Shown in pieces: positions 1-64,000 of a DNA stretch of 64,000 bases (position 1 is its first letter; every line of letters starts with the position of its first letter). The position numbers were made by a program, and so were the translations under genes. The stretch is from Caproiciproducens sp. CPB-2 (GTDB lineage Bacteria; Bacillota; Clostridia; Oscillospirales; Acutalibacteraceae): assembly GCF_036287215.1 (NCBI RefSeq), contig NZ_CP142860.1:2914001-2978000 (forward strand), in the 5' to 3' direction. The notes below the pieces were generated by a model. That model did not search any database. It was not told the DNA's origin and saw only the letters and a program-made list of their open reading frames with translations.

Positions 1-1
1 C

Positions 2-490
2 ATGCAGCCCGTACTGAAAAAGGGTACGAGTATCGCGGACACATCAGAGCTGTTTTTGCGCAGCGTTCAGATGTACCAGATGTTCGCCGGGAAAGCAGCG
101 CCCGCGCCGGCAAAGGCTTCAAAAGAGCAGATTGTCATCGCTCAATCGAAACCGCGCACAGGTTCGTATACCGATGAAGGAAAGGCAATCGAGCGCATAC
201 CCAAGTGGGCGCTTAGCCCGGAGCAAAACAATTACAAAATCATTCGGGCCTATTATCAGCTACTGAATGAACGGGGACTGGTCACCCGGCCGGAGCTGGA
301 GGCCCGCTGTCATGATCAAAGCAAACACCCGGATGTATATGTACGGGACTTCCGTGGCAATTTCGCATCCATGAAAACTGACAAGGGCAAGAGCCACGGG
401 AAAGTCTTTACGGATGACGGGTATAATGTGCGAGTTTGGAGCGCCGTATCGCAGACCTTGGAGCAGAACCGCAGCCTGTTCCTGGCGTAA
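2..490 (+). CDS. C-terminal part of an unrecognised protein (cut by window edge)
   Basis: This is an open frame of 162 residues that begins at the first ATG in the window. The frame is open up to the window edge, so the real protein probably starts further left. I do not recognise the family. It has an Ala/Pro-rich linker at about residues 29-42 (AAPAPAKA) and then a mixed alpha/beta region with several aromatic residues. No catalytic motif is visible. It is followed 28 bases later by another plus-strand gene with a good ribosome binding site, so the two may share a transcript. Function unknown. Confidence 0.6.
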   Translation: MQPVLKKGTSIADTSELFLRSVQMYQMFAGKAAPAPAKASKEQIVIAQSKPRTGSYTDEGKAIERIPKWALSPEQNNYKIIRAYYQLLNERGLVTRPELEARCHDQSKHPDVYVRDFRGNFASMKTDKGKSHGKVFTDDGYNVRVWSAVSQTLEQNRSLFLA

Positions 491-518
491 GCGTATCAAG
501 TGATGTTCGGAGGGAATA

Positions 519-1235
519 ATGGAAAACATCGTATTTGAGCGTGACTATGAGGAAGAACATCGTCAGCAAGATGGAAATGACACCGCATCCGCGATATTTG
601 AGATTGCCACTGATGGAGGGTTCATCGCGGCATACGCTGATGCAATGCAGGTCATTCCCAAGGTGGTTGTTCCCGCTGATAAAGAAAACTACGAATATTT
701 GCTTCAACGGTCAGACGAGCTTGCGCAACGCTGGGGCGGCAAAGTCCGCGGAGTTGTAAACTACGAGAAATGGGAGGCCACAATAGATCTGCTTCTGCCG
801 TTTGCCGAGTTTTGTGATCGTGACGATCTGAACCTTCTGAAAGAATTCGCCGACAAGTCCCATTCTATTACTTTTCAGACGAACGATGATGGGAGACTCC
901 GGATACACATTTTCATCCTTTATTTTGAAGAGATTGCCGACAAGAACGAGATCTTTGAGTCAATTCTGCGCAACAGGCCAGACCTTACCGCTCTTTTGGA
1001 GCAGTACAGGGAAGAGAACCCATCCCTTTTTGAGAGCAATGATGAAGTCGATAATCTTAATGATTCCGAGCGGGTTGAGTTGATGACATGGTTTGTGGAA
1101 ACATGGTCGGCAGCAACAGGTGAAAGCAAGGAGAGCGTCGCGTCTGCGGTCTTGTATGAGATGCGGCATGACTACAGGAATATGCTCCAAAAAATCCTTG
1201 ACTTGAAGCACAAACTTGAAGGAGATACAGAATAA
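519..1235 (+). CDS. Acidic protein of unknown function, 238 aa
   Basis: The start ATG at 519 is preceded by GGAGGG with a four-base spacer, which fixes the start. The protein is acidic and looks soluble: it has no signal peptide or membrane segment. The last 70 residues are rich in Glu, Asp and Leu and are probably helical. I recognise no family or motif. It lies just downstream of the partial gene at the window edge and is followed at once by a strong hairpin, so it is probably the last gene of a plus-strand transcript. Confidence 0.65.
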   Translation: MENIVFERDYEEEHRQQDGNDTASAIFEIATDGGFIAAYADAMQVIPKVVVPADKENYEYLLQRSDELAQRWGGKVRGVVNYEKWEATIDLLLPFAEFCDRDDLNLLKEFADKSHSITFQTNDDGRLRIHIFILYFEEIADKNEIFESILRNRPDLTALLEQYREENPSLFESNDEVDNLNDSERVELMTWFVETWSAATGESKESVASAVLYEMRHDYRNMLQKILDLKHKLEGDTE

Positions 1236-1240
1236 CCGAA

Positions 1241-1269
1241 CGGCCAGCCGATGCAGTATCGGTTGGCCG
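1241..1269 (+). terminator. Hairpin after the 519-1235 gene
   Basis: The arms 1241-1252 and 1258-1269 form a 12-bp stem with one G-T pair around a five-base loop (GCAGT). It starts five bases after the stop codon. There is no clear T run behind it, so it may be a weak or Rho-assisted terminator, or an end of transcript shared with the convergent minus-strand genes. Confidence 0.5.
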
Positions 1270-1327
1270 CTTGAATTAGGTTGCAGTATCTGTCATCTGC
1301 TATCATGGGGAGAAAGGCATTAAATGC

Positions 1328-1528
1328 CTAACCGTGTTTCTGATTACTGCGAAATAATAAGGATTTCAATAGCGTCTTAAATTGTGAAAATGAGTTCGTT
1401 TCGGGATGGGGGGTCGCCGCAGCATCTGCGTTGCCGCACTCGTTATCATCAGTTTCGCTCTGCGTGGCAGCAATCGAAATACCAATATCGACTGGGTCGA
1501 TTTTTCCGTTTCCGTTCCAGTCTATCAT
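1328..1528 (-). CDS. Miniprotein with an EF-hand/dockerin-like calcium loop
   Basis: This is a 66-residue protein. An in-frame ATG at 1543 overlaps the stop of the preceding gene, but the ATG at 1528 has GAGGAG seven bases ahead of it and is the better start. Residues 3-14 (DWNGNGKIDPVD) match an EF-hand calcium loop of the dockerin type, and a short hydrophobic helix follows. The rest is polar and has no recognised fold. It is read directly after the 1540-2937 gene and is surely co-transcribed with it. Calcium binding is inferred from the loop alone, and the role is unknown. Confidence 0.6.
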   Translation of the reverse strand: MIDWNGNGKIDPVDIGISIAATQSETDDNECGNADAAATPHPETNSFSQFKTLLKSLLFRSNQKHG

Positions 1529-1539
1529 GTTGCATCTCC

Positions 1540-2937
1540 TCAAATCTTCATGAAGGTCATTTGCTTGTTTAGGATTCCCTGTTGGACATTTACTGCTTTA
1601 TATCCCGCTTGCACCCAGGATTGACACTGCGTATGTGAACCGCCGGGGTTCCACCACATAGTATAGGTTCCAGCGCTTTTGGGAAGCGCAAACCCAAGGA
1701 CTTTCTCCAGCTCCGAGAATGAAAGCGTGACGGTGTCGCTTGATTGTGTGCAGAGGTAGCGGTAGAGAGGTTCATATTTTCCGAGCGACGATTGAGCTTT
1801 CTGAACTGGAGTGTGTGATCGTTCGGGCTCTGCTGTCACGGTTAGCCCGCAGAGTCTTTGAAGCAATGCGAATTCCGATTCCGTCAGGCCTTCCGCATCC
1901 AGTCCCTGCTTCAGCCATAGGCCGCTGGTGCAGATCTCTGTTTCGGGGCTGTATTTCCCCGGCCATTTTTCTCCGGGCCCGAAATCGCTCGTATGGTTCA
2001 GGGTTGAAATGATCGCTTCTTCTAACCGCAGACGCTGACCTTTATCCGGAACGGGGAACGCCGTAAAGGTCAGATGGCCGCGCATATAATCGCTGACGCG
2101 CTGCTCCGTGTCGGCGTTCTTTATGGGATCAATATATTTGTAGTTTTCCGGTTTCGAAGTGTCCAAAGTCCATACGGGCAGATATGGATCGTGATGCGCG
2201 TTCAGCACGGCCTTTCCAATGTTTTTGCGAAAAATGCTGCCATTGTGGTTTTCCCGCACAAAGTGGTCTGTCAGCCGCCGTATGAGCCTGTTTGGGGAAG
2301 TATGCGTACCGACGCGAACGATTCTGTCCATGCCGTGGTAGAGTTCGCCCGCTTCGTAGACAATATAGATACCATTGTCAAACGGGAGCAACTGGATTTG
2401 TTCCCATGTATATCGCGGCAACTTTTGAAACAGCGCATGGAGACGCACGCATAGAGAAACCTCACTGCTGCTGGTGACCCAATTTGTCTGCGCCCATTGG
2501 GAATCCGGTTGCCGGGCGGATTCCTTGGTATGTAGCTGCGATTTCAAAAAGGCCATCCGCTCACCCATACGCATTCCTGCCAACGGTAGACTACAATGCG
2601 GCAGATGGTTCTGGATATCCCGGCAATAATGACTGCCAGCGAGAAGGATAAAGTCGTCATATTCCATGCTACACTCATGTGCAAGCATCGTCAGAACCGC
2701 GTGCGCCCATTCGAGCTGCTGTTTGCGGGGCATATCATTCAGCGTTTGATCGTATGGCGCAATCACCTTGTTCTCCGACACGAGGCCATATTTTGCGGAA
2801 AGAATGAAAACCTTATCAGCGTTCTCCATGGCATATTGATACGATAGGGAAAAGAGCGCGCTTGCGGAGTAAAGCTCACGCGCCTCGCATGGGTACGGCT
2901 TCTTTTCCTTGCTGCAGGATATCAGCGCAATTGTCAT
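1540..2937 (-). CDS. Three-domain protein: DUF6884, GIY-YIG-like, DUF7662
   Basis: This is a 465-residue protein. Residues 1-125 match the DUF6884 type, with the N-terminal ISCSKEK motif, the FILSAKYGLV segment and the LLAGSHYC segment. Residues about 185-330 look like a GIY-YIG nuclease-type fold: GIYIVYE at 189-195, RVGTHTS at 208-214, then an Arg-rich helix. Residues about 390-452 resemble DUF7662, with LSFSELEKVLGFALP and a Trp-Trp/SH pattern. This arrangement suggests an enzyme acting on nucleic acid or nucleotides. That is inference, and the GIY-YIG catalytic residues cannot be confirmed by eye. A GGAG lies ten bases before the start. Confidence 0.65.
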   Translation of the reverse strand: MTIALISCSKEKKPYPCEARELYSASALFSLSYQYAMENADKVFILSAKYGLVSENKVIAPYDQTLNDMPRKQQLEWAHAVLTMLAHECSMEYDDFILLAGSHYCRDIQNHLPHCSLPLAGMRMGERMAFLKSQLHTKESARQPDSQWAQTNWVTSSSEVSLCVRLHALFQKLPRYTWEQIQLLPFDNGIYIVYEAGELYHGMDRIVRVGTHTSPNRLIRRLTDHFVRENHNGSIFRKNIGKAVLNAHHDPYLPVWTLDTSKPENYKYIDPIKNADTEQRVSDYMRGHLTFTAFPVPDKGQRLRLEEAIISTLNHTSDFGPGEKWPGKYSPETEICTSGLWLKQGLDAEGLTESEFALLQRLCGLTVTAEPERSHTPVQKAQSSLGKYEPLYRYLCTQSSDTVTLSFSELEKVLGFALPKSAGTYTMWWNPGGSHTQCQSWVQAGYKAVNVQQGILNKQMTFMKI

Positions 2938-3017
2938 TGTCTTTGGTCTCCAGTCACAAGTGATTTACATATGTCAAAAATAAGCTGTGGTAAGGCCGGG
3001 TAAACTTCTGATGGATC

Positions 3018-3187
3018 TCACTCACCTGATCCATGCAGTCCCTCATAAACGACACCGCCTGGCTCCCAGTCGCGCATTGTCAGTTCACGGGCGAATACCT
3101 TTGGCTCCTCATAGGGGAACCAGACATCGATGTAATCGCTCATCGCATCCTCATAGTCCTAAACCGCTCCTGCCACTCTGTCTTCAT
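3018..3187 (-). pseudogene. Small gene broken by a frameshift (or two tiny overlapping ORFs)
   Basis: A start codon at 3187 overlaps the stop of the 3184-3936 gene in ATGA fashion, as in a coupled operon. That frame stops after 15 codons at 3140. A second 41-codon frame starts at 3143, overlapping that stop, and runs to 3018. It encodes a sensible acidic peptide (MSDYIDVWFPYEEPKVFARE...). The second frame is also open upstream (YEDAMSDYI), so one frameshift would join both parts into a single protein of about 55 residues. I read it as a recently broken gene. A sequencing error or a true short gene are alternatives. Confidence 0.4.
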
Positions 3188-3936
3188 ACAACCACTTCAA
3201 ACGCCAAAAGCGCAGCCGAAACAAACGCCGCTTTGTCCCTCCATTCGGGGCGGCAGTTTATAACTACTTTTGCATCCCCATATGTGGCAGTTCCTTCTAC
3301 ATAAACCGCATTTTTGTTTACTCCACGGAGAACATTGCGATTGCCTGAGTCCTTCACATTCTCAAACAGGTCAGCAAATGGAAAAAACCAGTCGAAGCCG
3401 GTAATCATGAGAATGTGTGAAGGCCTGTATTTTTCCAACTCGTGCTTCAAAATCTCTTTGCAGGTGGCAAGCTGAATTTGTTGAATCTTTGGACTCGGAT
3501 TCCCACTATTTTTAGGGGATACCTTGTAAAGATTTGACCATGCTATGCTTTCCATCCAAATATCATTACTCTGTACGTTCCCCGGTAACTGCAACCAGAT
3601 TGCTTTTGCATAGTCCCAGTACGGCTTTTTGTCGATGCAATATCGTTTTGTCAAGTCTGATTTGTCCTGATCGTGGGTGCTGTACAGTGTTCCGCCTATC
3701 GACTCGACCCAATTCCAGCGCTTATGGTCGTCAAACTCCGCCTGAGCCGCTCCTCCAAACGCGGTTTCTGATGCCGTATTCAGTGTACCCCAACCGTTTG
3801 TCGAGCGACCAATCAGCATGAAGCGCCGTGTTCCTTTGTCATATAATTCACCGCACATGGATACAAAGTGAGCGCAGCTGTCAAACTCCGGGAATGTGTA
3901 AAAATCATTGTATAGTCGTCTGTATAACTCCTTCAT
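3184..3936 (-). CDS. Protein of unknown function, 250 aa
   Basis: The start at 3936 is chosen because AGAAGGAG lies five bases ahead of it. An ATG at 3954 has no such site. The protein is soluble, with several Trp and Tyr clusters, a central segment SWNLYKVSPK-like (SNLYKVSPK) and a later segment PSHILMITGFDWFFP. This alternation of beta strands and conserved aromatics recalls uracil-DNA-glycosylase-like folds, but I cannot identify catalytic residues and make no functional call. It is the first gene of a short minus-strand unit that continues into the broken small gene at 3018-3187. Confidence 0.55.
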   Translation of the reverse strand: MKELYRRLYNDFYTFPEFDSCAHFVSMCGELYDKGTRRFMLIGRSTNGWGTLNTASETAFGGAAQAEFDDHKRWNWVESIGGTLYSTHDQDKSDLTKRYCIDKKPYWDYAKAIWLQLPGNVQSNDIWMESIAWSNLYKVSPKNSGNPSPKIQQIQLATCKEILKHELEKYRPSHILMITGFDWFFPFADLFENVKDSGNRNVLRGVNKNAVYVEGTATYGDAKVVINCRPEWRDKAAFVSAALLAFEVVV

Positions 3937-4050
3937 GGATGCTCCTTCTTTCATTACAAGTCTACATTCCCCATAGAGTTCGTAATGAAATGCAAAATCA
4001 CTCTTTTTTCGGACAATTACTTTTTGCGCCCGATGTAAATGAAGCCTGAT

Positions 4051-4242
4051 TTACTTTTTGGTGGGATTGATTTTGCCTTTTGTAGCTATGGCCACCACGG
4101 TGCCGCCCACCATTACGGCAACGCTAAGCACAGCCTTCCCCGAGTTCTTTAGGACTTGAGCTCTTTTGCCAATACAGCTTTCACACAATTTGCTTCTATA
4201 ACTATCCGGCAGCGGCTTGCCGCACTTTTTACACGTTTTCAT
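4051..4242 (-). CDS. Small zinc-ribbon membrane protein
   Basis: This is a 63-residue protein. CKKCGKP at residues 4-10 and CESC at 20-23 form a four-cysteine zinc ribbon at the N-terminus. Residues about 36-53 are a hydrophobic membrane segment, followed by a basic tail. The start ATG overlaps the stop of the WYL regulator gene (ATGA), so the two are translationally coupled. It probably anchors a small zinc domain at the cytoplasmic side of the membrane. Role unknown. Confidence 0.65.
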   Translation of the reverse strand: MKTCKKCGKPLPDSYRSKLCESCIGKRAQVLKNSGKAVLSVAVMVGGTVVAIATKGKINPTKK

Positions 4243-5258
4243 GTTCCTCTCCTATCAAGGCTGCATCTGCCACACAGGGTATTCAAATATTGCTCATTGA
4301 TCGCACTGATGTGCTTCCGCATGTGTTCAACTACGGCATCCGGCGCCGTGATAACTATATCTGGCCCAAATCCACTGATCCACCCGAAAAACTGCGGGCT
4401 GACAATAACATCAACCGATACGGTGAAGTGATCATCCCCATCGGGTACAATGGAAACGTCTTTCCCGAATCTGTCCAGAATTGCCCCCACCAGATGGTTT
4501 GCGACCTTCAACCTGACGGAACGCTGCTCACCGGAGAACATGCCGAATACTTTCTTGGCATAGGTACCCATATCCAGAGATTCAAAATGTTCTTTTCCGT
4601 CGCGTTCCTGGTCCGTTATCGAGATATCTGCCATCTTGTCCACGCGGTAGTGCTTAATGATTTCAGCATCTGAATCAAAGGCGACCATGTAATAGTTCTC
4701 GTCGTCCCAGGAGAGCGCATAGGGGCTTACTTCATAAAAATCCCCGCTTTTTCGGAATATGCGTTTTTTAGCAATGTCGTATTCGAAATAGTGAAATCGG
4801 ATTTTTCTGTTATGAGCTATCCCGTTATGGATTTCATCCACGTTATAATAGATGGACTCGTTCATGCTCTTGATTCGATTTGTAACATAGACCTGACGGT
4901 TGAGCAGTTGGGCTTCATAGATGCTGGCCATTTCTTCGATCTTTTTAATCAGAGAGCCGGTTTTCTTGTATGTAATAAATTTTGAGGACTGAACGCTGTC
5001 AACAAGAAGCTTCAGCTCCGGCAGCTCAAAATATCGGCTTCCGACGCAATAATTGCCCGACTCCTGGATAATGTCCATACCATATGTCCGAAGCAGTTCA
5101 ATATCGGTATAGATGCTTTTGCGTTCTGCCGTGATGTCGTTCTGGTCAAGGTAGGCAATAATTTGCTTCATCGTTACGGGATGCTGCTCGTCCGTATTCC
5201 GCAGCAGGTAATCACGCAGATAGAGCAGTTTTAACTTTTGACGCTCTGATCGAGCCAT
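4239..5258 (-). CDS. WYL-domain transcriptional regulator
   Basis: This is a 339-residue protein. Residues 1-65 form a winged helix-turn-helix (LLYLRDYLLRNTD, then QIIAYL and ERKSIYTDIELLRTYGMDI). Residues about 140-220 are the WYL ligand-sensing domain, with KIRFHYFEY and the SPYALSWDDENYYMVAFD segment. The C-terminal third is the extension usual in this family. GGGAGG precedes the start at 5258. WYL proteins often control defence islands by sensing nucleic acid or nucleotide ligands. Here it sits between a CFI-box protein and a membrane zinc-ribbon protein, and a notable inverted repeat lies just upstream of that unit (5673-5720). Confidence 0.85.
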   Translation of the reverse strand: MARSERQKLKLLYLRDYLLRNTDEQHPVTMKQIIAYLDQNDITAERKSIYTDIELLRTYGMDIIQESGNYCVGSRYFELPELKLLVDSVQSSKFITYKKTGSLIKKIEEMASIYEAQLLNRQVYVTNRIKSMNESIYYNVDEIHNGIAHNRKIRFHYFEYDIAKKRIFRKSGDFYEVSPYALSWDDENYYMVAFDSDAEIIKHYRVDKMADISITDQERDGKEHFESLDMGTYAKKVFGMFSGEQRSVRLKVANHLVGAILDRFGKDVSIVPDGDDHFTVSVDVIVSPQFFGWISGFGPDIVITAPDAVVEHMRKHISAINEQYLNTLCGRCSLDRRGT

Positions 5259-5279
5259 ATGGAACGCCTCCCATAAATG

Positions 5280-5654
5280 CTAATTTTCAGGGTCGTTGTA
5301 GGGCGTGTCCTCCACGCCTGCGGTTTTCAGGCTGGTTACAAAGTGGTCAAGGTGGCGGCGAATAAGCCGTTTCAGCCAATTGAGGCCACCGAACCATTTG
5401 ACCAAGGTGGGGCTGACTGCATAGTAGCAGTGGACGAAAGCGCGTCCGGGCGCTGTCCGCTTCAGCCTGTAGTCGCGGAGGCGGCGCAGCGTCCATACTT
5501 CCGGGCAGTCATAAGACCCATAGACGGCGGTTGCAATGTAGCAGCCGTTCTTTTTTGGGCCGCCGCCCCCGCCTTTTTTGACCTCGTTAAAAGTCTGCAT
5601 GTATTGCACATATCCATCGATGCCTTTTCCAAAATATCCGTAATCATCCGACAT
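5280..5654 (-). CDS. CFI-box-CTERM domain protein
   Basis: This is a 124-residue protein. After a polyglycine linker at about residues 29-33 comes CYIATAVYGSYDCPEVWTL and then RRLRDYRLKR, a long basic region and SPTLVKW. This is the CFI-box-CTERM signature found at the C-termini of many bacterial proteins of unknown role. Here the box makes up nearly the whole protein. GAAGG precedes the start at 5654. The WYL regulator gene follows 21 bases later on the same strand, so they are likely one operon. Confidence 0.7.
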   Translation of the reverse strand: MSDDYGYFGKGIDGYVQYMQTFNEVKKGGGGGPKKNGCYIATAVYGSYDCPEVWTLRRLRDYRLKRTAPGRAFVHCYYAVSPTLVKWFGGLNWLKRLIRRHLDHFVTSLKTAGVEDTPYNDPEN

Positions 5655-5672
5655 GTGGATTGCCTTCCTTCA

Positions 5673-5720
5673 TTCATTATGCTTTCGGTTATGTTGTTGT
5701 TATGTTGTAAGCATAATGAA
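5673..5720. promoter_or_regulatory. Candidate operator with a 12-bp inverted repeat and tandem 10-bp repeats
   Basis: Perfect inverted repeats TTCATTATGCTT (5673-5684) and AAGCATAATGAA (5709-5720) enclose two direct copies of GTTATGTTGT (5688-5697 and 5699-5708). The direct copies start 11 bases apart, about one helical turn. The site lies in the divergent intergenic region between the CFI-box/WYL unit (minus) and the HIRAN gene (plus), directly ahead of the minus-strand unit. That is where an autoregulating WYL protein would bind. Binding is inference. Confidence 0.5.
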
Positions 5721-5895
5721 AGTGGTGTCCAATACTCAGGACAACATCAGGATATCATAATTGAATTTGTATGACAACCAAAATTGTAAAAATCTGTGCC
5801 TTTTTCCCCGTTCCCCTAAACAGTCCTGATTATTGGACAGTATTTGCCGCATGATGTAGGTGTAATAAAAAGCATCTATGAAAGGAGTCCGCGTC

Positions 5896-6288
5896 ATGGA
5901 AAACTACTTTGTCACGATCACCGGCATGAACCACTATCTCGGCATGAACCCGTATAAGATTAATCGCCTTGTTAAATTGGTCAAGGAGCCTGATAACCCG
6001 CACGACCCGGAAGCGATTCGTGTCGAGCTTCCGTTCATCGATACGATCGGCTATGTGGCCAACAGCGTGGGAACCGTTTTCGCCGGTACCTGCAGCGCCG
6101 GCAGGCTCTATGACAAACTTGAAGACTACGCATATGCGCAAGTGATGTTCATCACGCATTCCAGCGTGATTGCAATTGTTGTGCCGAAAGAGGAGGTTGA
6201 GAAAAAGGACGCACCGGATATCGACCCGAACACAATGCAGGCAGAGCCACGGAATATCGGTATGCTGAAAGCCAAAATCGGATTCTAA
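5896..6288 (+). CDS. Stand-alone HIRAN domain protein
   Basis: This is a 130-residue protein. The ATG at 5896 has AAAGGAG eight bases ahead. The ATG at 5878 lies before that site and is not the start. The sequence ITGMNHYLG, then LVKEPDNPHDPEAIRVEL and IGYVANS is the HIRAN pattern, a DNA-end or single-strand recognising domain first described on helicases. Residues 95-130 form a short acidic, proline-containing tail. The YhaM-like exoribonuclease follows on the same strand within about 65 bases. As a free-standing HIRAN protein it may act as an adaptor, which is inference. Confidence 0.75.
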   Translation: MENYFVTITGMNHYLGMNPYKINRLVKLVKEPDNPHDPEAIRVELPFIDTIGYVANSVGTVFAGTCSAGRLYDKLEDYAYAQVMFITHSSVIAIVVPKEEVEKKDAPDIDPNTMQAEPRNIGMLKAKIGF

Positions 6289-6354
6289 GATAGTCTGAAG
6301 TACCCAATGTGTGGTATGATTATCTGCGTATTAAAAACAAATAGAGGTAAAGTC

Positions 6355-7290
6355 ATGTACATCAAAGATATGAGCATCGGTGATCAGTTCGAAGGATTTT
6401 TTTTGCTGCAGGATGCGTTTGCAAAAACAACAATGAGTGGGAAACCGTTCCTGAGCATGGTCTTGTCCGACTGTACGGGCACGATCGATGCGCAGATTTG
6501 GGATTATACCGGTCCAGTGACGCCGAAGGATACAGGGGCAGTGGTGAAAATCCGCGGGACTGTATCCGAGTTTAAGGGCACATTGCAGATAACGGTGGAT
6601 CGTTTGTGCTTGGCCGACACTAACGACCAATACAGCGTTGGTGACCTGGTACCCACGGCGCCGATCGACGTCGAGGCAACCTGGCGAAAGTTGCTGGAAA
6701 CCGTCGATACAATTGAGGATCGGGATTACAGATCAGTCTGTAAGGAGATGCTTGACAAATACGGTGAGAGAGTCAAAAGCATCCCCGCGGCCAAAAGCAT
6801 TCACCACAGTTTTCTAAACGGGCTTTTGATGCACATGACGTATATGCTTAAGACTGCCGATTTTCTGGCCGGACTATACGAATCGGTAATCGACCGCAGT
6901 CTGCTGCTCGCCGGAACTCTGCTCCACGATTTCGCGAAATGCGAGGAGTTCACAACGTCGCAGCTTGGGCTTGTCACGGATTATTCCATGAAAGGGCAAC
7001 TGCTGGGGCATCTCGTAATGGGTGCTTACGAAGTAGCCAATGTCGCTGCTGAGCTACATGTGCCGGAGGAAAAATCGGTGCTGCTCCAGCACCTCTTTTT
7101 GTCGCATCACGGGGAGCCAGAGTTCGGTGCCGCCGTTCAGCCGATGTGCGCCGAGGGGGAGCTGTTATCGTATATTGATATGATTGACAGCCACATGGAG
7201 ATCTACCGCGAAACGCTGGAGGAAGTTCCTGCCGGGGAATTCAGCAGGAGAATCTTTGCGTTGGATCGTAGGATCTACCACCATAATTAG
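6355..7290 (+). CDS. YhaM-family 3'-5' exoribonuclease
   Basis: This is a 311-residue protein, close to the usual YhaM length. The start at 6355 (MYIKDMSIGDQ) has AGAGG ahead of it. An ATG at 6307 is upstream of that site and not needed. Residues about 1-90 form an OB fold (SGKPFLSMVLSDCTGTIDAQIWD) that binds nucleic acid. The rest is an HD domain, with HHSFLNGLLMH, then LLHDFAKCEEF near residue 191 and LSHHGEPEFG near 250. These are the metal-binding His and Asp residues of this family. It probably degrades RNA or single-stranded DNA from the 3' end. The next gene starts ten bases later. Confidence 0.85.
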   Translation: MYIKDMSIGDQFEGFFLLQDAFAKTTMSGKPFLSMVLSDCTGTIDAQIWDYTGPVTPKDTGAVVKIRGTVSEFKGTLQITVDRLCLADTNDQYSVGDLVPTAPIDVEATWRKLLETVDTIEDRDYRSVCKEMLDKYGERVKSIPAAKSIHHSFLNGLLMHMTYMLKTADFLAGLYESVIDRSLLLAGTLLHDFAKCEEFTTSQLGLVTDYSMKGQLLGHLVMGAYEVANVAAELHVPEEKSVLLQHLFLSHHGEPEFGAAVQPMCAEGELLSYIDMIDSHMEIYRETLEEVPAGEFSRRIFALDRRIYHHN

Positions 7291-7300
7291 AGGGAAATCA

Positions 7301-7714
7301 ATGATAATAATTGTATGTGTAGACGACAACATGGGGATGATGTTCAATCATCGCAGGCAGAGTCAGGATCGAGTTCTAAGAGAACATATCCTGGAGGCTA
7401 CGAAGGACGGAAAGCTTTGGATGAACCATTATTCCGCAAAGCAGTTCTCGGAGAACGATGCACCGCAGATCAACGTGGATGACAACTTCATGTCTGAGGC
7501 TGGAGACGGCGAATACTGCTTGGTTGAGGATTGCGATGTCACCCCTTACCTGCGGTGGGCCGAAAAAATTATCCTGTACCGCTGGAACCGGCGGTATCCG
7601 GCGGATCAAACTTTCTCTGTTGATTTGGCCGAAGGCGGGTGGAAGCTCGTCCATACGGAGGACTTTGCCGGATCTTCTCACGATAAAATTACAGAGGAGA
7701 TCTATACACGATGA
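7301..7714 (+). CDS. Conserved Firmicutes protein of unknown function, 137 aa
   Basis: The start at 7301 (MIIIVCVDDNMGMMF) follows AGAGG ten bases upstream and avoids a long overlap with the preceding gene. The N-terminus VDDNMGMMFNHRRQSQD is a pattern I know from Clostridia, where it is sometimes labelled ribonuclease Z. There is no metallo-beta-lactamase motif here, so I do not accept that name. The protein is small and soluble. Its stop overlaps the start of the nuclease lipoprotein gene (ATGA), so the two are translationally coupled. Confidence 0.65.
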   Translation: MIIIVCVDDNMGMMFNHRRQSQDRVLREHILEATKDGKLWMNHYSAKQFSENDAPQINVDDNFMSEAGDGEYCLVEDCDVTPYLRWAEKIILYRWNRRYPADQTFSVDLAEGGWKLVHTEDFAGSSHDKITEEIYTR

Positions 7715-8406
7715 AAAAGTCCATTCGCGCGTTGCTCCCGCTGTTTCTGGCGATCGGGCTGCTTCTGTCCGCCTGCTCCGCAGAAAGCTCCTTCTCCTTA
7801 GACTCAATTCCAGATTATTCCGGCAGCGCATATGTCAACGTCAATGACAATCAGCCGTATTTTTCCGATACCGATCTGACGACAACATCCTTTGAAACCT
7901 ACAGCGAGCTTGACGGCCTTGGCCGCTGTGGAGTCGCCTATGCCAGCGTTTCCACGGACACGATGCCCACGAAGGAGCGCGGCTCGATCGGACAGATAAA
8001 GCCCACGGGCTGGCATACGGTCAAGTACGATTGCGTCGACGGCAAATATCTCTATAACAGGTGCCATTTAATCGGCTATCAGCTCACCGCGGAAAACGCG
8101 AATAAAAAGAATCTGATCACCGGCACACGCTATCTGAATGTCGATGGTATGCTGCCTTTTGAGAACATGGTGGCGGACTACATAAAGGAAACGGACAACC
8201 ATGTACTTTATCGCGTGACGCCCATATTCGATGGTGATAACCTTGTGGCTTCCGGTGTATTGATGGAAGCGGAATCGGTTGAGGATAAGGGCGAGGGCAT
8301 ATGTTTTTGCGTCTTCTGCTACAACGTCCAGCCCGGCGTTAACATCGACTATGCCACCGGAGAAAGCACGCTGGCCGAAAGTAGCACCGCTGGAGAATCA
8401 AATTGA
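7711..8406 (+). CDS. Secreted DNA/RNA non-specific endonuclease, lipoprotein
   Basis: This is a 231-residue protein. A basic hydrophobic signal peptide ends in LLLSAC, so Cys22 should be lipidated and the enzyme anchored outside the membrane. Residues about 115-150 (NRCHLIGYQLTAENANKKNL, then ITGTRYLNVDGM) match the EndA/NucA-type nuclease active site, with the catalytic His of the H-N-H-like motif near residue 119. Nucleases of this class degrade DNA at the cell surface for uptake or nutrition. The first base of its ATG lies inside the previous gene. It ends shortly before the convergent sbcC. Confidence 0.8.
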   Translation: MKKSIRALLPLFLAIGLLLSACSAESSFSLDSIPDYSGSAYVNVNDNQPYFSDTDLTTTSFETYSELDGLGRCGVAYASVSTDTMPTKERGSIGQIKPTGWHTVKYDCVDGKYLYNRCHLIGYQLTAENANKKNLITGTRYLNVDGMLPFENMVADYIKETDNHVLYRVTPIFDGDNLVASGVLMEAESVEDKGEGICFCVFCYNVQPGVNIDYATGESTLAESSTAGESN

Positions 8407-8413
8407 AATAACC

Positions 8414-8430
8414 GCTGACAAATTGTCAGC
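8414..8430. terminator. Hairpin between convergent genes
   Basis: Seven-base perfect arms (GCTGACA, TGTCAGC) surround AAT. They lie just after the nuclease gene and overlap the stop codon of sbcC, which reads the other way. There is no T run on either side, so any bidirectional terminator would be weak. Confidence 0.3.
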
Positions 8431-11400
8431 TGATCACCCATTTTACACGACTGCCGTCCTCATCCTTGCTGACGATCAGCTGATCCTCGATCTCCTGCTT
8501 CAACTCCGAAACATGAGAGATGATGCCAATCAACTTTGAGCCGGCTGCCATCCGTTGCAGCACCTTGACCGCCTGATCTCTGGAGTGATCGTCCAGCGCG
8601 CCGAAGCCCTCGTCAATGAACATCATATCGAGGTTGATGGAGGCAGAGCTCACCTGGATTTGATCCGCCATTCCAAGGGCAAGGGAGAGGGCCGCCATGA
8701 AGGATTCTCCGCCGGAGAGCGTCCGGACTTCTCGCTCTTTGCCGGTGACCGTGGAATACACCATCAGGTCGAGGCCTCTGTTTTTGCCTTCTCCGGCCTG
8801 ATCATCTCCGATCATGCGCAGCTCATACTGCCCGGCTGACATATCCTGAAAGCGCTCGTTGGCCGCATAGAGGATTCTCTGCAAATGATAACGCTGCACA
8901 AAGGTCTCAAGGTCCATTCTGGCACCTGTCACTTTTCCGGCCAGACGGTTATAGAGGCTGTCAATTTTGGTGTATTCCTGCGTGATTCGGCCTCGCTCCT
9001 CCATCTTTGGAGCAAGCGCCAGATAAGCGCCGTGATTGACCCGATAGGATTCTTTCAGCTGCTCCAACGCAGCCCGAGTCACTTCCAATGCGTCTTCGGC
9101 TGCTTTTTGAGCAGCTTCCAAATTCTCCAGCTCCGGCTTCGCTGCATCCCCAATAGCAGCCTTGGCCGCAGCAAAAGCGCCCTCTGCAGTCGCTTTCTTC
9201 GTTCCGTGCGCCGTGATTGTTTCCTGCAGGGCGGCTGCCTCCGATTTTTCGTGTTGCTCCGTGACGGCCTTCCAGTTCGCTTCTGACAGAGCCTTTTCTG
9301 CAAGAATTTTTTGATAGGCTTCCATGCGCTTAGCGCGTTCTTCCTTCTGAGCTGGAAGCTCCTTATCATAGCGCTTGATCAGAGTTTCAGCGGTCTCCTT
9401 CGCCGTTTTCGCGGATTGCGCGGAAGCATGAGCGACGTCATAGGCGGCGTCCGCCGCTTCTTTTGTCGTGGTAGCTTGCGCAAGGGCGAGATTTGCATCT
9501 TTCTCGGCAGGGTACACCTTTTGCGCCTGAAGCCCGTTGAGCGTCTCCTGCGTGGCAGCAAACGTCACCTTTGCAGCGGATAACTGCTCCGTTGCCGTGT
9601 CAGCTGCCGCTTTCAGCGTCTTCTTTTTTTCGTTGGCTCCCTTCAGGGATTCCTGAACGCTGCTGAGCATCTCCGCATTTTTTTGAAGGGCAGCGCCCTC
9701 CGCCTCAAGTTCCGATTTCCGTTTAGAAAGCAGTGCTGCCGCTTGTTCTGGGGTCAGTTCTTCCGGTACGTCCGAAATGCTTTTTACCATACGAGCACGG
9801 AGCTTTGCCAGCGCGTCAGAGAGCGTGCCCTGCTTTTCAGCCAGCATATCCGCCGCAGAGCCGGAAGCGGTGGATGCTTCGGTCTGCTCCTGCTGGAGTT
9901 CCTCCACCTCTTTTGCCAGCGCGTCGATGATCTCACGGGTCAGATCCCGATGCTCCTCCGACAAGCGGCAGGGCTGCGGATGCTCTTTTGAGCCGCAGAC
10001 AGGGCAGGGTTCACCTGGTTTCAGCTTTTCCTTTGCAAGGAATCCGGCCTGCGCATCCAGAAAAGTCATCTGCTTTTCCACGTATTCCGCGTTCTTCTCC
10101 GCAAAGCTCTGACGGGCCTGCTCATATTTTTTCTTCGTCTGCTCTGCCTTTTTGATCTGTGCTTTGACCGCAGATTGCAGTTCCTTTGCGGAGGCAATCT
10201 CTGCGTCAATGTTGTCCGCTTCGCTGTTTTTGACATTCCAAAGAGCCAGCAACTCCCCGGCGTTGGCAAGCTCTTCCGTCTGCCTGCGCCACTGCTGCTC
10301 CTGTGTTTCAAAGGCGGTCAGAGTGTCCTGCGCCGACTTTGCGGTTTCCTCCGCCTTCGAAAGAGCAGTCTGCTTAGATTTTAGATCGGTCTCTGCGGCG
10401 TGGAGCTTCGCAAAGACCTCCAGAGCCCTCTTTACCTGCTGGGAAATTTTTGTAAATGTTTCAGTCTCCTGAACCTGCGCCAGCTTCGCCGCTTTTTCGT
10501 CCGCTTCCGCCTTTGCATACGCTTCCACCAAGCGGGGCAGCGTTTCTCGTTGCTCGGACAGTTCTTTTTCTGTTTTGGCGGCGGCCTGATCCGCATCTGT
10601 AAATCTCTGGTACTCGGCTTTAATCTCGTAGCTGGCATTGATGGCGGCGATTAACCGGGTTGCCTCGTCCATTTCCTTTTCAGCCGCGGCACATTCTGAC
10701 AGTTCCTTTTGCGCCTTCTCCATCTGCGCGAAGGAACCCAGCAGCGTCTTGGCATTGTTATATGCGTCCCGCTTTGTATCCCGAACCTTGCCGGCCTCAT
10801 CAAACGCTGTCTTTGCAGCGCCTTTGCCCTTTTCCAGCAACGCGCAAAGGCTCTGCAAGTCGCACAAAAGGCTCTCCATTTCCGCCACATTCAGGTGCTC
10901 GGACGTGCAGATCTGCCGCTTTAATTCCGAAAGCTGCTCCGCGTGTTCAAAATTCTCCGGGACAACAATGTGTGCCACTTCCGTCTGGCAGACAGTGCGG
11001 ATCTGCGCGATCTCGGCCATCTTATCCTTGCGACGTCTTCCGAGCTCGTCCACAACATTCTGAAACAGTCCCGTGTTGAAGAGCTTCCGAAAGATCTCCT
11101 TTTTCTTATTGGAATCCGCACGGAGCAATTCCATGAACTCACCCTGTGCAATCATAGCAATCTGCATAAACTGCTCTTTGGACAGGCCTACGATTTCCTC
11201 CAGCTTACCGTCTGTCTCCTTTTGATTCTGGGAATACTCCATGCCGTCGGGCATGGTCAGGGACACGGTTTCTTTTTCGTCCTTGAGGCCGTCTCCTTTT
11301 TTCAGTGTGCGGATGTGCCGTGGCACACGGCGAACTGTATAGAGCAGCGCAGTACCGCCGGTCAGCTCGGAAAAAGTTAGCTCCACAAAAGGTTCCGTGC

Positions 11401-11623
11401 CGTAATCCACGAATTGACTTTGCAGCTCGGCCCCGTCCTTTTTGTTGCTGTTGGAGCTGGCCTCTCCATAGAGTGCAAATACGATGGCGTCAAAAATGGT
11501 GGTTTTGCCTGCGCCGGTGTCGCCGGTGATCAAAAATAGGTTTTGATTGGGCTTTGTAAAGTCGATGCTCGTCTTTTTGCCATAGGAGCCAAAGGCCTGC
11601 ATCGTCAATGTGATTGGTCTCAT
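8426..11623 (-). CDS. sbcC: Exonuclease subunit SbcC
   Basis: This is a 1065-residue SMC-like ATPase of the MRE11-RAD50 type. Walker A GDTGAGKT is at residues 34-41. Long Ala/Glu-rich coiled coils occupy about 190-900, with the zinc hook CPVC near 539. The signature LSGGESFMAALSLALG is near 968 and Walker B (LDMMFIDEGFGALD) follows near 1000. With SbcD it cleaves hairpins and cruciforms and processes blocked DNA ends in the cytoplasm. The gene start overlaps the stop of sbcD by four bases, the usual sbcDC coupling. Nothing is missing. Confidence 0.97.
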   Translation of the reverse strand: MRPITLTMQAFGSYGKKTSIDFTKPNQNLFLITGDTGAGKTTIFDAIVFALYGEASSNSNKKDGAELQSQFVDYGTEPFVELTFSELTGGTALLYTVRRVPRHIRTLKKGDGLKDEKETVSLTMPDGMEYSQNQKETDGKLEEIVGLSKEQFMQIAMIAQGEFMELLRADSNKKKEIFRKLFNTGLFQNVVDELGRRRKDKMAEIAQIRTVCQTEVAHIVVPENFEHAEQLSELKRQICTSEHLNVAEMESLLCDLQSLCALLEKGKGAAKTAFDEAGKVRDTKRDAYNNAKTLLGSFAQMEKAQKELSECAAAEKEMDEATRLIAAINASYEIKAEYQRFTDADQAAAKTEKELSEQRETLPRLVEAYAKAEADEKAAKLAQVQETETFTKISQQVKRALEVFAKLHAAETDLKSKQTALSKAEETAKSAQDTLTAFETQEQQWRRQTEELANAGELLALWNVKNSEADNIDAEIASAKELQSAVKAQIKKAEQTKKKYEQARQSFAEKNAEYVEKQMTFLDAQAGFLAKEKLKPGEPCPVCGSKEHPQPCRLSEEHRDLTREIIDALAKEVEELQQEQTEASTASGSAADMLAEKQGTLSDALAKLRARMVKSISDVPEELTPEQAAALLSKRKSELEAEGAALQKNAEMLSSVQESLKGANEKKKTLKAAADTATEQLSAAKVTFAATQETLNGLQAQKVYPAEKDANLALAQATTTKEAADAAYDVAHASAQSAKTAKETAETLIKRYDKELPAQKEERAKRMEAYQKILAEKALSEANWKAVTEQHEKSEAAALQETITAHGTKKATAEGAFAAAKAAIGDAAKPELENLEAAQKAAEDALEVTRAALEQLKESYRVNHGAYLALAPKMEERGRITQEYTKIDSLYNRLAGKVTGARMDLETFVQRYHLQRILYAANERFQDMSAGQYELRMIGDDQAGEGKNRGLDLMVYSTVTGKEREVRTLSGGESFMAALSLALGMADQIQVSSASINLDMMFIDEGFGALDDHSRDQAVKVLQRMAAGSKLIGIISHVSELKQEIEDQLIVSKDEDGSRVKWVIS

Positions 11624-12771
11624 GCCTGCACCTCCTGCACGGTGTTGATCACATCCCGGAGAAGCGCCTGCTCGTTGGCGTCCAAATCTTTTAAGAAGGA
11701 ATTACACAGCGCAAACGCATCCAACTCCTCGTCTGCGGAATATACCGCAGTATAGTCTGCTTTCCGAAGGCTTTCCCGCCGGATTTCCAGAAGATTTGGA
11801 AACGCATAGCGGATCTTGTCCTGCATATCAAAGATGTCAAAGTCCACCTTGTCGGTGAGGATCACGGTCACATAATCGCCGCAGCTTTGCATCAGCACTT
11901 CTTGTAAGGTGCCAGTGATGACCCGCACCTGCCGGAGGGGGATGAGTGGAAGAACGTCTGTTTTTACCTTACCCTTTTCCTCCAGATTCACCATTATAAT
12001 GCCCTTTTGCTGCCCCGCTTCGCTGACCGAACATGCAAGCGGCGTACCGCAGTAGCGATAAAACTCGCTGCCGACCTTCATCGGCTTGTGGATATGCCCC
12101 AGTGCCGCATAGTCGAATCGTTCCAGAATATCCGCCTTTACCGCGTCGATATTGCCCACGGTGCGAACCTCAGAATCCATGCGTTCCACACTGTTGGGGT
12201 CCGTTGAGGCAGGAAGATAAAACTGATGGCTTACCAGAACATTCCGGGCATTGGAGTCAATCTGTTCGTGCTGGATCAGCTTATGGATCGCATCGTTGTA
12301 GGACAGGTTATTTCCGTTTTCATCGCTGCCGACGATGGGTCTGATCATGGACGGCTTGACAAAGGGAAGCAGGTAGAAGTTTACATCACCATATTCGTCC
12401 TGCAGTACCACTTTCTCGATCTGTTCCTCCGGCATCTGGGGCGGCATCCCGATCATATGGATCTTCTGACGCTGAAGGATATTTCGAAACACATTGACCC
12501 TCGGTGCACTGTCATGATTGCCGCTGATGAGCATGATCTCGGCATTCGGAACGGCCTGCACCAGGTGTGAGATAAACTGGTCGAAAACCTCTACTGCCTC
12601 GGCGGAAGGGATTGCTTTGTCATAAATGTCCCCAGCAACTACAATCGCGTCAGGCTGTTCTTTTACGGCAATTTCAATGACTTGTCCCAAAATGTAAGAT
12701 TGATCCTCATATAAGTCGCGGTTAAAGAGCTTCAGACCTATATGCAGATCCGACAGATGAAGCAGTTTCAT
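11620..12771 (-). CDS. sbcD: Exonuclease subunit SbcD
   Basis: This is a 383-residue metallophosphoesterase. The start at 12771 (MKLLHLSDLHIG) has AAAGGATGG ahead of it. The frame continues upstream to 12912, but those codons do not resemble the family. Metal-binding motifs are SDLHIG at residues 7-12, GDIYD at 47-51, GNHD at 84-87, then SHQF and GHIHKP further on. It forms the nuclease half of the SbcCD complex. The length is as expected, and sbcC follows with an overlap. Confidence 0.96.
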   Translation of the reverse strand: MKLLHLSDLHIGLKLFNRDLYEDQSYILGQVIEIAVKEQPDAIVVAGDIYDKAIPSAEAVEVFDQFISHLVQAVPNAEIMLISGNHDSAPRVNVFRNILQRQKIHMIGMPPQMPEEQIEKVVLQDEYGDVNFYLLPFVKPSMIRPIVGSDENGNNLSYNDAIHKLIQHEQIDSNARNVLVSHQFYLPASTDPNSVERMDSEVRTVGNIDAVKADILERFDYAALGHIHKPMKVGSEFYRYCGTPLACSVSEAGQQKGIIMVNLEEKGKVKTDVLPLIPLRQVRVITGTLQEVLMQSCGDYVTVILTDKVDFDIFDMQDKIRYAFPNLLEIRRESLRKADYTAVYSADEELDAFALCNSFLKDLDANEQALLRDVINTVQEVQA

Positions 12772-12851
12772 CCAGCACCATCCTTTTCCTCGTTGACAGC
12801 TCTGCTGTGGGGAAAGCTTTAATCTACTACCAAATAAACATAATGAGAGGT

Positions 12852-13145
12852 TCAAATGTGCTGTAGAATTCTTCGGTATAAAGATAGGAGTCGCGCATTT
12901 ACAAGATTGCACATGTCATAAGCAAAAACAAATTCAAATTTTTTGTAAAAGCAATCAAGCTCTCCCACATATATCGCCAATTCATCAAACTGGTCACCCG
13001 TAATATCAATCACTATGCCTTTTTCTACGTCACCCGCAACATAATGTGAAATGTCACCTTTTTCGTCCTGTTGAATGTCCTCTCCATACTGGCAAAAAAC
13101 AGTTCTTATCTCTCGGCAACGATGCTCTGTTAGTGTCCGGGACAA
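12852..13145 (-). pseudogene. Probable fragment of a transglutaminase-like protein
   Basis: This is a 97-codon frame. The segment SHYVAGDVEKGIVIDITGDQF followed by IYVGELDCFYKKFEF resembles the C-terminal half of small transglutaminase-like or immunity-type proteins, in which a His and an Asp precede the ITGDQF stretch. The N-terminal half with the catalytic Cys is not evident, and no good ribosome binding site precedes the first ATG. I read it as a remnant between sbcD and the BREX region. It could still be a short expressed gene. Confidence 0.3.
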
Positions 13146-13214
13146 CCAGCCATGGTAAGTGCATTAAAAGCGCCAACCTGAGGTCAAATAAATAGAGCTA
13201 TTTCCGAAATATAC

Positions 13215-15617
13215 TCATATTACCGCCGCTCTGGCCTTGATATCCTGACACCAAGATTGCAATTCAGCCTCAACGTTCCCGAAGTCTTTCAAGTGCTCCA
13301 ACAGATGCCTTTTATTCAGTAAATAGATAAAACAGAGGACATCCTTTGCTGTTCTCTTTTTCTCATTTTCCGATATAAGGCTAAAAAAACGAAAGTCCTT
13401 CATGGCCTTTATCTGTTCTTCCTTGTGACTTCCACCGTGGAGAACTAATCGATACATCAAATTTTTATAATATGAAACATACTCTGGCTCCGGCAGCAGA
13501 CTAAGAATCTGTGGATCCGTAGAAATTGCCTCTATACCCTCCTTATACTCAAAAGTCGAGAATGCCTCCAGCGCCTGACGCATCATATTTCCAATAATTA
13601 GTTCGTAATCGTTGGCTTGTCCTGCTGCATATGTATAAACTGCTTTGATAATTTCCGTATACTCTTGCCGATTGTTGTAGCAAAACGGATTCAGATCTCC
13701 CTCTCGTATCTCAAAGCGGTTGAATTTTGGCCCTTGTGGATATCCTTTCTGTTTGCATACATCCACAATTTCCTCAAACACTTTGTGAACATCATAAAAT
13801 GCCATTAGGTCATGTGTCATCACTAAAGCCTTCGTGTTGAGGTTTCCCTCTAAAAATAAGCTCAGCTTATATTTCAAGAATGACAAAATTCCAATCTTGT
13901 TCTCCGTATCATAGCTGGAAACAGGATCATCAATAACAAGTAAATACTCCTCACCGTAGGCATGTTCCTCTTCCTTACCTTCAAGAATACTTGTAAAGAA
14001 ATAGCTGAGACCTATGATGTTACGCTCGCCAACAGACACATCGCATGGCTTTACGCTCTTCCCATGTGACAGAAGCCTATACGCTCCATCGACATACTCA
14101 ATCTTCAACCTGTCATCTGCAAAGAAAATGTATTTTATGCAAGCGTTAATGGCATCACATGCAATTCGTATATTTTTTCTCTCCGCCTCCAGATCATCAA
14201 ATGCTTTTTGCTTTATATCATATACCAATTTGAGTTCTTTGCGCAATTTCTCTGCCGCAACATATTCAACCTGTTGCTTTTCATACTGTGCAGCTAAATT
14301 TACCACATCATAATGGGCAATCTCACCATTGATTCGGTTCAGCTCTTTGATAATAGGGTCAGTCTTCTTTGCTGCTTTATTATACGCAACCCTCGCTTTT
14401 TCCAACTCCTCGAGAGCTGTAATGAGCTGAGTTACCAAAGTCTTAACGCTGGTAGTTCTTGTAACAATCGGCTCGTAGGGATTTTCAACCTTTTTTTTCA
14501 GATTTTCATTGCTTTCCTGGATTTCAGCATTTATTTTTGCAATCAGATCAACGCACGCTTGATAACCTTCAAGCATTTCATATGGGTTCAAATCGATGAT
14601 AATTTGAACAAAAATATGACCTCGGAGAACCTCCTGATGGCTTTCAACGGCCTTACTAAGTACCTTTTCAATACTCTCTACTAAAGATTGCCTATGCTCT
14701 GGCGTCACTGATTGAAAGCAATACGGACATTCTATAGTTTCATTTTTGCGAAACACAGTTAGCCTTTGGGATAGCTCATTGCCTCTTCCATCTTGTAGCA
14801 ATTCGAATAGTTTCTTCTCGCGTTCAGATAGTTCCGGTTTCTCTATTTTCTCTGCGAGAAGCAGTTGTAAAGCTTCATCGTCATAAGTGCTATAACAATC
14901 TGGTATCGACGGAACTCCTATATCAATCGTAGTAGCGCCAGTTTTCGCAGCTTCAAGTTCCGTTTGTTTTGCTTTATAGTCAACTATCAGTTCCGTTTTT
15001 GGTTTGGATGGTGTAAGTATCACGAACTTCTTATACGTATCATCTTTCACACCGGTGTTCTGTCGGCCATTGTTAATTTCCCTGTCACGTCCAGCCCAGT
15101 TGTCATCACCTCGAAGGGCGTTCCCCAAAAGGCTAATATAGTGCTTTGGGGATTTAATATTGCTCGCATCACAGTATTCCTTGTATACTGCATCCTGTTG
15201 TTCGTAAGCAGTTTTTGCCGTATCTCGCTCAGTCCCTGCTTTTTCAACTTTCTCTGTTAGATCGGCCACTTGCCCGAGCATAACAATGGTTTCAAGGTGA
15301 TCCTGCTGTAATCTTACATTTTTATTTACGTAGTCTTCATCAAAAATAAAGATATGTCTTTTTTCTTCTTCGGTGAGTGTCACCGGATGACCCGAATCAT
15401 CAAAAAATGTCGCGCTGGTTATGACCGGAGCGTCCCCTCCGGCAAGTTTCCGGAAAGCTCTTGCAATAGTGCTCTTACCTGTACCGTTTCTACCATAAAG
15501 AAGCGCACCTTTAATAGTTTTAATTTTATTGCCATCATGAGGATTGAAGAAATCAAACGAAGTCAAGGTGTCGAAATTTGCTCCTGACATTTTAATTGTT
15601 GTTATGTCTTTAAGCAT
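13215..15617 (-). CDS. RloC/PrrC-like AAA_13 ATPase, probable anticodon nuclease
   Basis: This is an 800-residue protein. Walker A GRNGTGKST is at residues 42-50. Coiled-coil regions flank a zinc-hook-like CPYC at about 295-298, the ABC signature GERNIIGLSYFF is near 530, and Walker B YLLVIDDPVSSYD near 560. The C-terminal part has RQALEAFSTF and LVLHGGSHKEE, which recall the anticodon-nuclease domain of RloC/PrrC. RloC is a tRNA-cleaving abortive-infection protein with a zinc hook. The gene sits just downstream of brxL and has lower GC than the BREX core, so it looks like an added back-up defence. The nuclease assignment is inference from motif resemblance. Confidence 0.7.
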   Translation of the reverse strand: MLKDITTIKMSGANFDTLTSFDFFNPHDGNKIKTIKGALLYGRNGTGKSTIARAFRKLAGGDAPVITSATFFDDSGHPVTLTEEEKRHIFIFDEDYVNKNVRLQQDHLETIVMLGQVADLTEKVEKAGTERDTAKTAYEQQDAVYKEYCDASNIKSPKHYISLLGNALRGDDNWAGRDREINNGRQNTGVKDDTYKKFVILTPSKPKTELIVDYKAKQTELEAAKTGATTIDIGVPSIPDCYSTYDDEALQLLLAEKIEKPELSEREKKLFELLQDGRGNELSQRLTVFRKNETIECPYCFQSVTPEHRQSLVESIEKVLSKAVESHQEVLRGHIFVQIIIDLNPYEMLEGYQACVDLIAKINAEIQESNENLKKKVENPYEPIVTRTTSVKTLVTQLITALEELEKARVAYNKAAKKTDPIIKELNRINGEIAHYDVVNLAAQYEKQQVEYVAAEKLRKELKLVYDIKQKAFDDLEAERKNIRIACDAINACIKYIFFADDRLKIEYVDGAYRLLSHGKSVKPCDVSVGERNIIGLSYFFTSILEGKEEEHAYGEEYLLVIDDPVSSYDTENKIGILSFLKYKLSLFLEGNLNTKALVMTHDLMAFYDVHKVFEEIVDVCKQKGYPQGPKFNRFEIREGDLNPFCYNNRQEYTEIIKAVYTYAAGQANDYELIIGNMMRQALEAFSTFEYKEGIEAISTDPQILSLLPEPEYVSYYKNLMYRLVLHGGSHKEEQIKAMKDFRFFSLISENEKKRTAKDVLCFIYLLNKRHLLEHLKDFGNVEAELQSWCQDIKARAAVI

Positions 15618-15671
15618 AAACTTATTTCCTTTCCCCTCTTAATTCGTCCATAAACATGCTGACATTTGACC

Positions 15672-15725
15672 CTAATCCATTGACATACCAGATTTTGAAC
15701 TTATGTAGGTGCGGGGCTTATCCAT
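15672..15725 (-). CDS. Possible 17-aa leader peptide or gene remnant
   Basis: The gap between brxL and the RloC-like gene (15618-15768) holds a 17-codon frame that starts at 15725. A clear GGAGGTG lies seven bases ahead of it. It encodes MDKPRTYISSKSGMSMD and stops. It may be a leader peptide for the downstream ATPase gene or the residue of a lost gene. A ribosome binding site in front of so short a frame is the only support. Confidence 0.2.
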   Translation of the reverse strand: MDKPRTYISSKSGMSMD

Positions 15726-15768
15726 GCAGTTTCACCTCCGGACATTGAAGTAATACATTATGCCAAAA

Positions 15769-17832
15769 TCACTCAACACCAAGCGCCTTGAATACAGCAT
15801 CTTCTGCACTCTGATAAAAAATCAGATTGAAGCAGCCGACCAATTCTGCAGGGACTGTACCCAAATCGCCGGCTGATGTAATCGGCAGGAGAACCTTTTT
15901 TGCTCCGCTGTCCAAGCATACCTGTAAGGCGTTTGCCAACTCGTCCGCTTTTATCATAGTCCCGCTGATGCTGATCTCTCCAAGAACAGCCAGTGAACCA
16001 AGCGTTGGTTTTCCCAAAGCGATAGAGCACAGAGCTACCAATGTAGGTAAGGCAAGGCTTTTTGTCATTCCAATGCCCTGTAAGTCCTGATAGTTGATAA
16101 TATAATCCTTCGTGGTCGTGCTGATGGAACCGCTGATCCGATTGCCGTTGGCTTTCAAGAAGTTGAACGCCGTATTCGATGCTTCTTTTGGTTCCCGGTC
16201 ACTTCCAAGCCCGGTCCGCTCGAATTTCCCGTTTCCGGGCAGCATCTGAGATTCCAGACGGAATACGCCAATCATGCCAGACTTGCCCTGTGAAACGGTA
16301 TAAACCTGTCCTGGATTGCACATTCCTTCCGGAATGAGTTTTCCACCGCCTTGTTCCGGCACGGATACATAGTGCTCCGAAAAGTCATCATTATCAATGT
16401 AGGAGAAGTTCACATCATAAAACTCCATACCACCCAACTTTTTGAGTTGCTCTTTCACACGCCGCCGCATCTCCAGTGAGATAGTCAGGATTTCTTCCAA
16501 CTGCTCTTTTGTATAAACACCGTCAGGATAAAGCAACTTGATAAAACCGCCGACCATTTTGCGGACGGCAATGGTGTCGCGTTGGTTCAGGTTTTTGCCA
16601 AGGTGATAATATTTGTCCAGCGCATCCCCGTATTGCTCTTTACGAAGCTCCCGGATGAACTCGGCAAGATAATCGGTGATAAAGCCATAATCGTCCGTGA
16701 AATGCTCAGGACGGAATTTGGGGATTTCCCAGCCGGGCAGATAGCAATGGATTCTGTCGAGAAAAGCGGTGTCCTTGCCCATTTCAGGCGGGAACGGGTC
16801 AAAAAGGCTCGACGTTTTCAGCAGCACGTCCACGCTCTGGTTGATATTCCCGATGAATACCATCGACGCAGACGCAGCCTTTTCTTCCTTGCCGCGGGCA
16901 AAGGAGCCGGAAGCCATATAGTCCTTCATGATCTGAACACCGTCATTGTCCTTGAAGTGGATTCCGGCAACTTCATCAAAGGCAACGCAATCCCAAAGAC
17001 CGACAAGCCCTACCGTTTTGCGTCCCATGTTATAGAACAGGTTCGCCACGGTCGTCTGACCGCCTGAAACAAGGATACTGTTTGGCGATATTTCCTTATA
17101 AAGATGCGATTTGCCGGTGCTGCGCGGCCCCAATTCGCAGAGATTGAAGTTGTTCTCCACAAGCGGAATCATGCGCGTCAGCAGAAGCCATTTTTCGCGT
17201 TCGTTCAGTTCATCCGGTTCCATGCCGATGGAGCGCAGCAGCACGTCCATCCATTCCTCTTTTGTGAACGCCTTGCGCCCTGCCTTCAGTTCCTCAATGT
17301 CCACGTGCGGCATCTGAATCGGCGTCAGCTTACGAATCCGAATCGGCATACCGTTCTTCTTCTCTTCTTCTATGTACTCATAGTCAAGCTGAACGATACA
17401 CCAGATCCCTCCACATAAAAGCCGGTCGTACTTCTCCGGATATTCATCTTCAATCGGAACTTTTGTCAGGCCCAGATTAGAGAATTCAGCAAAGAAAGCA
17501 TTTTTGACAATGTCCAGCTTCACCGTGACCATGTCGATCACGGTATGGTTTCCGTTTTTGCGAAGGATTGCCTTGATCTTTTCCGCTTCGTCCGGGCGTA
17601 CATAATTATCCGCAAGGATGCGCTTTACGCTTTGTACGCCTTTTTCTATCGTGTCTTCATCATCCGTGCTACAATACTGACCGAGCAGGAATTCAAGCAC
17701 ATAGACGGGCACATTCGCGCCCTCCTTGATGTGCTTGGTCAAATCCTTGCGGACAATCTTGCCGTCAAAGTTCTGCCGCAGCTTTTCCCTGATTATTTCC
17801 CGCGTACTGCGGTCATCATCCATCGGTTCCAT
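15769..17832 (-). CDS. brxL: BREX Lon-like protein BrxL
   Basis: This is a 687-residue AAA+ protein. The N-terminal domain is followed by Walker A GPRSTGKSHLY near residues 233-243 and the VALWDCVAFDEVAG-type Walker B region. A C-terminal Lon-like domain follows (about 555-687), with STTTKDYIINYQDLQGIG and ISISGTMIKADELA. Length and order match BrxL of type 1 BREX. BrxL forms DNA-binding rings and is needed for phage restriction rather than for host methylation. It starts 21 bases after pglZ and is the last core gene of the operon. Confidence 0.95.
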   Translation of the reverse strand: MEPMDDDRSTREIIREKLRQNFDGKIVRKDLTKHIKEGANVPVYVLEFLLGQYCSTDDEDTIEKGVQSVKRILADNYVRPDEAEKIKAILRKNGNHTVIDMVTVKLDIVKNAFFAEFSNLGLTKVPIEDEYPEKYDRLLCGGIWCIVQLDYEYIEEEKKNGMPIRIRKLTPIQMPHVDIEELKAGRKAFTKEEWMDVLLRSIGMEPDELNEREKWLLLTRMIPLVENNFNLCELGPRSTGKSHLYKEISPNSILVSGGQTTVANLFYNMGRKTVGLVGLWDCVAFDEVAGIHFKDNDGVQIMKDYMASGSFARGKEEKAASASMVFIGNINQSVDVLLKTSSLFDPFPPEMGKDTAFLDRIHCYLPGWEIPKFRPEHFTDDYGFITDYLAEFIRELRKEQYGDALDKYYHLGKNLNQRDTIAVRKMVGGFIKLLYPDGVYTKEQLEEILTISLEMRRRVKEQLKKLGGMEFYDVNFSYIDNDDFSEHYVSVPEQGGGKLIPEGMCNPGQVYTVSQGKSGMIGVFRLESQMLPGNGKFERTGLGSDREPKEASNTAFNFLKANGNRISGSISTTTKDYIINYQDLQGIGMTKSLALPTLVALCSIALGKPTLGSLAVLGEISISGTMIKADELANALQVCLDSGAKKVLLPITSAGDLGTVPAELVGCFNLIFYQSAEDAVFKALGVE

Positions 17833-17853
17833 TGCAATCCTCCCTGTCCTGCA

Positions 17854-20463
17854 TTAGAAGAAGTTGAATTCATCTACTGCAAACGCTATATCGATCTGGA
17901 ATTCTTCGCGCGCCGGCATCTGCAAACCAGTTTCATCTGTAATCATCAGATAGTAACTGTCTTTATTGTCATACTTGAGAGGCTTCAGGTTGAACGTACA
18001 CCGGAAGCTCCTGTCCTGGGCGTTGCCGCTTGTTTTGTCGGCGATGATCTTCACCGTGTCACTGACGATCTTTCCGCCCGCATCAGTAAAATACAGCAGA
18101 TAAGTAGCTGCCGTCCTGTTGGTTCCCACCGCTTCCTTCTGATAAAAATTCAGTGAGAAGATCATGTTGCTGATTTTCCGGTTTGCGGAAACAAGGCTGA
18201 CCGTCACCGGCTTCGTGTCGATGCTGGCCTTATCTCGCTGGTAGCCCTTGTAATCATTCCGCAGGAAGTGATAATCAATGACCGGCACTACCATCTCCTG
18301 CAGGCTGATGCCGCCATGCACAAAGTTCATGCCGCCGCCGTTCATCTTAATGCGGATATTCTCGCTCGGCGCATAGGCTTCATAGCCTGCCGGCTGGCCG
18401 ATGAATTTTACCGGCATCAGATATTCCGGCGTCGTTCCTTCGCGGAGGATCGCATAACGCCTGCCGTATTCCACATCACTGCCGTTCCAACTGTCCTTGC
18501 CGACTTTGCTGTCTTCGGAGAGGGGGCTGTAAGTATAGAGGAATCCGTGGTCGGCGGTGATCAGGATATTGGTTCCGCCGAATTCATTGACGATGATGCG
18601 GACGAGATTCATGATCTCCTGTGCCGCGTCCTCACAGGCCGGGAAGACAGAAGTGTCCGACGTGTGCGCCGCTTCGTCGATCTTGTCGTGATAGATATAA
18701 ACAACGTCCATGCCCTTGACAAGTGCCTGTCGGTCAGCACGCTTTAAGCCGATGATGTTTTTATACTGCAATGCCACGCTGTTTGGGTTTGCCGCCTTCA
18801 GAACCTTATCCCGGTTCGTCATATCCGTGGACATTTCATCCGCCAGGACCGCGAGAGTTCCGTTGGGGCGCTCCTGAACCGTCAGTTTTCTGTGAGGCAG
18901 TAGCGCCGCCATGCCAAACGGTGTGATGGTCGGGAAGATCCCCATCATGCCGGAAAGCTCGACTTTGCTCTGCGTTTCCTGCCGAAGAAGCTGCGCGATT
19001 TCCGCCGCGACTTCATAGCGTAGGGCGTCGGAAACGATCACATAGACCTTGCTGTCGGCAGATTTTACCTTTGCGGAATAGAAGCTCTCTTGCAAAGGCA
19101 CGTTGTCAATATGACCTTTCAGGGCGAGTTCGTCGCCCGCGGCGTTTGTCCAGTTCCCGGCGAGGCCGCCCAGGAACCAAACCGAATAGAGCCCTTCCAC
19201 CTGATCAACCACCTGTTTGAACAGGTCGTCAAGCTGAGTATTGGAGGCTTTCAGGCAGCGGATATAGCACAGATGAAACTTGCGGTAACAGGTGTCCATC
19301 CGGTAATAATCTTCGGTATAATCTCTCCATATCTTTTGCGGCTCCACGGTATGGAAGCCAGCGGAATGGTCATGGAAGAACGACTGCATCTTCATCATCT
19401 GCATGATACCGTCATAATAGCAGGAGACTTCATCGTACCATGCCATTGTGCGCCGCTTTTCGATCACAGCGGTGACGGCATCGACCTGAATGATCTGATT
19501 GCCGATCTCCGTCATGATCTTGGTGAGAATGATCTCATTGACGCAGGGGAAGCACTCGGCGTCGGCAAGATCGCTGACCGAGAGCTTTGCGAAGCGCTGT
19601 GGCAGGCGGGTTTCATTCTCCACGAAACGGGCAACCGGATAAAGCCGCGCGGCGTCTTCGCTGTGCAGCCATTCGGAAACGAAATCATAGCAATACGCCT
19701 GATGCGGGATGGAAATGAAATTGTCCAGCCCCATCAGGTATTCCTGCCGCATGGTGCGGGTCGCGGCGGTGAGCAGGATATGTATTGCCAGTCTGCCGAG
19801 GTTGACGTCGTCGCCGTCTTTGTAACCGGTGGCTTGCGAGACCATAGCCCAGAACGGATTCTGCGCTTTGTAGCCCGCCAGAGACTGATAGACCGTGTTT
19901 GCGTCCTTGTCCAGCCCGCCCTTCAGAACCGCGCGGATGATGCTGTTGGGCTGCATATCTTTTAAGCCGCAGGCAGCGGCCATGACCGCCAGATGGAACT
20001 GTGGAGCGGTGGCGATATTCTTCGCAAACGCCGCCACCTTTGCGCGGCGGTCTTTCGCGGAGAAGAAGCTCTTATACTGCCGCACCTGCCGGTGCAGAAT
20101 GGGAGAGGTGGAAAGTCCCATCTCATCCAACCAGATGGAGCCGAGATCGGCGCGGAAATCCTCGCTGTAAAGCTCAATGTTGATGAGCCAGTCATCGTCC
20201 TCTTTCTCAATGCCGAAAGGACGGTAGACAAGATAGTTGCCCGCCGTGTCGTCATGGGACAGCAACTTTTTCACTTCAAAGGTGTTGCCGCCGGTGAGCT
20301 TCACGACCTTCGCGTCGGAAAGTTCGATCTCGTCGATCTTGTCCTCGAACTCCTTGTCCTCGTCGTACCAGAAAATGATGCGGCGGCGGTAAAACTCCGA
20401 CAGCGGAGCCGCAAAGCGTCGGTTCAAGTCCTGTATGATGGAATCTAAATCCATGCTTGCCAT
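17854..20463 (-). CDS. pglZ: BREX alkaline-phosphatase-like protein PglZ
   Basis: This is an 869-residue protein of the BREX type 1 PglZ family. The phosphatase-superfamily metal motifs are visible: VIVSDALRYE near residues 474-484 and ITADHGFLYTY near 634-644. The N-terminal half is helical. The gene uses GC-rich codons like brxC, unlike the neighbour upstream (20490-21728). PglZ is essential for BREX defence and methylation, probably as a scaffold or nuclease-like enzyme working with PglX. The intergenic spacing to the AlbA_2 gene is 26 bases. Confidence 0.95.
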   Translation of the reverse strand: MASMDLDSIIQDLNRRFAAPLSEFYRRRIIFWYDEDKEFEDKIDEIELSDAKVVKLTGGNTFEVKKLLSHDDTAGNYLVYRPFGIEKEDDDWLINIELYSEDFRADLGSIWLDEMGLSTSPILHRQVRQYKSFFSAKDRRAKVAAFAKNIATAPQFHLAVMAAACGLKDMQPNSIIRAVLKGGLDKDANTVYQSLAGYKAQNPFWAMVSQATGYKDGDDVNLGRLAIHILLTAATRTMRQEYLMGLDNFISIPHQAYCYDFVSEWLHSEDAARLYPVARFVENETRLPQRFAKLSVSDLADAECFPCVNEIILTKIMTEIGNQIIQVDAVTAVIEKRRTMAWYDEVSCYYDGIMQMMKMQSFFHDHSAGFHTVEPQKIWRDYTEDYYRMDTCYRKFHLCYIRCLKASNTQLDDLFKQVVDQVEGLYSVWFLGGLAGNWTNAAGDELALKGHIDNVPLQESFYSAKVKSADSKVYVIVSDALRYEVAAEIAQLLRQETQSKVELSGMMGIFPTITPFGMAALLPHRKLTVQERPNGTLAVLADEMSTDMTNRDKVLKAANPNSVALQYKNIIGLKRADRQALVKGMDVVYIYHDKIDEAAHTSDTSVFPACEDAAQEIMNLVRIIVNEFGGTNILITADHGFLYTYSPLSEDSKVGKDSWNGSDVEYGRRYAILREGTTPEYLMPVKFIGQPAGYEAYAPSENIRIKMNGGGMNFVHGGISLQEMVVPVIDYHFLRNDYKGYQRDKASIDTKPVTVSLVSANRKISNMIFSLNFYQKEAVGTNRTAATYLLYFTDAGGKIVSDTVKIIADKTSGNAQDRSFRCTFNLKPLKYDNKDSYYLMITDETGLQMPAREEFQIDIAFAVDEFNFF

Positions 20464-20489
20464 TTGTTTTCCTCCGTCTGCAAGGTGTT

Positions 20490-21728
20490 TTACCTTTCGG
20501 CTATAGTAGGTAAATAGTCCGCGAGGCTTCGGAATGAGAGACCTCGGTATTTTTCATACATATACCTTGCTTTTATTTCATTTGCCTTCGACCAGCCAAA
20601 GCAAAAATATTCCTGCATTTCGGTCGTATTGACATAGCCCTTATCAGCTAACGCCGCATTGTATTCATCGAGCACATCATGTAAATGACATAGGGTAAAC
20701 TCGTTAAATTCTTTTTGGTCTGTTGCATCCTCAAACACAAGAAATGCAACACCCGGTCTCATATCCCATTTTTCGTTATACCAGTTATGTTCAGTTACAG
20801 CGAAGCAATTAAATAGTTTTCCCATTACTGTAGACAGATCAAAGTATAAATAGGTCAAGCTTGATTCCAGTTCATGATACCCGCCCAAATAAACAGTGTC
20901 CGTGGCTGGGAAAGGTATCAGATGCCTGTATCCATCCAGATACAACACCTTCTCTGCATAAAGGATAGTTGTATGATATGTAATAGTGACATCTTTCACT
21001 GCAAAACTCTTATCGGGATTATGGTCGGCGATGTTCCTAACAATGCTGTTTTCACCGTAATCATCGTCATCTTCACAATCACTTATGTGAATCTGAAATT
21101 CAGGGTATAGAGAATGATACCTACACTCGCCATTATTGAAATCGCCTATCCAGTCATCTGGATTATCTAATAAGCGCAGTAACTTCTCATTTACAGACAG
21201 ATCAATTCCGAATCTCTTTCTCCACAAATATTCAATCTTGTCCAAATCGGCAAAAGAGTCTATTGCTGTGTTTGTATCGCCAATTCTTGTGTAGATATAT
21301 CCAGCTTTGACTTCTCTGTCTCTATCCCTGAAGCTTTCAGTAAGAAAATACGGCGTATTTGCAGTGCTTTTTATTATGATTACATCAACAAGATGTTCCG
21401 TCCCATCTTCATTGAAAAGCTTAAGCGTTTGGAGATAGACTGTCGGGCGAATACCACCTGCAAATTTTTTGCCGCGCAAAAAATCAATTAAATGCTGCTG
21501 GTCTTTTCTATTGACATCTGGTACGCCTTTAACCTTTACACCATCGATACTTTTGCTATCGCTTACTCCAATGATAATATAGGCATCTCTTCCAATTTGA
21601 TTATTTGCCATGCAAATAATATCATGAAGAAGATCTGCTTTATTACTATGCCACATTTCCTTGAAGTCCCAATAGTCCCCCTCGGTTTGAAGCGCCACGA
21701 GGTTTTGTATTTCTTCAAATAGCGCCAT
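20490..21728 (-). CDS. AlbA_2 / Schlafen-type ATP-binding protein in the BREX operon
   Basis: This is a 412-residue protein. Residues about 10-130 form an AlbA_2 (divergent AAA-4, Schlafen-core) domain: EGDYWDFKEMWHSNKADLL, then DIICMANNQIGRDAYIIIGV with the conserved Asn, and a later RIGDTNTAID segment. The C-terminal 250 residues are unassigned and look like a sensor or effector region. The gene is AT-rich: the 60 bases from 21601 hold 19 G or C, compared with 35 in the 60 bases from 19981 in pglZ. It lies in line between pglX and pglZ with short gaps, so it is co-expressed with BREX. An accessory role in defence is inferred from position. Confidence 0.8.
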   Translation of the reverse strand: MALFEEIQNLVALQTEGDYWDFKEMWHSNKADLLHDIICMANNQIGRDAYIIIGVSDSKSIDGVKVKGVPDVNRKDQQHLIDFLRGKKFAGGIRPTVYLQTLKLFNEDGTEHLVDVIIIKSTANTPYFLTESFRDRDREVKAGYIYTRIGDTNTAIDSFADLDKIEYLWRKRFGIDLSVNEKLLRLLDNPDDWIGDFNNGECRYHSLYPEFQIHISDCEDDDDYGENSIVRNIADHNPDKSFAVKDVTITYHTTILYAEKVLYLDGYRHLIPFPATDTVYLGGYHELESSLTYLYFDLSTVMGKLFNCFAVTEHNWYNEKWDMRPGVAFLVFEDATDQKEFNEFTLCHLHDVLDEYNAALADKGYVNTTEMQEYFCFGWSKANEIKARYMYEKYRGLSFRSLADYLPTIAER

Positions 21729-21740
21729 TGTAATATCTCC

Positions 21741-24700
21741 TCACTTTATCTTTGCCAGCACGTCTTCAAAGATGGCGTAATTGTGATTGACGCCGTCGTC
21801 CAGGTCGATGCGGATCATCTGGTCGGCCAGGTGGTGTATCTTTTCTTCGTAGAGCCGGATTTCCTCCGCCTGATCCTGCAGCTTGGCAAGCTGTTTGTTC
21901 AGCTTCACCCGCTCGGAAGCGGAGGCGTTTTCCATCCGATGCTCCACATCGGCAATGGCGGTGTGGTAGCGCGCCTGCTGCTCATGCACATAGTCGGTGC
22001 GCATCCGGGCGAGGGTGTCCGGGGCGTAGCGGTGCATATAAATAAGCGCCTTAAAGCCATTTTTCTTGCCGCTGTCAAAGAGCCAGTAGATGGGACGCTT
22101 CTGATAGATCTTCAGATGATCGGCGTAGAAGTCGTTCAGGAAGTAATTGCGGATCACATTCTTCGGCTGACCGCTGCCGCCCAGCGCGTCGGCGATAAAG
22201 CGCAGGTTTTCATCCAGTGTGTCTTTGCCGTAGACCGTTTCGATGAATTTCAAGAACCGTCCGGTGATGTCATCCTCAAAGTATTCGTCGTCGCAGATGG
22301 GGATGATGTTGTCCTTGTCCGGAATGAAGGTCTTGTACTTGGAAGCGTCCCACTCGCCGCCCGCATAGGCAAGGCCCTCCACATCCAGTGAATACCGCCC
22401 GAACATACAGCCCACAGCATAGGAAAGGAGACTCTTGATGTCTCGTTTCAGGTCAGCCTTGCGGACGGTAACATCCTTGTCATCTTCCTCCGGCGTCAGC
22501 TCATCCTGCAAACCGTAGATGTCGATGAAGATACGGTTCAGCTCTTCCTCGTTGGCTTTGAGGGTACTAAAGCGCCTGTCAGTCTCTCGTTCCCACGCAT
22601 TAAAGGCTTGAACGATAGGCGCGCTTGTCTTACTCCATTCAGTTACCACCGTACCCTCGGCAATATCATCTGAAACCATCAACGGCTGCGCTTCTTCATA
22701 ATTTCCACAGGCAGCGATAAGCGGGTGCGTTTTGAAATCCCATGAGGTTTCAAAAGAATCCCAATCGGATTTTGAGATACCGATACATTGCCTTACAAGA
22801 CTATCCCCTGTTTTTAAAGCTTGAGCATCCATAATAAATGGAGTAGCTCGTATATCATCTACGTTTTTGTTCATTGTGGCTGATACAATATTTAGAAACA
22901 TTGTATTTACTTTGCTATTCATCAATCCTAACGCATATAGCAAGGTATTATCGTCATCGGTGAACGCGCAATGTGCACCTGATCCAAAAATTGCTCCAAT
23001 ATCAGTCCATCTAAATGATAAAGAACCGCTTGTTAGCGCAGACCATGTAATCCCCTGTCTGAAATAAAACTGTGTGTTCTGAATTGTACGTGATGCACTT
23101 CGATATAGCTTTGTGGCATATGCTTTAATTTCCTTCCCGTCATCTTTGTAATTGATGACCCATTCCAAATTTCCATACCATTTTCGGTATGCCCCACCTT
23201 TATTTATGGGAAACCATTTTTTGCTAAAATTGCATCTTTGTATAAGACTTCCTGCTGTTACATTAATTTCAAACCATAGCTTAAGAAAACGGTCATTGTC
23301 AGATGTTGCCAACCCATGCCTTGGAACTACCGTGTTACCAATAGCCTGATTATCATATGCCGTATAAACGCTTTGGCTAACCCAGTATGCAATCGGTGAG
23401 CCGGGAATTTTTGTGTAGTTTTCTTGTGCTGCGGTATAACAACCACGGTTCTCAAAAAAACGCTGTTCTCTGACTTCTATTGATTCGACCTCGACGAGTT
23501 TTTCAAACAAGCGGCGGTAACTACCTCTATACCCAGATATGTGTGCTTTTCCTATTACAAATGATGTGGTTCCAAAATCCGAACCAAAAATACCTCGACC
23601 TGGATGGACCATGCTTGTTATTGTATTATTGTTGATAATGCTCTTTCGCAATTTTTCATAGCTGGATAAAAACATCCATACAGGAATATTGATCATTGCC
23701 ATGTATCCATAAGACTTGCACATGGAAATAGTCTTTTCCATGCAAACTGTACTCATATCTGACTTAGTATCAGGGTAATTGCCCTTTACATAGTCGGAAA
23801 GCTTAACACTCATACCGTTTGACCCCATATACGGCGGATTTGTGCAGACGACGCTATACTTCTGCGTCATAGCCTGCGCCACCTGAACAAAGGGCAATAG
23901 GTCATTGTTAATCGGTAAGTTAAACATGCTGATCTCATTCCTGATGGCGTCAAAGCGGGCATACAGTGCGTCAAAATCAACCAGCGTGATATCGAGGATA
24001 GAACCATATTCCTTGGCGTCACGCATTTCGGGGATGAGTGTGTTCATAGCCTCTTTCAGCGTCGGGTCTCCGTGGACGAAGTATTCCACCATGGCGGGGT
24101 CAAGCCCGTTGCTCTCGCGGATAGCGTAGACGTGCGGCTGGAGCTCGCGGCTGAAGAAGCGGCTGTCATACTGCCGAGCCTTCATTATGACGGAAAAATA
24201 AGCGAGCTGCGCCGCCCGGTCATCGATATCGAGACCATAGAGGTTATTTTCAATGATGCTTTTCACCGCGTCTCGGTTGTTATAGCCGTAGGAGCTGTAA
24301 ATTTGCATGAGTACGTCGAACATGTAGACGAGGATATGGCCGCTGCCCATACAGGGGTCGATGCACTTGATGTCTTCAGGCTTCAGGCTTTTATAGCTTT
24401 CCCGAATCTTCGTAAGCTCCGCCTGGACTTCCGGCTCCTGCTCTGCTTCGTCAAGATAATATTTCCAGTTTGCTTTCAAGGTCTCTGCCTTTTTAGCTGA
24501 GCTGGAATCAAATGAGAAATGGCTGAAATCAACTTTTTCAAAAGAGAAACCAGGTTTATTTTCTGCCTTCAAATGCTCCAGCCACAGTCTGCCCAAGCTG
24601 TTCTCTACCATATAGCGGACGATCCAGTCCGGCGTGAAAAGCTGGGTAGCGGCGGGAATGTTCTCCTTTGTGATCTTGATGTTCTTTTTCAGGTCGGCAA

Positions 24701-25355
24701 ACACCTTGTCCTTGGGCTCGGTGTTGTAGTACTGATACAGCCAGCCGATGATCTGCACCTGGTCTTTCCAATCTTCTTCGGGGATGAGCATAATCATCTG
24801 TTCCAGAACGCTGCCCTCGCGGAGCAGGTTGTCCGGGAAAAGCAACTCCGTATAGTCGCTGATACGCTGGAACATACCGGGCAGAATGTCGGAGAGCGCG
24901 TTGCATTGGGTGATAATCAGATACTTGAAAAGGGCTTCGTCGTCGTTCTTCTCTTTCAGCGCGTAGACCTTGTCCATGTCCAGCCCGTCAAGATCAAGAT
25001 GAATGGCCTCGGCCAGAATCTGCGGTTTGAAGCTCCCTTCGTCGTCCGTGAATACGCGGACGTGGGACGGCAGATAGCCATTGACCTCCATGAACCGCAG
25101 GGCGGAGAAGCGGTTGAACCATGTGTAGGCCACTTCTTCCATGACCTGTTCATAGTCCTCGCGTTTAATCTTTGCGATCAGCGCCTGCCGCTGTTTCTTT
25201 TCATCTGGAGAGAGCAGACGCCCGTTTACGCTGTCGGCATTGGCGTCAACGATCTCTTTTTCGGTTATTCCGAACTGCTGCGCTTTCTGACTGACGCGAG
25301 AGATGAGTTCCCGCCGCGCCCAGACAGCGTATTTTTTAATTGCGTTCTTATCCAT
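21741..25355 (-). CDS. pglX: BREX adenine-specific DNA methyltransferase PglX
   Basis: This is a 1204-residue class I methyltransferase of BREX type 1. The SAM-binding motif CIDPCMGSGHILVYMFD is near residues 328-344 and the catalytic TNPPYMGSNG near 502-511. PglX methylates a 6-7-bp non-palindromic site on the host chromosome, which marks self DNA. The part after NPPY, about residues 515-915 (roughly 22600-23800), is much more AT-rich than both flanks, which fits exchange of the recognition domain. The C-terminus carries a coiled coil (EVEHRMENASASERVKLNK-like). The frame is intact. Confidence 0.96.
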   Translation of the reverse strand: MDKNAIKKYAVWARRELISRVSQKAQQFGITEKEIVDANADSVNGRLLSPDEKKQRQALIAKIKREDYEQVMEEVAYTWFNRFSALRFMEVNGYLPSHVRVFTDDEGSFKPQILAEAIHLDLDGLDMDKVYALKEKNDDEALFKYLIITQCNALSDILPGMFQRISDYTELLFPDNLLREGSVLEQMIMLIPEEDWKDQVQIIGWLYQYYNTEPKDKVFADLKKNIKITKENIPAATQLFTPDWIVRYMVENSLGRLWLEHLKAENKPGFSFEKVDFSHFSFDSSSAKKAETLKANWKYYLDEAEQEPEVQAELTKIRESYKSLKPEDIKCIDPCMGSGHILVYMFDVLMQIYSSYGYNNRDAVKSIIENNLYGLDIDDRAAQLAYFSVIMKARQYDSRFFSRELQPHVYAIRESNGLDPAMVEYFVHGDPTLKEAMNTLIPEMRDAKEYGSILDITLVDFDALYARFDAIRNEISMFNLPINNDLLPFVQVAQAMTQKYSVVCTNPPYMGSNGMSVKLSDYVKGNYPDTKSDMSTVCMEKTISMCKSYGYMAMINIPVWMFLSSYEKLRKSIINNNTITSMVHPGRGIFGSDFGTTSFVIGKAHISGYRGSYRRLFEKLVEVESIEVREQRFFENRGCYTAAQENYTKIPGSPIAYWVSQSVYTAYDNQAIGNTVVPRHGLATSDNDRFLKLWFEINVTAGSLIQRCNFSKKWFPINKGGAYRKWYGNLEWVINYKDDGKEIKAYATKLYRSASRTIQNTQFYFRQGITWSALTSGSLSFRWTDIGAIFGSGAHCAFTDDDNTLLYALGLMNSKVNTMFLNIVSATMNKNVDDIRATPFIMDAQALKTGDSLVRQCIGISKSDWDSFETSWDFKTHPLIAACGNYEEAQPLMVSDDIAEGTVVTEWSKTSAPIVQAFNAWERETDRRFSTLKANEEELNRIFIDIYGLQDELTPEEDDKDVTVRKADLKRDIKSLLSYAVGCMFGRYSLDVEGLAYAGGEWDASKYKTFIPDKDNIIPICDDEYFEDDITGRFLKFIETVYGKDTLDENLRFIADALGGSGQPKNVIRNYFLNDFYADHLKIYQKRPIYWLFDSGKKNGFKALIYMHRYAPDTLARMRTDYVHEQQARYHTAIADVEHRMENASASERVKLNKQLAKLQDQAEEIRLYEEKIHHLADQMIRIDLDDGVNHNYAIFEDVLAKIK

Positions 25356-25373
25356 GGGTTTACCTCCATGTGT

Positions 25374-25958
25374 TTAAAACTCGGTTAGAATACCCCTGCC
25401 GGTTTTCTTGTGGAATTCCCATTTATGCCCGGTAGGACTAACAACCTTACTCAAAGCAGAAATTTCAGCAGCTGTTTTTTCGCAGAAGTTTGGCCTGTTC
25501 AACTTATAGTTCCGGACAAATATCTGCGCACAATCTTCCATACTCACATCAAAAGGTGGGTAGAGTGCCATCGGAACGGTATTATACGAGAGTTTCCCAT
25601 GCATATAACTCAAGCTGATTAGCTTTGATGTACCATTGCTACCTTTTCCTGCGATAATAGCGCAAAATGGCATCGCCGCTATCACATCCAACTGTAGGCT
25701 TTCTATCCTTGCGTAAAAATCAGTAATAACCTTGAGAAAGGAATCTACATTCAATCCGTCCATCCCTATTTTTTCGCTGTCAATAGTAACAGCTTTTTCA
25801 ATGGCAGCATTACCTGCAGCGGCGAATGCGAGATGCTCGTTGATAACTGTCACTTTTTGCATGTTGTCGTCAATGAATGCTCCCTCTTTTGTGGAACTGC
25901 GCTTGTCACCGCATAAGATGATGACATCAGATTCCTCAATGCCAAAAATAACACTCAT
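25374..25958 (-). CDS. Proteasome-like Ntn-hydrolase family protein in the BREX operon
   Basis: This is a 194-residue protein. The N-terminus MSVIFGIEESDVIILCGDKR, then KVTVINEHLAFAAAGNAA, follows the proteasome beta / HslV pattern. If Met1 is removed, Ser becomes residue 1, the potential N-terminal nucleophile. Asp falls at 17, Arg at 19 and Lys at 34 (33 in proteasomes), and a Gly after the strand pair lies at the expected place. No propeptide is needed, as in HslV. No HslU partner is present. The gene is co-oriented in the 615-base gap between brxC and pglX and is AT-richer than both. Fold assignment is moderately sure; protease or amidase activity is inference. Confidence 0.65.
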   Translation of the reverse strand: MSVIFGIEESDVIILCGDKRSSTKEGAFIDDNMQKVTVINEHLAFAAAGNAAIEKAVTIDSEKIGMDGLNVDSFLKVITDFYARIESLQLDVIAAMPFCAIIAGKGSNGTSKLISLSYMHGKLSYNTVPMALYPPFDVSMEDCAQIFVRNYKLNRPNFCEKTAAEISALSKVVSPTGHKWEFHKKTGRGILTEF

Positions 25959-25969
25959 ATTGAGCTCCC

Positions 25970-28900
25970 TTAGTTGAGCTTAATTCCATCGCAGTTTTTC
26001 ATCAACGCTTTGAGCTGTGCGCGCATTTTCTCCACATAGTCGTCAATGTCCGCTTCACTTTCAAGCTGTTTGGCGGGAAAAACGATCTGACGGTTATAAG
26101 CCCGGATGATTTTTTTTGGCGCCGGTTTCCCCGCGGGAGTCGGGGCGGGAGTCGGAGCCGGTTTGTTCAGAATCTCCAGTTTACTGCAAGCCTCATCCTT
26201 TTGCTCCAGCATGGAGGGAACAAGGCCGTCCAGCAGCGCGAGGCTCTGAAGCTCCTTGATCCTCTGCTTGCGCTGGTCATAGAAAGTGTCTGCCGTTGTA
26301 ATAACAGTTTTGCAATCGGGATTGCTTCCCGCCGCGCGGTGGATCGCTTCCATACACTGACGGACAATCTCCACCAGTTCATCGCGCTTAGCGGCGAGCA
26401 GGCGGTCATGTCCCTCGTGGACGGTACGCATCAGGTCGTTCAGTTCGGGAATGCGCTTGTAAACATATTTTGAATCGCCGACGTTCACGACGATAAACAG
26501 GCGAATCTGATTCAGTGCGGTATTGGCTTCTGGCTCTTTGGAAAGGTAGTCCAGTTCGTTTGCCAAATCCCGTTCCAGCTTCACCGCAGAATCAAATACA
26601 GTAACCTGATTTTTGAAGAAACCTTCGACCTGCGCCATATCATCCTTGTTGTCGAGCAGGTCATCCGCCTTTTTCAGAACACGATCAATGAGCGCAATAT
26701 TATCCTTCTGCTGGGAGAGCACATCGTCGATCAGCGTAATGGCGTTTTGAACCAGCGCATGGTCGGGGTATTTGTGACCTTCGTACCGCTTTTCCAGTTC
26801 CGCATCATGCTCTTTCTGCTTTGTGAACCTGTCGATGATAAAGGCTATCAGACCGTCCTCATCGGCAGGGACGTCCATCACATCAAAATAGCTGCGGAGG
26901 AACTCTTTGACGGCCTTCATTTTTGCCGCTGTGACGATCTGCCTTGTGGAGACAATCGTTTTGCCGATCTCGCTCTTTTTCCGAAGCATATCCGGCAGCT
27001 TCGGGTTGTTGGGCTGAATCGTCGTACCTGCATATTTGACGGTGACTTTCTGGTCGTAGATCAACTGCGCCATGACTGCGGCAATGTCGATTTCTTTCCA
27101 GCCGTATGGAATTGCCTGATAGCGGCTCTGAATATCGGCCATGGAAGTGGGAAGATTCTTGCGGAACTGCATTTCCAGATGTTCTTCTATTTTCGCGGCA
27201 GCTCCGCTGTTCTTGGGAACGCCCATCGTCTGCTGTACCTGGCCGGTTAATATCTTTACAATGTCTTCATCAGATTCCGCGTTTTCTTCTATCAGGTCAA
27301 GGCCGCTGTAAACATGGGAGACGAGGTATTCGAGCGCACTGTCAATCTTTGCTTTGGTATCTCCGCCCTTAAAGGTCAGACGTTCTCCGTCCACATAAGA
27401 TTCGGCGGAATCAATCGCTTTGCGCAGCTCCTCCATGGCAGTCTGCTCATAGGCAGTCGCCTCGTCCTGCTGGTCGCGGATAATATCCTGCACAGATTTC
27501 GGAAGCTGCGCGACGTTCCGCTGCTTCACATATTTGCGTATCTTCATGGCGCTTTCCAGCGCTTCGTAGTAATCGGTCTCACCGAGCACCACAATCGCTT
27601 GGCCGGAAGATTCGCTCATGAGCCGCAGCTCGGATTTATCAACGGCGTCCGTTGCGACCGTCAGGAACCGCAGGCGCATACCGCCTGTGGCCGCACCGAC
27701 GATCACGCCGTCTACCATCTTGTCAAAGTCAAAATCGTATTTCCCAAACCGGAATTTCTTTGTTGTGTAAATATCACCGTAAATCATCTGAGCGATCCGC
27801 TCCACAATGGAGGAGGTATCGACAGGCGTGTTCTTGACCTCGCGCTGAATATCCTGTTCCTCGTCCGTGAGGAAATTATATGTGTCACCGGTGCGGCCAA
27901 TGTAGTTCTGGCTGTGTAGCCTGTCCAGAGACGCGCTTACGGCTGCCCGCAGCGTAATCTTATCGGTGCGGATGTCGTCGGCCATCAGAATGATGATATT
28001 ATCCAGGTTGGCGGGGATGTCGTCCACATAGCGAATCAGATACAGCAGTTTGAGAACGTCCACGTCGTACTGCTCGATGCCCGCGTCGGAATCGGCTGCT
28101 CTCTGGCAACGCTCAATAACCCGGCGGATCGAACCGTCAAGAAAGGTATGTACAGTGTCGTAGAAACGGAAGAACGGGACAAGCGTGTACTCGTCACATT
28201 CCTGCACCTTCTGGGCGCACTCCTGGAAACCGGAGAGCATAGAACGCTCGCCGCCTGACAGATGCTTGCCGGAATTGCCGTGCTTGCGGATCTCCGCAAA
28301 AACCTTTTGGATAATGATAAATTGATAAGGCACAAACGGATAATCCGTTGCAAATTCCGCTGCACCGCTGAACCCTTTAATATCCAGTCTTGAATCGGAA
28401 AAGCTGAACAGGTTGCGCAGCACAGAATCATTCTCGTTATAAAGTGTCTCCAGTCGGGGAGCGACCTCGGTTTTTTTCTTCAGGATACGTTTCTGAATGA
28501 CTTCATCAACCGATGAAGAAGACAGTGAAAGGCGGGTTTTGAAACGAGCCTGAATGCGGGAAAATTCATCCGAGCGAACTTTGATGATCTCGTCTATCGC
28601 TTCCTGACCGGTGCATACGACCCACACCTTTCCGCCGCACTCACTGCCGATCTTTTCCGTAAGCGATTGCAGATTCAGCAGCATATCCGTATCGGTTCCG
28701 ACGTACTGGCCGACTTCATCGACCATAAACAGCAGCCTGAAATTCTTGGGCTTGCTGTCTGTATATTCCTTGATGTCCTCGACCAATCTGGCAATGCTGA
28801 ACTCGACAGAGGTTTTGTCATTAAACCAGTTCCGGGCATCTTCCTCGCTCATGTCCATGACTTCCATCAGCGTGGGGATAATGTATTTTCCGTTGAACGC

Positions 28901-29497
28901 AAACGCCTTGCGTTGGTCGATCCATGATTTTCCTTTTTTCTGTTCAAAGACGCGGCGGAATTCCTCGGTCTTACCGCTGTGCTCAATATATTTTTCCAGC
29001 ATAGCCACCTTCAGATTTTCACCGTAGAATCCGAGATGGTTGTAGAACATCTTTGCAAAAACCCGCAAAACGGCAGTTTTGTCCTTGTTGATGGAGCCCT
29101 CGATGTCAATGTTGAAAAGGATAGCTTCTGTTGGACCGTGCGTAGCTTTATCGATCAGCATAAAGGTTCCGGGGTCATCGGAAAACTTTTGACGGAACAG
29201 CTCGACCGTAGTGGTATTGCCCACAGGCCGGTTTTCAAGAAGATACGAGAGAATCTTCAGAAAGTGAGATTTACCACTTCCAAAAAAGCCGGAAATCCAA
29301 ACGCCCATATCGAAGGTCGGTGTATTAAAAGCGTCATCGTAATAATTGAAGAAGGTAATGAAGTGCTTTTTCAGTTCTTTTGTAATGACATACTCATGCA
29401 CCTCTTGTTCGACGACGTTAGCAGCATCCTGATCAACCTTGATAACGCCGTTTATCGGACGGTTGATGTTGTCTTGAAACATATCGCGGATCATCAT
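25970..29497 (-). CDS. brxC: BREX P-loop protein BrxC
   Basis: This is a 1175-residue ATPase. Walker A (GFFGSGKSHFLK) is near residues 69-80 and a Walker B-like LLFMVDEVGQYVG near 254-266. A long helical middle follows, and then a C-terminal linker rich in Pro and Ala (PAPTPAPTPAGKPAPKK) before the last 55 residues. Length and sequence match BrxC/PglY of type 1 BREX, which couples ATP hydrolysis to recognition of unmodified DNA. It starts 14 bases after brxB. Confidence 0.95.
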   Translation of the reverse strand: MMIRDMFQDNINRPINGVIKVDQDAANVVEQEVHEYVITKELKKHFITFFNYYDDAFNTPTFDMGVWISGFFGSGKSHFLKILSYLLENRPVGNTTTVELFRQKFSDDPGTFMLIDKATHGPTEAILFNIDIEGSINKDKTAVLRVFAKMFYNHLGFYGENLKVAMLEKYIEHSGKTEEFRRVFEQKKGKSWIDQRKAFAFNGKYIIPTLMEVMDMSEEDARNWFNDKTSVEFSIARLVEDIKEYTDSKPKNFRLLFMVDEVGQYVGTDTDMLLNLQSLTEKIGSECGGKVWVVCTGQEAIDEIIKVRSDEFSRIQARFKTRLSLSSSSVDEVIQKRILKKKTEVAPRLETLYNENDSVLRNLFSFSDSRLDIKGFSGAAEFATDYPFVPYQFIIIQKVFAEIRKHGNSGKHLSGGERSMLSGFQECAQKVQECDEYTLVPFFRFYDTVHTFLDGSIRRVIERCQRAADSDAGIEQYDVDVLKLLYLIRYVDDIPANLDNIIILMADDIRTDKITLRAAVSASLDRLHSQNYIGRTGDTYNFLTDEEQDIQREVKNTPVDTSSIVERIAQMIYGDIYTTKKFRFGKYDFDFDKMVDGVIVGAATGGMRLRFLTVATDAVDKSELRLMSESSGQAIVVLGETDYYEALESAMKIRKYVKQRNVAQLPKSVQDIIRDQQDEATAYEQTAMEELRKAIDSAESYVDGERLTFKGGDTKAKIDSALEYLVSHVYSGLDLIEENAESDEDIVKILTGQVQQTMGVPKNSGAAAKIEEHLEMQFRKNLPTSMADIQSRYQAIPYGWKEIDIAAVMAQLIYDQKVTVKYAGTTIQPNNPKLPDMLRKKSEIGKTIVSTRQIVTAAKMKAVKEFLRSYFDVMDVPADEDGLIAFIIDRFTKQKEHDAELEKRYEGHKYPDHALVQNAITLIDDVLSQQKDNIALIDRVLKKADDLLDNKDDMAQVEGFFKNQVTVFDSAVKLERDLANELDYLSKEPEANTALNQIRLFIVVNVGDSKYVYKRIPELNDLMRTVHEGHDRLLAAKRDELVEIVRQCMEAIHRAAGSNPDCKTVITTADTFYDQRKQRIKELQSLALLDGLVPSMLEQKDEACSKLEILNKPAPTPAPTPAGKPAPKKIIRAYNRQIVFPAKQLESEADIDDYVEKMRAQLKALMKNCDGIKLN

Positions 29498-29511
29498 AGT
29501 GCTTGTCCTCC

Positions 29512-30072
29512 TTATATGACATTGAATGCCCGGTAATACGGGTTCGGCGTAAGCCGGTCAAACAGCTTCATGTAATTCCCGTCATAGGCTCCCGGATACA
29601 TAACAAGAATTGGAATATCGGAATAATACGGCTGCAACGCTTCCAGCATTTTATGAACTCTCATAAATGGAAAAACATCTCCAACTCCAGTCAGAAGCAA
29701 AACATCGCCTTTCTTACAGGAGCCCTTTTCCTGAATCTTTTCTATAAACTCCGATTCGCTGATCGCCGAATGAAGCTGGTCAAGCAGAAAGACGCTTCCG
29801 TCGGTATTTTCCATCTCAGGAATCGTGTCCAGAATGTCCATATCAGAGCAGATGCCGAGGAACGTCTCATAAAGGTTGCATTCGATCAGGTGGCAGCCCA
29901 GCGTCTGATCCGTCGTAATCTGTTCAATAAAGTGCCTTGCAATCATTTCTTCCGCTGCTTCATAGCAGAAAATGCGGATATTAACCTCGTTGCTCAAGCC
30001 TTTCCCTTCAAGAAAATCTTGATCCTGCACGAGTTTCCGCAGCTTGTCTAATCGCTCTTTAATATTGCTCAT
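29512..30072 (-). CDS. brxB: BREX protein BrxB (DUF1788)
   Basis: This is a 186-residue protein of the DUF1788 family. Recognisable are LIECNLYETFLGICSDMDIL, then GDVLLLTGVGDVFPFMRVHKML and ILVMYPGAYDG near the C-terminus. BrxB is an essential small core protein of BREX that associates with PglZ. Its enzymatic role is not established. Spacing to brxA is 17 bases and to brxC 14 bases. Confidence 0.93.
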   Translation of the reverse strand: MSNIKERLDKLRKLVQDQDFLEGKGLSNEVNIRIFCYEAAEEMIARHFIEQITTDQTLGCHLIECNLYETFLGICSDMDILDTIPEMENTDGSVFLLDQLHSAISESEFIEKIQEKGSCKKGDVLLLTGVGDVFPFMRVHKMLEALQPYYSDIPILVMYPGAYDGNYMKLFDRLTPNPYYRAFNVI

Positions 30073-30089
30073 AAGGTTGCATCTCTCCC

Positions 30090-30701
30090 TTAGTTAAAAC
30101 AATTAAAAGCAGGCAGCGCTAATTCATCGCCGTTGCTTCGGATTTCGTTTTCCAGCATCTGGTTTAACCATACCGGATTGATGTGGTTCGCCTTTATGCT
30201 GTCAAGATACTCATTTTCAACGAGGATTTTAACAAGCACCTGCTTGATCTTGGCTACAGTCGAAGCACTCCACGCCGCCACCGAATCATCCTGCTCCTGA
30301 AGCCGCATGAAAAATGTATTCAAATCTATTTTACCAAAGGATGTGTCCATTAAACGGTACTTTTCACCGATGACCGTGACCATGAAGTCCCAAACAAGAC
30401 GGCGTTGTTTCATAATTGCATACAGACAGATTTGCTTTGCAACTTCGGAAGGCTGTGTTGCCAGCGCCTGCGTTAAAGAACTGTTTTTCATTGCGTGGAT
30501 ACGGGCAATACAAGTCCTCGCCATACCCTTAACAGATTTCTCAGTAGGATATTGGAAGAGATTTTCACACTCTATTTTTTGAATTGTTTCTCCGTCGCTC
30601 ATGCCTTCAGACATGAGCTTCGCAGTAGTTCTCATTTCATAAAAGAGGAATTGCTCTCGCGTGAGTGAGCCTGATCCGTTATACGGCGAATCCAACTTCA
30701 T
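30090..30701 (-). CDS. brxA: BREX protein BrxA (DUF1819)
   Basis: This is a 203-residue protein of the DUF1819 family. It has the typical TREQFLFYEMRTTAKLMSEG opening, and the ELFLYA-like repeat of helices includes KQICLYAIMKQRRLVWDFM. BrxA is a DNA-binding winged-helix protein that is part of the type 1 core. Its start overlaps the stop of the helix-turn-helix gene by four bases, so regulator and operon are translationally coupled. Confidence 0.93.
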   Translation of the reverse strand: MKLDSPYNGSGSLTREQFLFYEMRTTAKLMSEGMSDGETIQKIECENLFQYPTEKSVKGMARTCIARIHAMKNSSLTQALATQPSEVAKQICLYAIMKQRRLVWDFMVTVIGEKYRLMDTSFGKIDLNTFFMRLQEQDDSVAAWSASTVAKIKQVLVKILVENEYLDSIKANHINPVWLNQMLENEIRSNGDELALPAFNCFN

Positions 30702-30934
30702 TGTTCCTGAACCTCCTCACCCTTTTGAGAAGGCTCAGGAAGAATCTCTGCAATATCATCGAATGAGCAGTTCATCTTTCTGCAAATCCGCACAATCACA
30801 TCCATGGAAACCGTTTCATTGCGCGACAGTTTTGCAAGGGTATTTGCACTGATTCCAACCTTCTTGGCAAACTCAGTTTTCTTAAGTCCCTTATCGATTA
30901 ACATTTTGAATAGATTGTTGTAGCATACGTCCAT
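30698..30934 (-). CDS. XRE-type helix-turn-helix regulator of the BREX operon
   Basis: This is a 78-residue Cro/C1-type protein. The ATG at 30934 has GGAGGG seven bases ahead. The ATG at 30949 is itself part of that site (ATGGAGG) and is not used. Residues 16-55 form the helix-turn-helix (LKKTEFAKKVGISANTLAKL, then SMDVIVRICRKMNCSFDDI). It is the first gene of the BREX operon, overlaps brxA, and probably controls its own promoter (30985-31013). Confidence 0.85.
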   Translation of the reverse strand: MDVCYNNLFKMLIDKGLKKTEFAKKVGISANTLAKLSRNETVSMDVIVRICRKMNCSFDDIAEILPEPSQKGEEVQEQ

Positions 30935-30984
30935 CTCGATGCCCTCCATGTCACAGGTTTAGAAGCAGTGGTAGAAATATTTAT

Positions 30985-31013
30985 ATTATAACACATAAAA
31001 ACGAGTAGACGAG
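30985..31013 (-). promoter_or_regulatory. Probable BREX operon promoter with tandem operator repeats
   Basis: A perfect -10 hexamer TATAAT reads on the minus strand at 30990-30985, about 50 bases before the regulator start. The -35 zone has no good TTGACA. Instead it holds two copies of ACGAG (31001-31005 and 31009-31013, plus-strand reading) in direct repeat with a TAG spacer. A weak -35 covered by repeats suits a site bound by the helix-turn-helix protein. No transcription data support it. Confidence 0.55.
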
Positions 31014-31294
31014 CAACTTATCTTTTTGTTTGCAAATATTTATTTTTTAAAAGATGACTTTTTCGTGCTTTAGGGCCGAAGCGTCTCACAATCATAGAAA
31101 CCATACTTCGGTTTAGTGTTGAAAGTGCTAAACGAACTTAGCATACAATACCTGTGTTTAGGTGGTTTGTTCTTTCTCTGCCTATAATCGTTTCCTTCAG
31201 GTTGGTCCTTCAAGGGGGGCCATCGTGAACCGCTCCTCGGTCCAGAGAATGGCGATAAAGACCCCCTGGCGGAAGGACATGTTTTTTCACTGTT
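31014..31294. other. Gene-free region between BREX and the conjugation module
   Basis: I see no convincing gene here. The part next to BREX is AT-rich. An inverted repeat with arms around TTCGGTTTAG (31107-31116) and CTAAACGAA (31128-31136) could form a hairpin or an operator. Near 31200-31280 a 27-codon minus-strand frame (MSFRQGVFIAILWTEERFTM...) has no good ribosome binding site. I find no clear attachment site, although this is the seam between cargo and transfer genes. Confidence 0.4.
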
Positions 31295-31561
31295 TTACGG
31301 CTTGATCTTTTGTACTGAATACAAATTGGAGCTGTTGCTGCCGTTCTCACGGTAGCACGGCTCCTTTTTTATGAAGCCGCGCATGGTGAGATCGCCCAAC
31401 GCCCGCTTGACCGTGCTGCGAGAGAGATGCAGGTCTTTGGCGATGGTGTTGATACCGGGCCAGCAAGTGCCGCTCCGGTTCGCTCGGTCTTTCAGGTACA
31501 TGTAGACCGCCTTCGCGCGGTGCGGGATGTCCTCAGCGTAAATGGTTCCGAAATAACTCAT
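31295..31561 (-). CDS. HTH_36-type helix-turn-helix protein
   Basis: This is an 88-residue protein with a replication-initiator-like winged helix (HTH_36). The segments AKAVYMYLKDRANRSGTCWP, then TIAKDLHLSRSTVKRALGDL and GFIKKEPCYRENGSNSSNLY match the family. The start overlaps the stop of the VirD4/TraG gene (ATGA). Such small proteins are common at this end of Firmicutes ICE transfer modules. It may regulate transfer or cargo, which is inference. Confidence 0.8.
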   Translation of the reverse strand: MSYFGTIYAEDIPHRAKAVYMYLKDRANRSGTCWPGINTIAKDLHLSRSTVKRALGDLTMRGFIKKEPCYRENGSNSSNLYSVQKIKP

Positions 31562-33387
31562 ACCTTATCCTCCTGCGACTGTGACCTCTGTCTCTGACGC
31601 GCTTTTGAATCCCGGAGGCTGTAGTTGGACTGCTGCTGGCTCATGCTGGCCTGCGTGCGCTTGTCGGAGACAGGCACATTCTCAACGGCTTTGTCAGAAT
31701 GGTAGCGCGTCACGATTCGCCGCTCCAGTTCGTCCTTGTCAGCGTAGGCCACCTTGCGCTCCGCCTTCTCCGGAACCTCGTACACATTATCAAAGGTGAT
31801 ACCCCAGTCGAGGAATAGCCGCAGGCGCGTCTGCATGGGATGGGTCCCGGTTTTCATCACGATGAACTGTCCCTTCGGCAGGCTCTTGAGTTCGTCCGGC
31901 ATCATCAAGGGACGCTCCATCATCTGAAGGGACTGGCTGGGATCATTCTTGCTGCGGCTAATACTGCCGCTCATGACGGTGCGGCTGCCCAGCGCCTTCG
32001 AGAGCACCTCGGCGGTCTGGCTGTTGGGCGCGAAGCCGCCGAAGATCGTGCATTGACAGTTGTCGACGATGATCTCCGAGCCCTCCTTGCCGTAGTTTTT
32101 CTGGAGCTGCCCGAAGCTCTGTATGATCGGCACCATGAGCAGGCGGCGGGAACGGGAGGCGGAGAAGATAAGCTGCAGGGATTCGATAGTCGGGATGGTG
32201 CCCAACTCGTCGCAGTAGAACACCACGCGGTTCGGCAGCTTCCCGCCATGCTCGTCGGCTACCGAAAGAATCTCCCTGTAGAGTTGTTGGATCATGAGGG
32301 ACACCATGAAGTATTTCGTCAGGTCTTCTTCCGGCAGTACGATAAAGATGGCGCTCTTGGTATTGCAGAACTTCTCTGCGTCGATGGCGGTATCGAAGCA
32401 GAGGATCTGCTCCATCTCGCTATCGAGGAAGGCGTTCAGGCGCGACAGCACCGTACTCATGACGGAGGCCATCGCCTGATCGGAAGAATTGAGCGCCGCG
32501 CCGGCAAACCATTTTGCCTTGTGGTCGGGAGGGAGCTTCGCCATCAGAAGCTGGAACTGGCTTTTGCCTCTGACATTTGACGGCTCCAAAAGCTCCTGCA
32601 CCATTTTGAACACGGAGATGATGTGACGGCGTTCCTCCGGGTGCTCGTCGTCGGGCGGCAGGAACTCCGCCAGAAGCAGGATCACCGAGGTCAGCAGACC
32701 TTCCGCCGCGTCATAGAAGAAGGCGTTTTGTCCGTAGTTGGCGCTGTCGCCGGAGGAGTTAATAATGGTCTTAGAGATGATTTTGGCATATTTCTCCGCC
32801 TTGGCTTTGGCGGCAAGGTTGCGCTCATCCTTGCGATATTCGTCCATGTATTTGTTGACGAGATGCAGAAGGTTGTTTCCGTCCGAGCGGGTGGGATTGC
32901 GCAGATCAATGACGGAGATATTGTAGCCGTAGTAGTCCCGTGCCACGGCTCCGTAGTTGCGGAACAGGTCGCCCTTGGTGTCGGTGCAGAGAAAGCTCAT
33001 GCCGGTGGCGCAGGCGTATTCCAGGTTGGGATAGAGGAAGAATGCAGTCTTGCCAACTCCGGACGCGCCGATCATCAACGTGTGGACGTCGTCGGTGTCC
33101 ACCAGCGCCGTGACCTCGTTCTTCCTGCCGACGCTGCCGAGGATGATGCCCTGTTCCTTCGGCTGCTCTTCTCCCTTGCGCCACATCTTTGGGCGAAACG
33201 GGATGCGCTTGTAGGTGCGCTCAATTTCCTTTTTTGTGGCGAACCGTGCGGTGCCGTGCTGACCGTCGCCCACCGTGCGGCTCTTGATGCCGTTGAGAGT
33301 ATAATAATGTGCCAGCAGCGACAGTCCGCCGATGACGGCGAACATGATCGCGCCTGCGGCAATCAGGATATAGATTTTGTCCTGCAT
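31558..33387 (-). CDS. VirD4/TraG-type conjugative coupling protein
   Basis: This is a 609-residue ATPase. Two N-terminal hydrophobic stretches (about 5-28) anchor it in the membrane. Walker A GASGVGKT is near 106-113, followed by SFLCTDTKGDLFRNYG. Walker B VVFYCDELGTIPTI is near 387-400 and FGGFAPNSQTAEVLSKALG follows. The C-terminal 60 residues are polar and Gln/Ser-rich. It brings the relaxase-DNA complex to the type IV secretion channel. It is four bases downstream of the Toprim gene. Confidence 0.95.
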   Translation of the reverse strand: MQDKIYILIAAGAIMFAVIGGLSLLAHYYTLNGIKSRTVGDGQHGTARFATKKEIERTYKRIPFRPKMWRKGEEQPKEQGIILGSVGRKNEVTALVDTDDVHTLMIGASGVGKTAFFLYPNLEYACATGMSFLCTDTKGDLFRNYGAVARDYYGYNISVIDLRNPTRSDGNNLLHLVNKYMDEYRKDERNLAAKAKAEKYAKIISKTIINSSGDSANYGQNAFFYDAAEGLLTSVILLLAEFLPPDDEHPEERRHIISVFKMVQELLEPSNVRGKSQFQLLMAKLPPDHKAKWFAGAALNSSDQAMASVMSTVLSRLNAFLDSEMEQILCFDTAIDAEKFCNTKSAIFIVLPEEDLTKYFMVSLMIQQLYREILSVADEHGGKLPNRVVFYCDELGTIPTIESLQLIFSASRSRRLLMVPIIQSFGQLQKNYGKEGSEIIVDNCQCTIFGGFAPNSQTAEVLSKALGSRTVMSGSISRSKNDPSQSLQMMERPLMMPDELKSLPKGQFIVMKTGTHPMQTRLRLFLDWGITFDNVYEVPEKAERKVAYADKDELERRIVTRYHSDKAVENVPVSDKRTQASMSQQQSNYSLRDSKARQRQRSQSQEDKV

Positions 33388-33391
33388 GATC

Positions 33392-34351
33392 TCACTCCAT
33401 TTCCATAGTCATTTTTTCTTCCGTCTCACAGGCACGCACCAGCTCATCGTTCCAGTCCTTTTCTTCGGAGCGGTCGATCCGGATGTTTTCATAGCCGTAT
33501 TCAGAGAGAATTCCCGTCAGCCGCTTTGACGCTTTGACGCCGGCGTTGTCGTTGTCAAGACACAGAACGATTTCGCCGAGCAGCGTATATTGCTCCAGCA
33601 TCCAGAGCATGGCATGCTCGGAGGTTCCGCAGAGGGACACATAGCTGTGCTTCCGCCAGTCCTCCTGATGAAGGCTGATGTACGACAGAAGATCGATGGG
33701 CGCTTCAAACACATAGAGCTGATCGGATACGCCGACCCAGTGGAAGCTGTACCTCGGATCACTGCTCTCAATGTTGCCGCGATAGCTTTTTCCGGAGGTA
33801 TAGATGCTCCGCTTGTGCCCGTGACGGGCAACGCCGTGTTCATCATTTCCGACGAACACGGCGTTGTGGTAGATCTTCGTTTTATCTGCGGATGGCTCCG
33901 CGCTCTCAAAGATGAGTCCGGCGCGGGCGAACTCTGTCAGCACATCCCGGTTGATGCAGCGGCTCTGCAGGAGGTAGGCGTAGACCCGCCGCATATCCGT
34001 GTGCGCGGGCGGGAGTGCGAAAGGTTTCCGCTGCTCTGCGGGTTCTTTCCTCGCCGGGAGATACCCGATCCCACTCTCCCCGCCGAGAAGTGCGGTCACT
34101 GCGTCAGGGAAAGACAGACCATAGAACTTCTGAACAAAATCGATGGCAAGACCGCCCTGCTCTGTGGCGTGATCGAACCACTGGTTGCCCCGGACGGTGA
34201 CGCTGTGATCCGAGGCGAGGCGCTTGTCCCGTCCGGAGGGAAGAAGCTTTTCACCCCGCCTGCGGAGAAACTCCGGCAGGTCGACGGAGTTGGCCCGGCG
34301 CTTTTGTTCCTCGGTAAAATGAATATACTGTGCGATGATACTCGCCTCCAA
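33392..34351 (-). CDS. DUF3991 and Toprim domain protein (primase-like)
   Basis: This is a 319-residue protein. Residues about 20-80 resemble the primase zinc-finger region but without a full set of cysteines (LPSGRDKRLASDHSVTVRGN). A DUF3991 segment follows, with VYAYLLQSRCINRDVLTEF. The Toprim part has YVSLCGTSEHAMLWML and then LCLDNDNAGVKASKRL near 263-278, with the DxD metal site. In ICEs this protein accompanies the MobP relaxase and may help priming of the transferred strand. It lies between relaxase and coupling protein with gaps of two to four bases. Confidence 0.85.
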   Translation of the reverse strand: MEASIIAQYIHFTEEQKRRANSVDLPEFLRRRGEKLLPSGRDKRLASDHSVTVRGNQWFDHATEQGGLAIDFVQKFYGLSFPDAVTALLGGESGIGYLPARKEPAEQRKPFALPPAHTDMRRVYAYLLQSRCINRDVLTEFARAGLIFESAEPSADKTKIYHNAVFVGNDEHGVARHGHKRSIYTSGKSYRGNIESSDPRYSFHWVGVSDQLYVFEAPIDLLSYISLHQEDWRKHSYVSLCGTSEHAMLWMLEQYTLLGEIVLCLDNDNAGVKASKRLTGILSEYGYENIRIDRSEEKDWNDELVRACETEEKMTMEME

Positions 34352-34353
34352 TC

Positions 34354-36087
34354 TCAGTAGGGAATGATGTAGTCCTGCCGCTGCTCCTGATCGTCCTCCT
34401 TGTGACCCTGGGCAATCTTCTTCTCCTTCATCTTTCTGCGGAGCTTCTTGTCGATGCCATAACCAACGCCTCCTCGCTGCGGCGGCGTACTATTCTGAAA
34501 GACTCGGCTCATGTGATGGAGCAGTCTGGTGGCGGAAAGAAAAACAGACGGGTTCTGTGCAGCCACCGCCCAATGCTCTGTGTAGAACTGCGCATACGTG
34601 TTGTCCTGTTCCGCTGACTGGGTAAACCACCTCAGAGCGGCTTTCTTGTCCTGCGGTACATCTTCGCCGACGAGATACAGCTTGCCGAGCGTATACATGG
34701 CGTTTGCATTTCCCGATTCTGCCGCGTCGGTGAAATACCGAACCGCCTCCGGGATGTCTTTCCTCACGATATCCCCTTGAAGGAGCAGTTTGCCGAAGGC
34801 ATATTCCGCATCTTGGTTTCCACTGTTGGCGAGCCGAAGCAGCATCGCCGCCGCATCACGAACCGCATCCGGCGTTGACTCGCGCGCGTGAATAATTTTG
34901 ACCAGCTTCCGTACATTCTCTGGGGCTTTTTGCTTGTCCGATGGGGCTTCCTCGAAGGTGGACTCGTGGCCGAGCAGCTTTGCTGCTTCCGTGACAACCA
35001 TATTGCTGATGGGCTTGAATTCCTTCTGCCGCGAAAGCGGCGGCAGTTCCGGCATCTCGTCCTGATAGGTGCTGACGATATCCGTGCGGATGTCATACCA
35101 GAGCCGGTAGGCTTCCGCTACGCGCGCGTCCCGCGCCAGTTCGTCCACGATCTCATCCACCATGGCCCTGACCGGTGCCTGCAGATAGCCATACTGCATC
35201 TTACCCTTGTGTGCGGACAGCTTTGCGGCGAGTTGCCCCGTCAGCTTCTCGATGCGCTCGCTTCGGATCGTGCCGCTCGCCATCTGCGCGATGAGCTCCT
35301 GATACAGCTTTCGCGCGTTTGTCTTGAGCGCGTCGCGGCGCTGGGTGTCGGCAGCATACAGCTCCCGGAGCTGCTCCGGGAAGATATTCTGTGCCAGCGA
35401 GGATTTGATCTGCGTGATGCCATGCTCGGTGAGGAAACCTTCGGTCGGATCGGTGGAATAAATGATCATATGGATATGCGGATGGTGGCTCTTGTCGTGG
35501 AAGGCCGCGTACCAGCGCAGATGCTCGGGCCTTATCTTGTATCCCTTCGCAAGCTCGGCGGTGCAGGAGCAGAGCATGGCGCGCCAGCTCTCCGGCGACT
35601 CGAAGCCCATAGCGTGTGCGTCCTCGCGCCGCAGCGAAATCACCGGCGTCCATACAACGCCGGGATGCTCCGCGATCTCCTTCTGCACCTGGGAGATTAC
35701 CAGCTTTTTACCCGTACCGTCGAAGAGGCCGTTGGCATCCAGCTTGGCAACGCCGGGGCGCATACCGATGTAGTCCACATAGTTTTCACGTTTGCCGATC
35801 TGATTGAGATTCTGTTCCAGCGCGGTCTGGATAAAGTCCGAAGCGTTTTCCCGCGTCGGTCGGGCGAGGTAATCCTCATACTCGAACCGCTTTTTCGCTG
35901 AAGGAAAATCTTTGACCAGCTGGCGGATGAGCCGGTCCTGCTTTTCCGTCGCCGGTTTCAGCCTGTCGGCATCCACTACCGGCGCGACGCCCTCTCGGGT
36001 TGCGATGTAGCGGATGAGATACGAGAGGTGCGCCGCGCTGCTGTGCCCGCTTTTAAAATGCGGTGAGATGAAAATAATGCGCGGCAT
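34354..36087 (-). CDS. MobP-type relaxase with C-terminal Sel1 repeats
   Basis: This is a 577-residue protein. The N-terminus MPRIIFISPHFKSG, then SYLIRYIATREGV, is typical of MobP3-like relaxases. The HUH metal site is SHHPHIHMIIYST near residues 198-210. It nicks oriT and leads the strand into the recipient. From about residue 410, two Sel1-like helical repeats follow: AEYAFGKLLLQGD and AMYTLGKLYLVGEDVPQDKK. These are protein-interaction repeats. Three bases separate it from the accessory protein upstream. Confidence 0.9.
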   Translation of the reverse strand: MPRIIFISPHFKSGHSSAAHLSYLIRYIATREGVAPVVDADRLKPATEKQDRLIRQLVKDFPSAKKRFEYEDYLARPTRENASDFIQTALEQNLNQIGKRENYVDYIGMRPGVAKLDANGLFDGTGKKLVISQVQKEIAEHPGVVWTPVISLRREDAHAMGFESPESWRAMLCSCTAELAKGYKIRPEHLRWYAAFHDKSHHPHIHMIIYSTDPTEGFLTEHGITQIKSSLAQNIFPEQLRELYAADTQRRDALKTNARKLYQELIAQMASGTIRSERIEKLTGQLAAKLSAHKGKMQYGYLQAPVRAMVDEIVDELARDARVAEAYRLWYDIRTDIVSTYQDEMPELPPLSRQKEFKPISNMVVTEAAKLLGHESTFEEAPSDKQKAPENVRKLVKIIHARESTPDAVRDAAAMLLRLANSGNQDAEYAFGKLLLQGDIVRKDIPEAVRYFTDAAESGNANAMYTLGKLYLVGEDVPQDKKAALRWFTQSAEQDNTYAQFYTEHWAVAAQNPSVFLSATRLLHHMSRVFQNSTPPQRGGVGYGIDKKLRRKMKEKKIAQGHKEDDQEQRQDYIIPY

Positions 36088-36089
36088 TA

Positions 36090-36530
36090 TTACTCATCCT
36101 CCCCGGTGAGCAGATCGAGACTGTACTCCAGCGGGCACGGATCGGCGTAGACTTTCTCATAGGTGAGCCTGTCGCCGAGCTGTTTGACTTCGCCCACCGC
36201 CTTGCCATGTACATATTTCAACTGTTCAGGACTGACCTTGAACATACCCGCGATGATATTCCATGTTTTCGCTTCCTCCACCGAGAGGCGAAAGAGATTG
36301 CGGTTGACATGCGCGCCGAAGCTGTCCAGTGTGCCGTGAAGTACCTGCGATAAAACCGGTGCAAGATATTCCGACGCATCCTTTGTATTGAGATACCCGG
36401 CGTAGAACCGCAGGGCGTTTTCAGTGAACTCATTGAGCGACTGGCAGTTGTCTTTCGGCATCGCCTCTCTGACAATGCGTTCCGTATCTGCCCCAAGCCG
36501 AACGGTATATCTGTATTTTTCTTCTGACAT
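36090..36530 (-). CDS. Relaxosome accessory protein (MobC-like role)
   Basis: This is a 146-residue protein. The N-terminus RYTVRLGADTERIVREAM, then SLNEFTENALRFYAGYL, resembles a ribbon-helix-helix DNA-binding domain. The rest is helical with a conserved LYSLDLLTG-like end. Directly upstream of the relaxase and next to the candidate oriT, it is in the place of a MobC-type accessory protein that binds oriT and loads the relaxase. The role is inferred from fold and position. Confidence 0.7.
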   Translation of the reverse strand: MSEEKYRYTVRLGADTERIVREAMPKDNCQSLNEFTENALRFYAGYLNTKDASEYLAPVLSQVLHGTLDSFGAHVNRNLFRLSVEEAKTWNIIAGMFKVSPEQLKYVHGKAVGEVKQLGDRLTYEKVYADPCPLEYSLDLLTGEDE

Positions 36531-36892
36531 ATTTTCCTCCTGAAACCGGGTGTAGTGATGGCTTTAGTGCATGGGGAAAGCCTGACGCAACGCAGGTTTA
36601 CGGGGCGGCATAGTGCGAAATGCGGTGCAAACTCTCAAATCTGGTGCGTCTGGCCGCTCTTTTCAACACCACGCAAAGCCCTGTAAAACTGCGCCCCGGC
36701 CCGCTCTGCGGGACGGTGTGACAGGCGGTGATGATGTCACCGCTTTATCCTGTACTAAAATCGTGAGCTTGAGCCCGCTCCCGAATCTCCCTAACACAGC
36801 CCCAACAGGGTGGTCAAGCCCTGCCGGGGGTATCCTTTCTCGCCACCCTGTCCAAAAGCCGCTCACAGGGCGACACAGGCGGCAACGTGCGG
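36531..36892. other. Gene-free region with candidate oriT
   Basis: This 362-base gap between the relaxosome gene and the DUF6103 gene has no convincing gene. It holds an inverted repeat, ACAGGGTGG at 36805-36813 and CCACCCTGT at 36843-36851, with 29 bases between the arms that include a GC-rich tract (CCCTGCCGGGGGTATCC). A second small hairpin (CCCGC-TCT-GCGGG) is at 36700-36712. An inverted repeat beside a GC-rich nick-like site next to relaxase genes is how MobP-type origins of transfer look. The exact nick site is not identified. Confidence 0.5.
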
Positions 36893-37204
36893 TCACTTGA
36901 TCGGTTCCATTTTCGTCGTATCTTCTCCGCTGGGCGGAACAGGCGAGTGAACTGGTTTCGCCGCAGGCATTTTTGGAGCGAGTGATTTTGTTGGACGTTT
37001 GGACTTGACAGCGGGAGTGCTCTTGCTGTCGAGATACTCACGAAGAGGTTCCGGTACTGTTTTTTCATACAGCTCGGCAAGATCTTTTTCCATGCGCTGC
37101 TGTGCGGTGGTGTTTTCCTTTTGTAAAGAGAAATCCAGTGCCGACAGCTTTTCCTCATCAAAAGGAATTGTAATATTGGTTTTGCTCATATTCGTTTCCT
37201 CCAA
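36893..37204 (-). CDS. DUF6103-type small ICE protein
   Basis: This is a 103-residue protein. The start may be the first Met or the Met at residue 6 (MSKTNITIPFDEEKLSAL). The N-terminal half is an amphipathic ribbon-helix-helix-like segment (KLSALDFSLQKENTTAQQRM). The C-terminal third is Pro/Lys-rich and disordered. Such proteins sit next to oriT in gut Clostridia ICEs and may bind DNA. Function unknown. Confidence 0.65.
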   Translation of the reverse strand: MEETNMSKTNITIPFDEEKLSALDFSLQKENTTAQQRMEKDLAELYEKTVPEPLREYLDSKSTPAVKSKRPTKSLAPKMPAAKPVHSPVPPSGEDTTKMEPIK

Positions 37205-37582
37205 TCAAAATGTAATGAATCGCATAAATGGTTGTGCATCGGGTTCGTGTTCTGCAAACTGCTCGGGCAGTGCGAAGCGATTTTTGTAATATTCAATCTG
37301 TGAATTGGTGAGGGATGCGAAGTCACCTTCACCATTGTCCCGGACAACGAAAAACGGCCCGCAGAGGATATCATCTCCGAGCCGCCTGTTCATTTCCATG
37401 CCGTTCAGCTTTCCTTCTTCGTTTACTACGATGATGGAACCGTCATCCATATAAACGCATTCTATGAGGCCGTCCACCTCTGCCTGCAGGCTGTTGAGAT
37501 CCGAACCGATATCTATTTCCTCGGGAGCCTTTCCTGGCTCGACTCGCAGGATGTGCAAGGTTTTATTTTCTGATTTTTTCAT
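37205..37582 (-). CDS. DUF3846 domain protein
   Basis: This is a 125-residue protein. The start at 37582 (MKKSENKTLHILRVEPG) has GGAGG ahead of it and overlaps the stop of the NlpC/P60 gene (ATGA). The DUF3846 pattern is LQAEVDGLIECVYMDDGSII, then NEEGKLNGMEMNRRL and GPFFVV. Proteins of this family occur in mobile elements and phages of Firmicutes. Role unknown. Confidence 0.8.
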   Translation of the reverse strand: MKKSENKTLHILRVEPGKAPEEIDIGSDLNSLQAEVDGLIECVYMDDGSIIVVNEEGKLNGMEMNRRLGDDILCGPFFVVRDNGEGDFASLTNSQIEYYKNRFALPEQFAEHEPDAQPFMRFITF

Positions 37583-38778
37583 GGTGTTGCCTCCGCTTCT
37601 GAAATGTAGTTGATGTATGGAATCTGCAGCCATGCCGTCCAACTCCTCTCAGAGAGCTGCGTCTTGACCACGCCGTATTTGGTGCCCATTGCTTCAATGA
37701 CCTCGCCGTTCCCGATGTACACGCCGATATGGCCGCTGTGCCATACGGCGAGGCCCGGCGTATCCGGCATGGTGGACATATCTCCCTTGACTGTGGCGTT
37801 GTTGTACATCCCGTCCGCGCCAACATCCGGCATCCCGTTGATGCCATAGCTGATGCTCATGGTGGACGTGTCCAGCCATCCATAGCCCTTGATGAGTCCT
37901 ACGCAGTCGGTTGTTCTGCGTCCCAGCCAGTTCTGCCGGATGAAATCCTCATAGTTACCCACGCCGTCAGGATACTGTGCCAGTTTGGACGCGAAGAGCG
38001 AATCCGTAAGGACGGAGCCATAGGTGCCCCAGACATAGCCCCAGCCGTTTTCCCATGCGTTCTCCGCATAGGTCACGAGGTCGAGATTGTTCTTCATAGT
38101 GGGATCGGCGAAGGCGGAGACGTCCAACTCGATGCTCACGCCGTCGCCTCGGGCATACCCACCGGAGAAGGTATCTCCGCCGCTGTGCGTCCGGGAGTAT
38201 ACCTCATCCGCATTCCTCCGCACCGCGTCGGTAATCTCTACGCCCATCTTGGAATGGATGTTGGCGTATGCCGTTTCCAGCGAAACCGGCACGGCGACGG
38301 TATAGGTTTCCGAATGTTCCGTGCCGTTGTCATCGGTCCAGGTGTGGGTTCGTTCCTCATAGCTCGCGAAGCAGTCCACGAACTGCTCAATGCCAACGGT
38401 GCCGGGGTTTTCCTCGCCGAAATACAGAGAATAGAAAACGGCCTTGACCCGATTGGAGTCAAGGCCGCTTCCGTCTTCCGCCATGGCGTTGACAGACGCC
38501 ACATTGCTGTCCACGATGGCGAGGCTGTTTTGCATATCCGTGATGTGCTGCCGGTATGCTTCCGGAACGGAGCCTGCGATCATGCCGCCGTAGTAGCAGA
38601 GGTCGAGCACCGCCGCGTTGTGATCCGCGCCGCCCGACATAAAGCTGCACACAACGACCAGCAGGAGAATGAGCGGCGAGAGGATGGCGGCGATGATCCA
38701 GCCCACGGTTTTGCGGAGCTTTTCGCTGGTGAGGACGCTGGCGGCGATCTTCGCCGCCGCTGCCGCAGAGAGCGCCAT
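37579..38778 (-). CDS. NlpC/P60 peptidoglycan hydrolase of the conjugation system
   Basis: This is a 399-residue protein. An N-terminal membrane segment (WIIAAILSPLILLLVVV, about residues 27-45) is followed by an extracytoplasmic region. A C-terminal NlpC/P60-type cysteine peptidase domain has RRTTDCVGLIKGYGWL (Cys near 290) and WHSGHIGVYIGNGEVIEAMG (His near 347). It would open peptidoglycan locally for the transfer apparatus, as VirB1-like proteins do. It overlaps the VirB4 gene by one base. Confidence 0.88.
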   Translation of the reverse strand: MALSAAAAAKIAASVLTSEKLRKTVGWIIAAILSPLILLLVVVCSFMSGGADHNAAVLDLCYYGGMIAGSVPEAYRQHITDMQNSLAIVDSNVASVNAMAEDGSGLDSNRVKAVFYSLYFGEENPGTVGIEQFVDCFASYEERTHTWTDDNGTEHSETYTVAVPVSLETAYANIHSKMGVEITDAVRRNADEVYSRTHSGGDTFSGGYARGDGVSIELDVSAFADPTMKNNLDLVTYAENAWENGWGYVWGTYGSVLTDSLFASKLAQYPDGVGNYEDFIRQNWLGRRTTDCVGLIKGYGWLDTSTMSISYGINGMPDVGADGMYNNATVKGDMSTMPDTPGLAVWHSGHIGVYIGNGEVIEAMGTKYGVVKTQLSERSWTAWLQIPYINYISEAEATP

Positions 38779-40607
38779 CAGCGACCACCTGCCTTGCCGA
38801 ACAGTTTTTCCTTATACGCCGGGGCATGAATTACGAGGTTGTACCGCTCGTTGCCGCATTTGTAGAGGCAGACGCCCCGCTGGGGGAAGCGGATGAGATT
38901 GTACTCGGATTCTTCGAGCTGGAGCGTATCCATATAAAACTTCTTGTCGATGTTGCCGGCGTTGAACAGGAAGGTGTGGGTCGGGATGCTGAACAGCGGC
39001 TTTGTCAGCTCAGCGATGCCGGGGATGGCGAAGTCCTCGAGGTTCTGGCTGGCGAGGATGACGCTGGATTCCTTTTTGCGAACACGCTTCATGAAATTAC
39101 GGATGTACTCAATTGCGGTCAGGTTCGTCAGGAACAGGTACAGCTCGTCGATGCTGGCGGCGGTGTTGCCCTCGGTCAGCAGCTTATCCGACATGAAGGA
39201 CAGCACGTTGAACAGCAGGGCGTTCTTCACGTTTTTACTGGCCTGCAAGAGTCCTTTCACGCCGAATACTACGAAGCGGGAGCTGGTTACGTTGGTGTAG
39301 CCGTTGAAGAACTGGCTTTCCGCGCCCTGACACATGGAGTGGAGCCCCAGCAGGATGTCCTGAAGCAATTCCGCTGTGTAGAGCTGAAACTTCTGCGCGT
39401 CGTAGGCTTTGTATTCCGCCTCGATCAGCTCATAGAGATCGGAGAGGATGGGATAGTCCTCCGGCGTCAGCTTTGAGAAGTCGGTTCGATCGCTGATGCC
39501 CCATTTTTCATACAGCTTTCCCAACATCAGTTCGATCACATCAATATGCTTATCATCGAAATCCTTGTAACACCTGAAAAAATCCTTGAGGAAAGAGATG
39601 TGCTGCGAGAGCTTGGTGGTCTGCCGAAAGGTCTGCGGCGCGTCCTTATCGTCCGCGCCGCTGCCGTCGTCCCATGTCTTGGCTTCCAGCGGATTGATCA
39701 TGTACTGGCCGCTCATGAGGTCGACGAAGCATCCACCGAGATTTTCCGTGAGATCGACGTATTCATGCTCCGGGTCCAGGCACAGGACATTCTTGCCGCT
39801 TTCCAAGATGTTGCACAGGAGCAATTTGAGCAGATAGCTTTTGCCCTGGCCGCTGTTGCCGAGAATGAGGCAGCATGGGTTGGTCTTGTCGTCGTCCCGC
39901 TTATCAAGGTCGACGAGGATATTACTGCCGAACTTATCGCGCCCGATGTAGAAGCCATGGGCGTCGGTCTTGCCGGAGTAGTTGAAGGGATAGAGGTTGG
40001 CGACCGAGCTGGCGGGCAGAACGCGCTCGAACTGAGCCCCGAACACGTTCCATCCACTGGGGCCGACGCAGAGGAAGCCCTGCTGCTGACGGAGCAGGAG
40101 CCTGTCCACATTGAGCTTGCTCCGTACCAGTTCCGTCAGCACGTCGGTCTGGAGCAGCTTCAGTTCATCATATTCGTGTGCGATGAGCTCAATATAAACC
40201 GCGCAGTGGAGGAGTGGCTCGCGGTTGCGGTGCATGGCAGATACCAGCGCGGTCACATCCTGCAGATTGCTCTCGGCGGTGACCGTCTGCTGGAGGTCGT
40301 TGGTGTTGGAACCTGCCATGCGGTTTTTGTTGGCTGCGTTGTGAATAATCGTTTTTTCCTCACTCGGCGTAACCTGCCGGGTGTAGATGCGGAGCGTCAC
40401 GCCGTCCTTCTCACCCAGATGCCGCAGGATCGCCTGCTCGTCCGTCGCCGTGGGATACTCTCGCAACGCCCACACGCACCGATAAGTGTTTCCGCAGATG
40501 AAATGATCCACATTGAATTTGATGATCCCCGGCGCGATCATGTCGAGGAACTCCTTGATCTGAGTTTCCTGCGTTGGGGTCGCGCTTTTTTTACTGTGTT
40601 TACCCAA
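38778..40607 (-). CDS. VirB4-type conjugation ATPase
   Basis: This is a 609-residue protein. I choose a TTG start at 40607 because AGGAGG lies eight bases ahead of it. ATGs at 40688 and 40661 lie inside the previous gene and have no such site. Walker A GNSGQGKSYLLK is near residues 248-259, followed by CLDPEHEYVDL. A Walker B-like ASIDELYLFL is near 481-490 and VILASQNLEDF follows. It energises the type IV secretion channel. The N-terminal VirB4 part seems to be the separate gene upstream. Confidence 0.92.
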   Translation of the reverse strand: MGKHSKKSATPTQETQIKEFLDMIAPGIIKFNVDHFICGNTYRCVWALREYPTATDEQAILRHLGEKDGVTLRIYTRQVTPSEEKTIIHNAANKNRMAGSNTNDLQQTVTAESNLQDVTALVSAMHRNREPLLHCAVYIELIAHEYDELKLLQTDVLTELVRSKLNVDRLLLRQQQGFLCVGPSGWNVFGAQFERVLPASSVANLYPFNYSGKTDAHGFYIGRDKFGSNILVDLDKRDDDKTNPCCLILGNSGQGKSYLLKLLLCNILESGKNVLCLDPEHEYVDLTENLGGCFVDLMSGQYMINPLEAKTWDDGSGADDKDAPQTFRQTTKLSQHISFLKDFFRCYKDFDDKHIDVIELMLGKLYEKWGISDRTDFSKLTPEDYPILSDLYELIEAEYKAYDAQKFQLYTAELLQDILLGLHSMCQGAESQFFNGYTNVTSSRFVVFGVKGLLQASKNVKNALLFNVLSFMSDKLLTEGNTAASIDELYLFLTNLTAIEYIRNFMKRVRKKESSVILASQNLEDFAIPGIAELTKPLFSIPTHTFLFNAGNIDKKFYMDTLQLEESEYNLIRFPQRGVCLYKCGNERYNLVIHAPAYKEKLFGKAGGR

Positions 40608-40626
40608 TTGGGTTACCTCCTGATTC

Positions 40627-41214
40627 TTATTCACCGAGGATGATCCAGCGATCTCCGTCATTGTCCTCGTATTTTTCCGTTGTGACATTCTGCTCGTAGT
40701 AAACGCCGAGGAGCCGTTTGATGCCCTCGCTCTTGCACAGACGCACGGTGAATCCCTGATCTTTGAGAGATTTTTCTATCGTCATCAGGTGAGAGTGCAC
40801 ATCCGTTTCCTTTTCTCTTTTCAGGCGCACGATGATGAGGAACTCGCGGGCGGTCGCCATCTGCACCTGCAGGCGGTCGAGGCTGACAGCGTCCAGTTCC
40901 AGCAGCTTCCGGACGGCTGGCAGGTTCTCTGCGTTCGTTCGCTCTTTCAGAAAGGTCTTGTTTTCCTCGAAGTTCTCCCGGCTGTTGATGCAGAGCATCT
41001 CCACCTCCGTCTGGCCTTTGAGGACGGTCATCAGAGCGTAGATCCGCGCCGCCACACTGGCGTCGGACAGAACGCTAATGTTGGTCGGCTTGATCAAAAA
41101 AAAGACCAGCTCTCCATGACTGGTCAGAAGGCTGTATTCGGAGATCCCGTCGATGCCGATGAGCTGGCGTGTGGACTGCCGCTCACGCTCGGCGTTCTTC
41201 TTTTTTCTGCTCAC
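40627..41214 (-). CDS. VirB4 N-terminal-domain-like conjugation protein
   Basis: This is a 195-residue protein. The sequence MSRKKKNAERERQSTRQLIG, GIDGISEYSLLTSHGELVFF and later LDRLQVQMATAREFLIIVRL resembles the N-terminal domain that precedes the ATPase in other VirB4/TraC proteins. Here it is a separate gene 19 bases before the TTG start of VirB4. The start ATG overlaps the stop of the PrgI-like gene. It probably forms one functional unit with the ATPase. Confidence 0.75.
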   Translation of the reverse strand: MSRKKKNAERERQSTRQLIGIDGISEYSLLTSHGELVFFLIKPTNISVLSDASVAARIYALMTVLKGQTEVEMLCINSRENFEENKTFLKERTNAENLPAVRKLLELDAVSLDRLQVQMATAREFLIIVRLKREKETDVHSHLMTIEKSLKDQGFTVRLCKSEGIKRLLGVYYEQNVTTEKYEDNDGDRWIILGE

Positions 41215-41474
41215 GTTTTTATCCTCCAGTAGTAGATCTGCTGCTTCCCGAAAAAGAAAGCGAAGGCGTTCACGATAAAATCGCGGATGCTGGTCCCGTC
41301 AAAGCGGATGGTGAGAAAAGCATATACCGCCGTTGCCACAATGGGAAGGAAGAAGCGGAGTTGGGCCAGCGCAAAGACAGAAAGCAGAAGCCCTACGCCG
41401 ATGATGCCCACATCCCGCAGTTCCCACAGGAACAGCGTTGCCTTGGCCTTCAGGTTGTCAGGGTATAGATACAA
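41211..41474 (-). CDS. PrgI/VirB3-like membrane protein
   Basis: This is an 87-residue protein. I choose a TTG start at 41474 (LYLYPDNLKAK) with TGGAGG eight bases ahead. The frame is open to 41528 but has no site there. Two membrane segments, VGIIGVGLLLSVFALAQ and FFLPIVATAVYAFLTIRF, are followed by RDFIVNAFAFFFGKQQIYYW. It matches the PrgI/VirB3 protein that always precedes VirB4 in Gram-positive conjugation loci. Confidence 0.85.
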   Translation of the reverse strand: MYLYPDNLKAKATLFLWELRDVGIIGVGLLLSVFALAQLRFFLPIVATAVYAFLTIRFDGTSIRDFIVNAFAFFFGKQQIYYWRIKT

Positions 41475-41534
41475 ATATTTCACCTCCAAAAGTTTTGGGG
41501 CCGCCTCCCGGCAACCCCGCGCGGTCATTTTTGA

Positions 41535-41846
41535 TTATGCGATGTTCGCGTCGTCCAGCGCTTTTTGGATCAGTCCCAGCACGAACTCCCGCTGGCTTAC
41601 CTTCTTGCCGGTACGCTCCGACTCGCTGTCGAGGTAACACTTGATCCGCTGGAACAGTTCCTCTGGGATCTGAAACGCCATGGTTCTGGTGCCTTCCATT
41701 TTTCGTCCTTCTTTCAGATTGTAGTATTCGGTGATGAGCGCGGTGACGTATTGGCTGAGCGTCTGGCCCGACTGCTCCTGCTCCGTCCGTACTCTGGCGT
41801 GCAGGGACGCCGGTATCTGCGCGCACAGGTTCTTATAGTTCTCCAT
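41535..41846 (-). CDS. Ribbon-helix-helix-like ICE protein
   Basis: This is a 103-residue protein. The start at 41846 (MENYKNLCAQIPASLHA) has AAAGGAG eight bases upstream. Two similar halves are visible: LCAQIPASLHARVRTEQEQS, then LSQYVTALITEYYNLKEG, and MAFQIPEELFQRIKCYLDSE, then SQREFVLGLIQKALDDA. Each looks like one ribbon-helix-helix unit, so the protein could be a single-chain dimer that binds DNA. It is a likely transcriptional regulator of the transfer genes. Confidence 0.7.
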   Translation of the reverse strand: MENYKNLCAQIPASLHARVRTEQEQSGQTLSQYVTALITEYYNLKEGRKMEGTRTMAFQIPEELFQRIKCYLDSESERTGKKVSQREFVLGLIQKALDDANIA

Positions 41847-41947
41847 AGATTTCGGCTCCTTTCCTGATTTGCAAGCCAAGTATAGCGGGAGCGCGGCGCA
41901 ATAGCTATGACCAGAACCAACGAAGAATATGGGCTAAGTGAAGCATA

Positions 41948-43159
41948 TTACCTACTGCCCGCCGCTCTCAGTACGGCGGCGATGCCGTGCAGCACGAATG
42001 TTACGCACGGGATCGCAACGCTGTTGCCCAGCGACTTGTAACGGGCGCTGTCCGACGCGCCGGAGATCTCCGTCCAGCCGTCCGGGAAGCCCTGGAGGCG
42101 TTCACACTCCAGAGGCGTCAGGCGGCGGATGAGCTGCCGCTGTTCGGTATCCGGCTGGCAGATGAGATCGGTGGCGTCCTTGTGCTGGCGCGCGCTTTCC
42201 GTACTGGCGACGTCCTGCTCCACGAACTGATCCACGCGCTGCCGATTGAAGACTGCGTGATGATCCGTGGCGGTAAGGGTATAGGAAATATCCGCCTGCC
42301 AGCCGAGACCGTTGCCGCCGTTTTGCGGCTGCCGGTCAATGGCGTTGCCAGTGATGCAGATGGTATCCGGTTCGCGTGAAACCAGAGGGACGTTGTTGCC
42401 GCCGGTCCCATACCGGGCCGACATGGTGGGCGCGACTTTGTGCGGGCCGGAGTATCTGGCGTCGATTCCGTGGTTTTCGTATACCAGCGGCTGATGCCCT
42501 TTCTCATCGGCACGGAGCGTGCCGGTGTAATCGAGAGACAGATCCATGCGCTGCCCGCCCTGGTCGTTCAGGCACAAAATGGACGGCATCATGCTTCCGC
42601 TGGCTGAGGCTTTCAGCGTGGGCGCGCGTTCCTCCTGATACCCGATGGTCCCGGCAGACGGCCCGGCCCCGGCGCAGAATCCGGCTACATTATGGGAGTC
42701 AATTAGACTTGGCAATGAGGACGTGGCGTTTTTTGCTATACCCGCCTGCCGTTCCAGCGCCGCTTCAAGCTGTGCCGGCAGATTTTTGCCGCGCTCCTCA
42801 GCCCTGCGGAGGATTCCCAGGCAAGCTGTCCTGCTCAAATAGTATCGACGGGGCACTGTCGCCTGTAAAATCCGCGACAAGGAAGATTCGACGGCGTCTT
42901 TGGGCGACGCCCCAGTATTGAGCGTCCAGTACTCGCCAAGCAAGGGAGCATTGGTTTCCCAGCACGGCCCCAGCAGATTCCCACCGCCCGGACGCAGGTC
43001 GAGGAATTGAAAGTCTGTCGTCCGCAATTCGGATGGTTTCTTCGAGGACCGCCCGGAAGTCCTCGCCGTCTGCCGAGGAGAAGGCTCCGGGGACATTTTC
43101 CCACACCATAAATCTGGGCCGAACAAGGTGAGCTGTTCGGCCTCGCAATCTGTCTGCAT
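41948..43159 (-). CDS. C-terminal partner of a split cytosine-5 DNA methyltransferase
   Basis: This is a 403-residue protein. The start at 43159 has AAAGGAG seven bases upstream, inside the preceding methyltransferase gene. The two frames overlap for 362 bases. The first part (QLTLFGPDLWCGKMSPEPS, then YYLSRTACLGILRRAEERGK) is a conserved phage-type segment. The end, LIRRLTPLECERLQGFPDGW and SDSARYKSLGNSVAIPCV, holds motifs IX-X of a C5 methyltransferase. It thus supplies the C-terminal lobe that the 42798-43469 protein lacks. Together they should methylate cytosine. Confidence 0.85.
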   Translation of the reverse strand: MQTDCEAEQLTLFGPDLWCGKMSPEPSPRQTARTSGRSSKKPSELRTTDFQFLDLRPGGGNLLGPCWETNAPLLGEYWTLNTGASPKDAVESSLSRILQATVPRRYYLSRTACLGILRRAEERGKNLPAQLEAALERQAGIAKNATSSLPSLIDSHNVAGFCAGAGPSAGTIGYQEERAPTLKASASGSMMPSILCLNDQGGQRMDLSLDYTGTLRADEKGHQPLVYENHGIDARYSGPHKVAPTMSARYGTGGNNVPLVSREPDTICITGNAIDRQPQNGGNGLGWQADISYTLTATDHHAVFNRQRVDQFVEQDVASTESARQHKDATDLICQPDTEQRQLIRRLTPLECERLQGFPDGWTEISGASDSARYKSLGNSVAIPCVTFVLHGIAAVLRAAGSR

Positions 43160-43469
43160 CTCTCATCTCCTTTACGACACGGGTTTGTTCCATAAAAAGG
43201 CCGGAACGGACGCCGGCCAACCCGGCTCTCGCTCCGGCCACGGAGAGATCCTGGCACGGGCTGCCGCCGCAGATGATGTCCACAGGCGGCAGCGCCGCTC
43301 CATTGAGCTTCGTGATATCTCCGACGTGGACCATATCCGGGAACCGCAGCTTTGTTACCTCGATGGGAAAGGCTTCGATCTCGCTGGCCCAGACGGGCAT
43401 GACGCCATTGTGGACTGCCGCCAGAGGGAAGCCTCCGATTTCATCGAAAAGGCTTCCCATCTTCAGCAT
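42798..43469 (-). CDS. N-terminal (catalytic) partner of a split cytosine-5 DNA methyltransferase
   Basis: This is a 223-residue protein. SAM site GSLFDEIGGFPLA is at residues 5-17, the catalytic motif GGSPCQDLSVAG has Cys72, motif IV is WENVPGAF at 123-130, and motif VIII is QRRRRIFLVADF at 190-201. It ends shortly after, so the recognition and C-terminal lobe are missing. They are encoded by the overlapping +1-shifted gene 41948-43159. Methylation of the element could protect it from restriction on entry. Confidence 0.9.
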   Translation of the reverse strand: MLKMGSLFDEIGGFPLAAVHNGVMPVWASEIEAFPIEVTKLRFPDMVHVGDITKLNGAALPPVDIICGGSPCQDLSVAGARAGLAGVRSGLFMEQTRVVKEMRDADRLRGRTAHLVRPRFMVWENVPGAFSSADGEDFRAVLEETIRIADDRLSIPRPASGRWESAGAVLGNQCSLAWRVLDAQYWGVAQRRRRIFLVADFTGDSAPSILFEQDSLPGNPPQG

Positions 43470-43472
43470 GGC

Positions 43473-43841
43473 TTACAGCCGCATTGAGCAGAATGGATGC
43501 CTTTCCGCAAACGGCCTTTCTCTTTCTGCCATTTTCTGTGCCGCCACATATTTTATGGGTATGCCGAGTTTCCGGGCGGCATCGATCTCACTCTGCATAC
43601 CGCGGGATACCGTATCGCTGAAAACCCACAGCTCGTCACAGTGAGCCAGCGCCTCTTTACCCATGTCGAGACCGAGCCGTCTGTCGTCGGAGTCATGTTC
43701 GTTCAGCACCTGCGGATACAGCAAATGAGGTGCAAAAAAAGCGTGCCCTTCGTTCATCACGAACCGGCACGCATCCTTTGCAAATTCCGTATTTCGTTCA
43801 ATGTCCCCGGCATAGGGGGACGCTACATAAATGAGCTTCAT
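43473..43841 (-). CDS. DUF4406 nucleoside-deoxyribosyltransferase-like protein
   Basis: This is a 122-residue protein. The start at 43841 (MKLIYVASPYAGDIERNTEF) has GGAGG five bases upstream. The Rossmann-like fold pattern is HAFFAPHLLYPQVLNE, then ALAHCDELWVFSD and SRGMQSEIDAARKLGIPIKY, which matches DUF4406. It is related to nucleoside 2-deoxyribosyltransferases, but the substrate is unknown. It ends three bases before the methyltransferase start, so the genes are coupled. Confidence 0.85.
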   Translation of the reverse strand: MKLIYVASPYAGDIERNTEFAKDACRFVMNEGHAFFAPHLLYPQVLNEHDSDDRRLGLDMGKEALAHCDELWVFSDTVSRGMQSEIDAARKLGIPIKYVAAQKMAERERPFAERHPFCSMRL

Positions 43842-43852
43842 GTTTCCTCCAT

Positions 43853-44755
43853 TTATTTCGGCGCGGCCTGAACAATGGTCCTCGTCGTGTTGACTGCCGC
43901 CTGCGCCGTATAGACAGCGCTCATGATATTGGCGCGCGTGCTGGTGTCCAGACCGAACGCGCCGCAGATTCTCGGCACCTCTCCGGCCGCCAGCATCAGG
44001 CCGAGCCCCAGCAGGCAGTGATCCGGAATGACCATAAGCCCGGCCACAAGAATGGTCGCCTGCAGAAAGGTGGTCAGGCACAGACCGATGATCTGCTTGC
44101 ACCACTGCACAAAGCCGTCCATATACCCTCGCGGGACGCTGAACATATACAGGGAGCCCACAGAAATCTGAATGAGCAGGATGCCGCCTCGCTTGAGGTT
44201 GGAAAAGAAAACTTTGATTACGGCGTAGCCCATCATAATGATGATGAACAGCACCATGATTGGGCTGGTGATGCTGCCCAGCCCGCCGAATATGCCGGAA
44301 CTGGCCGCTTCCTTCGCCGTCCCGGCCGCGTTGAGCCCGTCAATGATCTGCGTCGCCAGCGTGTCGATGCCGCTGCCGTAACCGGTGATTCCAGAGGTCA
44401 GACTGGCCTGCAGGTTGACGGAGAGCTTGAACAGCTCCACCGGCACCGTCGTGAACAGGCTGACGGCAAGGAAGCCCTTAAGCGCGTTGAGCAATGATTC
44501 TTTCACGCTGCCGCGTCCGTTCTGATAGTCGATGCCGGTTTCAAACGCGGCTACCACGAGGCCGACAGCGAAGAGCGTCCAGCCAAGGTAGTTGAAAAAG
44601 AGGACGATGGACTGCACCCACGGCATATCGAAAAGCTCCACGCCCATGCTGCCCATTTGAGAGAAAAAGTCGCCCAGAAATCCGACCACCTGGCCGTACA
44701 CCCAGTCGATGATCTGATCCATCACGTCGCCGAGTAAAAAGTCCCATATAAACAA
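43853..44755 (-). CDS. VirB6/TrbL-like channel membrane protein
   Basis: This is a protein of about 300 residues with at least six membrane segments, such as WTLFAVGLVVAAFETG, IMVLFIIIMMGYAVIKVFF and LCLTTFLQATILVAGLMVI. The Gly/Ser-rich loops are typical of VirB6/TrbL. GGGAGG lies 11 bases ahead of a TTG at 44755, which I take as the start. A TTG at 44761 and a GTG at 44767 are alternatives. It would form the membrane channel with VirB3 and VirB4. Confidence 0.8.
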   Translation of the reverse strand: MFIWDFLLGDVMDQIIDWVYGQVVGFLGDFFSQMGSMGVELFDMPWVQSIVLFFNYLGWTLFAVGLVVAAFETGIDYQNGRGSVKESLLNALKGFLAVSLFTTVPVELFKLSVNLQASLTSGITGYGSGIDTLATQIIDGLNAAGTAKEAASSGIFGGLGSITSPIMVLFIIIMMGYAVIKVFFSNLKRGGILLIQISVGSLYMFSVPRGYMDGFVQWCKQIIGLCLTTFLQATILVAGLMVIPDHCLLGLGLMLAAGEVPRICGAFGLDTSTRANIMSAVYTAQAAVNTTRTIVQAAPK

Positions 44756-44791
44756 TTGCAAAATCACCTCCCTTCACAGCGGCGCGGCCAC

Positions 44792-45691
44792 TTACATTTG
44801 CTGTCCCATCTGCATTTCCGGGTCTGTGATCTGCTGCTCAATTTCCATGCTTTTTGTGATCATGCGTTCAATGGACTCAGTGGAGTCAAACAGATACAGA
44901 TTTTCATTGACAAACCGGTTTTCATGGTACATCAGCGCACCGCAGAGCTCGCCCATGACCTTGCAGGCGTCGAGGTTCGTGTCGACCGTCTTGATCGTCC
45001 CGATATGGAGCGAATTCCTGCCGCTTTCATCGAACTTCCCCTTGAGATAGCAGTCGATGTATATCCCCTCGGAGCCGCCGAAGTTCATGGCGGGGAGCAG
45101 GTCGAATTCATAACTGCACAGCTTACCCTTGTCGCTCGTATCGTCGAGAATGTATTCGTCGATGGCATCAAAACGGGCGAGATCGCCATTTTCCCTGGCC
45201 TGCTTGATGATCCTGTCGAAGAGCTGCCCGCCGGTCATTCGCTGCTTTTCAAGATTCATCCGGAACTCCCGCTGGAGCTTTTCACTCAAATTGGAGCTTT
45301 CGCGGTATCTCTCCAAGGGTACGACATAGGAATCTGGATTGCCGTCCCGGTCAAGATAGCGGTCGCAGAAGTAGCTTGCACGGCGCGTCAGTTCCTCGAC
45401 GTCACAGGGTTCGTCCGGCAGGTTGTCCCGCAGCAGAGCCAGCCGCTTTTCGTCCATGTGATCGAGGATATATACTAAAAGGTTCAACTCCTGAACGCCG
45501 CCCTCGACGGCGTTCGGCATGAGACTGCCCAGCTTTTCATTCAATTCGGTGTCCGGCGTCTCGAAGGTCACGGACACTTTGCCATACGCCAGATAATACG
45601 GCATCGGCCTCTGCACGATGTCCTCCACACGGATAGGCAAAATCAAGCCCTGCGTTTTGCCGCTCTGGGTGGTCAATGTCAGATTAAGCAT
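44792..45691 (-). CDS. Conserved ICE protein of unknown function, 299 aa
   Basis: The start at 45691 (MLNLTLTTQSGKTQGLILP) has AAAGGACG ahead of it. A long soluble protein follows. The segment ELNLLVYILDHMDEKRLALL, then DNLPDEPCDVEELTRRA, recalls the helical repeats of ArdA-type antirestriction proteins, but the similarity is too weak to name it. It lies between the VirB6-like and VirB2-like genes and is co-transcribed. Function unknown. Confidence 0.65.
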   Translation of the reverse strand: MLNLTLTTQSGKTQGLILPIRVEDIVQRPMPYYLAYGKVSVTFETPDTELNEKLGSLMPNAVEGGVQELNLLVYILDHMDEKRLALLRDNLPDEPCDVEELTRRASYFCDRYLDRDGNPDSYVVPLERYRESSNLSEKLQREFRMNLEKQRMTGGQLFDRIIKQARENGDLARFDAIDEYILDDTSDKGKLCSYEFDLLPAMNFGGSEGIYIDCYLKGKFDESGRNSLHIGTIKTVDTNLDACKVMGELCGALMYHENRFVNENLYLFDSTESIERMITKSMEIEQQITDPEMQMGQQM

Positions 45692-45705
45692 AAACGCGTC
45701 CTTTC

Positions 45706-46038
45706 TCACATTCCAAGGATGCTCCAAACGTAGAGCGGTGCAGTCAGCGTGAACACGAGGCACACAAACAGGATCGCGGGGCCGCTCCATTCGAACTGGC
45801 CGTGCTTCCGATAGTCGAAATACGCCATACCCAGCTTCGCAAAGAAGAACACGGCCAGGATGAGATCAATCGCGGGGAACACGACATTGTTGACCACCTG
45901 TTTGATCTGGCCGGAAGCGTCGTTCCAGGTGCCTTCAATCGCCCCGGCCACATCTCCGGCGGCGAAGGCGGGCGTCGCCATGAGGATGCAGACGATGAGA
46001 ACGAGGCAGAGCATGGCAATCAGTCTTTTCTTTTTCAT
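45706..46038 (-). CDS. VirB2-like protein (DUF3852 type)
   Basis: This is a 110-residue protein. A signal peptide (MKKKRLIAMLCLVLIVCILM, then TPAFAAG) ends with an AFA signal-peptidase site. Two membrane segments follow: VFPAIDLILAVFFFAKLGMA and GPAILFVCLVFTLTAPLYVW. This is the layout of VirB2/TrbC-like subunits, the small cyclic or linear pilus or channel subunits. It lies 14 bases ahead of the 44792-45691 gene. Confidence 0.75.
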   Translation of the reverse strand: MKKKRLIAMLCLVLIVCILMATPAFAAGDVAGAIEGTWNDASGQIKQVVNNVVFPAIDLILAVFFFAKLGMAYFDYRKHGQFEWSGPAILFVCLVFTLTAPLYVWSILGM

Positions 46039-46065
46039 AAACTTTTAACCCTTTCGTTATAAAAT

Positions 46066-46089
46066 GGCCGCCGAGGATTCTCGGGGGCC
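46066..46089 (-). terminator. Terminator after the W-rich surface protein gene
   Basis: Ten-base arms (46066-46075 and 46080-46089, one mismatch) surround a four-base loop. On the minus strand the stem is followed by ATTTTATAA. It lies between the stop of the 46102-47859 gene and the VirB2-like gene, so it separates them or reduces read-through. Confidence 0.6.
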
Positions 46090-46101
46090 TTGTGTGTTTG
46101 C

Positions 46102-47859
46102 TTACGGATTTGCCGGGGCGATATGCCATTCCTCCCACAGGTTGCCTCGAATCGTGATGCTGTCCGTGAGATTCATGCTGAGCATCCCCGCGGGCGTCCA
46201 GCAGTCGAGGAGCCAGGTGTAGGGCGTATATGCGCCGTCCGGGAACCAGATTGGCGTGAAATGGGTGCGACGGTTATAGGTGGAATACCGGTTCTGTCTG
46301 AATGCGAACGAGGAGCCTTTTCCGATGATCGTCGGATCCAGCAGCCGCCAGTAGGTCTGATAGCCAAACTCCGGGAAATAGGTCACGGCGTTTTGTGCGG
46401 CGGTGACCGCAGCAGACTGGTTGGTGCGAACATGGGCGGTCACGCTTTCCTGAATGCCGTAGCCGCTCTTGGTGGTATTGCTGGCTGCAGTGGGCGATTT
46501 GTCGTCCGGTGTGACGTCCATCTGCGCGGTCAGCGTTGCCGTATAGCTGTTCCAGTCAAACTCCCACCAGCCGTGATCTTCCCACCAACCGCGATCCACC
46601 CAGTGATACCAATGATCCGTATGACTCTTTCCGTCCGCGTCGGTCCAGTGATCCGTGTGCCAGCATTTTTCCCAGTTGGGCACCCATTCCCAATTTTCGT
46701 GCCAACGCGGAGACCAAATGCCCCAGCTTGCCGAGGTTGCTTCCACGTTGGTCGGCACGGGGCTGGCTGCGTAGGCGTCGTTTCTGTCCGTGGCAATGGG
46801 ATTAGGCGGATCTTTACCGGCAAAATCGGTGATGTTGCAGACGACGGTGCTCTGCGCCGAACCGCCTCCCGTCACGGACACATCAATTGTGATGACGCAG
46901 GGTTCGGTCGGCGTGTGCCACCGCACCCAAACCAGTTGGCTGTCACCGTCCGGATAGTAGACATTGCTCACAGTATAGGTCGTCCCCTGAATGTTGAACC
47001 GGACACTGACGGGATTATCCGGATCGGACTGCCCGCCGCTGACCTCCACCGAAGTTATGACGTCGGTGTCTATGCGATACTCGTAATCAAAGGAATTCGT
47101 CACAGGTGACTCCGTCATGTCGTTAAAACGCACAACACCGATGCCGAGGGCTGAAATGATATCGGAATTACTGACCTTCTGCGTTGTACTGCCGCTCCAA
47201 GCCGGATATCCGAGGTCGGCCTTTTCCAGGAAAATAGCCAGCGGAAGGTTTTTGTGCGTCAGCGAGAGCATTTTGGCCCGCAGGCCGCCGTTGACCTGCT
47301 GATCGTAGAGAGCGGCTTCCGTGGCGGTCATGGCGTATTGCAAGCCGTTGAAAAAGAAATACGCGATTGGCTCAATGACGATTTTATACTTGCCGCCAAC
47401 AAGTGTTTCAAAATCAATCCCAACATATCCGGAGATCCCTCGTATCGTCTGCTCGTCTGTGAAATAACTACGGATGGCGTTGATGCTCGCAGGAAAAGAG
47501 CCGGATGAAATAATTCGCGGAAGTGATTGCGAGGGGTGAATGCAACTGTATCCACCGACTTTCGGCGAAAGCGAGCGTCCCCCGTTATAGGAGAGCTTGC
47601 ATACTTTTCCAAAATGGACAAGAGAAGTACCGGGATTCTGGTTGGTCAGATCAATAACGCTTCCGACGACAGCGTGTGTCTCCGCGTTTACCACGGAAAC
47701 GCGGACGCCGTCCATACCTGGGTTCCAATAGCTTGAGGAACTGCCTTCGCCCATGCCGCCACCTCCGCCGTCGATGTTCGGATCTCCTGTTGCGAAGGCT
47801 GGTACAGCGACGGATAGCAGGAGCAACACGGAGAGAAAGATCGTGAAGATTCTTTTCAT
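46102..47859 (-). CDS. Secreted ICE surface protein with a tryptophan-rich segment
   Basis: This is a 585-residue protein. A signal peptide (LSVLLLLSVAVPAFA) is followed by a Gly-rich stretch and beta-rich regions. Residues 379-436 hold 15 Trp and many His and Asp residues (WHTDHWTDADGKSHTDHW, WWEDHGWWEFDW). This is an unusual segment that could bind metal or carbohydrate. No membrane anchor or LPXTG is visible at the C-terminus. It sits in the transfer operon between two terminators and has its own GGAGG site. It probably acts at the cell surface during mating. Family unknown. Confidence 0.7.
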   Translation of the reverse strand: MKRIFTIFLSVLLLLSVAVPAFATGDPNIDGGGGGMGEGSSSSYWNPGMDGVRVSVVNAETHAVVGSVIDLTNQNPGTSLVHFGKVCKLSYNGGRSLSPKVGGYSCIHPSQSLPRIISSGSFPASINAIRSYFTDEQTIRGISGYVGIDFETLVGGKYKIVIEPIAYFFFNGLQYAMTATEAALYDQQVNGGLRAKMLSLTHKNLPLAIFLEKADLGYPAWSGSTTQKVSNSDIISALGIGVVRFNDMTESPVTNSFDYEYRIDTDVITSVEVSGGQSDPDNPVSVRFNIQGTTYTVSNVYYPDGDSQLVWVRWHTPTEPCVITIDVSVTGGGSAQSTVVCNITDFAGKDPPNPIATDRNDAYAASPVPTNVEATSASWGIWSPRWHENWEWVPNWEKCWHTDHWTDADGKSHTDHWYHWVDRGWWEDHGWWEFDWNSYTATLTAQMDVTPDDKSPTAASNTTKSGYGIQESVTAHVRTNQSAAVTAAQNAVTYFPEFGYQTYWRLLDPTIIGKGSSFAFRQNRYSTYNRRTHFTPIWFPDGAYTPYTWLLDCWTPAGMLSMNLTDSITIRGNLWEEWHIAPANP

Positions 47860-47883
47860 GGCGCCTCCTTTTTCGAAGAAAAA

Positions 47884-47903
47884 GCGCAGCCTTTCGGCTG
47901 CGC
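47884..47903 (-). terminator. Strong Rho-independent terminator after the DUF6550-type gene
   Basis: The stem GCGCAGCC/GGCTGCGC is perfect over 8 bp. On the minus strand it has a GAAA loop followed by TTTTTCTT. It ends the upstream Tad-side transcript or attenuates it before the W-rich protein gene. Confidence 0.85.
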
Positions 47904-47919
47904 CTGAGAAGCGGGGCTT

Positions 47920-48465
47920 TTAGCCCATGCTTCCGATTTTGTTTCCGTTTTCATAGATGCTGTTGTCCTCAACCACCTGATTGCCGCCGTCATTATCCAC
48001 ATATCCAAATCCCGGCACATAAACCTGCCCGCCTGAATTCGTGCTCCCGGCCTCTGGCTCGGACGGCTCTGTCACCGTGGTCTGTTCCTTTGTATAAGTT
48101 GGCGGCGTTTCCGCGTTCCGTTCCTCCTGCGGCACATCCTCGCCGGTGTGGTCGTCCGCGACGGTTGTGGGTTTTTCCGGCGTTTCCGGCTTCACGGGGT
48201 CTGCCTGGATTGTCTGCTCCGTGCCTTCGCTGTCCGCGCCCGTGCTGGGATCGGACGTCTCGCTTGCTGAGCTCTCCGAGATCTGGACGCTGGGCGTTTC
48301 CGTTTCAATGGTCATCTGCGGCGAGGTTTCAGAAGACAACGGCGTTCCCGGCGCGGGATCGACGGCGCACTTGCTGCCGAATTGTCCCGCGATCACTACA
48401 ACCAGTACCACGCAGGCCAGCGATCCCAGAACGATCAACCATGTGCGTTTTGTCTTATCTTTCAT
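47920..48465 (-). CDS. Secreted or anchored Ser/Thr/Glu-rich protein (DUF6550 type)
   Basis: This is a 181-residue protein. The start at 48465 (MKDKTKRTWLIVLGSLACVV) has AAAGGAGG ahead of it. One N-terminal membrane segment (WLIVLGSLACVVLVVVIAG) is followed by a long low-complexity outer part rich in Thr, Glu, Ser and Pro. The tail is VYVPGFGYVDNDGGNQVVED. The layout suggests a membrane-anchored extracellular spacer. It is conserved in this type of ICE, and its role is unknown. Confidence 0.7.
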   Translation of the reverse strand: MKDKTKRTWLIVLGSLACVVLVVVIAGQFGSKCAVDPAPGTPLSSETSPQMTIETETPSVQISESSASETSDPSTGADSEGTEQTIQADPVKPETPEKPTTVADDHTGEDVPQEERNAETPPTYTKEQTTVTEPSEPEAGSTNSGGQVYVPGFGYVDNDGGNQVVEDNSIYENGNKIGSMG

Positions 48466-48546
48466 AGAGTTTTGCCTCCTTTTTCTGCTCTCTTTGGTTA
48501 TCCCTCTAATTCGCACCCTACCATAGAAGAATGCGAAAGTCTATTA

Positions 48547-48578
48547 ATATTCCGAAGTTTTTCAAAACTTCGGAATAT
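48547..48578. terminator. 15-bp perfect palindrome at the end of the TadE/G-like gene
   Basis: Arms ATATTCCGAAGTTTT (48547-48561) and AAAACTTCGGAATAT (48564-48578) are perfect. The second overlaps the last codons and stop of the 48562-49191 gene. There are T-rich flanks on both sides but no long T run. It may end transcripts or protect the 3' end of the mRNA. Confidence 0.5.
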
Positions 48579-49191
48579 ATTTTGCCTGAACCCGAAGCTG
48601 CATTCGCAGGGGCGGCAGTACGGACCACGCGAAGCTTGTCGGCACTTCCAGCACCAGCGCCGCGTCCGCCAGATAACCTTCGCTCTCGCCGCTGGCCAGA
48701 CCGTTGTTGGAAAGGGTCACGGAAAGGCCTGAAACCGTGTACTCCAGTTTATCCCCGGCATAGCTCGAATAGGAATCCGTACCGGTGGAGGTCAGACCGA
48801 GGGTGGCGGCCAACTGACCGTATATATTGCCGGTATCGAGGCTTTCCGCCCAGGATTCATCATCAGTCGGTGCGTATCCCGCCGCATAGCCCTCGCGGAC
48901 GGCGTGATAGACGTCGTCGAAATTGTCGTTGATCGTGCTGATGACCGACTGCTGCACAGCGTCCCGGACGCCCTGGACGATGATGGTCACACGGAAATAC
49001 TCCGAAATGCCGCAGAAAATGAGCAGCAGGCAGAGCGTCACGGCGATGGTCATCGGAAATCCGTCGCCGCGCTTGCCCTTCAGCAGAGGATGCCGTTTTC
49101 CGTTCTGAACTACCTGCCTTTTTACCGGTTTATGGATCGCATCTTTGGCGCACTTGACAATGCGGAGGGGGTATGGGGTGATCTTGCTCAT
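48562..49191 (-). CDS. TadE/TadG-like pseudopilin of the Tad set
   Basis: This is a 209-residue protein. A basic N-terminus ends in KGKRGDGFP, followed by MTIAVTLCLLLIFCGISEYF. This is a prepilin-type motif (Gly-Asp-Gly before a hydrophobic helix) like that of the other pseudopilins nearby. The outer part is Ser/Thr-rich. It is probably processed by the peptidase at 54553-54966. The start overlaps the DUF4320 gene by four bases. Confidence 0.7.
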   Translation of the reverse strand: MSKITPYPLRIVKCAKDAIHKPVKRQVVQNGKRHPLLKGKRGDGFPMTIAVTLCLLLIFCGISEYFRVTIIVQGVRDAVQQSVISTINDNFDDVYHAVREGYAAGYAPTDDESWAESLDTGNIYGQLAATLGLTSTGTDSYSSYAGDKLEYTVSGLSVTLSNNGLASGESEGYLADAALVLEVPTSFAWSVLPPLRMQLRVQAKYIPKF

Positions 49192-49583
49192 TTCCAGTAC
49201 ACCTCCGATTTGCCTGTCGCCTGCGCTGTCAGATTCACCGGGAAGGAGCCAAGCCCCCCGAAGCCGATGTCCATCTTCAGTGTTGCCGTGACCGTCACTT
49301 CCTCATTGAGCTGGATTTGCCCGGTTCTTGACCAGCTCACTTTCGGCGAGATGCCCAGGCGCTCCGACAGGATCTCGGCTCGGGTACTGGTGGCGTTGCC
49401 GACCTGCCCTGTGATCTCGGCTTCCCGCACCAACTCAGTGGCGTAAGTATCCAGATTGTGCTTGGCGATGAAAACAGGCAGCACCTTCACGGCAAAACCG
49501 ATCACCAGCATGGCGCAGAGGATCAGCACGACCACATCGATGTAGCCCTCGCCGGGTTTTCCGGCTTTCAGCCTTTTCAACAT
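49188..49583 (-). CDS. DUF4320 pseudopilin-like protein
   Basis: This is a 131-residue protein. A short basic leader is followed by GEGYIDVVVLILCAMLVIGF, the same Gly-Glu-Gly-Tyr-Ile-Asp motif as in the Flp-type pilin at the interrupted site. An outer domain of about 90 residues is beta-rich. It is a candidate minor pilin. It lies 13 bases downstream of the TadC-like gene. Confidence 0.8.
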   Translation of the reverse strand: MLKRLKAGKPGEGYIDVVVLILCAMLVIGFAVKVLPVFIAKHNLDTYATELVREAEITGQVGNATSTRAEILSERLGISPKVSWSRTGQIQLNEEVTVTATLKMDIGFGGLGSFPVNLTAQATGKSEVYWK

Positions 49584-49596
49584 AGTTGATCCCCCC

Positions 49597-50478
49597 TTAA
49601 AACAGCATTGCCATGGAATTAAGGATCACCATGGCAAGCACAACAATATAGGTCAGCATGAAGCAGGCCAGCATGATAAAGCTGAACACGCGGATCTTGG
49701 GCGGGATCTTCGCCGCTTTTGCCTTGAGTCGCTGGAGCTCCTGCTGCTTGAGGTCATGGCTGAGCATTTGGAAATACAGACGTCCGTCGTCGCCGCGCAA
49801 TACGCCGATGAGTCCTCTCGTGATATCCGAGAGCATGGGCGAAGCGATTCTTCCCTCGAAGCGCACCAGCGCAGCCTCATAGGAGGACGAGCGCATATCC
49901 GCCGTGAGAACGTCGAGCTCCGCGGTGAACTCCGGCCCGGCGTGGTTCTTGTAATTCTCCAGAATGGTCAACACATCGCGGCTGGAAGCCAGCTCCTGCT
50001 CGATGGTGGCCACAAAGCGCGGCAGCTCCGAATCGATCTTGTCCCTCCGTTCCGCCACCTTTTCGTCCGCTTTGCGGGATTCCTTAAAATACGTGAGGAT
50101 GGTGAGCACGACGACCACCAGCGCCAGCAGAGGAAAGATGAGCAGGCACGGGATCGTCAGCAGGAGCAGGGCGCAGGGCTTGACGATGGTGTAAGCCGTG
50201 TAGACCTCCGGCGTCATGTCCATACTCGCCGCGTTCAGTATCCGCGCCATATGCGCCCGTTTATACTCGTCCATGCGGATATGCTTCGAGAGCTTGATAG
50301 CCCAGCCAAGAAACAGCGCGTCCAGCGACTTCATCCGCTTATGCTCCGCCTTGCCTGCCGACAGCAGGGCCTTCTCGGTGGAGAGCCGGGGCAGTTTCAG
50401 AATATCCGCTGCGATAAAGAACAGACCGGCGGCGAGGGCGCATCCGAATAAAAACAATAAGAATGTCACGCCCGTCAC
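49597..50478 (-). CDS. Tad pilus inner-membrane protein, TadC-like
   Basis: This is a 293-residue protein with a GspF/TadC layout. It has N-terminal and C-terminal membrane segments (TFLLFLFGCALAAGLFFIAA, CLLIFPLLALVVVVLTIL, ACFMLTYIVVLAMVILNS) and a cytoplasmic helical domain with ATIEQELASSRDVLTILENY. It forms the platform for the CpaF ATPase. The start overlaps the end of the TadB-like gene. Confidence 0.85.
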   Translation of the reverse strand: MTGVTFLLFLFGCALAAGLFFIAADILKLPRLSTEKALLSAGKAEHKRMKSLDALFLGWAIKLSKHIRMDEYKRAHMARILNAASMDMTPEVYTAYTIVKPCALLLLTIPCLLIFPLLALVVVVLTILTYFKESRKADEKVAERRDKIDSELPRFVATIEQELASSRDVLTILENYKNHAGPEFTAELDVLTADMRSSSYEAALVRFEGRIASPMLSDITRGLIGVLRGDDGRLYFQMLSHDLKQQELQRLKAKAAKIPPKIRVFSFIMLACFMLTYIVVLAMVILNSMAMLF

Positions 50479-51404
50479 CTCCTATACTCGATGGGTTGCG
50501 TCAGCTTTACAACAAAAGCAAAGGAAACGAAGATTGCGCCAGCGCAGACGGCGAGGACGATCTGGCCGGGGACGGTATGCATCAACGCGGCGTACCAATC
50601 CGCATTGATGAACTTGAGCAGCGGGACGTTCAATACCACCAGCGCCGCCATGGTGATGAATTCCTTCCGTGGACCGAATACGAGGTTTTCCAGCTCGCCG
50701 TTGACGATCCGCATATCTGAGAGCTTTGCGACGATAGGCGTTAGCGTGATCTTGAGCCCCCGGTCGTACTGGCAGGCCATCACCGCGTCGCACCATTCCC
50801 GGAACACCTCGTTGTCGATGGAGCCGCGAAGCTCCATGAGCGCGGCGTCCACATCCGGGTCGACGCGCTCGACTCTGTTCAGAAAGTTCCGGAACACGCC
50901 GCGGACCGGCTGGTTGAGATAGTTGATGTTTTCCTCCACGGCGGTGAGAAAGTCCTCGCTGCGGAGATATGCCGTGGTGATGATGGAAAGCGCCGTTTCC
51001 AGCTCCGAGGCGACGTCCTTCTTGAAATGTCCTGCGGTCAGCTCGATATACCAGAATGGGACGAACATCATGCCCACCGCCAGCACCGGCACAAGGAAAA
51101 AATTGCCAATAATGATGGCAACCGCCGCACCGATTGTGAACAGCAGCAGGGATGCGGCGCAGATCACCGGGAACCGGGTTTCTTTACCGGTGGCTTTCAG
51201 GATGACTTGCGTATCCTCAATTTCCCGACGCAGAAAGGATTTTTTCCTGCGGTGCGTGCTCTCGTTGATCTCTGTGCGGATACTCTTTGGCGCGGAGGTC
51301 AGGCGCTTGAATACGCCCTCGGTGAAGTCCATGGGCGAAATGCGGAAAGTGAGAAAAGCGCCGGCGATCATGCCGGCACAGGCGACTAAGAGTAATGTGG
51401 TCAA
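50475..51404 (-). CDS. Tad pilus inner-membrane protein, TadB-like
   Basis: This is a 309-residue protein with membrane segments at both ends (LLLVACAGMIAGAFLTFRI, LLLFTIGAAVAIIIGNFFLV and a C-terminal pair). A T2SSF helical domain includes LETALSIITTAYLRSEDFLT and RVDPDVDAALMELRGSI. TadB and TadC together form the inner-membrane platform. It overlaps cpaF by four bases. Confidence 0.85.
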   Translation of the reverse strand: MTTLLLVACAGMIAGAFLTFRISPMDFTEGVFKRLTSAPKSIRTEINESTHRRKKSFLRREIEDTQVILKATGKETRFPVICAASLLLFTIGAAVAIIIGNFFLVPVLAVGMMFVPFWYIELTAGHFKKDVASELETALSIITTAYLRSEDFLTAVEENINYLNQPVRGVFRNFLNRVERVDPDVDAALMELRGSIDNEVFREWCDAVMACQYDRGLKITLTPIVAKLSDMRIVNGELENLVFGPRKEFITMAALVVLNVPLLKFINADWYAALMHTVPGQIVLAVCAGAIFVSFAFVVKLTQPIEYRR

Positions 51405-52924
51405 GCGGTTGCCGCCTCCTTTCTTAGAAATGATTGCAGCTGCGTATCCGGCATGCCGTTGTCGACCAGCCGTCTTTGCAGGCTCTGTGAGATGTCCATG
51501 TCCCGTTCATGGTATCCCTCAATGGTGTAATTGCCATTTTCATAGTAGTTTTTGGTGATGTGATAGCGGTAAATGGGATTGTATCGCCGCGTCCCATCTG
51601 GCAGGATCTCACACTCCATGATCTCCATGAGGCGGCGCTGTTTGTTCTCAAGCTGTTTACAAAAAACCACCAGCGGATAAGCCTCGGTTACGTTGTCCAT
51701 GAGGGTCGCGTCGGACATATCTACGGCGCGCTTGCACAGGGAGACCATGCGGCGATAGGTGGCCTCGCAGGAGCTGGAGTGGATGGTGGTGAGCACGCCC
51801 ACGCCGGTTCGGGCCGCCTCCTGTGCCGCGTTTGCTTCCTCGCCGCGCATCTCACCCACAAAGATCAGGTCGGGGTTGAATCGGAGAGCAATGTCCAGCA
51901 GGCTGATCTGCGTGATGCGCTGACGGTCGTTTTCGCTGTCGCGGGTGAGCGTGTGAACGACGGAGTTGACCACTTGGCCATCCTTCTCCCGCACCAGCTC
52001 TATCTCACGGGAGCCGTTCTCGATGGTGAAAATACGCTTGTTATCCGGTATGGTGGTCAGAAGCCAGCCTGCCATGGTGGTTTTGCCGGAGCTGGTGGCT
52101 CCCGCCACACAGATGGAGATACCGTAACGCAGGCAGGCGGCAAGAAAATCCAGCATTTCATCCGTGGCCGTCCCGCCGTCCACAAAGTCGGCCTTGGTCA
52201 TGTTCTGCGGATTGACGATACGGATGGAGGCGGCCACGCCCACGTCCGCGTCCACTATCGGCGTTTTCAGGGCGGCGATGCGGATATTCTGGCTGAGCGT
52301 GCCGGTGACTACGGGGCTGGCGTTGTCCAGTATGACGCCGGAAGTGTGCAGCATGCGCCGGATGACGTTGATCGCATGATCCGGAGAGTCGAAGTGTTCT
52401 TTGAGCTTTTCCGACAGGCCGTTGGAATACTGGATCTCCACGTCCCGCCAGGAGTTGACGTCGATTTCTTCGATGCCGGAACCGAAGATGTATTTCGTAA
52501 GGAAGCCGTATTCCGCCATTTCGGAGTAGATGGTGTCTACCAGCTCGTCCATAGTCATGCCTTTGACGGCGATGCGCTTGTCCTGAATGTATTTTGCCGC
52601 GTATCGCTTGATTTGTTCCCGGCTGTCGGATTCTCCCGTCATCAGGGTGGAATAATTGGCCACGATATAGCCCTGTACCTCACGGCACACGTCGGGGAAC
52701 TCGCGGGAGTCATCCTCCGGCGTGAAGAAAAGAGAATGCACCCGTCCGGTCAACACAGGCTTACCCTCGGCAGGGGGTGCTTCTTCGCTGGGGATTGCGG
52801 TGAGGGCTGCTGGTGCGGCAATGGTTTCCACCGCTTTTTGCGTGTGCTTTTCCTCCAGATTTGGCACAGGCGTCGCCGGCGCTGCCGGTACGAATACGGA
52901 GGCGCTTCGTTTTTTCCCTAACAT
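51401..52924 (-). CDS. cpaF: Tad secretion ATPase CpaF/TadA
   Basis: This is a 507-residue protein. The N-terminal part is helical and Pro/Ala-rich. Walker [11 protein letters not shown] is near residues 274-283, followed by [14 protein letters not shown], and Walker [20 protein letters not shown] with the conserved Glu. The His box TTIHSSS follows. It is the motor of the Tad-type pilus. AGGAGG precedes the start, and the gene overlaps the CpaE-like gene by seven bases. Confidence 0.95.
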
Positions 52925-53730
52925 CCTAACACCTCCTTCAGAATTCGATCCAGTTCCTTTCGGAACAGACGGCTATCCTTCATGGTGAGGTCGGCGAGGA
53001 GATTCCCGGAAAGGTACTGTTCCTCCAGTTCCTGCGAATAAGGCAGCTTAAAGGCCACCGTGCCCAGCACCTTTCCGATGTGCTCGGCGGCCTGCTGGGG
53101 CTTCACGTTCGACGCCACCTTGTACTGCTTGTCCGCGTCCCACTTGGTATCCTTGAGGAGCGGGAGCTGGCTGGAGAAATATCCAACGGATTTGAGGTCG
53201 CAGTTGGCGAGTCTCAGGACGCTGTCCGCCTCCATCAGCGCCACGGCAGAGAGGATGTCGTTGGAAATATAACTGCCGCAGTCCACAACGACATAGGGTG
53301 CAAGCTTCCGCAGCCCATCCAGCAGTTCTATGGCCTGCTGCTCCGTATAGGGAGGATAGGTGTATTCGTTTTCTCCTTTTTTCATTCCGAGTATCGTCAG
53401 ATAGGGCATCCGCTTATGGGTAACGCAGTTGTTTTTGATGAGCGCGTCGCTCATATGGGGCACGGCGAGGATGCCGCCGAGGGAGCGCTCACACTCCAGC
53501 TCCGAGGGCGGGCAGATGCAGGGCAGCATGGGCGCGGTCATGTCGCACAGGAGAAGCGCAACATTTTTCTTTTTGTCGGCGAGAGCCTTCGCTAACTTTA
53601 CAGCCGCAACGGTCTTCCCGCTGCCGGGGCTGCCCCAGACCGCAAGCATTCCGCCGCTTTCGGCCTGTACCTCCTGTTCCGGTTCATCGTTTGCGCCGCG
53701 GTGAAATATGCTTCTTTTCTTAAAGTTCAT
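52918..53730 (-). CDS. CpaE/TadZ-like ParA-family ATPase
   Basis: This is a 270-residue protein. P-loop GSPGSGKTVAAVKLAKAL is at residues 33-50. A deviant ParA-type protein follows (VALLLCDMTAPMLPC, VVVDCGSYISND). TadZ/CpaE proteins place the Tad machine at the right site in the cell. The start overlaps the end of cpaB (ATGA). Confidence 0.85.
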   Translation of the reverse strand: MNFKKRSIFHRGANDEPEQEVQAESGGMLAVWGSPGSGKTVAAVKLAKALADKKKNVALLLCDMTAPMLPCICPPSELECERSLGGILAVPHMSDALIKNNCVTHKRMPYLTILGMKKGENEYTYPPYTEQQAIELLDGLRKLAPYVVVDCGSYISNDILSAVALMEADSVLRLANCDLKSVGYFSSQLPLLKDTKWDADKQYKVASNVKPQQAAEHIGKVLGTVAFKLPYSQELEEQYLSGNLLADLTMKDSRLFRKELDRILKEVLGC

Positions 53731-54539
53731 CGGTTTGAAGCCGCCTCGCTTTCCAGCGAGTTCTCAGCGGCTGGATCAGTAACCTCGCTTTCATCTGTTT
53801 TTTCCTCCTGAGTGGGATAGAGCTTTTCAATCAGCTCGTCCTGGGCCGTGATGAACGCATTGGCGACGTCCTGCGTGCCGCGATAGACGAGCGTCAGGTG
53901 GATCTTCGCGTCCTGTTCCAGCTCGGCCAGCACCTTCGCCTGCTCTGGACGGACGAGGAAGGTCACGGTCGAGGGAAGATCTTTTTCATCCTCGTTTGTC
54001 GCTTCGCCAGTGTTGGCGTCATAACCGGTGGAAGCGGTCACGCTGATAACCTCCACGTACTGCAATTCGGGCGGCACGACGGTTTTACCGCTCTCCTGAT
54101 AATCCGCAACAAGGATCGAGACAATATCGCCGGATTTGAGCTTGCCGGAAAGGCCGGTGGCGAAGCTCTTGATCGTAACACTCATGGCCTGCTTGGTCCC
54201 GTCCAGATTGTAAAGGTAGGAGTTTTCGGCGGCAGGCGCGTCGGAGAGCTTGGACGGCAGGATATAATCGCCCGCGGCAAGGTCTGCCGCGGCGTACTTG
54301 CCCACGACGGACGCAGTGTCGTGCAGGACGTTGTCCGGCAGGTTGTACGCGCCGACCTCCACGGTCTGCACCATGTCCGCTGTGACCTGCTCCCCAGCGT
54401 CAATTGCCTTGGTCACGCGGACGATTTCTTCTTTCTGGCTGATGCTTCTGTTAAAAAGCGGCGTGATGCCGAAACAGATCACCAGCGCCGCAAGGATGCA
54501 GATGACGCCGACGACCGTCCGGTTTTTGAAAATACTCAT
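53727..54539 (-). CDS. cpaB: CpaB (RcpC) pilus assembly protein
   Basis: This is a 270-residue protein. An N-terminal signal/anchor (TVVGVICILAALVICFGITP) is followed by a SAF domain (KAIDAGEQVTADMVQTVEVG, then LAAGDYILPSKL). A domain with VRPEQAKVLAELEQDAKIHL and an acidic tail complete it. It is typical of CpaB in Gram-positive Tad loci, where it works outside the membrane. The gene lies 13 bases after the prepilin peptidase gene. Confidence 0.88.
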   Translation of the reverse strand: MSIFKNRTVVGVICILAALVICFGITPLFNRSISQKEEIVRVTKAIDAGEQVTADMVQTVEVGAYNLPDNVLHDTASVVGKYAAADLAAGDYILPSKLSDAPAAENSYLYNLDGTKQAMSVTIKSFATGLSGKLKSGDIVSILVADYQESGKTVVPPELQYVEVISVTASTGYDANTGEATNEDEKDLPSTVTFLVRPEQAKVLAELEQDAKIHLTLVYRGTQDVANAFITAQDELIEKLYPTQEEKTDESEVTDPAAENSLESEAASNR

Positions 54540-54552
54540 AAAATAGAGCCTC

Positions 54553-54966
54553 CTAAATCATGAAATATGCGGCGGTAAAGCCGACAGCGAGAAACGGGGC
54601 CAACGGGTAGCTTTCCGGCGCGGCCCCTTGTTTTCGAATTCGGCGGATGAGCTTATCGCCGAGGGCAAACAGCAGGAAGATGAAAAGCGCGAGAGTTAGA
54701 CCTGCCAGCCCCGGCCCAAGTCCCAGCACGAAGCCCGCGGCGGCGATGAGCATGGTGTCTCCTGCGCCGCCTCTGCCTCGGCCCGCCGCAAAGAAAAACG
54801 GGACCGCAAGGAGTAGTCCAAAAAGATTGGCGGGGCTGAAAGAAATCAGCCCCGCCAGAGTGAGAAGGATGCACGCGCTGTAAGGGATCGTCCTGCTGCG
54901 CAGGTCGGACACACCGGCGAAAACCAGTGGCCCAACAAACAGCAGGCCGCTGATCAGTTGCGGCAT
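54553..54966 (-). CDS. Type 4 prepilin peptidase (A24, TadV/CpaA-like)
   Basis: This is a 137-residue membrane protein with the two aspartates of A24 aspartic peptidases: SDLRSRTIP near residue 21 and GGAGDTML near 91. It has several hydrophobic segments. It should cleave the GEGYID-type leaders of the pilin and pseudopilins of this locus. It starts three bases after the stop of the chimeric pilin frame 54970-55200. Confidence 0.88.
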   Translation of the reverse strand: MPQLISGLLFVGPLVFAGVSDLRSRTIPYSACILLTLAGLISFSPANLFGLLLAVPFFFAAGRGRGGAGDTMLIAAAGFVLGLGPGLAGLTLALFIFLLFALGDKLIRRIRKQGAAPESYPLAPFLAVGFTAAYFMI

Positions 54967-54969
54967 AGA

Positions 54970-55200
54970 TCAGCCGAGCTGGTCGACCGCGCCGCCATAA
55001 CCGAACATGTCGTTGATGGACTGTTCCAGTTTGGGGAGAACGGTGTCGCCGAACAGCTTATACAGGGTGAACAGCAGCAGAGCGCCCAGAACGACGGCAA
55101 TCAGAATTTTGATGGCTTTTCTTCCGTTTTCATTTACACGATTGAGCACCGACCTCTCTAGGAGATTTAAAAATCCGTATCTTTTCATTGATAAAACCAT
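54970..55200 (-). CDS. C-terminal half of the interrupted Flp-type pilin, fused to a start from the inserted element
   Basis: This is a 76-codon frame. Its last 48 residues, from AIKILIAVVLGALLL on, are the C-terminal half of the DUF6133/Flp-like pilin whose N-terminal half is at 61093-61263. The first 28 residues (MVLSMKRYGFLNLLERSVLN...) come from the left end of the inserted element, which also provides AAAGGCGG ahead of the ATG. The junction is GCCATC on the minus strand (55116-55111). The fusion lacks the GEGYID processing motif, so it is probably not a normal pilin. It may be expressed. Confidence 0.6.
   Translation of the reverse strand: MVLSMKRYGFLNLLERSVLNRVNENGRKAIKILIAVVLGALLLFTLYKLFGDTVLPKLEQSINDMFGYGGAVDQLG
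55111..55116. repeat. Target core GATGGC, left copy
   Basis: GATGGC at the left junction matches GATGGC at the right junction, 6,000 bases away. It lies in frame in the pilin gene (the Ala-Ile codons GCC ATC on the minus strand). Confidence 0.85.
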
Positions 55201-55240
55201 TGATTTTTCCGCCTTTCCTGAAAATTTGGCAGCAAAAAGG

Positions 55241-55268
55241 CACGATCAAACCGCAGGGTTCAATCGTG
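55241..55268. terminator. Bidirectional terminator at the left end of the element
   Basis: The arms CACGATCAAACC and GGTTCAATCGTG form a 12-bp stem with wobble pairs around GCAG. It is followed by TCAATTTTTT on the plus strand and CCTTTTT on the minus strand. It ends the recombinase transcript about 55 bases after the TnpC-like gene. Confidence 0.85.
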
Positions 55269-55322
55269 TCAATTTTTTGCATGTGTTTTTGGGGTATAAT
55301 CCAGTCGGCATACCCCGAAAGA

Positions 55323-55727
55323 CTACTCCAGATTTTGTCTCTGCATCAGCAGATACAGCCTGCCCCTGAGCAATTCGCATTCCTCCTTCAGCGCAACTTT
55401 TTCTTCCCGCAGCCGTTTGATTTGCGTGTCCTTTTCCCTGATTTCCGCCCGAAGTTTTTGCTCCTTCGTCTGATGAACTGGAACCTTTTCATCCGTGGTT
55501 GGGGTCTCCGGGCGGGTAAAAGCGGCAACATACTCCGTGAGTACAGCCCGGACGTGGGGCTTTGCAAATACGGAACGGGACAAACCCGTGTACTCCATTA
55601 AATTTTTGATGCTGAGGCGGCAGCCCTGCGCCTGTAATTCGGAAAGAGCGTGCAGGACCTTGTTAATGGTTTCCTGCCTTGTCTGTTCCTGTTTCGCGGA
55701 CAGTGTTTCGGGCAGTCGGCTATTCAT
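55323..55727 (-). CDS. TnpC-like transposition accessory protein (DUF6262)
   Basis: This is a 134-residue protein. The N-terminal part KQEQTRQETINKVLHALSEL, then LSIKNLMEYTGLSRSVFAKP and HVRAVLTEY, is the DUF6262 pattern of Tn554 TnpC. The second half is a coiled coil (EIREKDTQIKRLREEKVALK). TnpC influences orientation and frequency of Tn554 transposition. The start overlaps the end of the third recombinase gene by eight bases. Confidence 0.85.
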   Translation of the reverse strand: MNSRLPETLSAKQEQTRQETINKVLHALSELQAQGCRLSIKNLMEYTGLSRSVFAKPHVRAVLTEYVAAFTRPETPTTDEKVPVHQTKEQKLRAEIREKDTQIKRLREEKVALKEECELLRGRLYLLMQRQNLE

Positions 55728-57246
55728 TTTCCACCACCTCCATTCTGACCTTGCCGATCACCTTCCGAAACAGGTCGGCATTTCTGAGCGCGTTTTGGCG
55801 AAGCAGCGGAAACTGTGCGAAACGTTCTGCTTTTTCATCCCATGCCGCAGCCTGCTCTTCAAAAAGCGGGAGCTGCTCCGTGTCGGGAACAAATTTTTCA
55901 CAGCTCAGGCAGTTCCACATATCGCTTTTGCAGTGGGTGATGTCGCAGCAGATCCCGCCGCGTACCCGATGGGCGCGCAGATTTTTCAGAAGCCGTACTT
56001 CACTCTGTTCATCCATGTGGAGAATCCGGCCGCCAAACAGGACATAGGGGTTTCCCGCAGGTTCGTTGAAGACTTGGCGCTGCCTGTTTAGCGTCTGTTC
56101 CGGATTTTGATCCAAGTGGGCATAAGAGCCCCAAAGCATGGCATCCCCGTGATGGCCGGTCATTTCGGCAACCTGTTCAATGGTAAAGCCCGCCAAAAGC
56201 CGGTCGGTGATTCCGTTGTGACGCAGCTGATGGCTTGTAAATACATATCGCCCGCCGCTTTCGTCCCGAATGTCATAACGTTCACAGATTTCTTTTAGGC
56301 GGTAGCTGACGCTGTACCATTGCAGCACAGGATAATTGTTTCGCCAGTAAACTGATCCGTCCTTTTGGACAAGCTTTTCCCGATAAGCAAGCAGCGCCCC
56401 GCGCTTACTCTCCGGCATAAATTCCTGTAACGCTTCTGCGGCCCTTTGCTGTTGCTGGATCAGATCAATGAGGAACGCGCCCATACCCTCGTTCCGAATA
56501 TGGATGGAGCGCAGAATCGGTGCTTTGTGACCGCCGTTCTGCTTCCATGTGGGGATAAACAGCACGTAATCGCCCATATACCGTTTCATGCAGTCGATCT
56601 TCATGGATAAAACTTCGTTGATGCGGGATGGGATGAGGCGCAAAATCCAATAGACCACGCGGATTTCAAGCGGGATTTCACCTTTGTAGAATGCCCGGTC
56701 AAGCTGCTCCGTTACAAAATCGGGAATAAATTTTTCTTCTCTTTTTTCATGAGCCGGATAGGGATTCTTTCGGAAGGGATTTTTCAGTGTTTCTCCATCA
56801 AAGTCTTTCATAATTTCATACAAAGTGCTTACGTTGCCCCAGATGCGGTTTTTGCAGCCGCTTGTATAGCCGCGACCGTCAAGCTCCTGCCGGAAGAGGT
56901 AGACCAGATGTGTGTTAACCATTGACAGTTCCAGGATACCGCGCCCCGACAGAAACGCGCAGAAGACGGCAAGTCCGAATAGATCGGTTTTGACCGTCCT
57001 GACCGTGATACCATTGAGCAGCCGCAGAATCACATAGTATTTCATGATATCCCGGAACTCTTCCAGGATGTGTGCAAAATAAATGGTAATCATGTGCTTG
57101 TCCCCGTATGGGTAGCGGGTTCGGTTGTCGCAGATCCAGATGTCATTCTCGAAACGGATACGGCTTCCAAGCTCCTGCAGGAAGCCGATGTAGCGTGCCT
57201 TTTCGTCAGCGTCAAACCTGAGCAGTGATGTCACTGGAATTCCCAT
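55720..57246 (-). CDS. Tyrosine recombinase (third of the trio)
   Basis: This is a 508-residue protein. The catalytic pattern is visible: Arg in PSRINEVLSMKIDCMKRY, HQLRH in the segment FTSHQLRHNGITDRLL, then GHHGD and the Tyr in WGSYAHLDQ. A Cys-rich end (CCDITHCKSDMWNCLSCEKF) may bind zinc, as in Tn554 TnpB. It shares one base with the second recombinase gene. Confidence 0.9.
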   Translation of the reverse strand: MGIPVTSLLRFDADEKARYIGFLQELGSRIRFENDIWICDNRTRYPYGDKHMITIYFAHILEEFRDIMKYYVILRLLNGITVRTVKTDLFGLAVFCAFLSGRGILELSMVNTHLVYLFRQELDGRGYTSGCKNRIWGNVSTLYEIMKDFDGETLKNPFRKNPYPAHEKREEKFIPDFVTEQLDRAFYKGEIPLEIRVVYWILRLIPSRINEVLSMKIDCMKRYMGDYVLFIPTWKQNGGHKAPILRSIHIRNEGMGAFLIDLIQQQQRAAEALQEFMPESKRGALLAYREKLVQKDGSVYWRNNYPVLQWYSVSYRLKEICERYDIRDESGGRYVFTSHQLRHNGITDRLLAGFTIEQVAEMTGHHGDAMLWGSYAHLDQNPEQTLNRQRQVFNEPAGNPYVLFGGRILHMDEQSEVRLLKNLRAHRVRGGICCDITHCKSDMWNCLSCEKFVPDTEQLPLFEEQAAAWDEKAERFAQFPLLRQNALRNADLFRKVIGKVRMEVVENE

Positions 57247-59564
57247 CAGGCTTCACCGCCTTCCAGCGCCCTGACAATACCCGCGTATCCCGTGGCCAGA
57301 GCCTTTTCCTGTTTGTACTCTGGAAAATTCTCATATTCGGAAATGCCGTTTGCATGGTAAACGGAGAGAAGAGCGTTCAGCCGTTCTGCCTGTTCCGTGT
57401 GAAGCTGGCGCCAATAAGGCAGATACCTGACGCCTGTGCACAGATTTTTGCAATTGACGCAGTTTACCAAACTGTTTCGGCTGGTGCATCCGCCCTCGCT
57501 CAGCTTTTTAAGGCAATGCCCGAACTCCACCCTGCGGCTTTCAAGATAGAAGTCCACATAGAGGGCACGGCGCTCCTCCTCGGAAAACCGTGAAAGCTGC
57601 TTGTCCGACAGCATCAGTTCAAACTTTGTCTTGAAGAACGCCGTGTTCATTTCAGCCAGCTTTTTCTTTCGGACGTCGGCGTAATAGGCGGCGGAGGTTG
57701 ATGGGGACAGATGCCCAAGAAGATAAGCGAGTTCTTCCATTGTGCCGCCGTTTTCAATTAACGTCACGGCCAAAGTCTTCCGATATTGCCTCGCGGTGAA
57801 ATGCCAGAGTGCACCGTTCTCATCCCTCAAGTCGTAGCGCTTTGCAATTTGATCCAGCTTTACGAGAAAATACTCTGGATTGATCATGGATGCCTTGAAG
57901 TTTTTTCGCTTGTCAATAAAAATATAAGGAAGGCCGTACTCCTTGCGTAGCGCTTCCGTCTTTGCGGCCTGTGCAGCGATTTCACCGGCAAGTTCGCCGG
58001 TGATCATGATCCGGCGATGATCCTCCCTGCCGTGACGCCTCCGGGCCGCGATTACCTTGTATGGAATGTAGCGCAAATTAAAAATGCCGTCATAACTTGT
58101 CTTTTCAAGGCAATTATCCTCCAGAAAAACGGCCTCTTTCGTCCGTATACCCGTCTGGGACAGAATCTGGTACAAGAGCCGGTATTCGCCGCAGAGCTCA
58201 TACATGTGCCGGTCCATCTCGTTCATTACAGACTCGGGAATAATGAGAGTGTTCTTGATATAGTCCTTGGAATTGTGAAAAACGAATGCCCGGAAAGGGT
58301 TGCTTTGGGGAACCGGGCTTTTGATGTTCTCATCCCGAAGGCCGCCCATCAGGTAATCCGTGACAGTTTGCATGGCGCTGAAAATGCTCATTGTGTTGCT
58401 GAAAGCCCACTGTTTCTCACCCGGCTCGTCACTCCTGTTTTCCAGCGCGATGTGGAGGGCTTTCACGTCGCATTCGGAGATGTCGGAAAAGAAATGAATC
58501 CGTCTGTTGTGGCTGCTGAGGAAATTGACGCCGTACGCCACGGCAGTCAAAAACCTGTCTTTGATCTGAATGAAACCCGAAAAACGCTGCTTCAGGTAAT
58601 ATTTGACCTCCATACGCAGGGACGCGGAGCGAATGACGGTAAAATCCATTTTGTTAAACCGCAGGGTCGGGCCGTGTTGGGCGTACAATACCCATTGATC
58701 GCTGTGAACATCCAGCTGCAAATGGTTTTCAGCCGGAAATTTTTCATACTGCAGCTGGAATTCTTCGTTGGCAACCCGTCTCATCATTTGGTCAAAACTG
58801 CATGGAATCAGTTTCGATGAGGTCCTTGTTCCGCCATACACATTTCCAAACAGTTTCGACAGGCTGATTTGCTCGCGCCGGTCTGTGAAAGTGTGTGCAA
58901 TCCCGCGCAGATAAGCTTCCATCGTTTGCCTGTCTGTAAGCGCCGCATATTCAGCACATCGGAGCAGGCCGATTTTTCGAGTGATGTCCTTAAGGTCTAA
59001 CCCTCCGAGCATTTGTTTTTCGATTCTCTCAGACCAGAAAGCCGAAAACTCGGATTCCAGGATTTCCTGATACCTGCGGCTGCCGGGCACCTCGTCAAAA
59101 ATATACGTATAATCGTAATGAATGGGATCGTTTTCGCATCGCAGCATTTCCTCAAAGACGAAATGAGCACCGAGCTCCTTGGAACGGATGATGTATTCAC
59201 TTTCAGCCCAACGGATTACCGCAGCTCTCGCGTAATACCGGAACATCTCATTGAAATCATCCGTAAAGGCCATGCTTCCGAGCTTCACAAAGGATATCCC
59301 GCCAAAGAAGCGGAAACTCTCGCAAAGCCCGGCGTTTTCTTCCCGGTAGGACTGACGCTTCAAAAGATTCCGGTACTTTTCAATTGCCAAAATCATCTCA
59401 TCATCGCTGATGTCTTTTAGGTGCCTCATGGTGAGCCGGACGCCGTCGATGCTCCACATGGCGGACGCTCGTTTGATCCAAAGCCGTTCAATCATCAGAG
59501 AATCCCTCCTCCGGGTGAAGTTTCCGCAGAATCCGGTGCGCGACAATGGGATTGTTCTCGTCAC
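57246..59564 (-). CDS. Large tyrosine recombinase (second of the trio, TnpB-like)
   Basis: This is a 772-residue protein. The long N-terminal part is helical. The catalytic domain has TGIRTKEAVFLEDN, FTARQYRKTLAVTLIENG, LGHLSPSTSAAYYADV with the Tyr nucleophile, and a Cys-rich end (GGCTSRNSLVNCVNCKNLC). The second Arg/His box reads RQYRK rather than HxLRH, so one His is replaced. It overlaps the first recombinase gene by 77 bases. Confidence 0.88.
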   Translation of the reverse strand: MTRTIPLSRTGFCGNFTRRRDSLMIERLWIKRASAMWSIDGVRLTMRHLKDISDDEMILAIEKYRNLLKRQSYREENAGLCESFRFFGGISFVKLGSMAFTDDFNEMFRYYARAAVIRWAESEYIIRSKELGAHFVFEEMLRCENDPIHYDYTYIFDEVPGSRRYQEILESEFSAFWSERIEKQMLGGLDLKDITRKIGLLRCAEYAALTDRQTMEAYLRGIAHTFTDRREQISLSKLFGNVYGGTRTSSKLIPCSFDQMMRRVANEEFQLQYEKFPAENHLQLDVHSDQWVLYAQHGPTLRFNKMDFTVIRSASLRMEVKYYLKQRFSGFIQIKDRFLTAVAYGVNFLSSHNRRIHFFSDISECDVKALHIALENRSDEPGEKQWAFSNTMSIFSAMQTVTDYLMGGLRDENIKSPVPQSNPFRAFVFHNSKDYIKNTLIIPESVMNEMDRHMYELCGEYRLLYQILSQTGIRTKEAVFLEDNCLEKTSYDGIFNLRYIPYKVIAARRRHGREDHRRIMITGELAGEIAAQAAKTEALRKEYGLPYIFIDKRKNFKASMINPEYFLVKLDQIAKRYDLRDENGALWHFTARQYRKTLAVTLIENGGTMEELAYLLGHLSPSTSAAYYADVRKKKLAEMNTAFFKTKFELMLSDKQLSRFSEEERRALYVDFYLESRRVEFGHCLKKLSEGGCTSRNSLVNCVNCKNLCTGVRYLPYWRQLHTEQAERLNALLSVYHANGISEYENFPEYKQEKALATGYAGIVRALEGGEA

Positions 59565-60633
59565 GGTAGGAAGTGATGGAGTCGATACGCCGCCAACCGG
59601 TCTGGTGCAGGATATCCGTATCGGAGGAACCGCACTCCAGCATCCGCATGACTTTTGTACTTCTTCCGCTATGGGTGCGGATTTTTACTGGATCAAGCCC
59701 AGCCCGCCGGGCGCAGGCTTTAAAAACCTTGTAGTAATTCAAATACCGTAAGGGCTCTCCCTGATTTCTGCCACGGTTCAGATTGATAAAGATGTACTCC
59801 GAAATTCTGCCGCTTTGATTCTCCGCCAGCATGCGTTCGGTCTGCAAATATCTGTTCAAAAGCGCACAGGTTGTGATAGGCAAGGCGATAACCCGATGCG
59901 GGTTTTCTCTTCCGTATATGGCGTCTTCCCGTCCTTTGGAACGGGAAGAACGGATACAGCGTTCTGCCAGGTCATAGTCTTCGAGCCGCATGCTCAGCAC
60001 CTCGTCAATGCGGAAACCCTCCAGTGTGATTCTGAAAACGACCTCATCCCTCAGTGTGAGAAAATTACCGGACAGGGCCTTGATTTCACTGTCGGTGTAC
60101 CATTTGACATATTCGCGCCGGCCGCCAAGCCTTGGAAGATTTATGCCGACGAGATGTTTGTAGTCGTAGCTGTAAATCTGTCCGTACAGAAAGGATTTTG
60201 AAGCCCTTGCTTTTTTGCTGTCGGTTCTGAAGCACATTCCGGTTTCGTAATTGTCGTCCAGCCATCGGTACAGCGCGGTGATAACCGTGAGGTACTGTGA
60301 TAGGGTTGAATAGGATACGGGGCGCTGCGGGGAGTAAAGTTTTAGGTTCGAGAGATCGCCATAGATCATCCGATGAAAGAAAGCTTTCACGTCCCTGTTT
60401 GTGGCCGCGTCGTACTCAATCCCCCTGTCATCGAGATAATTCAGAAACGTGACAATTTTTTTGCCGTATTCCTCGCCGGTCCGCGCCGACCTCATGTAGT
60501 TGGTTTCAAGCCACTCATTCAGAACGGGTGCGGGCAGGAGCCGATCCGTGATAAAATGCCGGAAGACCGTCCCTCCCGCGTCCGTTTCAAAGGCGAACCT
60601 GACCAATCGAAAACGTTTGCTGTTTGTTTCCAT
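59488..60633 (-). CDS. Tyrosine recombinase (first of the trio, TnpA-like)
   Basis: This is a 381-residue protein. Catalytic residues lie in LEGFRIDEVLSMRLEDY (Arg), IRTHSGRSTKVMRMLE (His and Arg), GWRRID and TSYRDE (Tyr). The N-terminal SAM-like domain has NRDVKAFFHRMIYGDL. The length is like Tn554 TnpA. Its gene starts the recombinase unit, 46 bases after a -10-like element. Confidence 0.9.
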   Translation of the reverse strand: METNSKRFRLVRFAFETDAGGTVFRHFITDRLLPAPVLNEWLETNYMRSARTGEEYGKKIVTFLNYLDDRGIEYDAATNRDVKAFFHRMIYGDLSNLKLYSPQRPVSYSTLSQYLTVITALYRWLDDNYETGMCFRTDSKKARASKSFLYGQIYSYDYKHLVGINLPRLGGRREYVKWYTDSEIKALSGNFLTLRDEVVFRITLEGFRIDEVLSMRLEDYDLAERCIRSSRSKGREDAIYGRENPHRVIALPITTCALLNRYLQTERMLAENQSGRISEYIFINLNRGRNQGEPLRYLNYYKVFKACARRAGLDPVKIRTHSGRSTKVMRMLECGSSDTDILHQTGWRRIDSITSYRDENNPIVAHRILRKLHPEEGFSDD

Positions 60634-60679
60634 GCCAAACCTCTTTCCGCCCGGTGATATTTCATTTACGGGCGAAAAG

Positions 60680-60703
60680 AGTATACCATGCCCGGCTGCA
60701 TGG
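60680..60703 (-). promoter_or_regulatory. Extended -10 promoter and inverted repeat ahead of the recombinases
   Basis: On the minus strand TGGTATACT (ending at 60680) is an extended -10 element. Just upstream lie arms CCATGC and GCATGG (60686-60691 and 60698-60703) with six bases between. The repeat covers the -35 zone and could be an operator that controls recombinase synthesis. Confidence 0.5.
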
Positions 60704-60718
60704 AATGGGTAAGCCGCA

Positions 60719-60949
60719 TTAGCCCTTGTAGTTGAACATGTCCTTGATGCGCTGGGTTACGGTAGGCAGGATCGTATTGCCGAACAGAGCGTAGAGCCCG
60801 GCGAGAAGCAATGCGCCCAAAACTACACTGATGAGTATGGCTATCGCCGTATCGAGCGCTCCTTGGCCTCTCCTGTCGGTCAGAACCTGTTTTGCCCTTA
60901 CTGCAAAGGCAGTGGACTTCCGCCTGAGAAAATTACGGATCTTTTTCAT
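60719..60949 (-). CDS. Intact Flp-type pilin (DUF6133) carried by the inserted element
   Basis: This is a 76-residue protein. AGGAGG lies nine bases ahead of the start at 60949. A basic leader (MKKIRNFLRRKS) is followed by RRGQGALDTAIAILISVVLG, then ALLLAGLYALFGNTILPTVT and RIKDMFNYKG. It aligns without gaps with the rejoined host pilin from the Asp-Thr-Ala-Ile stretch on. It lies inside the element boundaries, so it is a passenger that might replace the broken pilin. The Tyr of the GYID motif is replaced by Ala. Confidence 0.85.
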   Translation of the reverse strand: MKKIRNFLRRKSTAFAVRAKQVLTDRRGQGALDTAIAILISVVLGALLLAGLYALFGNTILPTVTQRIKDMFNYKG

Positions 60950-61001
60950 GGACTGATTCCTCCTGTAAAGATAAAAATTTTAGTTACTTCTAAACAAGCA
61001 A

Positions 61002-61029
61002 GGGAGAACCCCTTAAAAAGGCTTCTCCC
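61002..61029 (-). terminator. Hairpin ahead of the passenger pilin gene
   Basis: Outer arms GGGAGAA and TTCTCCC and inner arms CCTT and AAGG surround an AAA loop. It lies inside the right end of the element, upstream of the passenger pilin gene. It could cut off read-through from the transfer operon. A T-rich stretch follows only loosely. Confidence 0.45.
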
Positions 61030-61086
61030 TCTCAGACACTCTCCCGTTTTCAAAGTTGTGGAACGGATTTAATCGTGTGAATTCCT

Positions 61087-61110
61087 ATCGTGTCAACGAA
61101 GTAAAGAAAA
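61087..61110. repeat. Right terminus of the element
   Basis: From the core inward the minus strand reads TTTTCTTTACTTCG and then ACACGAT. The left terminus (55117-55142) reads TTTTCTTCCG and then ACACGAT. A further ATCGTGT copy is at 61070-61076. These repeated motifs are probable recombinase binding sites. Confidence 0.7.
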
Positions 61111-61263
61111 GATGGCAGTGTCGATATAGCCCTCGCCGGAATTGCCGGAAAGGGCCCGGCAGGTAAACGCGCGGCTGCGGGACAGGGCGTTCTGTGCCTT
61201 TGTGCGGATGGTGAAAGCGACGTTCTCAACGGTGGTTATGATGGCATTGATGGTCTTTTTCAT
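61093..61263 (-). pseudogene. N-terminal half of the interrupted Flp-type pilin
   Basis: The start at 61263 has AGGAGG ahead of it. 51 codons encode a leader and SGEGYIDTAI, the prepilin motif. Then element sequence adds FSLLR and a stop. The missing half is in 54970-55110, and joining at GCCATC gives a 97-residue pilin in frame. The product made here would lack the membrane helix that forms the pilus core. Confidence 0.88.
61111..61116. repeat. Target core GATGGC, right copy
   Basis: This is the second copy of the 6-bp core at the junction between the element and the N-terminal half of the pilin gene. One copy should remain after excision. Confidence 0.85.
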
Positions 61264-61299
61264 AAATCGTTTTCCTCCTATAATTCGATGGTGCGTGGC

Positions 61300-61683
61300 T
61301 TACATGGACTGGCAGGACATGGCCTGGGTCCGCTGGGGCGCGGATGCTTCCGCCTGCGTGTGTGCCTGGGAAATCGTCTGCTCATAAGCTTTCATGACGG
61401 CGGCGTTGAACTGTTCGCGGGACTCCTTTGTGCAGGGGAAACAGATATCCTTGTATTCGCTTCCGACCTTGTACTGAGGCATCGCCACGAAAAGTCCCTT
61501 GTTGCTCTCCAGCACCTTCACGCCGCGAACGGCGAAGGCACCGTTGATGTTGACGCTGGCTGTTGCTCTCTGCGTGCCGCTGCTTTTTGCGCCGAAGATC
61601 CGGACGTCATAGTTGACGGGGGTCTGCTCTGCGGTTTTCTCCGGGGCGGTCTGCTCCGCCGCTTGAGTCTGTGTTTTTGCCAT
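61300..61683 (-). CDS. SpoVG-like DNA-binding protein
   Basis: This is a 127-residue protein. A Gln/Glu/Thr-rich leader is followed by NYDVRIFGAKSSGTQRATAS, VNINGAFAVRGVKVLES and NKGLFVAMPQYKVGSEYKDI. This is the SpoVG fold with its typical beta-sheet core. SpoVG proteins bind nucleic acid and regulate surface and division genes in Firmicutes. ICE-borne versions with long tails are common. It lies 37 bases ahead of the pilin gene and just after a terminator. Confidence 0.88.
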   Translation of the reverse strand: MAKTQTQAAEQTAPEKTAEQTPVNYDVRIFGAKSSGTQRATASVNINGAFAVRGVKVLESNKGLFVAMPQYKVGSEYKDICFPCTKESREQFNAAVMKAYEQTISQAHTQAEASAPQRTQAMSCQSM

Positions 61684-61714
61684 TGAAAATGTCCTCCTTT
61701 TTAATTTTGGATAA

Positions 61715-61737
61715 CAAAAAGCGCCCGTCCGGGCGCT
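61715..61737 (-). terminator. Strong Rho-independent terminator after the YodL-like gene
   Basis: The stem AGCGCCC/GGGCGCT with a four-base loop is followed on the minus strand by TTTTGTT. It separates the small regulatory genes at the right from the SpoVG-Tad unit. Confidence 0.88.
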
Positions 61738-61740
61738 GGG

Positions 61741-62301
61741 TCACAAGGTCATCTTCATCCCGAAATCCTGCTCCAGGCCGGGAAACTCAACAGGCCGAAA
61801 GCAGGTGCGGTCGAGATAATAGAAATCGCTGCCGCCGCCGTCGTAGAGTTCCACGAGGTCGGAGACCGACATCGGACGGCCTGAAAAGCCGGGTGGCCTG
61901 CGCTCGGTAAACTTGTCATAGATTGCCTCCAGATCGTTGGTGTCGAGCTGCCCGTCGTAGACAACGGTGTAATCCTCTATCTTCGGCTTTGGTAGGGGTC
62001 TTCCGAAGGTGACGATGTCTTTCCATGCCGCCGCGCCGGGCTTGAGCTGCCAGATGCGGCAGCTTTTCAGGATGGCGGGCATGGCGTCCTCCGCAACAGA
62101 CGGTGAATGACCGCTGGAGAGCCGCTCGTATACGCCGTCCGTCCAACGAGGCGACAGGCTGTTTTTTGACAGCCAGCGATTCAGCTCATCGTTTTGAAAC
62201 ATGGTGTCCACCACGGCAGTATCCCGGTCGATATATCCGGCCGGGTTGCCGTAGTACCAGACGCAGCCGCTTCTCTGTTCAATGCCTGACACGGCATCCA
62301 C
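61741..62301 (-). CDS. YodL/DUF4316-like ICE protein
   Basis: This is a 186-residue protein. The C-terminal part IEDYTVVYDGQLDTNDLEAI, then YDKFTERRPPGFSGRPMSVS and DLVELYDGGGSDFYYLDRTC, matches the YodL domain found in ICE and phage proteins. The N-terminal half is polar and unassigned. The role is unknown. It is read four bases after the DUF3849 gene. Confidence 0.8.
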   Translation of the reverse strand: MDAVSGIEQRSGCVWYYGNPAGYIDRDTAVVDTMFQNDELNRWLSKNSLSPRWTDGVYERLSSGHSPSVAEDAMPAILKSCRIWQLKPGAAAWKDIVTFGRPLPKPKIEDYTVVYDGQLDTNDLEAIYDKFTERRPPGFSGRPMSVSDLVELYDGGGSDFYYLDRTCFRPVEFPGLEQDFGMKMTL

Positions 62302-62305
62302 CTCC

Positions 62306-63046
62306 TTAGTTCATGGTCATTCCTCCGATCTCAGGCGCTGTCTGCCCGGTCAGCTCCGCCAGCCTTTCCCACGCCCAATCCGGCAGACATTCATCCCGGA
62401 GTACGCCGATAAAGTCATGACGGTTCCAACGGGTTTCCTCTCCGTCCCCAAGGCAGGTGCAGCGGACGGAACGGCCAATGTCGTTTGGCCTGCAGCCGAA
62501 ACCGTCGTGGGCATACCAGAGCTGATCCTCCGACCTCCAGCATTCCTCCTTCAGAATATCCGGCGAGAGTACCAGCACCTTGCCGGTAAAATCCAGCTTA
62601 CTGGTGTCCTGCTCGCAACTCGTACTATCGAACAGACCCAGGTCCTGAACCGCCTCACGGTATTGATTGACGAACTGTTCCAGAAGTTCAGGGCGGACAT
62701 CCACGCAGATAGTCTCCGGCTTTTTCTCCCAGCCGAGATCCCGAACAGGAGTCCGCCGCGCCCATGCCATGTTTTCCGGAGAATAGCGGCCGTCAGCGCC
62801 ATTGACCAGCAGGGTTGTGACCAGCACCCAGTTGACGCGCTTATATCCGAACTCGGCAAGCACGCTCTGCACGCATCCCGGATTCAGATTCTTGCCATTT
62901 AAGTCACGGCTGATGGTTTCTTCGATGACCGCGCGGCAGTCGGCGTTGGCTTTTCTGCTCTCCCGCCACAGCTTTATTTCCTTCTGCCGCCGCGCTTCCT
63001 CGAGAGAGTAGGGGTAGAGACCGGTGTTATTCACCATAGATGACAT
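62306..63046 (-). CDS. DUF3849 domain protein
   Basis: This is a 246-residue protein. LYPYSLEEARRQKEIKLWRE, then SRKANADCRAVIEETISRDL and VNWVLVTTLLVNGADGRYSP, is the DUF3849 pattern. The start is either 63046 or 63037; GGAGG is close to the first. The C-terminal region (about 150-246) is unassigned. Such proteins occur in clusters of small genes in Clostridia ICEs. Function unknown. Confidence 0.8.
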   Translation of the reverse strand: MSSMVNNTGLYPYSLEEARRQKEIKLWRESRKANADCRAVIEETISRDLNGKNLNPGCVQSVLAEFGYKRVNWVLVTTLLVNGADGRYSPENMAWARRTPVRDLGWEKKPETICVDVRPELLEQFVNQYREAVQDLGLFDSTSCEQDTSKLDFTGKVLVLSPDILKEECWRSEDQLWYAHDGFGCRPNDIGRSVRCTCLGDGEETRWNRHDFIGVLRDECLPDWAWERLAELTGQTAPEIGGMTMN

Positions 63047-63536
63047 CGTCCTCCATCAGATGTTCCTCCAGTTCGCAGACGCAGACGCCCGCCGTTACCA
63101 GCATCTCGAGCAGGTCGTCGGGGACGTCGGAGATGTCATGCTCATAATTGGCGCGACCTACGAGGATCAGACCCTCGTCCGGGTCGGCGTAAGCCTCCAG
63201 CTTGGCGCTGCGGGGAATATTCAACTCGTCCAGCAGCTCGGGCGGGATCTTGATCTCCTGTTCGCCCTCCAGCGTCTCATTGCAGGCGTCGCAGCCACCG
63301 CAGATGCCGCAGACGTCGGCAAGGTGCGTCGTCAGGGACTCCGCCAGTCCTGAGATTGATTCGATGGCTTCGATCAGTTCATAGGTGGTCATTTTTCCCT
63401 GCAGGACGGCGACGCAGTGCCGGAGCTGGTGCAGCTCCGCGCATTTTGCCTCCGCGATGCCAGAACCCTCCAGAATCGGAGAAGGAATGGTCATGCTGAG
63501 ATCAGTTCTTTTCGTGGTGTTCTGAGTGTTTTTCAT
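63027..63536 (-). CDS. Small ICE protein with Cys cluster and AbrB-like segment
   Basis: This is a 169-residue protein. The middle holds ADVCGICGGCDACNET, a tight four-cysteine cluster that may bind zinc. The second half has QEIKIPPELLDELNIPRSAK, then LEAYADPDEGLILVGRA, which is like the SpoVT/AbrB swapped-hairpin fold. It is a probable DNA-binding regulator. It overlaps its neighbours on both sides. Confidence 0.65.
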   Translation of the reverse strand: MKNTQNTTKRTDLSMTIPSPILEGSGIAEAKCAELHQLRHCVAVLQGKMTTYELIEAIESISGLAESLTTHLADVCGICGGCDACNETLEGEQEIKIPPELLDELNIPRSAKLEAYADPDEGLILVGRANYEHDISDVPDDLLEMLVTAGVCVCELEEHLMEDDVIYGE

Positions 63537-64000
63537 AGTGCATCCTCCGTATAATCATTTTCTGTTTTCTGCCCATAATCGAAAAGGGTCATCTGACTCG
63601 GTTCGCAGCGGGCCCGTTCCCCGAGGTCGTAATTGCCGATGAGCAGCTCCGCGAACTGGCTGTTGGGGTCATATCTCTGCTTGATATTGTTGATGCGGGT
63701 GGTGGAGAGGATCTGAATTTCAGGCGCGTCATACAACTCGCGGATGAACTCGTCGTCGTTATAGGAGAGCAGGAACTTGCCCTGTATGCCGAGAAGCAAG
63801 TCCCGGAGACGAACATGGTCTTCTTCGGTGAAACCTGCTTCTCCGACGTTTTTGTAATAGCTTTCAGTGGCGTGATAGGGCGGGTCGCAATAAAAAAAGC
63901 TCACCGGGCGATCATACTGCCGGATGAGCTTCTCAAAATCCTTATTCTCCACCACGACCTTTGCCAGCCGTCGATGTGCCTGCTCGATGAGGGGGAAGTT
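63533..64000 (-). CDS. D12-class DNA adenine methyltransferase (N-terminus beyond window)
   Basis: The frame is open to the window edge. Its visible part has RLAKV, ENKDFEKLIRQYDRPVSFFY, the catalytic DPPY in FYCDPPYHATESYY, and the C-terminal FLLSYND. This is the second half of a Dam-like N6-adenine methyltransferase. The GTG at 63955 is not the true start. An element-encoded methylase would modify the ICE DNA and protect it from restriction. Confidence 0.9.
   Translation of the reverse strand, partial: NFPLIEQAHRRLAKVVVENKDFEKLIRQYDRPVSFFYCDPPYHATESYYKNVGEAGFTEEDHVRLRDLLLGIQGKFLLSYNDDEFIRELYDAPEIQILSTTRINNIKQRYDPNSQFAELLIGNYDLGERARCEPSQMTLFDYGQKTENDYTEDAL

Follow-up and report, generated by a model that had tools for sequence, protein, structure and literature searches.

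A Tn554-related element that splits Tad-type pilin genes and may carry their replacement

Within a 64,000-nucleotide stretch of the Caproiciproducens sp. CPB-2 genome (the window), a pilin gene is interrupted by an element that carries an intact pilin gene of its own, and the locus thus raises the question of whether the second gene is cargo, an accident or a substitute for the first. The interrupted gene, the element ends and the surrounding region are as follows.

31558-33387, minus strand: VirD4-type coupling protein
34354-36087, minus strand: MobL relaxase
51401..54966, minus strand: Tad genes downstream of the pilin, comprising an A24-like prepilin peptidase (below the Pfam cut-off), RcpC/CpaB, a CpaE-like ATPase and CpaF
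54970..55116, minus strand: C-terminal half of the resident pilin, including the core (DUF6133, E = 2e-18)
55111..55116: 6-bp core at the tnpC-side end, GATGGC (GCCATC on the gene strand, codons Ala-Ile)
55117..55142, plus strand: terminal repeat, TTTTCTT...ACACGAT
55117..61110, minus strand: element between the two cores, 5,994 bp, of a boundary type placed to the base by three near-identical relatives
61072..61110, minus strand: terminal repeat, TTTTCTT...ACACGAT...ACACGAT as read on the minus strand
61111..61116: 6-bp core at the pilin-side end, GATGGC
61111..61263, minus strand: N-terminal half of the resident pilin, including the core, running five codons into the element before a stop
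61300..61683, minus strand: SpoVG-like gene upstream of the pilin (E = 2e-24)

Two of the Tad genes are those that we take to be CpaE and CpaF. The split pilin is, judging by these neighbors, a member of a Tad operon in an ICE-like region, and the carrier appears conjugative from its predicted coupling protein and relaxase. A sequence-only reading had placed a Tn554-like element inside the Tad-type pilin gene of a conjugative element, bounded by GATGGC, inward TTTTCTT and ACACGAT, and comparison with related loci supports this. Inward TTTTCTT occupies 55117-55123, with the reverse complement ending at 61110; ACACGAT at 55136-55142 is mirrored by ATCGTGT at 61087-61093 and again at 61072-61078. 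Relatives show this anatomy again, and the boundaries are fixed to the base by three near-identical copies, so it is beyond chance. Deleting the element and one core in silico brought the pilin halves into frame as a protein of 97 residues, reproducing the earlier result. The N-terminal half by itself had no Pfam match; the proposed kinship between split pilin and passenger holds, with DUF6133 matched by both the passenger and the C-terminal half. The window element is the only copy in its genome. The search for an uninterrupted pilin that had been suggested was fruitful, with an intact SpoVG-pilin-A24-CpaB order found in the same genus (L060).

GATGGC itself had been taken as a fixed recognition motif, a view that we discarded: the core consists of the target's own two codons and differs between sites. 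Since the 6-bp core is variable target DNA, treating intact pilins that lack GATGGC as a refutation would mislead, and the hexamer is present in only 1 of 15 intact pilins read. Two features escaped the earlier reading: much of the element family targets pilins and carries a pilin passenger, and this passenger has a changed sequence at the landing site.

The clearest view of the cores comes from L012, L013 and L021, which share a 9.2-kb block apart from one SNP and one 2-bp indel. The block interrupts orthologous pilin genes in three hosts, between diverged flanks (mostly 70-85% upstream, lower downstream). The left cores (ATTTTG, ATTTTG and ATTCTG) are each host's own and the right cores (GTCCTC, ATCCTT and GTCATG) differ from one another; left and right cores all encode Val/Ile-Leu/Met. 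A host-like left core with a different right core also occurs in L007 and L014. The pattern in the three copies is consistent with the "att brought-in" mode of Tn554; both window cores are GATGGC, so the window insertion bears no trace of a brought-in core.

Between its ends, the window element carries the following.

55117..55200, minus strand: restart ORF of 28 codons that begins with an ATG 84 nt ahead of the core and continues in frame into the pilin C-terminal half
55239..55270, minus strand: hairpin followed by a T run, directly before the restart ORF (z -4.5; same place in relatives)
55323..55727, minus strand: TnpC-like protein, DUF6262, 134 aa (E = 5e-16)
55720..57246, minus strand: third tyrosine recombinase, 508 aa, with R-HxxR-H-Y present (Phage_integrase match and motif)
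57246..59495, minus strand: TnpB-like large tyrosine recombinase, 749 aa from the ATG, HxxR box without His (similarity to Tn554-family TnpB, and motif)
59488..60633, minus strand: TnpA-like tyrosine recombinase, 381 aa (Phage_integrase E = 6e-16, and motif)
60719..60949, minus strand: passenger DUF6133 pilin, 76 aa, with Ala replacing the Lys after the site-A core (Pfam E = 3e-30)

By predicted content this is a four-gene module of a Tn554-related family: TnpA, large TnpB, a catalytically complete third tyrosine recombinase and TnpC/DUF6262. In an alignment of the third recombinase's catalytic motifs (20 rows; L023 and L066 left out), R, HxxR, H and Y were complete in 19, the remaining row being the truncated L022. 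The restart ORF is less constant: of nine pilin right junctions, only five offer it an in-frame ATG. When 60600-61320 was scanned for promoters, a single promoter-like site emerged, on the opposite strand and no better than shuffles.

The Tn554 family includes Tn554, Tn558, Tn6188 and Tn553/Tn552-II; RIT elements, like the window module, have three recombinase genes in a row. The module shares TnpA, large TnpB, TnpC/DUF6262 and site specificity with the Tn554 family, and in a Tn554-type record DUF6262 is also downstream of TnpB. However, the Tn554-type records L072 and L073 have two recombinases, where the window module has a complete third one between TnpB and TnpC; Tn554 targets radC rather than a DUF6133 pilin gene, and the passenger differs too. 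Family members are described, in the available parts of two accounts, as site specific, with a 6-7 bp core and the donor core carried to one end (PMC12486829, PMC10214605); a host-like left core with a different right core is what L012/L013/L021, L007 and L014 share with them, the equal cores of the window being uninformative. The earlier description of a mix of RIT and Tn554 features stands in its Tn554 half, through the module, TnpB similarity and TnpC. We reject the RIT label, since archetype RIT elements are given in the portion of PMC10214605 at hand as three proteins only, with recombinases of 315-410 aa, against 381, 749 and 508 aa plus a DUF6262 gene here.

Three other published systems invite comparison, each through the sections of its source available to us. 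Tn552-II carries tgl, a homolog of its own target gene, for which the authors suggest a rescue role, and in this it resembles the window element; however, tgl is known there from one element and retains a copy of att at the corresponding position, whereas passengers here are recoded beside the site in several element lineages (PMC12486829). GInts (ginABCD) are site specific with 6-7 nt staggered cuts (PMC5385486) and, comparing gene order alone, share the succession of three recombinase genes and a small TnpC-like gene. GinC, in contrast to the third recombinase here, lacks some catalytic residues (PMC5385486) and the catalytic tyrosine (PMC10214605), and GInt cargo follows ginD and is not described in those sections as a target-gene copy (PMC5385486), whereas the pilin passenger is a homolog of the target. 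Strand-biased circularizing elements (SEs) also have four genes and a 6-bp footprint copied from the donor side, but their order is intA-tfp-intB-srap, tfp is not catalytic and they occur in Gammaproteobacteria (PMC10214605); gene order and motifs in the window do not match. The window module is best described as a relative of Tn554 and, by gene order, a putative one of GInts.

One pattern-limited genome scan yielded 18 related loci. In nine, DUF6133 pilin sequence adjoins a junction, which falls at either of two fixed codon positions (sites A and B); two loci lie in other genes and seven are unreadable. The L009 target call rests on about 20 bases at a contig end; in L010 the right core is cut off by the end of its own contig; L015, L022 and L023 are truncated, and L019 and L020 are distant relatives whose junctions gave no reading. 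TnpB is split over two frames in L007 and L017, and some copies are therefore broken. In a further genome, G581, three different pilin sites each carry a left end, one belonging to a complete element. Two apparent split pilins in close relatives were rejected as further insertions: in L059 both pilins are intact and an RT/HNH-like ORF separates SpoVG from the second one, and L068 is a degraded pilin where no module was found. Module genes occurred in 5 of 64 stretches around DUF6133 matches (L066, L124-L127), the set being part of those matches, with L066 chosen for its recombinase match instead. TnpA had four matches in 148 relatives (its own genome and three weak partial ones), and the third recombinase, at E<=1e-40 in 394 genomes of the order, matched its own and one partial; it had no match in 72,556 plasmid records. 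Viral scans, of which 2 of 8 were used, also gave none.

An intact pilin lies just inside the left end in eight lineages that target, or likely target, pilins and have a readable left end: the window, L007, L009, L010, L012-type, L014, L017 and L124-type. Among site-A passengers with a read junction, the Lys after the site-A core is absent in 4/4 (A, S, Q, S), against 6 of 76 comparison pilins; the remaining 70 (64/70 residents and 6/6 split hosts) keep it (Fisher p=1.3e-4, Arg counted as lost). The 76 comprise 70 residents and 6 split hosts, with passengers counted apart and near-copies L126 and L127, duplicates L174 and L175, both L144 rows and lone C-halves left out; a looser set of 80 "others" includes three L012-type passengers and the C-halves of the window, L006 and L018. 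Site-B passengers lack the usual Thr after site B in 3/3 (M, E, E) and keep the site-A Lys in two, the L007 passenger having lost it too. This site-B half of the pattern is weak because Thr is also absent in 2/4 site-A passengers (S, M), in the window's split host (Lys at that position) and in 14/70 residents. In database searches, none of ten sequences, the window passenger plus its nine nearest homologs, had Lys, and their residues differed, whereas Lys was present in all of the best 120 of 4,500 matches to an intact pilin; non-Lys residues occurred in 61 of the best 120 of 634 passenger-like matches, read without genomic context. The pilin tree is poorly resolved, with only two supported independent passenger/resident pairs, and the pair test of Lys loss, being underpowered, gave no significant result.

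We propose, at a probability of roughly two in three, that the window element is a site-specific transposon with a target-resistant replacement pilin. Sequence comparison shows its boundaries, target, co-orientation, passenger, spread and site-matched change; we infer a circular intermediate, passenger expression, pilus rescue and immunity. The recombinases would cleave DUF6133 pilin genes of Tad operons at either of two fixed positions, and a circular copy would insert by strand exchange across the 6-bp core, so that the left core would be the new host's and the right core that of the previous site. The resident pilin would be killed, and the element's complete pilin gene would land right behind the truncated one in the same direction. 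At the right end, a start codon and short leader may, in several copies, reopen translation of the distal pilin half beside the downstream Tad genes. The replacement should not itself be a target, since the residue beside the landing site is changed. Pilus function would be spared, and the conjugative carrier would not be grounded by its passenger element.

The strongest competitor, which we consider unlikely, is that the passenger is ordinary cargo diversifying the pilus, perhaps to evade phages or to reach new mating partners, with alleles swapped rather than rescued and the changed residues marking a divergent pilin lineage. Passengers are 42-82% identical among themselves, seven of the eight group loosely in a single region of the poorly resolved pilin tree, and half of the site-A passengers lack the site-B Thr as well. 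Sister passengers occur in L007 and L010, elements with recombinases of different clades, and passengers are thus exchanged between elements. A divergent lineage fits less well with the site-matched loss of Lys, complete in site-A elements with a read junction and avoided in two of three site-B elements, or with the window passenger and its nearest homologs, which vary in residue but never have Lys. Less probable still is that the pilin serves the element just as a handy conserved target, a safe harbor in ICEs, with the passenger left over by chance from an earlier imprecise excision and its replacement role never selected. The insertions L011 (in a YrrC/RecD-like helicase) and L016 (in a C5 methylase) lack a pilin passenger, as does L008, which is close to L010 and has no left end and a decayed right end; against this stand the intact passengers of all eight lineages and the L007/L010 passenger pair, the only measurable close pair, whose dN/dS of 0.28 suggests purifying selection. 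That a tandem pilin pair merely flanks an unrelated recombinase island is scarcely credible, despite element-free tandem resident pilins in L062, L064 and L065, because the passenger lies within the block shared by the three hosts of L012, L013 and L021.

Returning to the transposon with a replacement pilin, we hold a broader version tentatively, with slightly more doubt than belief: a natural home-and-rescue family that would break ICE pilins at a fixed codon, substitute a hit-proof pilin and convert ICE pilin populations to its own allele, sometimes leaving the replacement behind after element loss, as L165 may illustrate with a resident non-Lys pilin directly after an end-like scar. Engineered home-and-rescue gene drives, as presented in the available part of PMC7968924, are nuclease-based systems in flies that disrupt a gene and supply a disruptor-resistant copy; the likeness is one of analogy only. 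The term DUF6133 was absent from the papers searched. If our reading is true, the family would show a mobile element repeatedly destroying a conserved gene in nature while supplying a target-resistant substitute, and target immunity by recoding would become directly testable in bacteria. It would also link the Tad-type pilins of Clostridia ICEs, annotated as DUF6133, to an ICE-riding parasite, and would add to Tn554 a variant that has a third recombinase and whose boundaries are sharp and predictable.

The window covers positions 2,914,001-2,978,000 of a 3.45-Mb single-contig genome in which the element occurs once. A second DUF6133 pilin lies in two halves flanking it, and joining the halves at the core yields one 97-residue protein. 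The core-to-core interval is 5,994 bp, TTTTCTT points inward from both cores, and ACACGAT lies close to either end.

Features of the element and its surroundings, in window coordinates
55111-55116 and 61111-61116: core GATGGC, from sequence reading
60719-60949, minus strand: passenger DUF6133 pilin, first in gene order
59488-60633, minus strand: TnpA-like recombinase, second
57246-59495, minus strand: large TnpB-like recombinase, third
55720-57246, minus strand: third recombinase, fourth
55323-55727, minus strand: DUF6262 protein, last
Upstream of the split pilin: SpoVG-like gene
Downstream of the split pilin: A24-like prepilin peptidase (24.9 bits, under the cut-off of 26.5)
Downstream, after the A24-like gene: RcpC/CpaB

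Two further downstream Tad genes are presumably a CpaE-like ATPase and CpaF, and the window also encodes a MobL relaxase and a VirD4-type protein. The cores, the inward repeats and the 97-residue join confirm the sequence-only reading of a precisely bounded element splitting a Tad pilin gene, which the relatives extend to a family. A BREX-like defense cluster (BrxL, PglZ, Eco57I-type methylase; 15769-25355) occupies the same mobile region. Between left end and passenger pilin lies a long inverted repeat (window 60985-61045; relative L009, 45-125; L124, a complete copy in genome G581, 6215-6300).

The earlier label also likened the element to RIT elements, which the features compared do not support. 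At 25% identity and E about 4e-12, TnpB resembles its counterpart in Tn554-type elements from plasmids of staphylococci and enterococci, where TnpB is likewise followed by a DUF6262 protein. TnpA matched 42 plasmid records, the best 20 of 42 all below 26% identity, and the third recombinase, which Tn554 lacks, had no match among 72,556 plasmid records. The HxxR histidine of TnpB is absent from every row covering that box, and R, HxxR, H and Y of the third recombinase are all present in 19 of 20 aligned rows, the 20th being truncated. In contrast, GinC of GInts is catalytically incomplete, without some catalytic residues (PMC5385486) or the catalytic tyrosine (PMC10214605). Because of the TnpB and DUF6262 likeness and the complete third recombinase, the element is Tn554-related but outside classical Tn554, GInt, SE and RIT by the features compared.

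Scanning one genome for each of 84,980 species with a third-recombinase profile (alignment A1) gave 18 loci, examined by tblastn of the window proteins and by junction reading; the scan misses relatives because it required a match to one of two short peptide patterns. Nine of the 18 have a DUF6133 pilin at one or both junctions (L006, L007, L009, L012, L013, L014, L017, L018, L021), the L009 call coming from about 20 bases at a contig end. Two lie in other genes: a YrrC/RecD-like helicase at the left junction of L011 (6474) and a C5 methylase at the right junction of L016 (7418), whose terminal repeat contains a start codon. In the other seven the target cannot be read: L010 breaks off at the core, the right end of L008 is decayed, L015, L022 and L023 are truncated, and L019 and L020 are distant. 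An intact passenger pilin sits just inside the left end in eight loci (L007, L009, L010, L012, L013, L014, L017, L021); by eye, L018 has only a C-terminal pilin remnant there, and tblastn of the window proteins found no passenger in L008. The DUF6133 family was found in 16 of 398 genomes surveyed across the phylum, among them G581 (contamination estimate 5%), where L124 is accompanied by two more left ends (L126, L127) and one more right end (L125) cut by contig ends, giving at least three copies, whose sites differ in core. TnpB is split over two frames in L007 and L017, and some copies thus look broken. By eye, cargo after tnpC in L007 (11900-13850) and L010 (5900-6940) resembles toxin-antitoxin or nucleotidyltransferase pairs. 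Firmicutes-type records hold the rest of the family, but the L014 record is labeled an alphaproteobacterial MAG, possibly through a binning error.

Insertions fall at two positions of the pilin. Site A is the codon pair [Ala/Gly][Ile/Val/Leu] preceding Lys-Ile-Leu (window, L006, L009, L014, L017, L018), and site B is [Val/Ile][Leu/Met] preceding Pro-Thr (L007, L012, L013, L021, G581 copies). In the recombinase tree one clade (100/100) holds all three site-B lineages, and L010, with its cut junction, clusters with L009 (site A) and L008 (100/100). The passenger comes immediately after the truncated resident pilin and is co-oriented with it; in L017 the resident N-half continues in frame into the passenger. 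The only close passenger pair, L007 and L010 (82% identity), has dN 0.11 and dS 0.38, a ratio of 0.28.

Lys follows the site-A core in 6/6 joined hosts and 64/70 resident pilins (total 70/76; the six exceptions are four Arg, one Val and one Thr). Passengers of the read site-A elements have Ala (window), Ser (L009), Gln (L014) and Ser (L017) instead, and that of L010, whose site is not readable, has Asn. Lys loss by Fisher tests that ignore relatedness is 4/4 versus 6/76 (p = 1.3e-4), or 6/8 versus 6/76 by lineage (p = 5.5e-5); a tree-based pair test, with two supported pairs only, gave no signal. In site-B elements the passenger residue at site A is Lys (L012-type and L124-type) or Asn (L007), and the residues at site B are Glu, Glu and Met, where 56/70 residents have Thr. 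The pattern is not clean: at site B the passengers of site-A elements have Thr, Ser, Met and Thr (2/4 without Thr), and the split host in the window has Lys at that Thr position. Database pilins were compared as protein sequences. The ten residues at site A in the window passenger and the nine homologs nearest to it (82-100%) are A, T, T, V, A, T, T, S, S and T, with no Lys. Lys occurs there in 59 of the best 120 of 634 passenger matches and in 120/120 of the best 120 of 4,500 intact-pilin matches; among those same 120 passenger matches, 31 of 32 pilins without the site-B Thr also lack the site-A Lys.

Near-identical copies support mobility. L012, L013 and L021, from three differently named MAGs, are blocks of 9,218-9,220 bp differing by one SNP and one 2-bp indel, and identity breaks sharply at the predicted ends (upstream flanks 70-85% in most 250-bp windows, 27-70% in a few; downstream flanks 22-69% alignment identity). 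Their left cores are ATTTTG, ATTTTG and ATTCTG, and their right cores GTCCTC, ATCCTT and GTCATG; cores are also unequal in L007 (GTGATG/GTGCTG) and L014 (GGTCTG/GGGGTT). Unequal cores are the trace that would be expected of the att-brought-in mode, described for Tn554, SEs and Tn552-II in PMC10214605 and PMC12486829. Since the right cores encode pilin-like residue pairs, the previous sites of those copies were probably pilin genes too. The two cores of the window are equal, so no such trace is visible there.

A right-end hairpin pattern was found in 11/18 loci and, by eye with letters outside the pattern, in the window and L006; its folding is good (z -4.5 in the window, -5.8 in L009, -6.1 in L012). 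Several copies have a ribosome-binding-like stretch and a start codon after it. An ATG opens an in-frame leader at 5/9 pilin right junctions, 84 nt ahead of the core for the window, L006, L007 and L012 and 87 nt for L018; an in-frame ATG is absent from the junctions of L009, L013, L014 and L021. The C-half in the window stops 3 nt ahead of the next start. The leader may keep ribosomes on the downstream operon.

The pilin gene without the insert, sought after the sequence-only reading, does exist: the order SpoVG-pilin-A24-CpaB is uninterrupted in the same genus (L060), as is pilin-A24-CpaB in L061. Of 15 intact pilins read at the DNA level, L060 alone has the window hexamer (GCCATC on the gene strand) at site A. 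Several genomes have resident pilins in tandem, two or three in a row (L062, L064, L065). In a Tad locus of L059, SpoVG and the second pilin are separated by an ORF (9357-11297) that by eye is a reverse transcriptase with an HNH-like tail. In L165 (G702:C165, 7666-7992) the resident pilin has Val and Glu at sites A and B respectively; ahead of it stands AATGTACACGATTAAA, which L014 also has near both ends, and the 8,978 bases examined contain no recombinase. This pilin looks like a passenger left after element loss, possibly domesticated, in this one case; the L148 pilin (Thr at site A) has no such scar by eye.

In the literature searched, which leaves out most subscription papers, DUF6262 is mentioned in two papers and DUF6133 in none, and we found no paper joining Tn554, tyrosine recombinase and pilin, or Tad pilus, ICE and Clostridia. 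Tn552-II comes closest as a precedent: it carries a target-gene-like gene, for which a rescue role is suggested. According to PMC12486829 that copy retains an att-like sequence, whereas the sequence is changed in the pilin passengers here. On comparison of the loci, the best reading is that the passenger would be a target-resistant replacement pilin. The original observation is confirmed and extended to a Tn554-related transposon family that splits pilins and replaces them.
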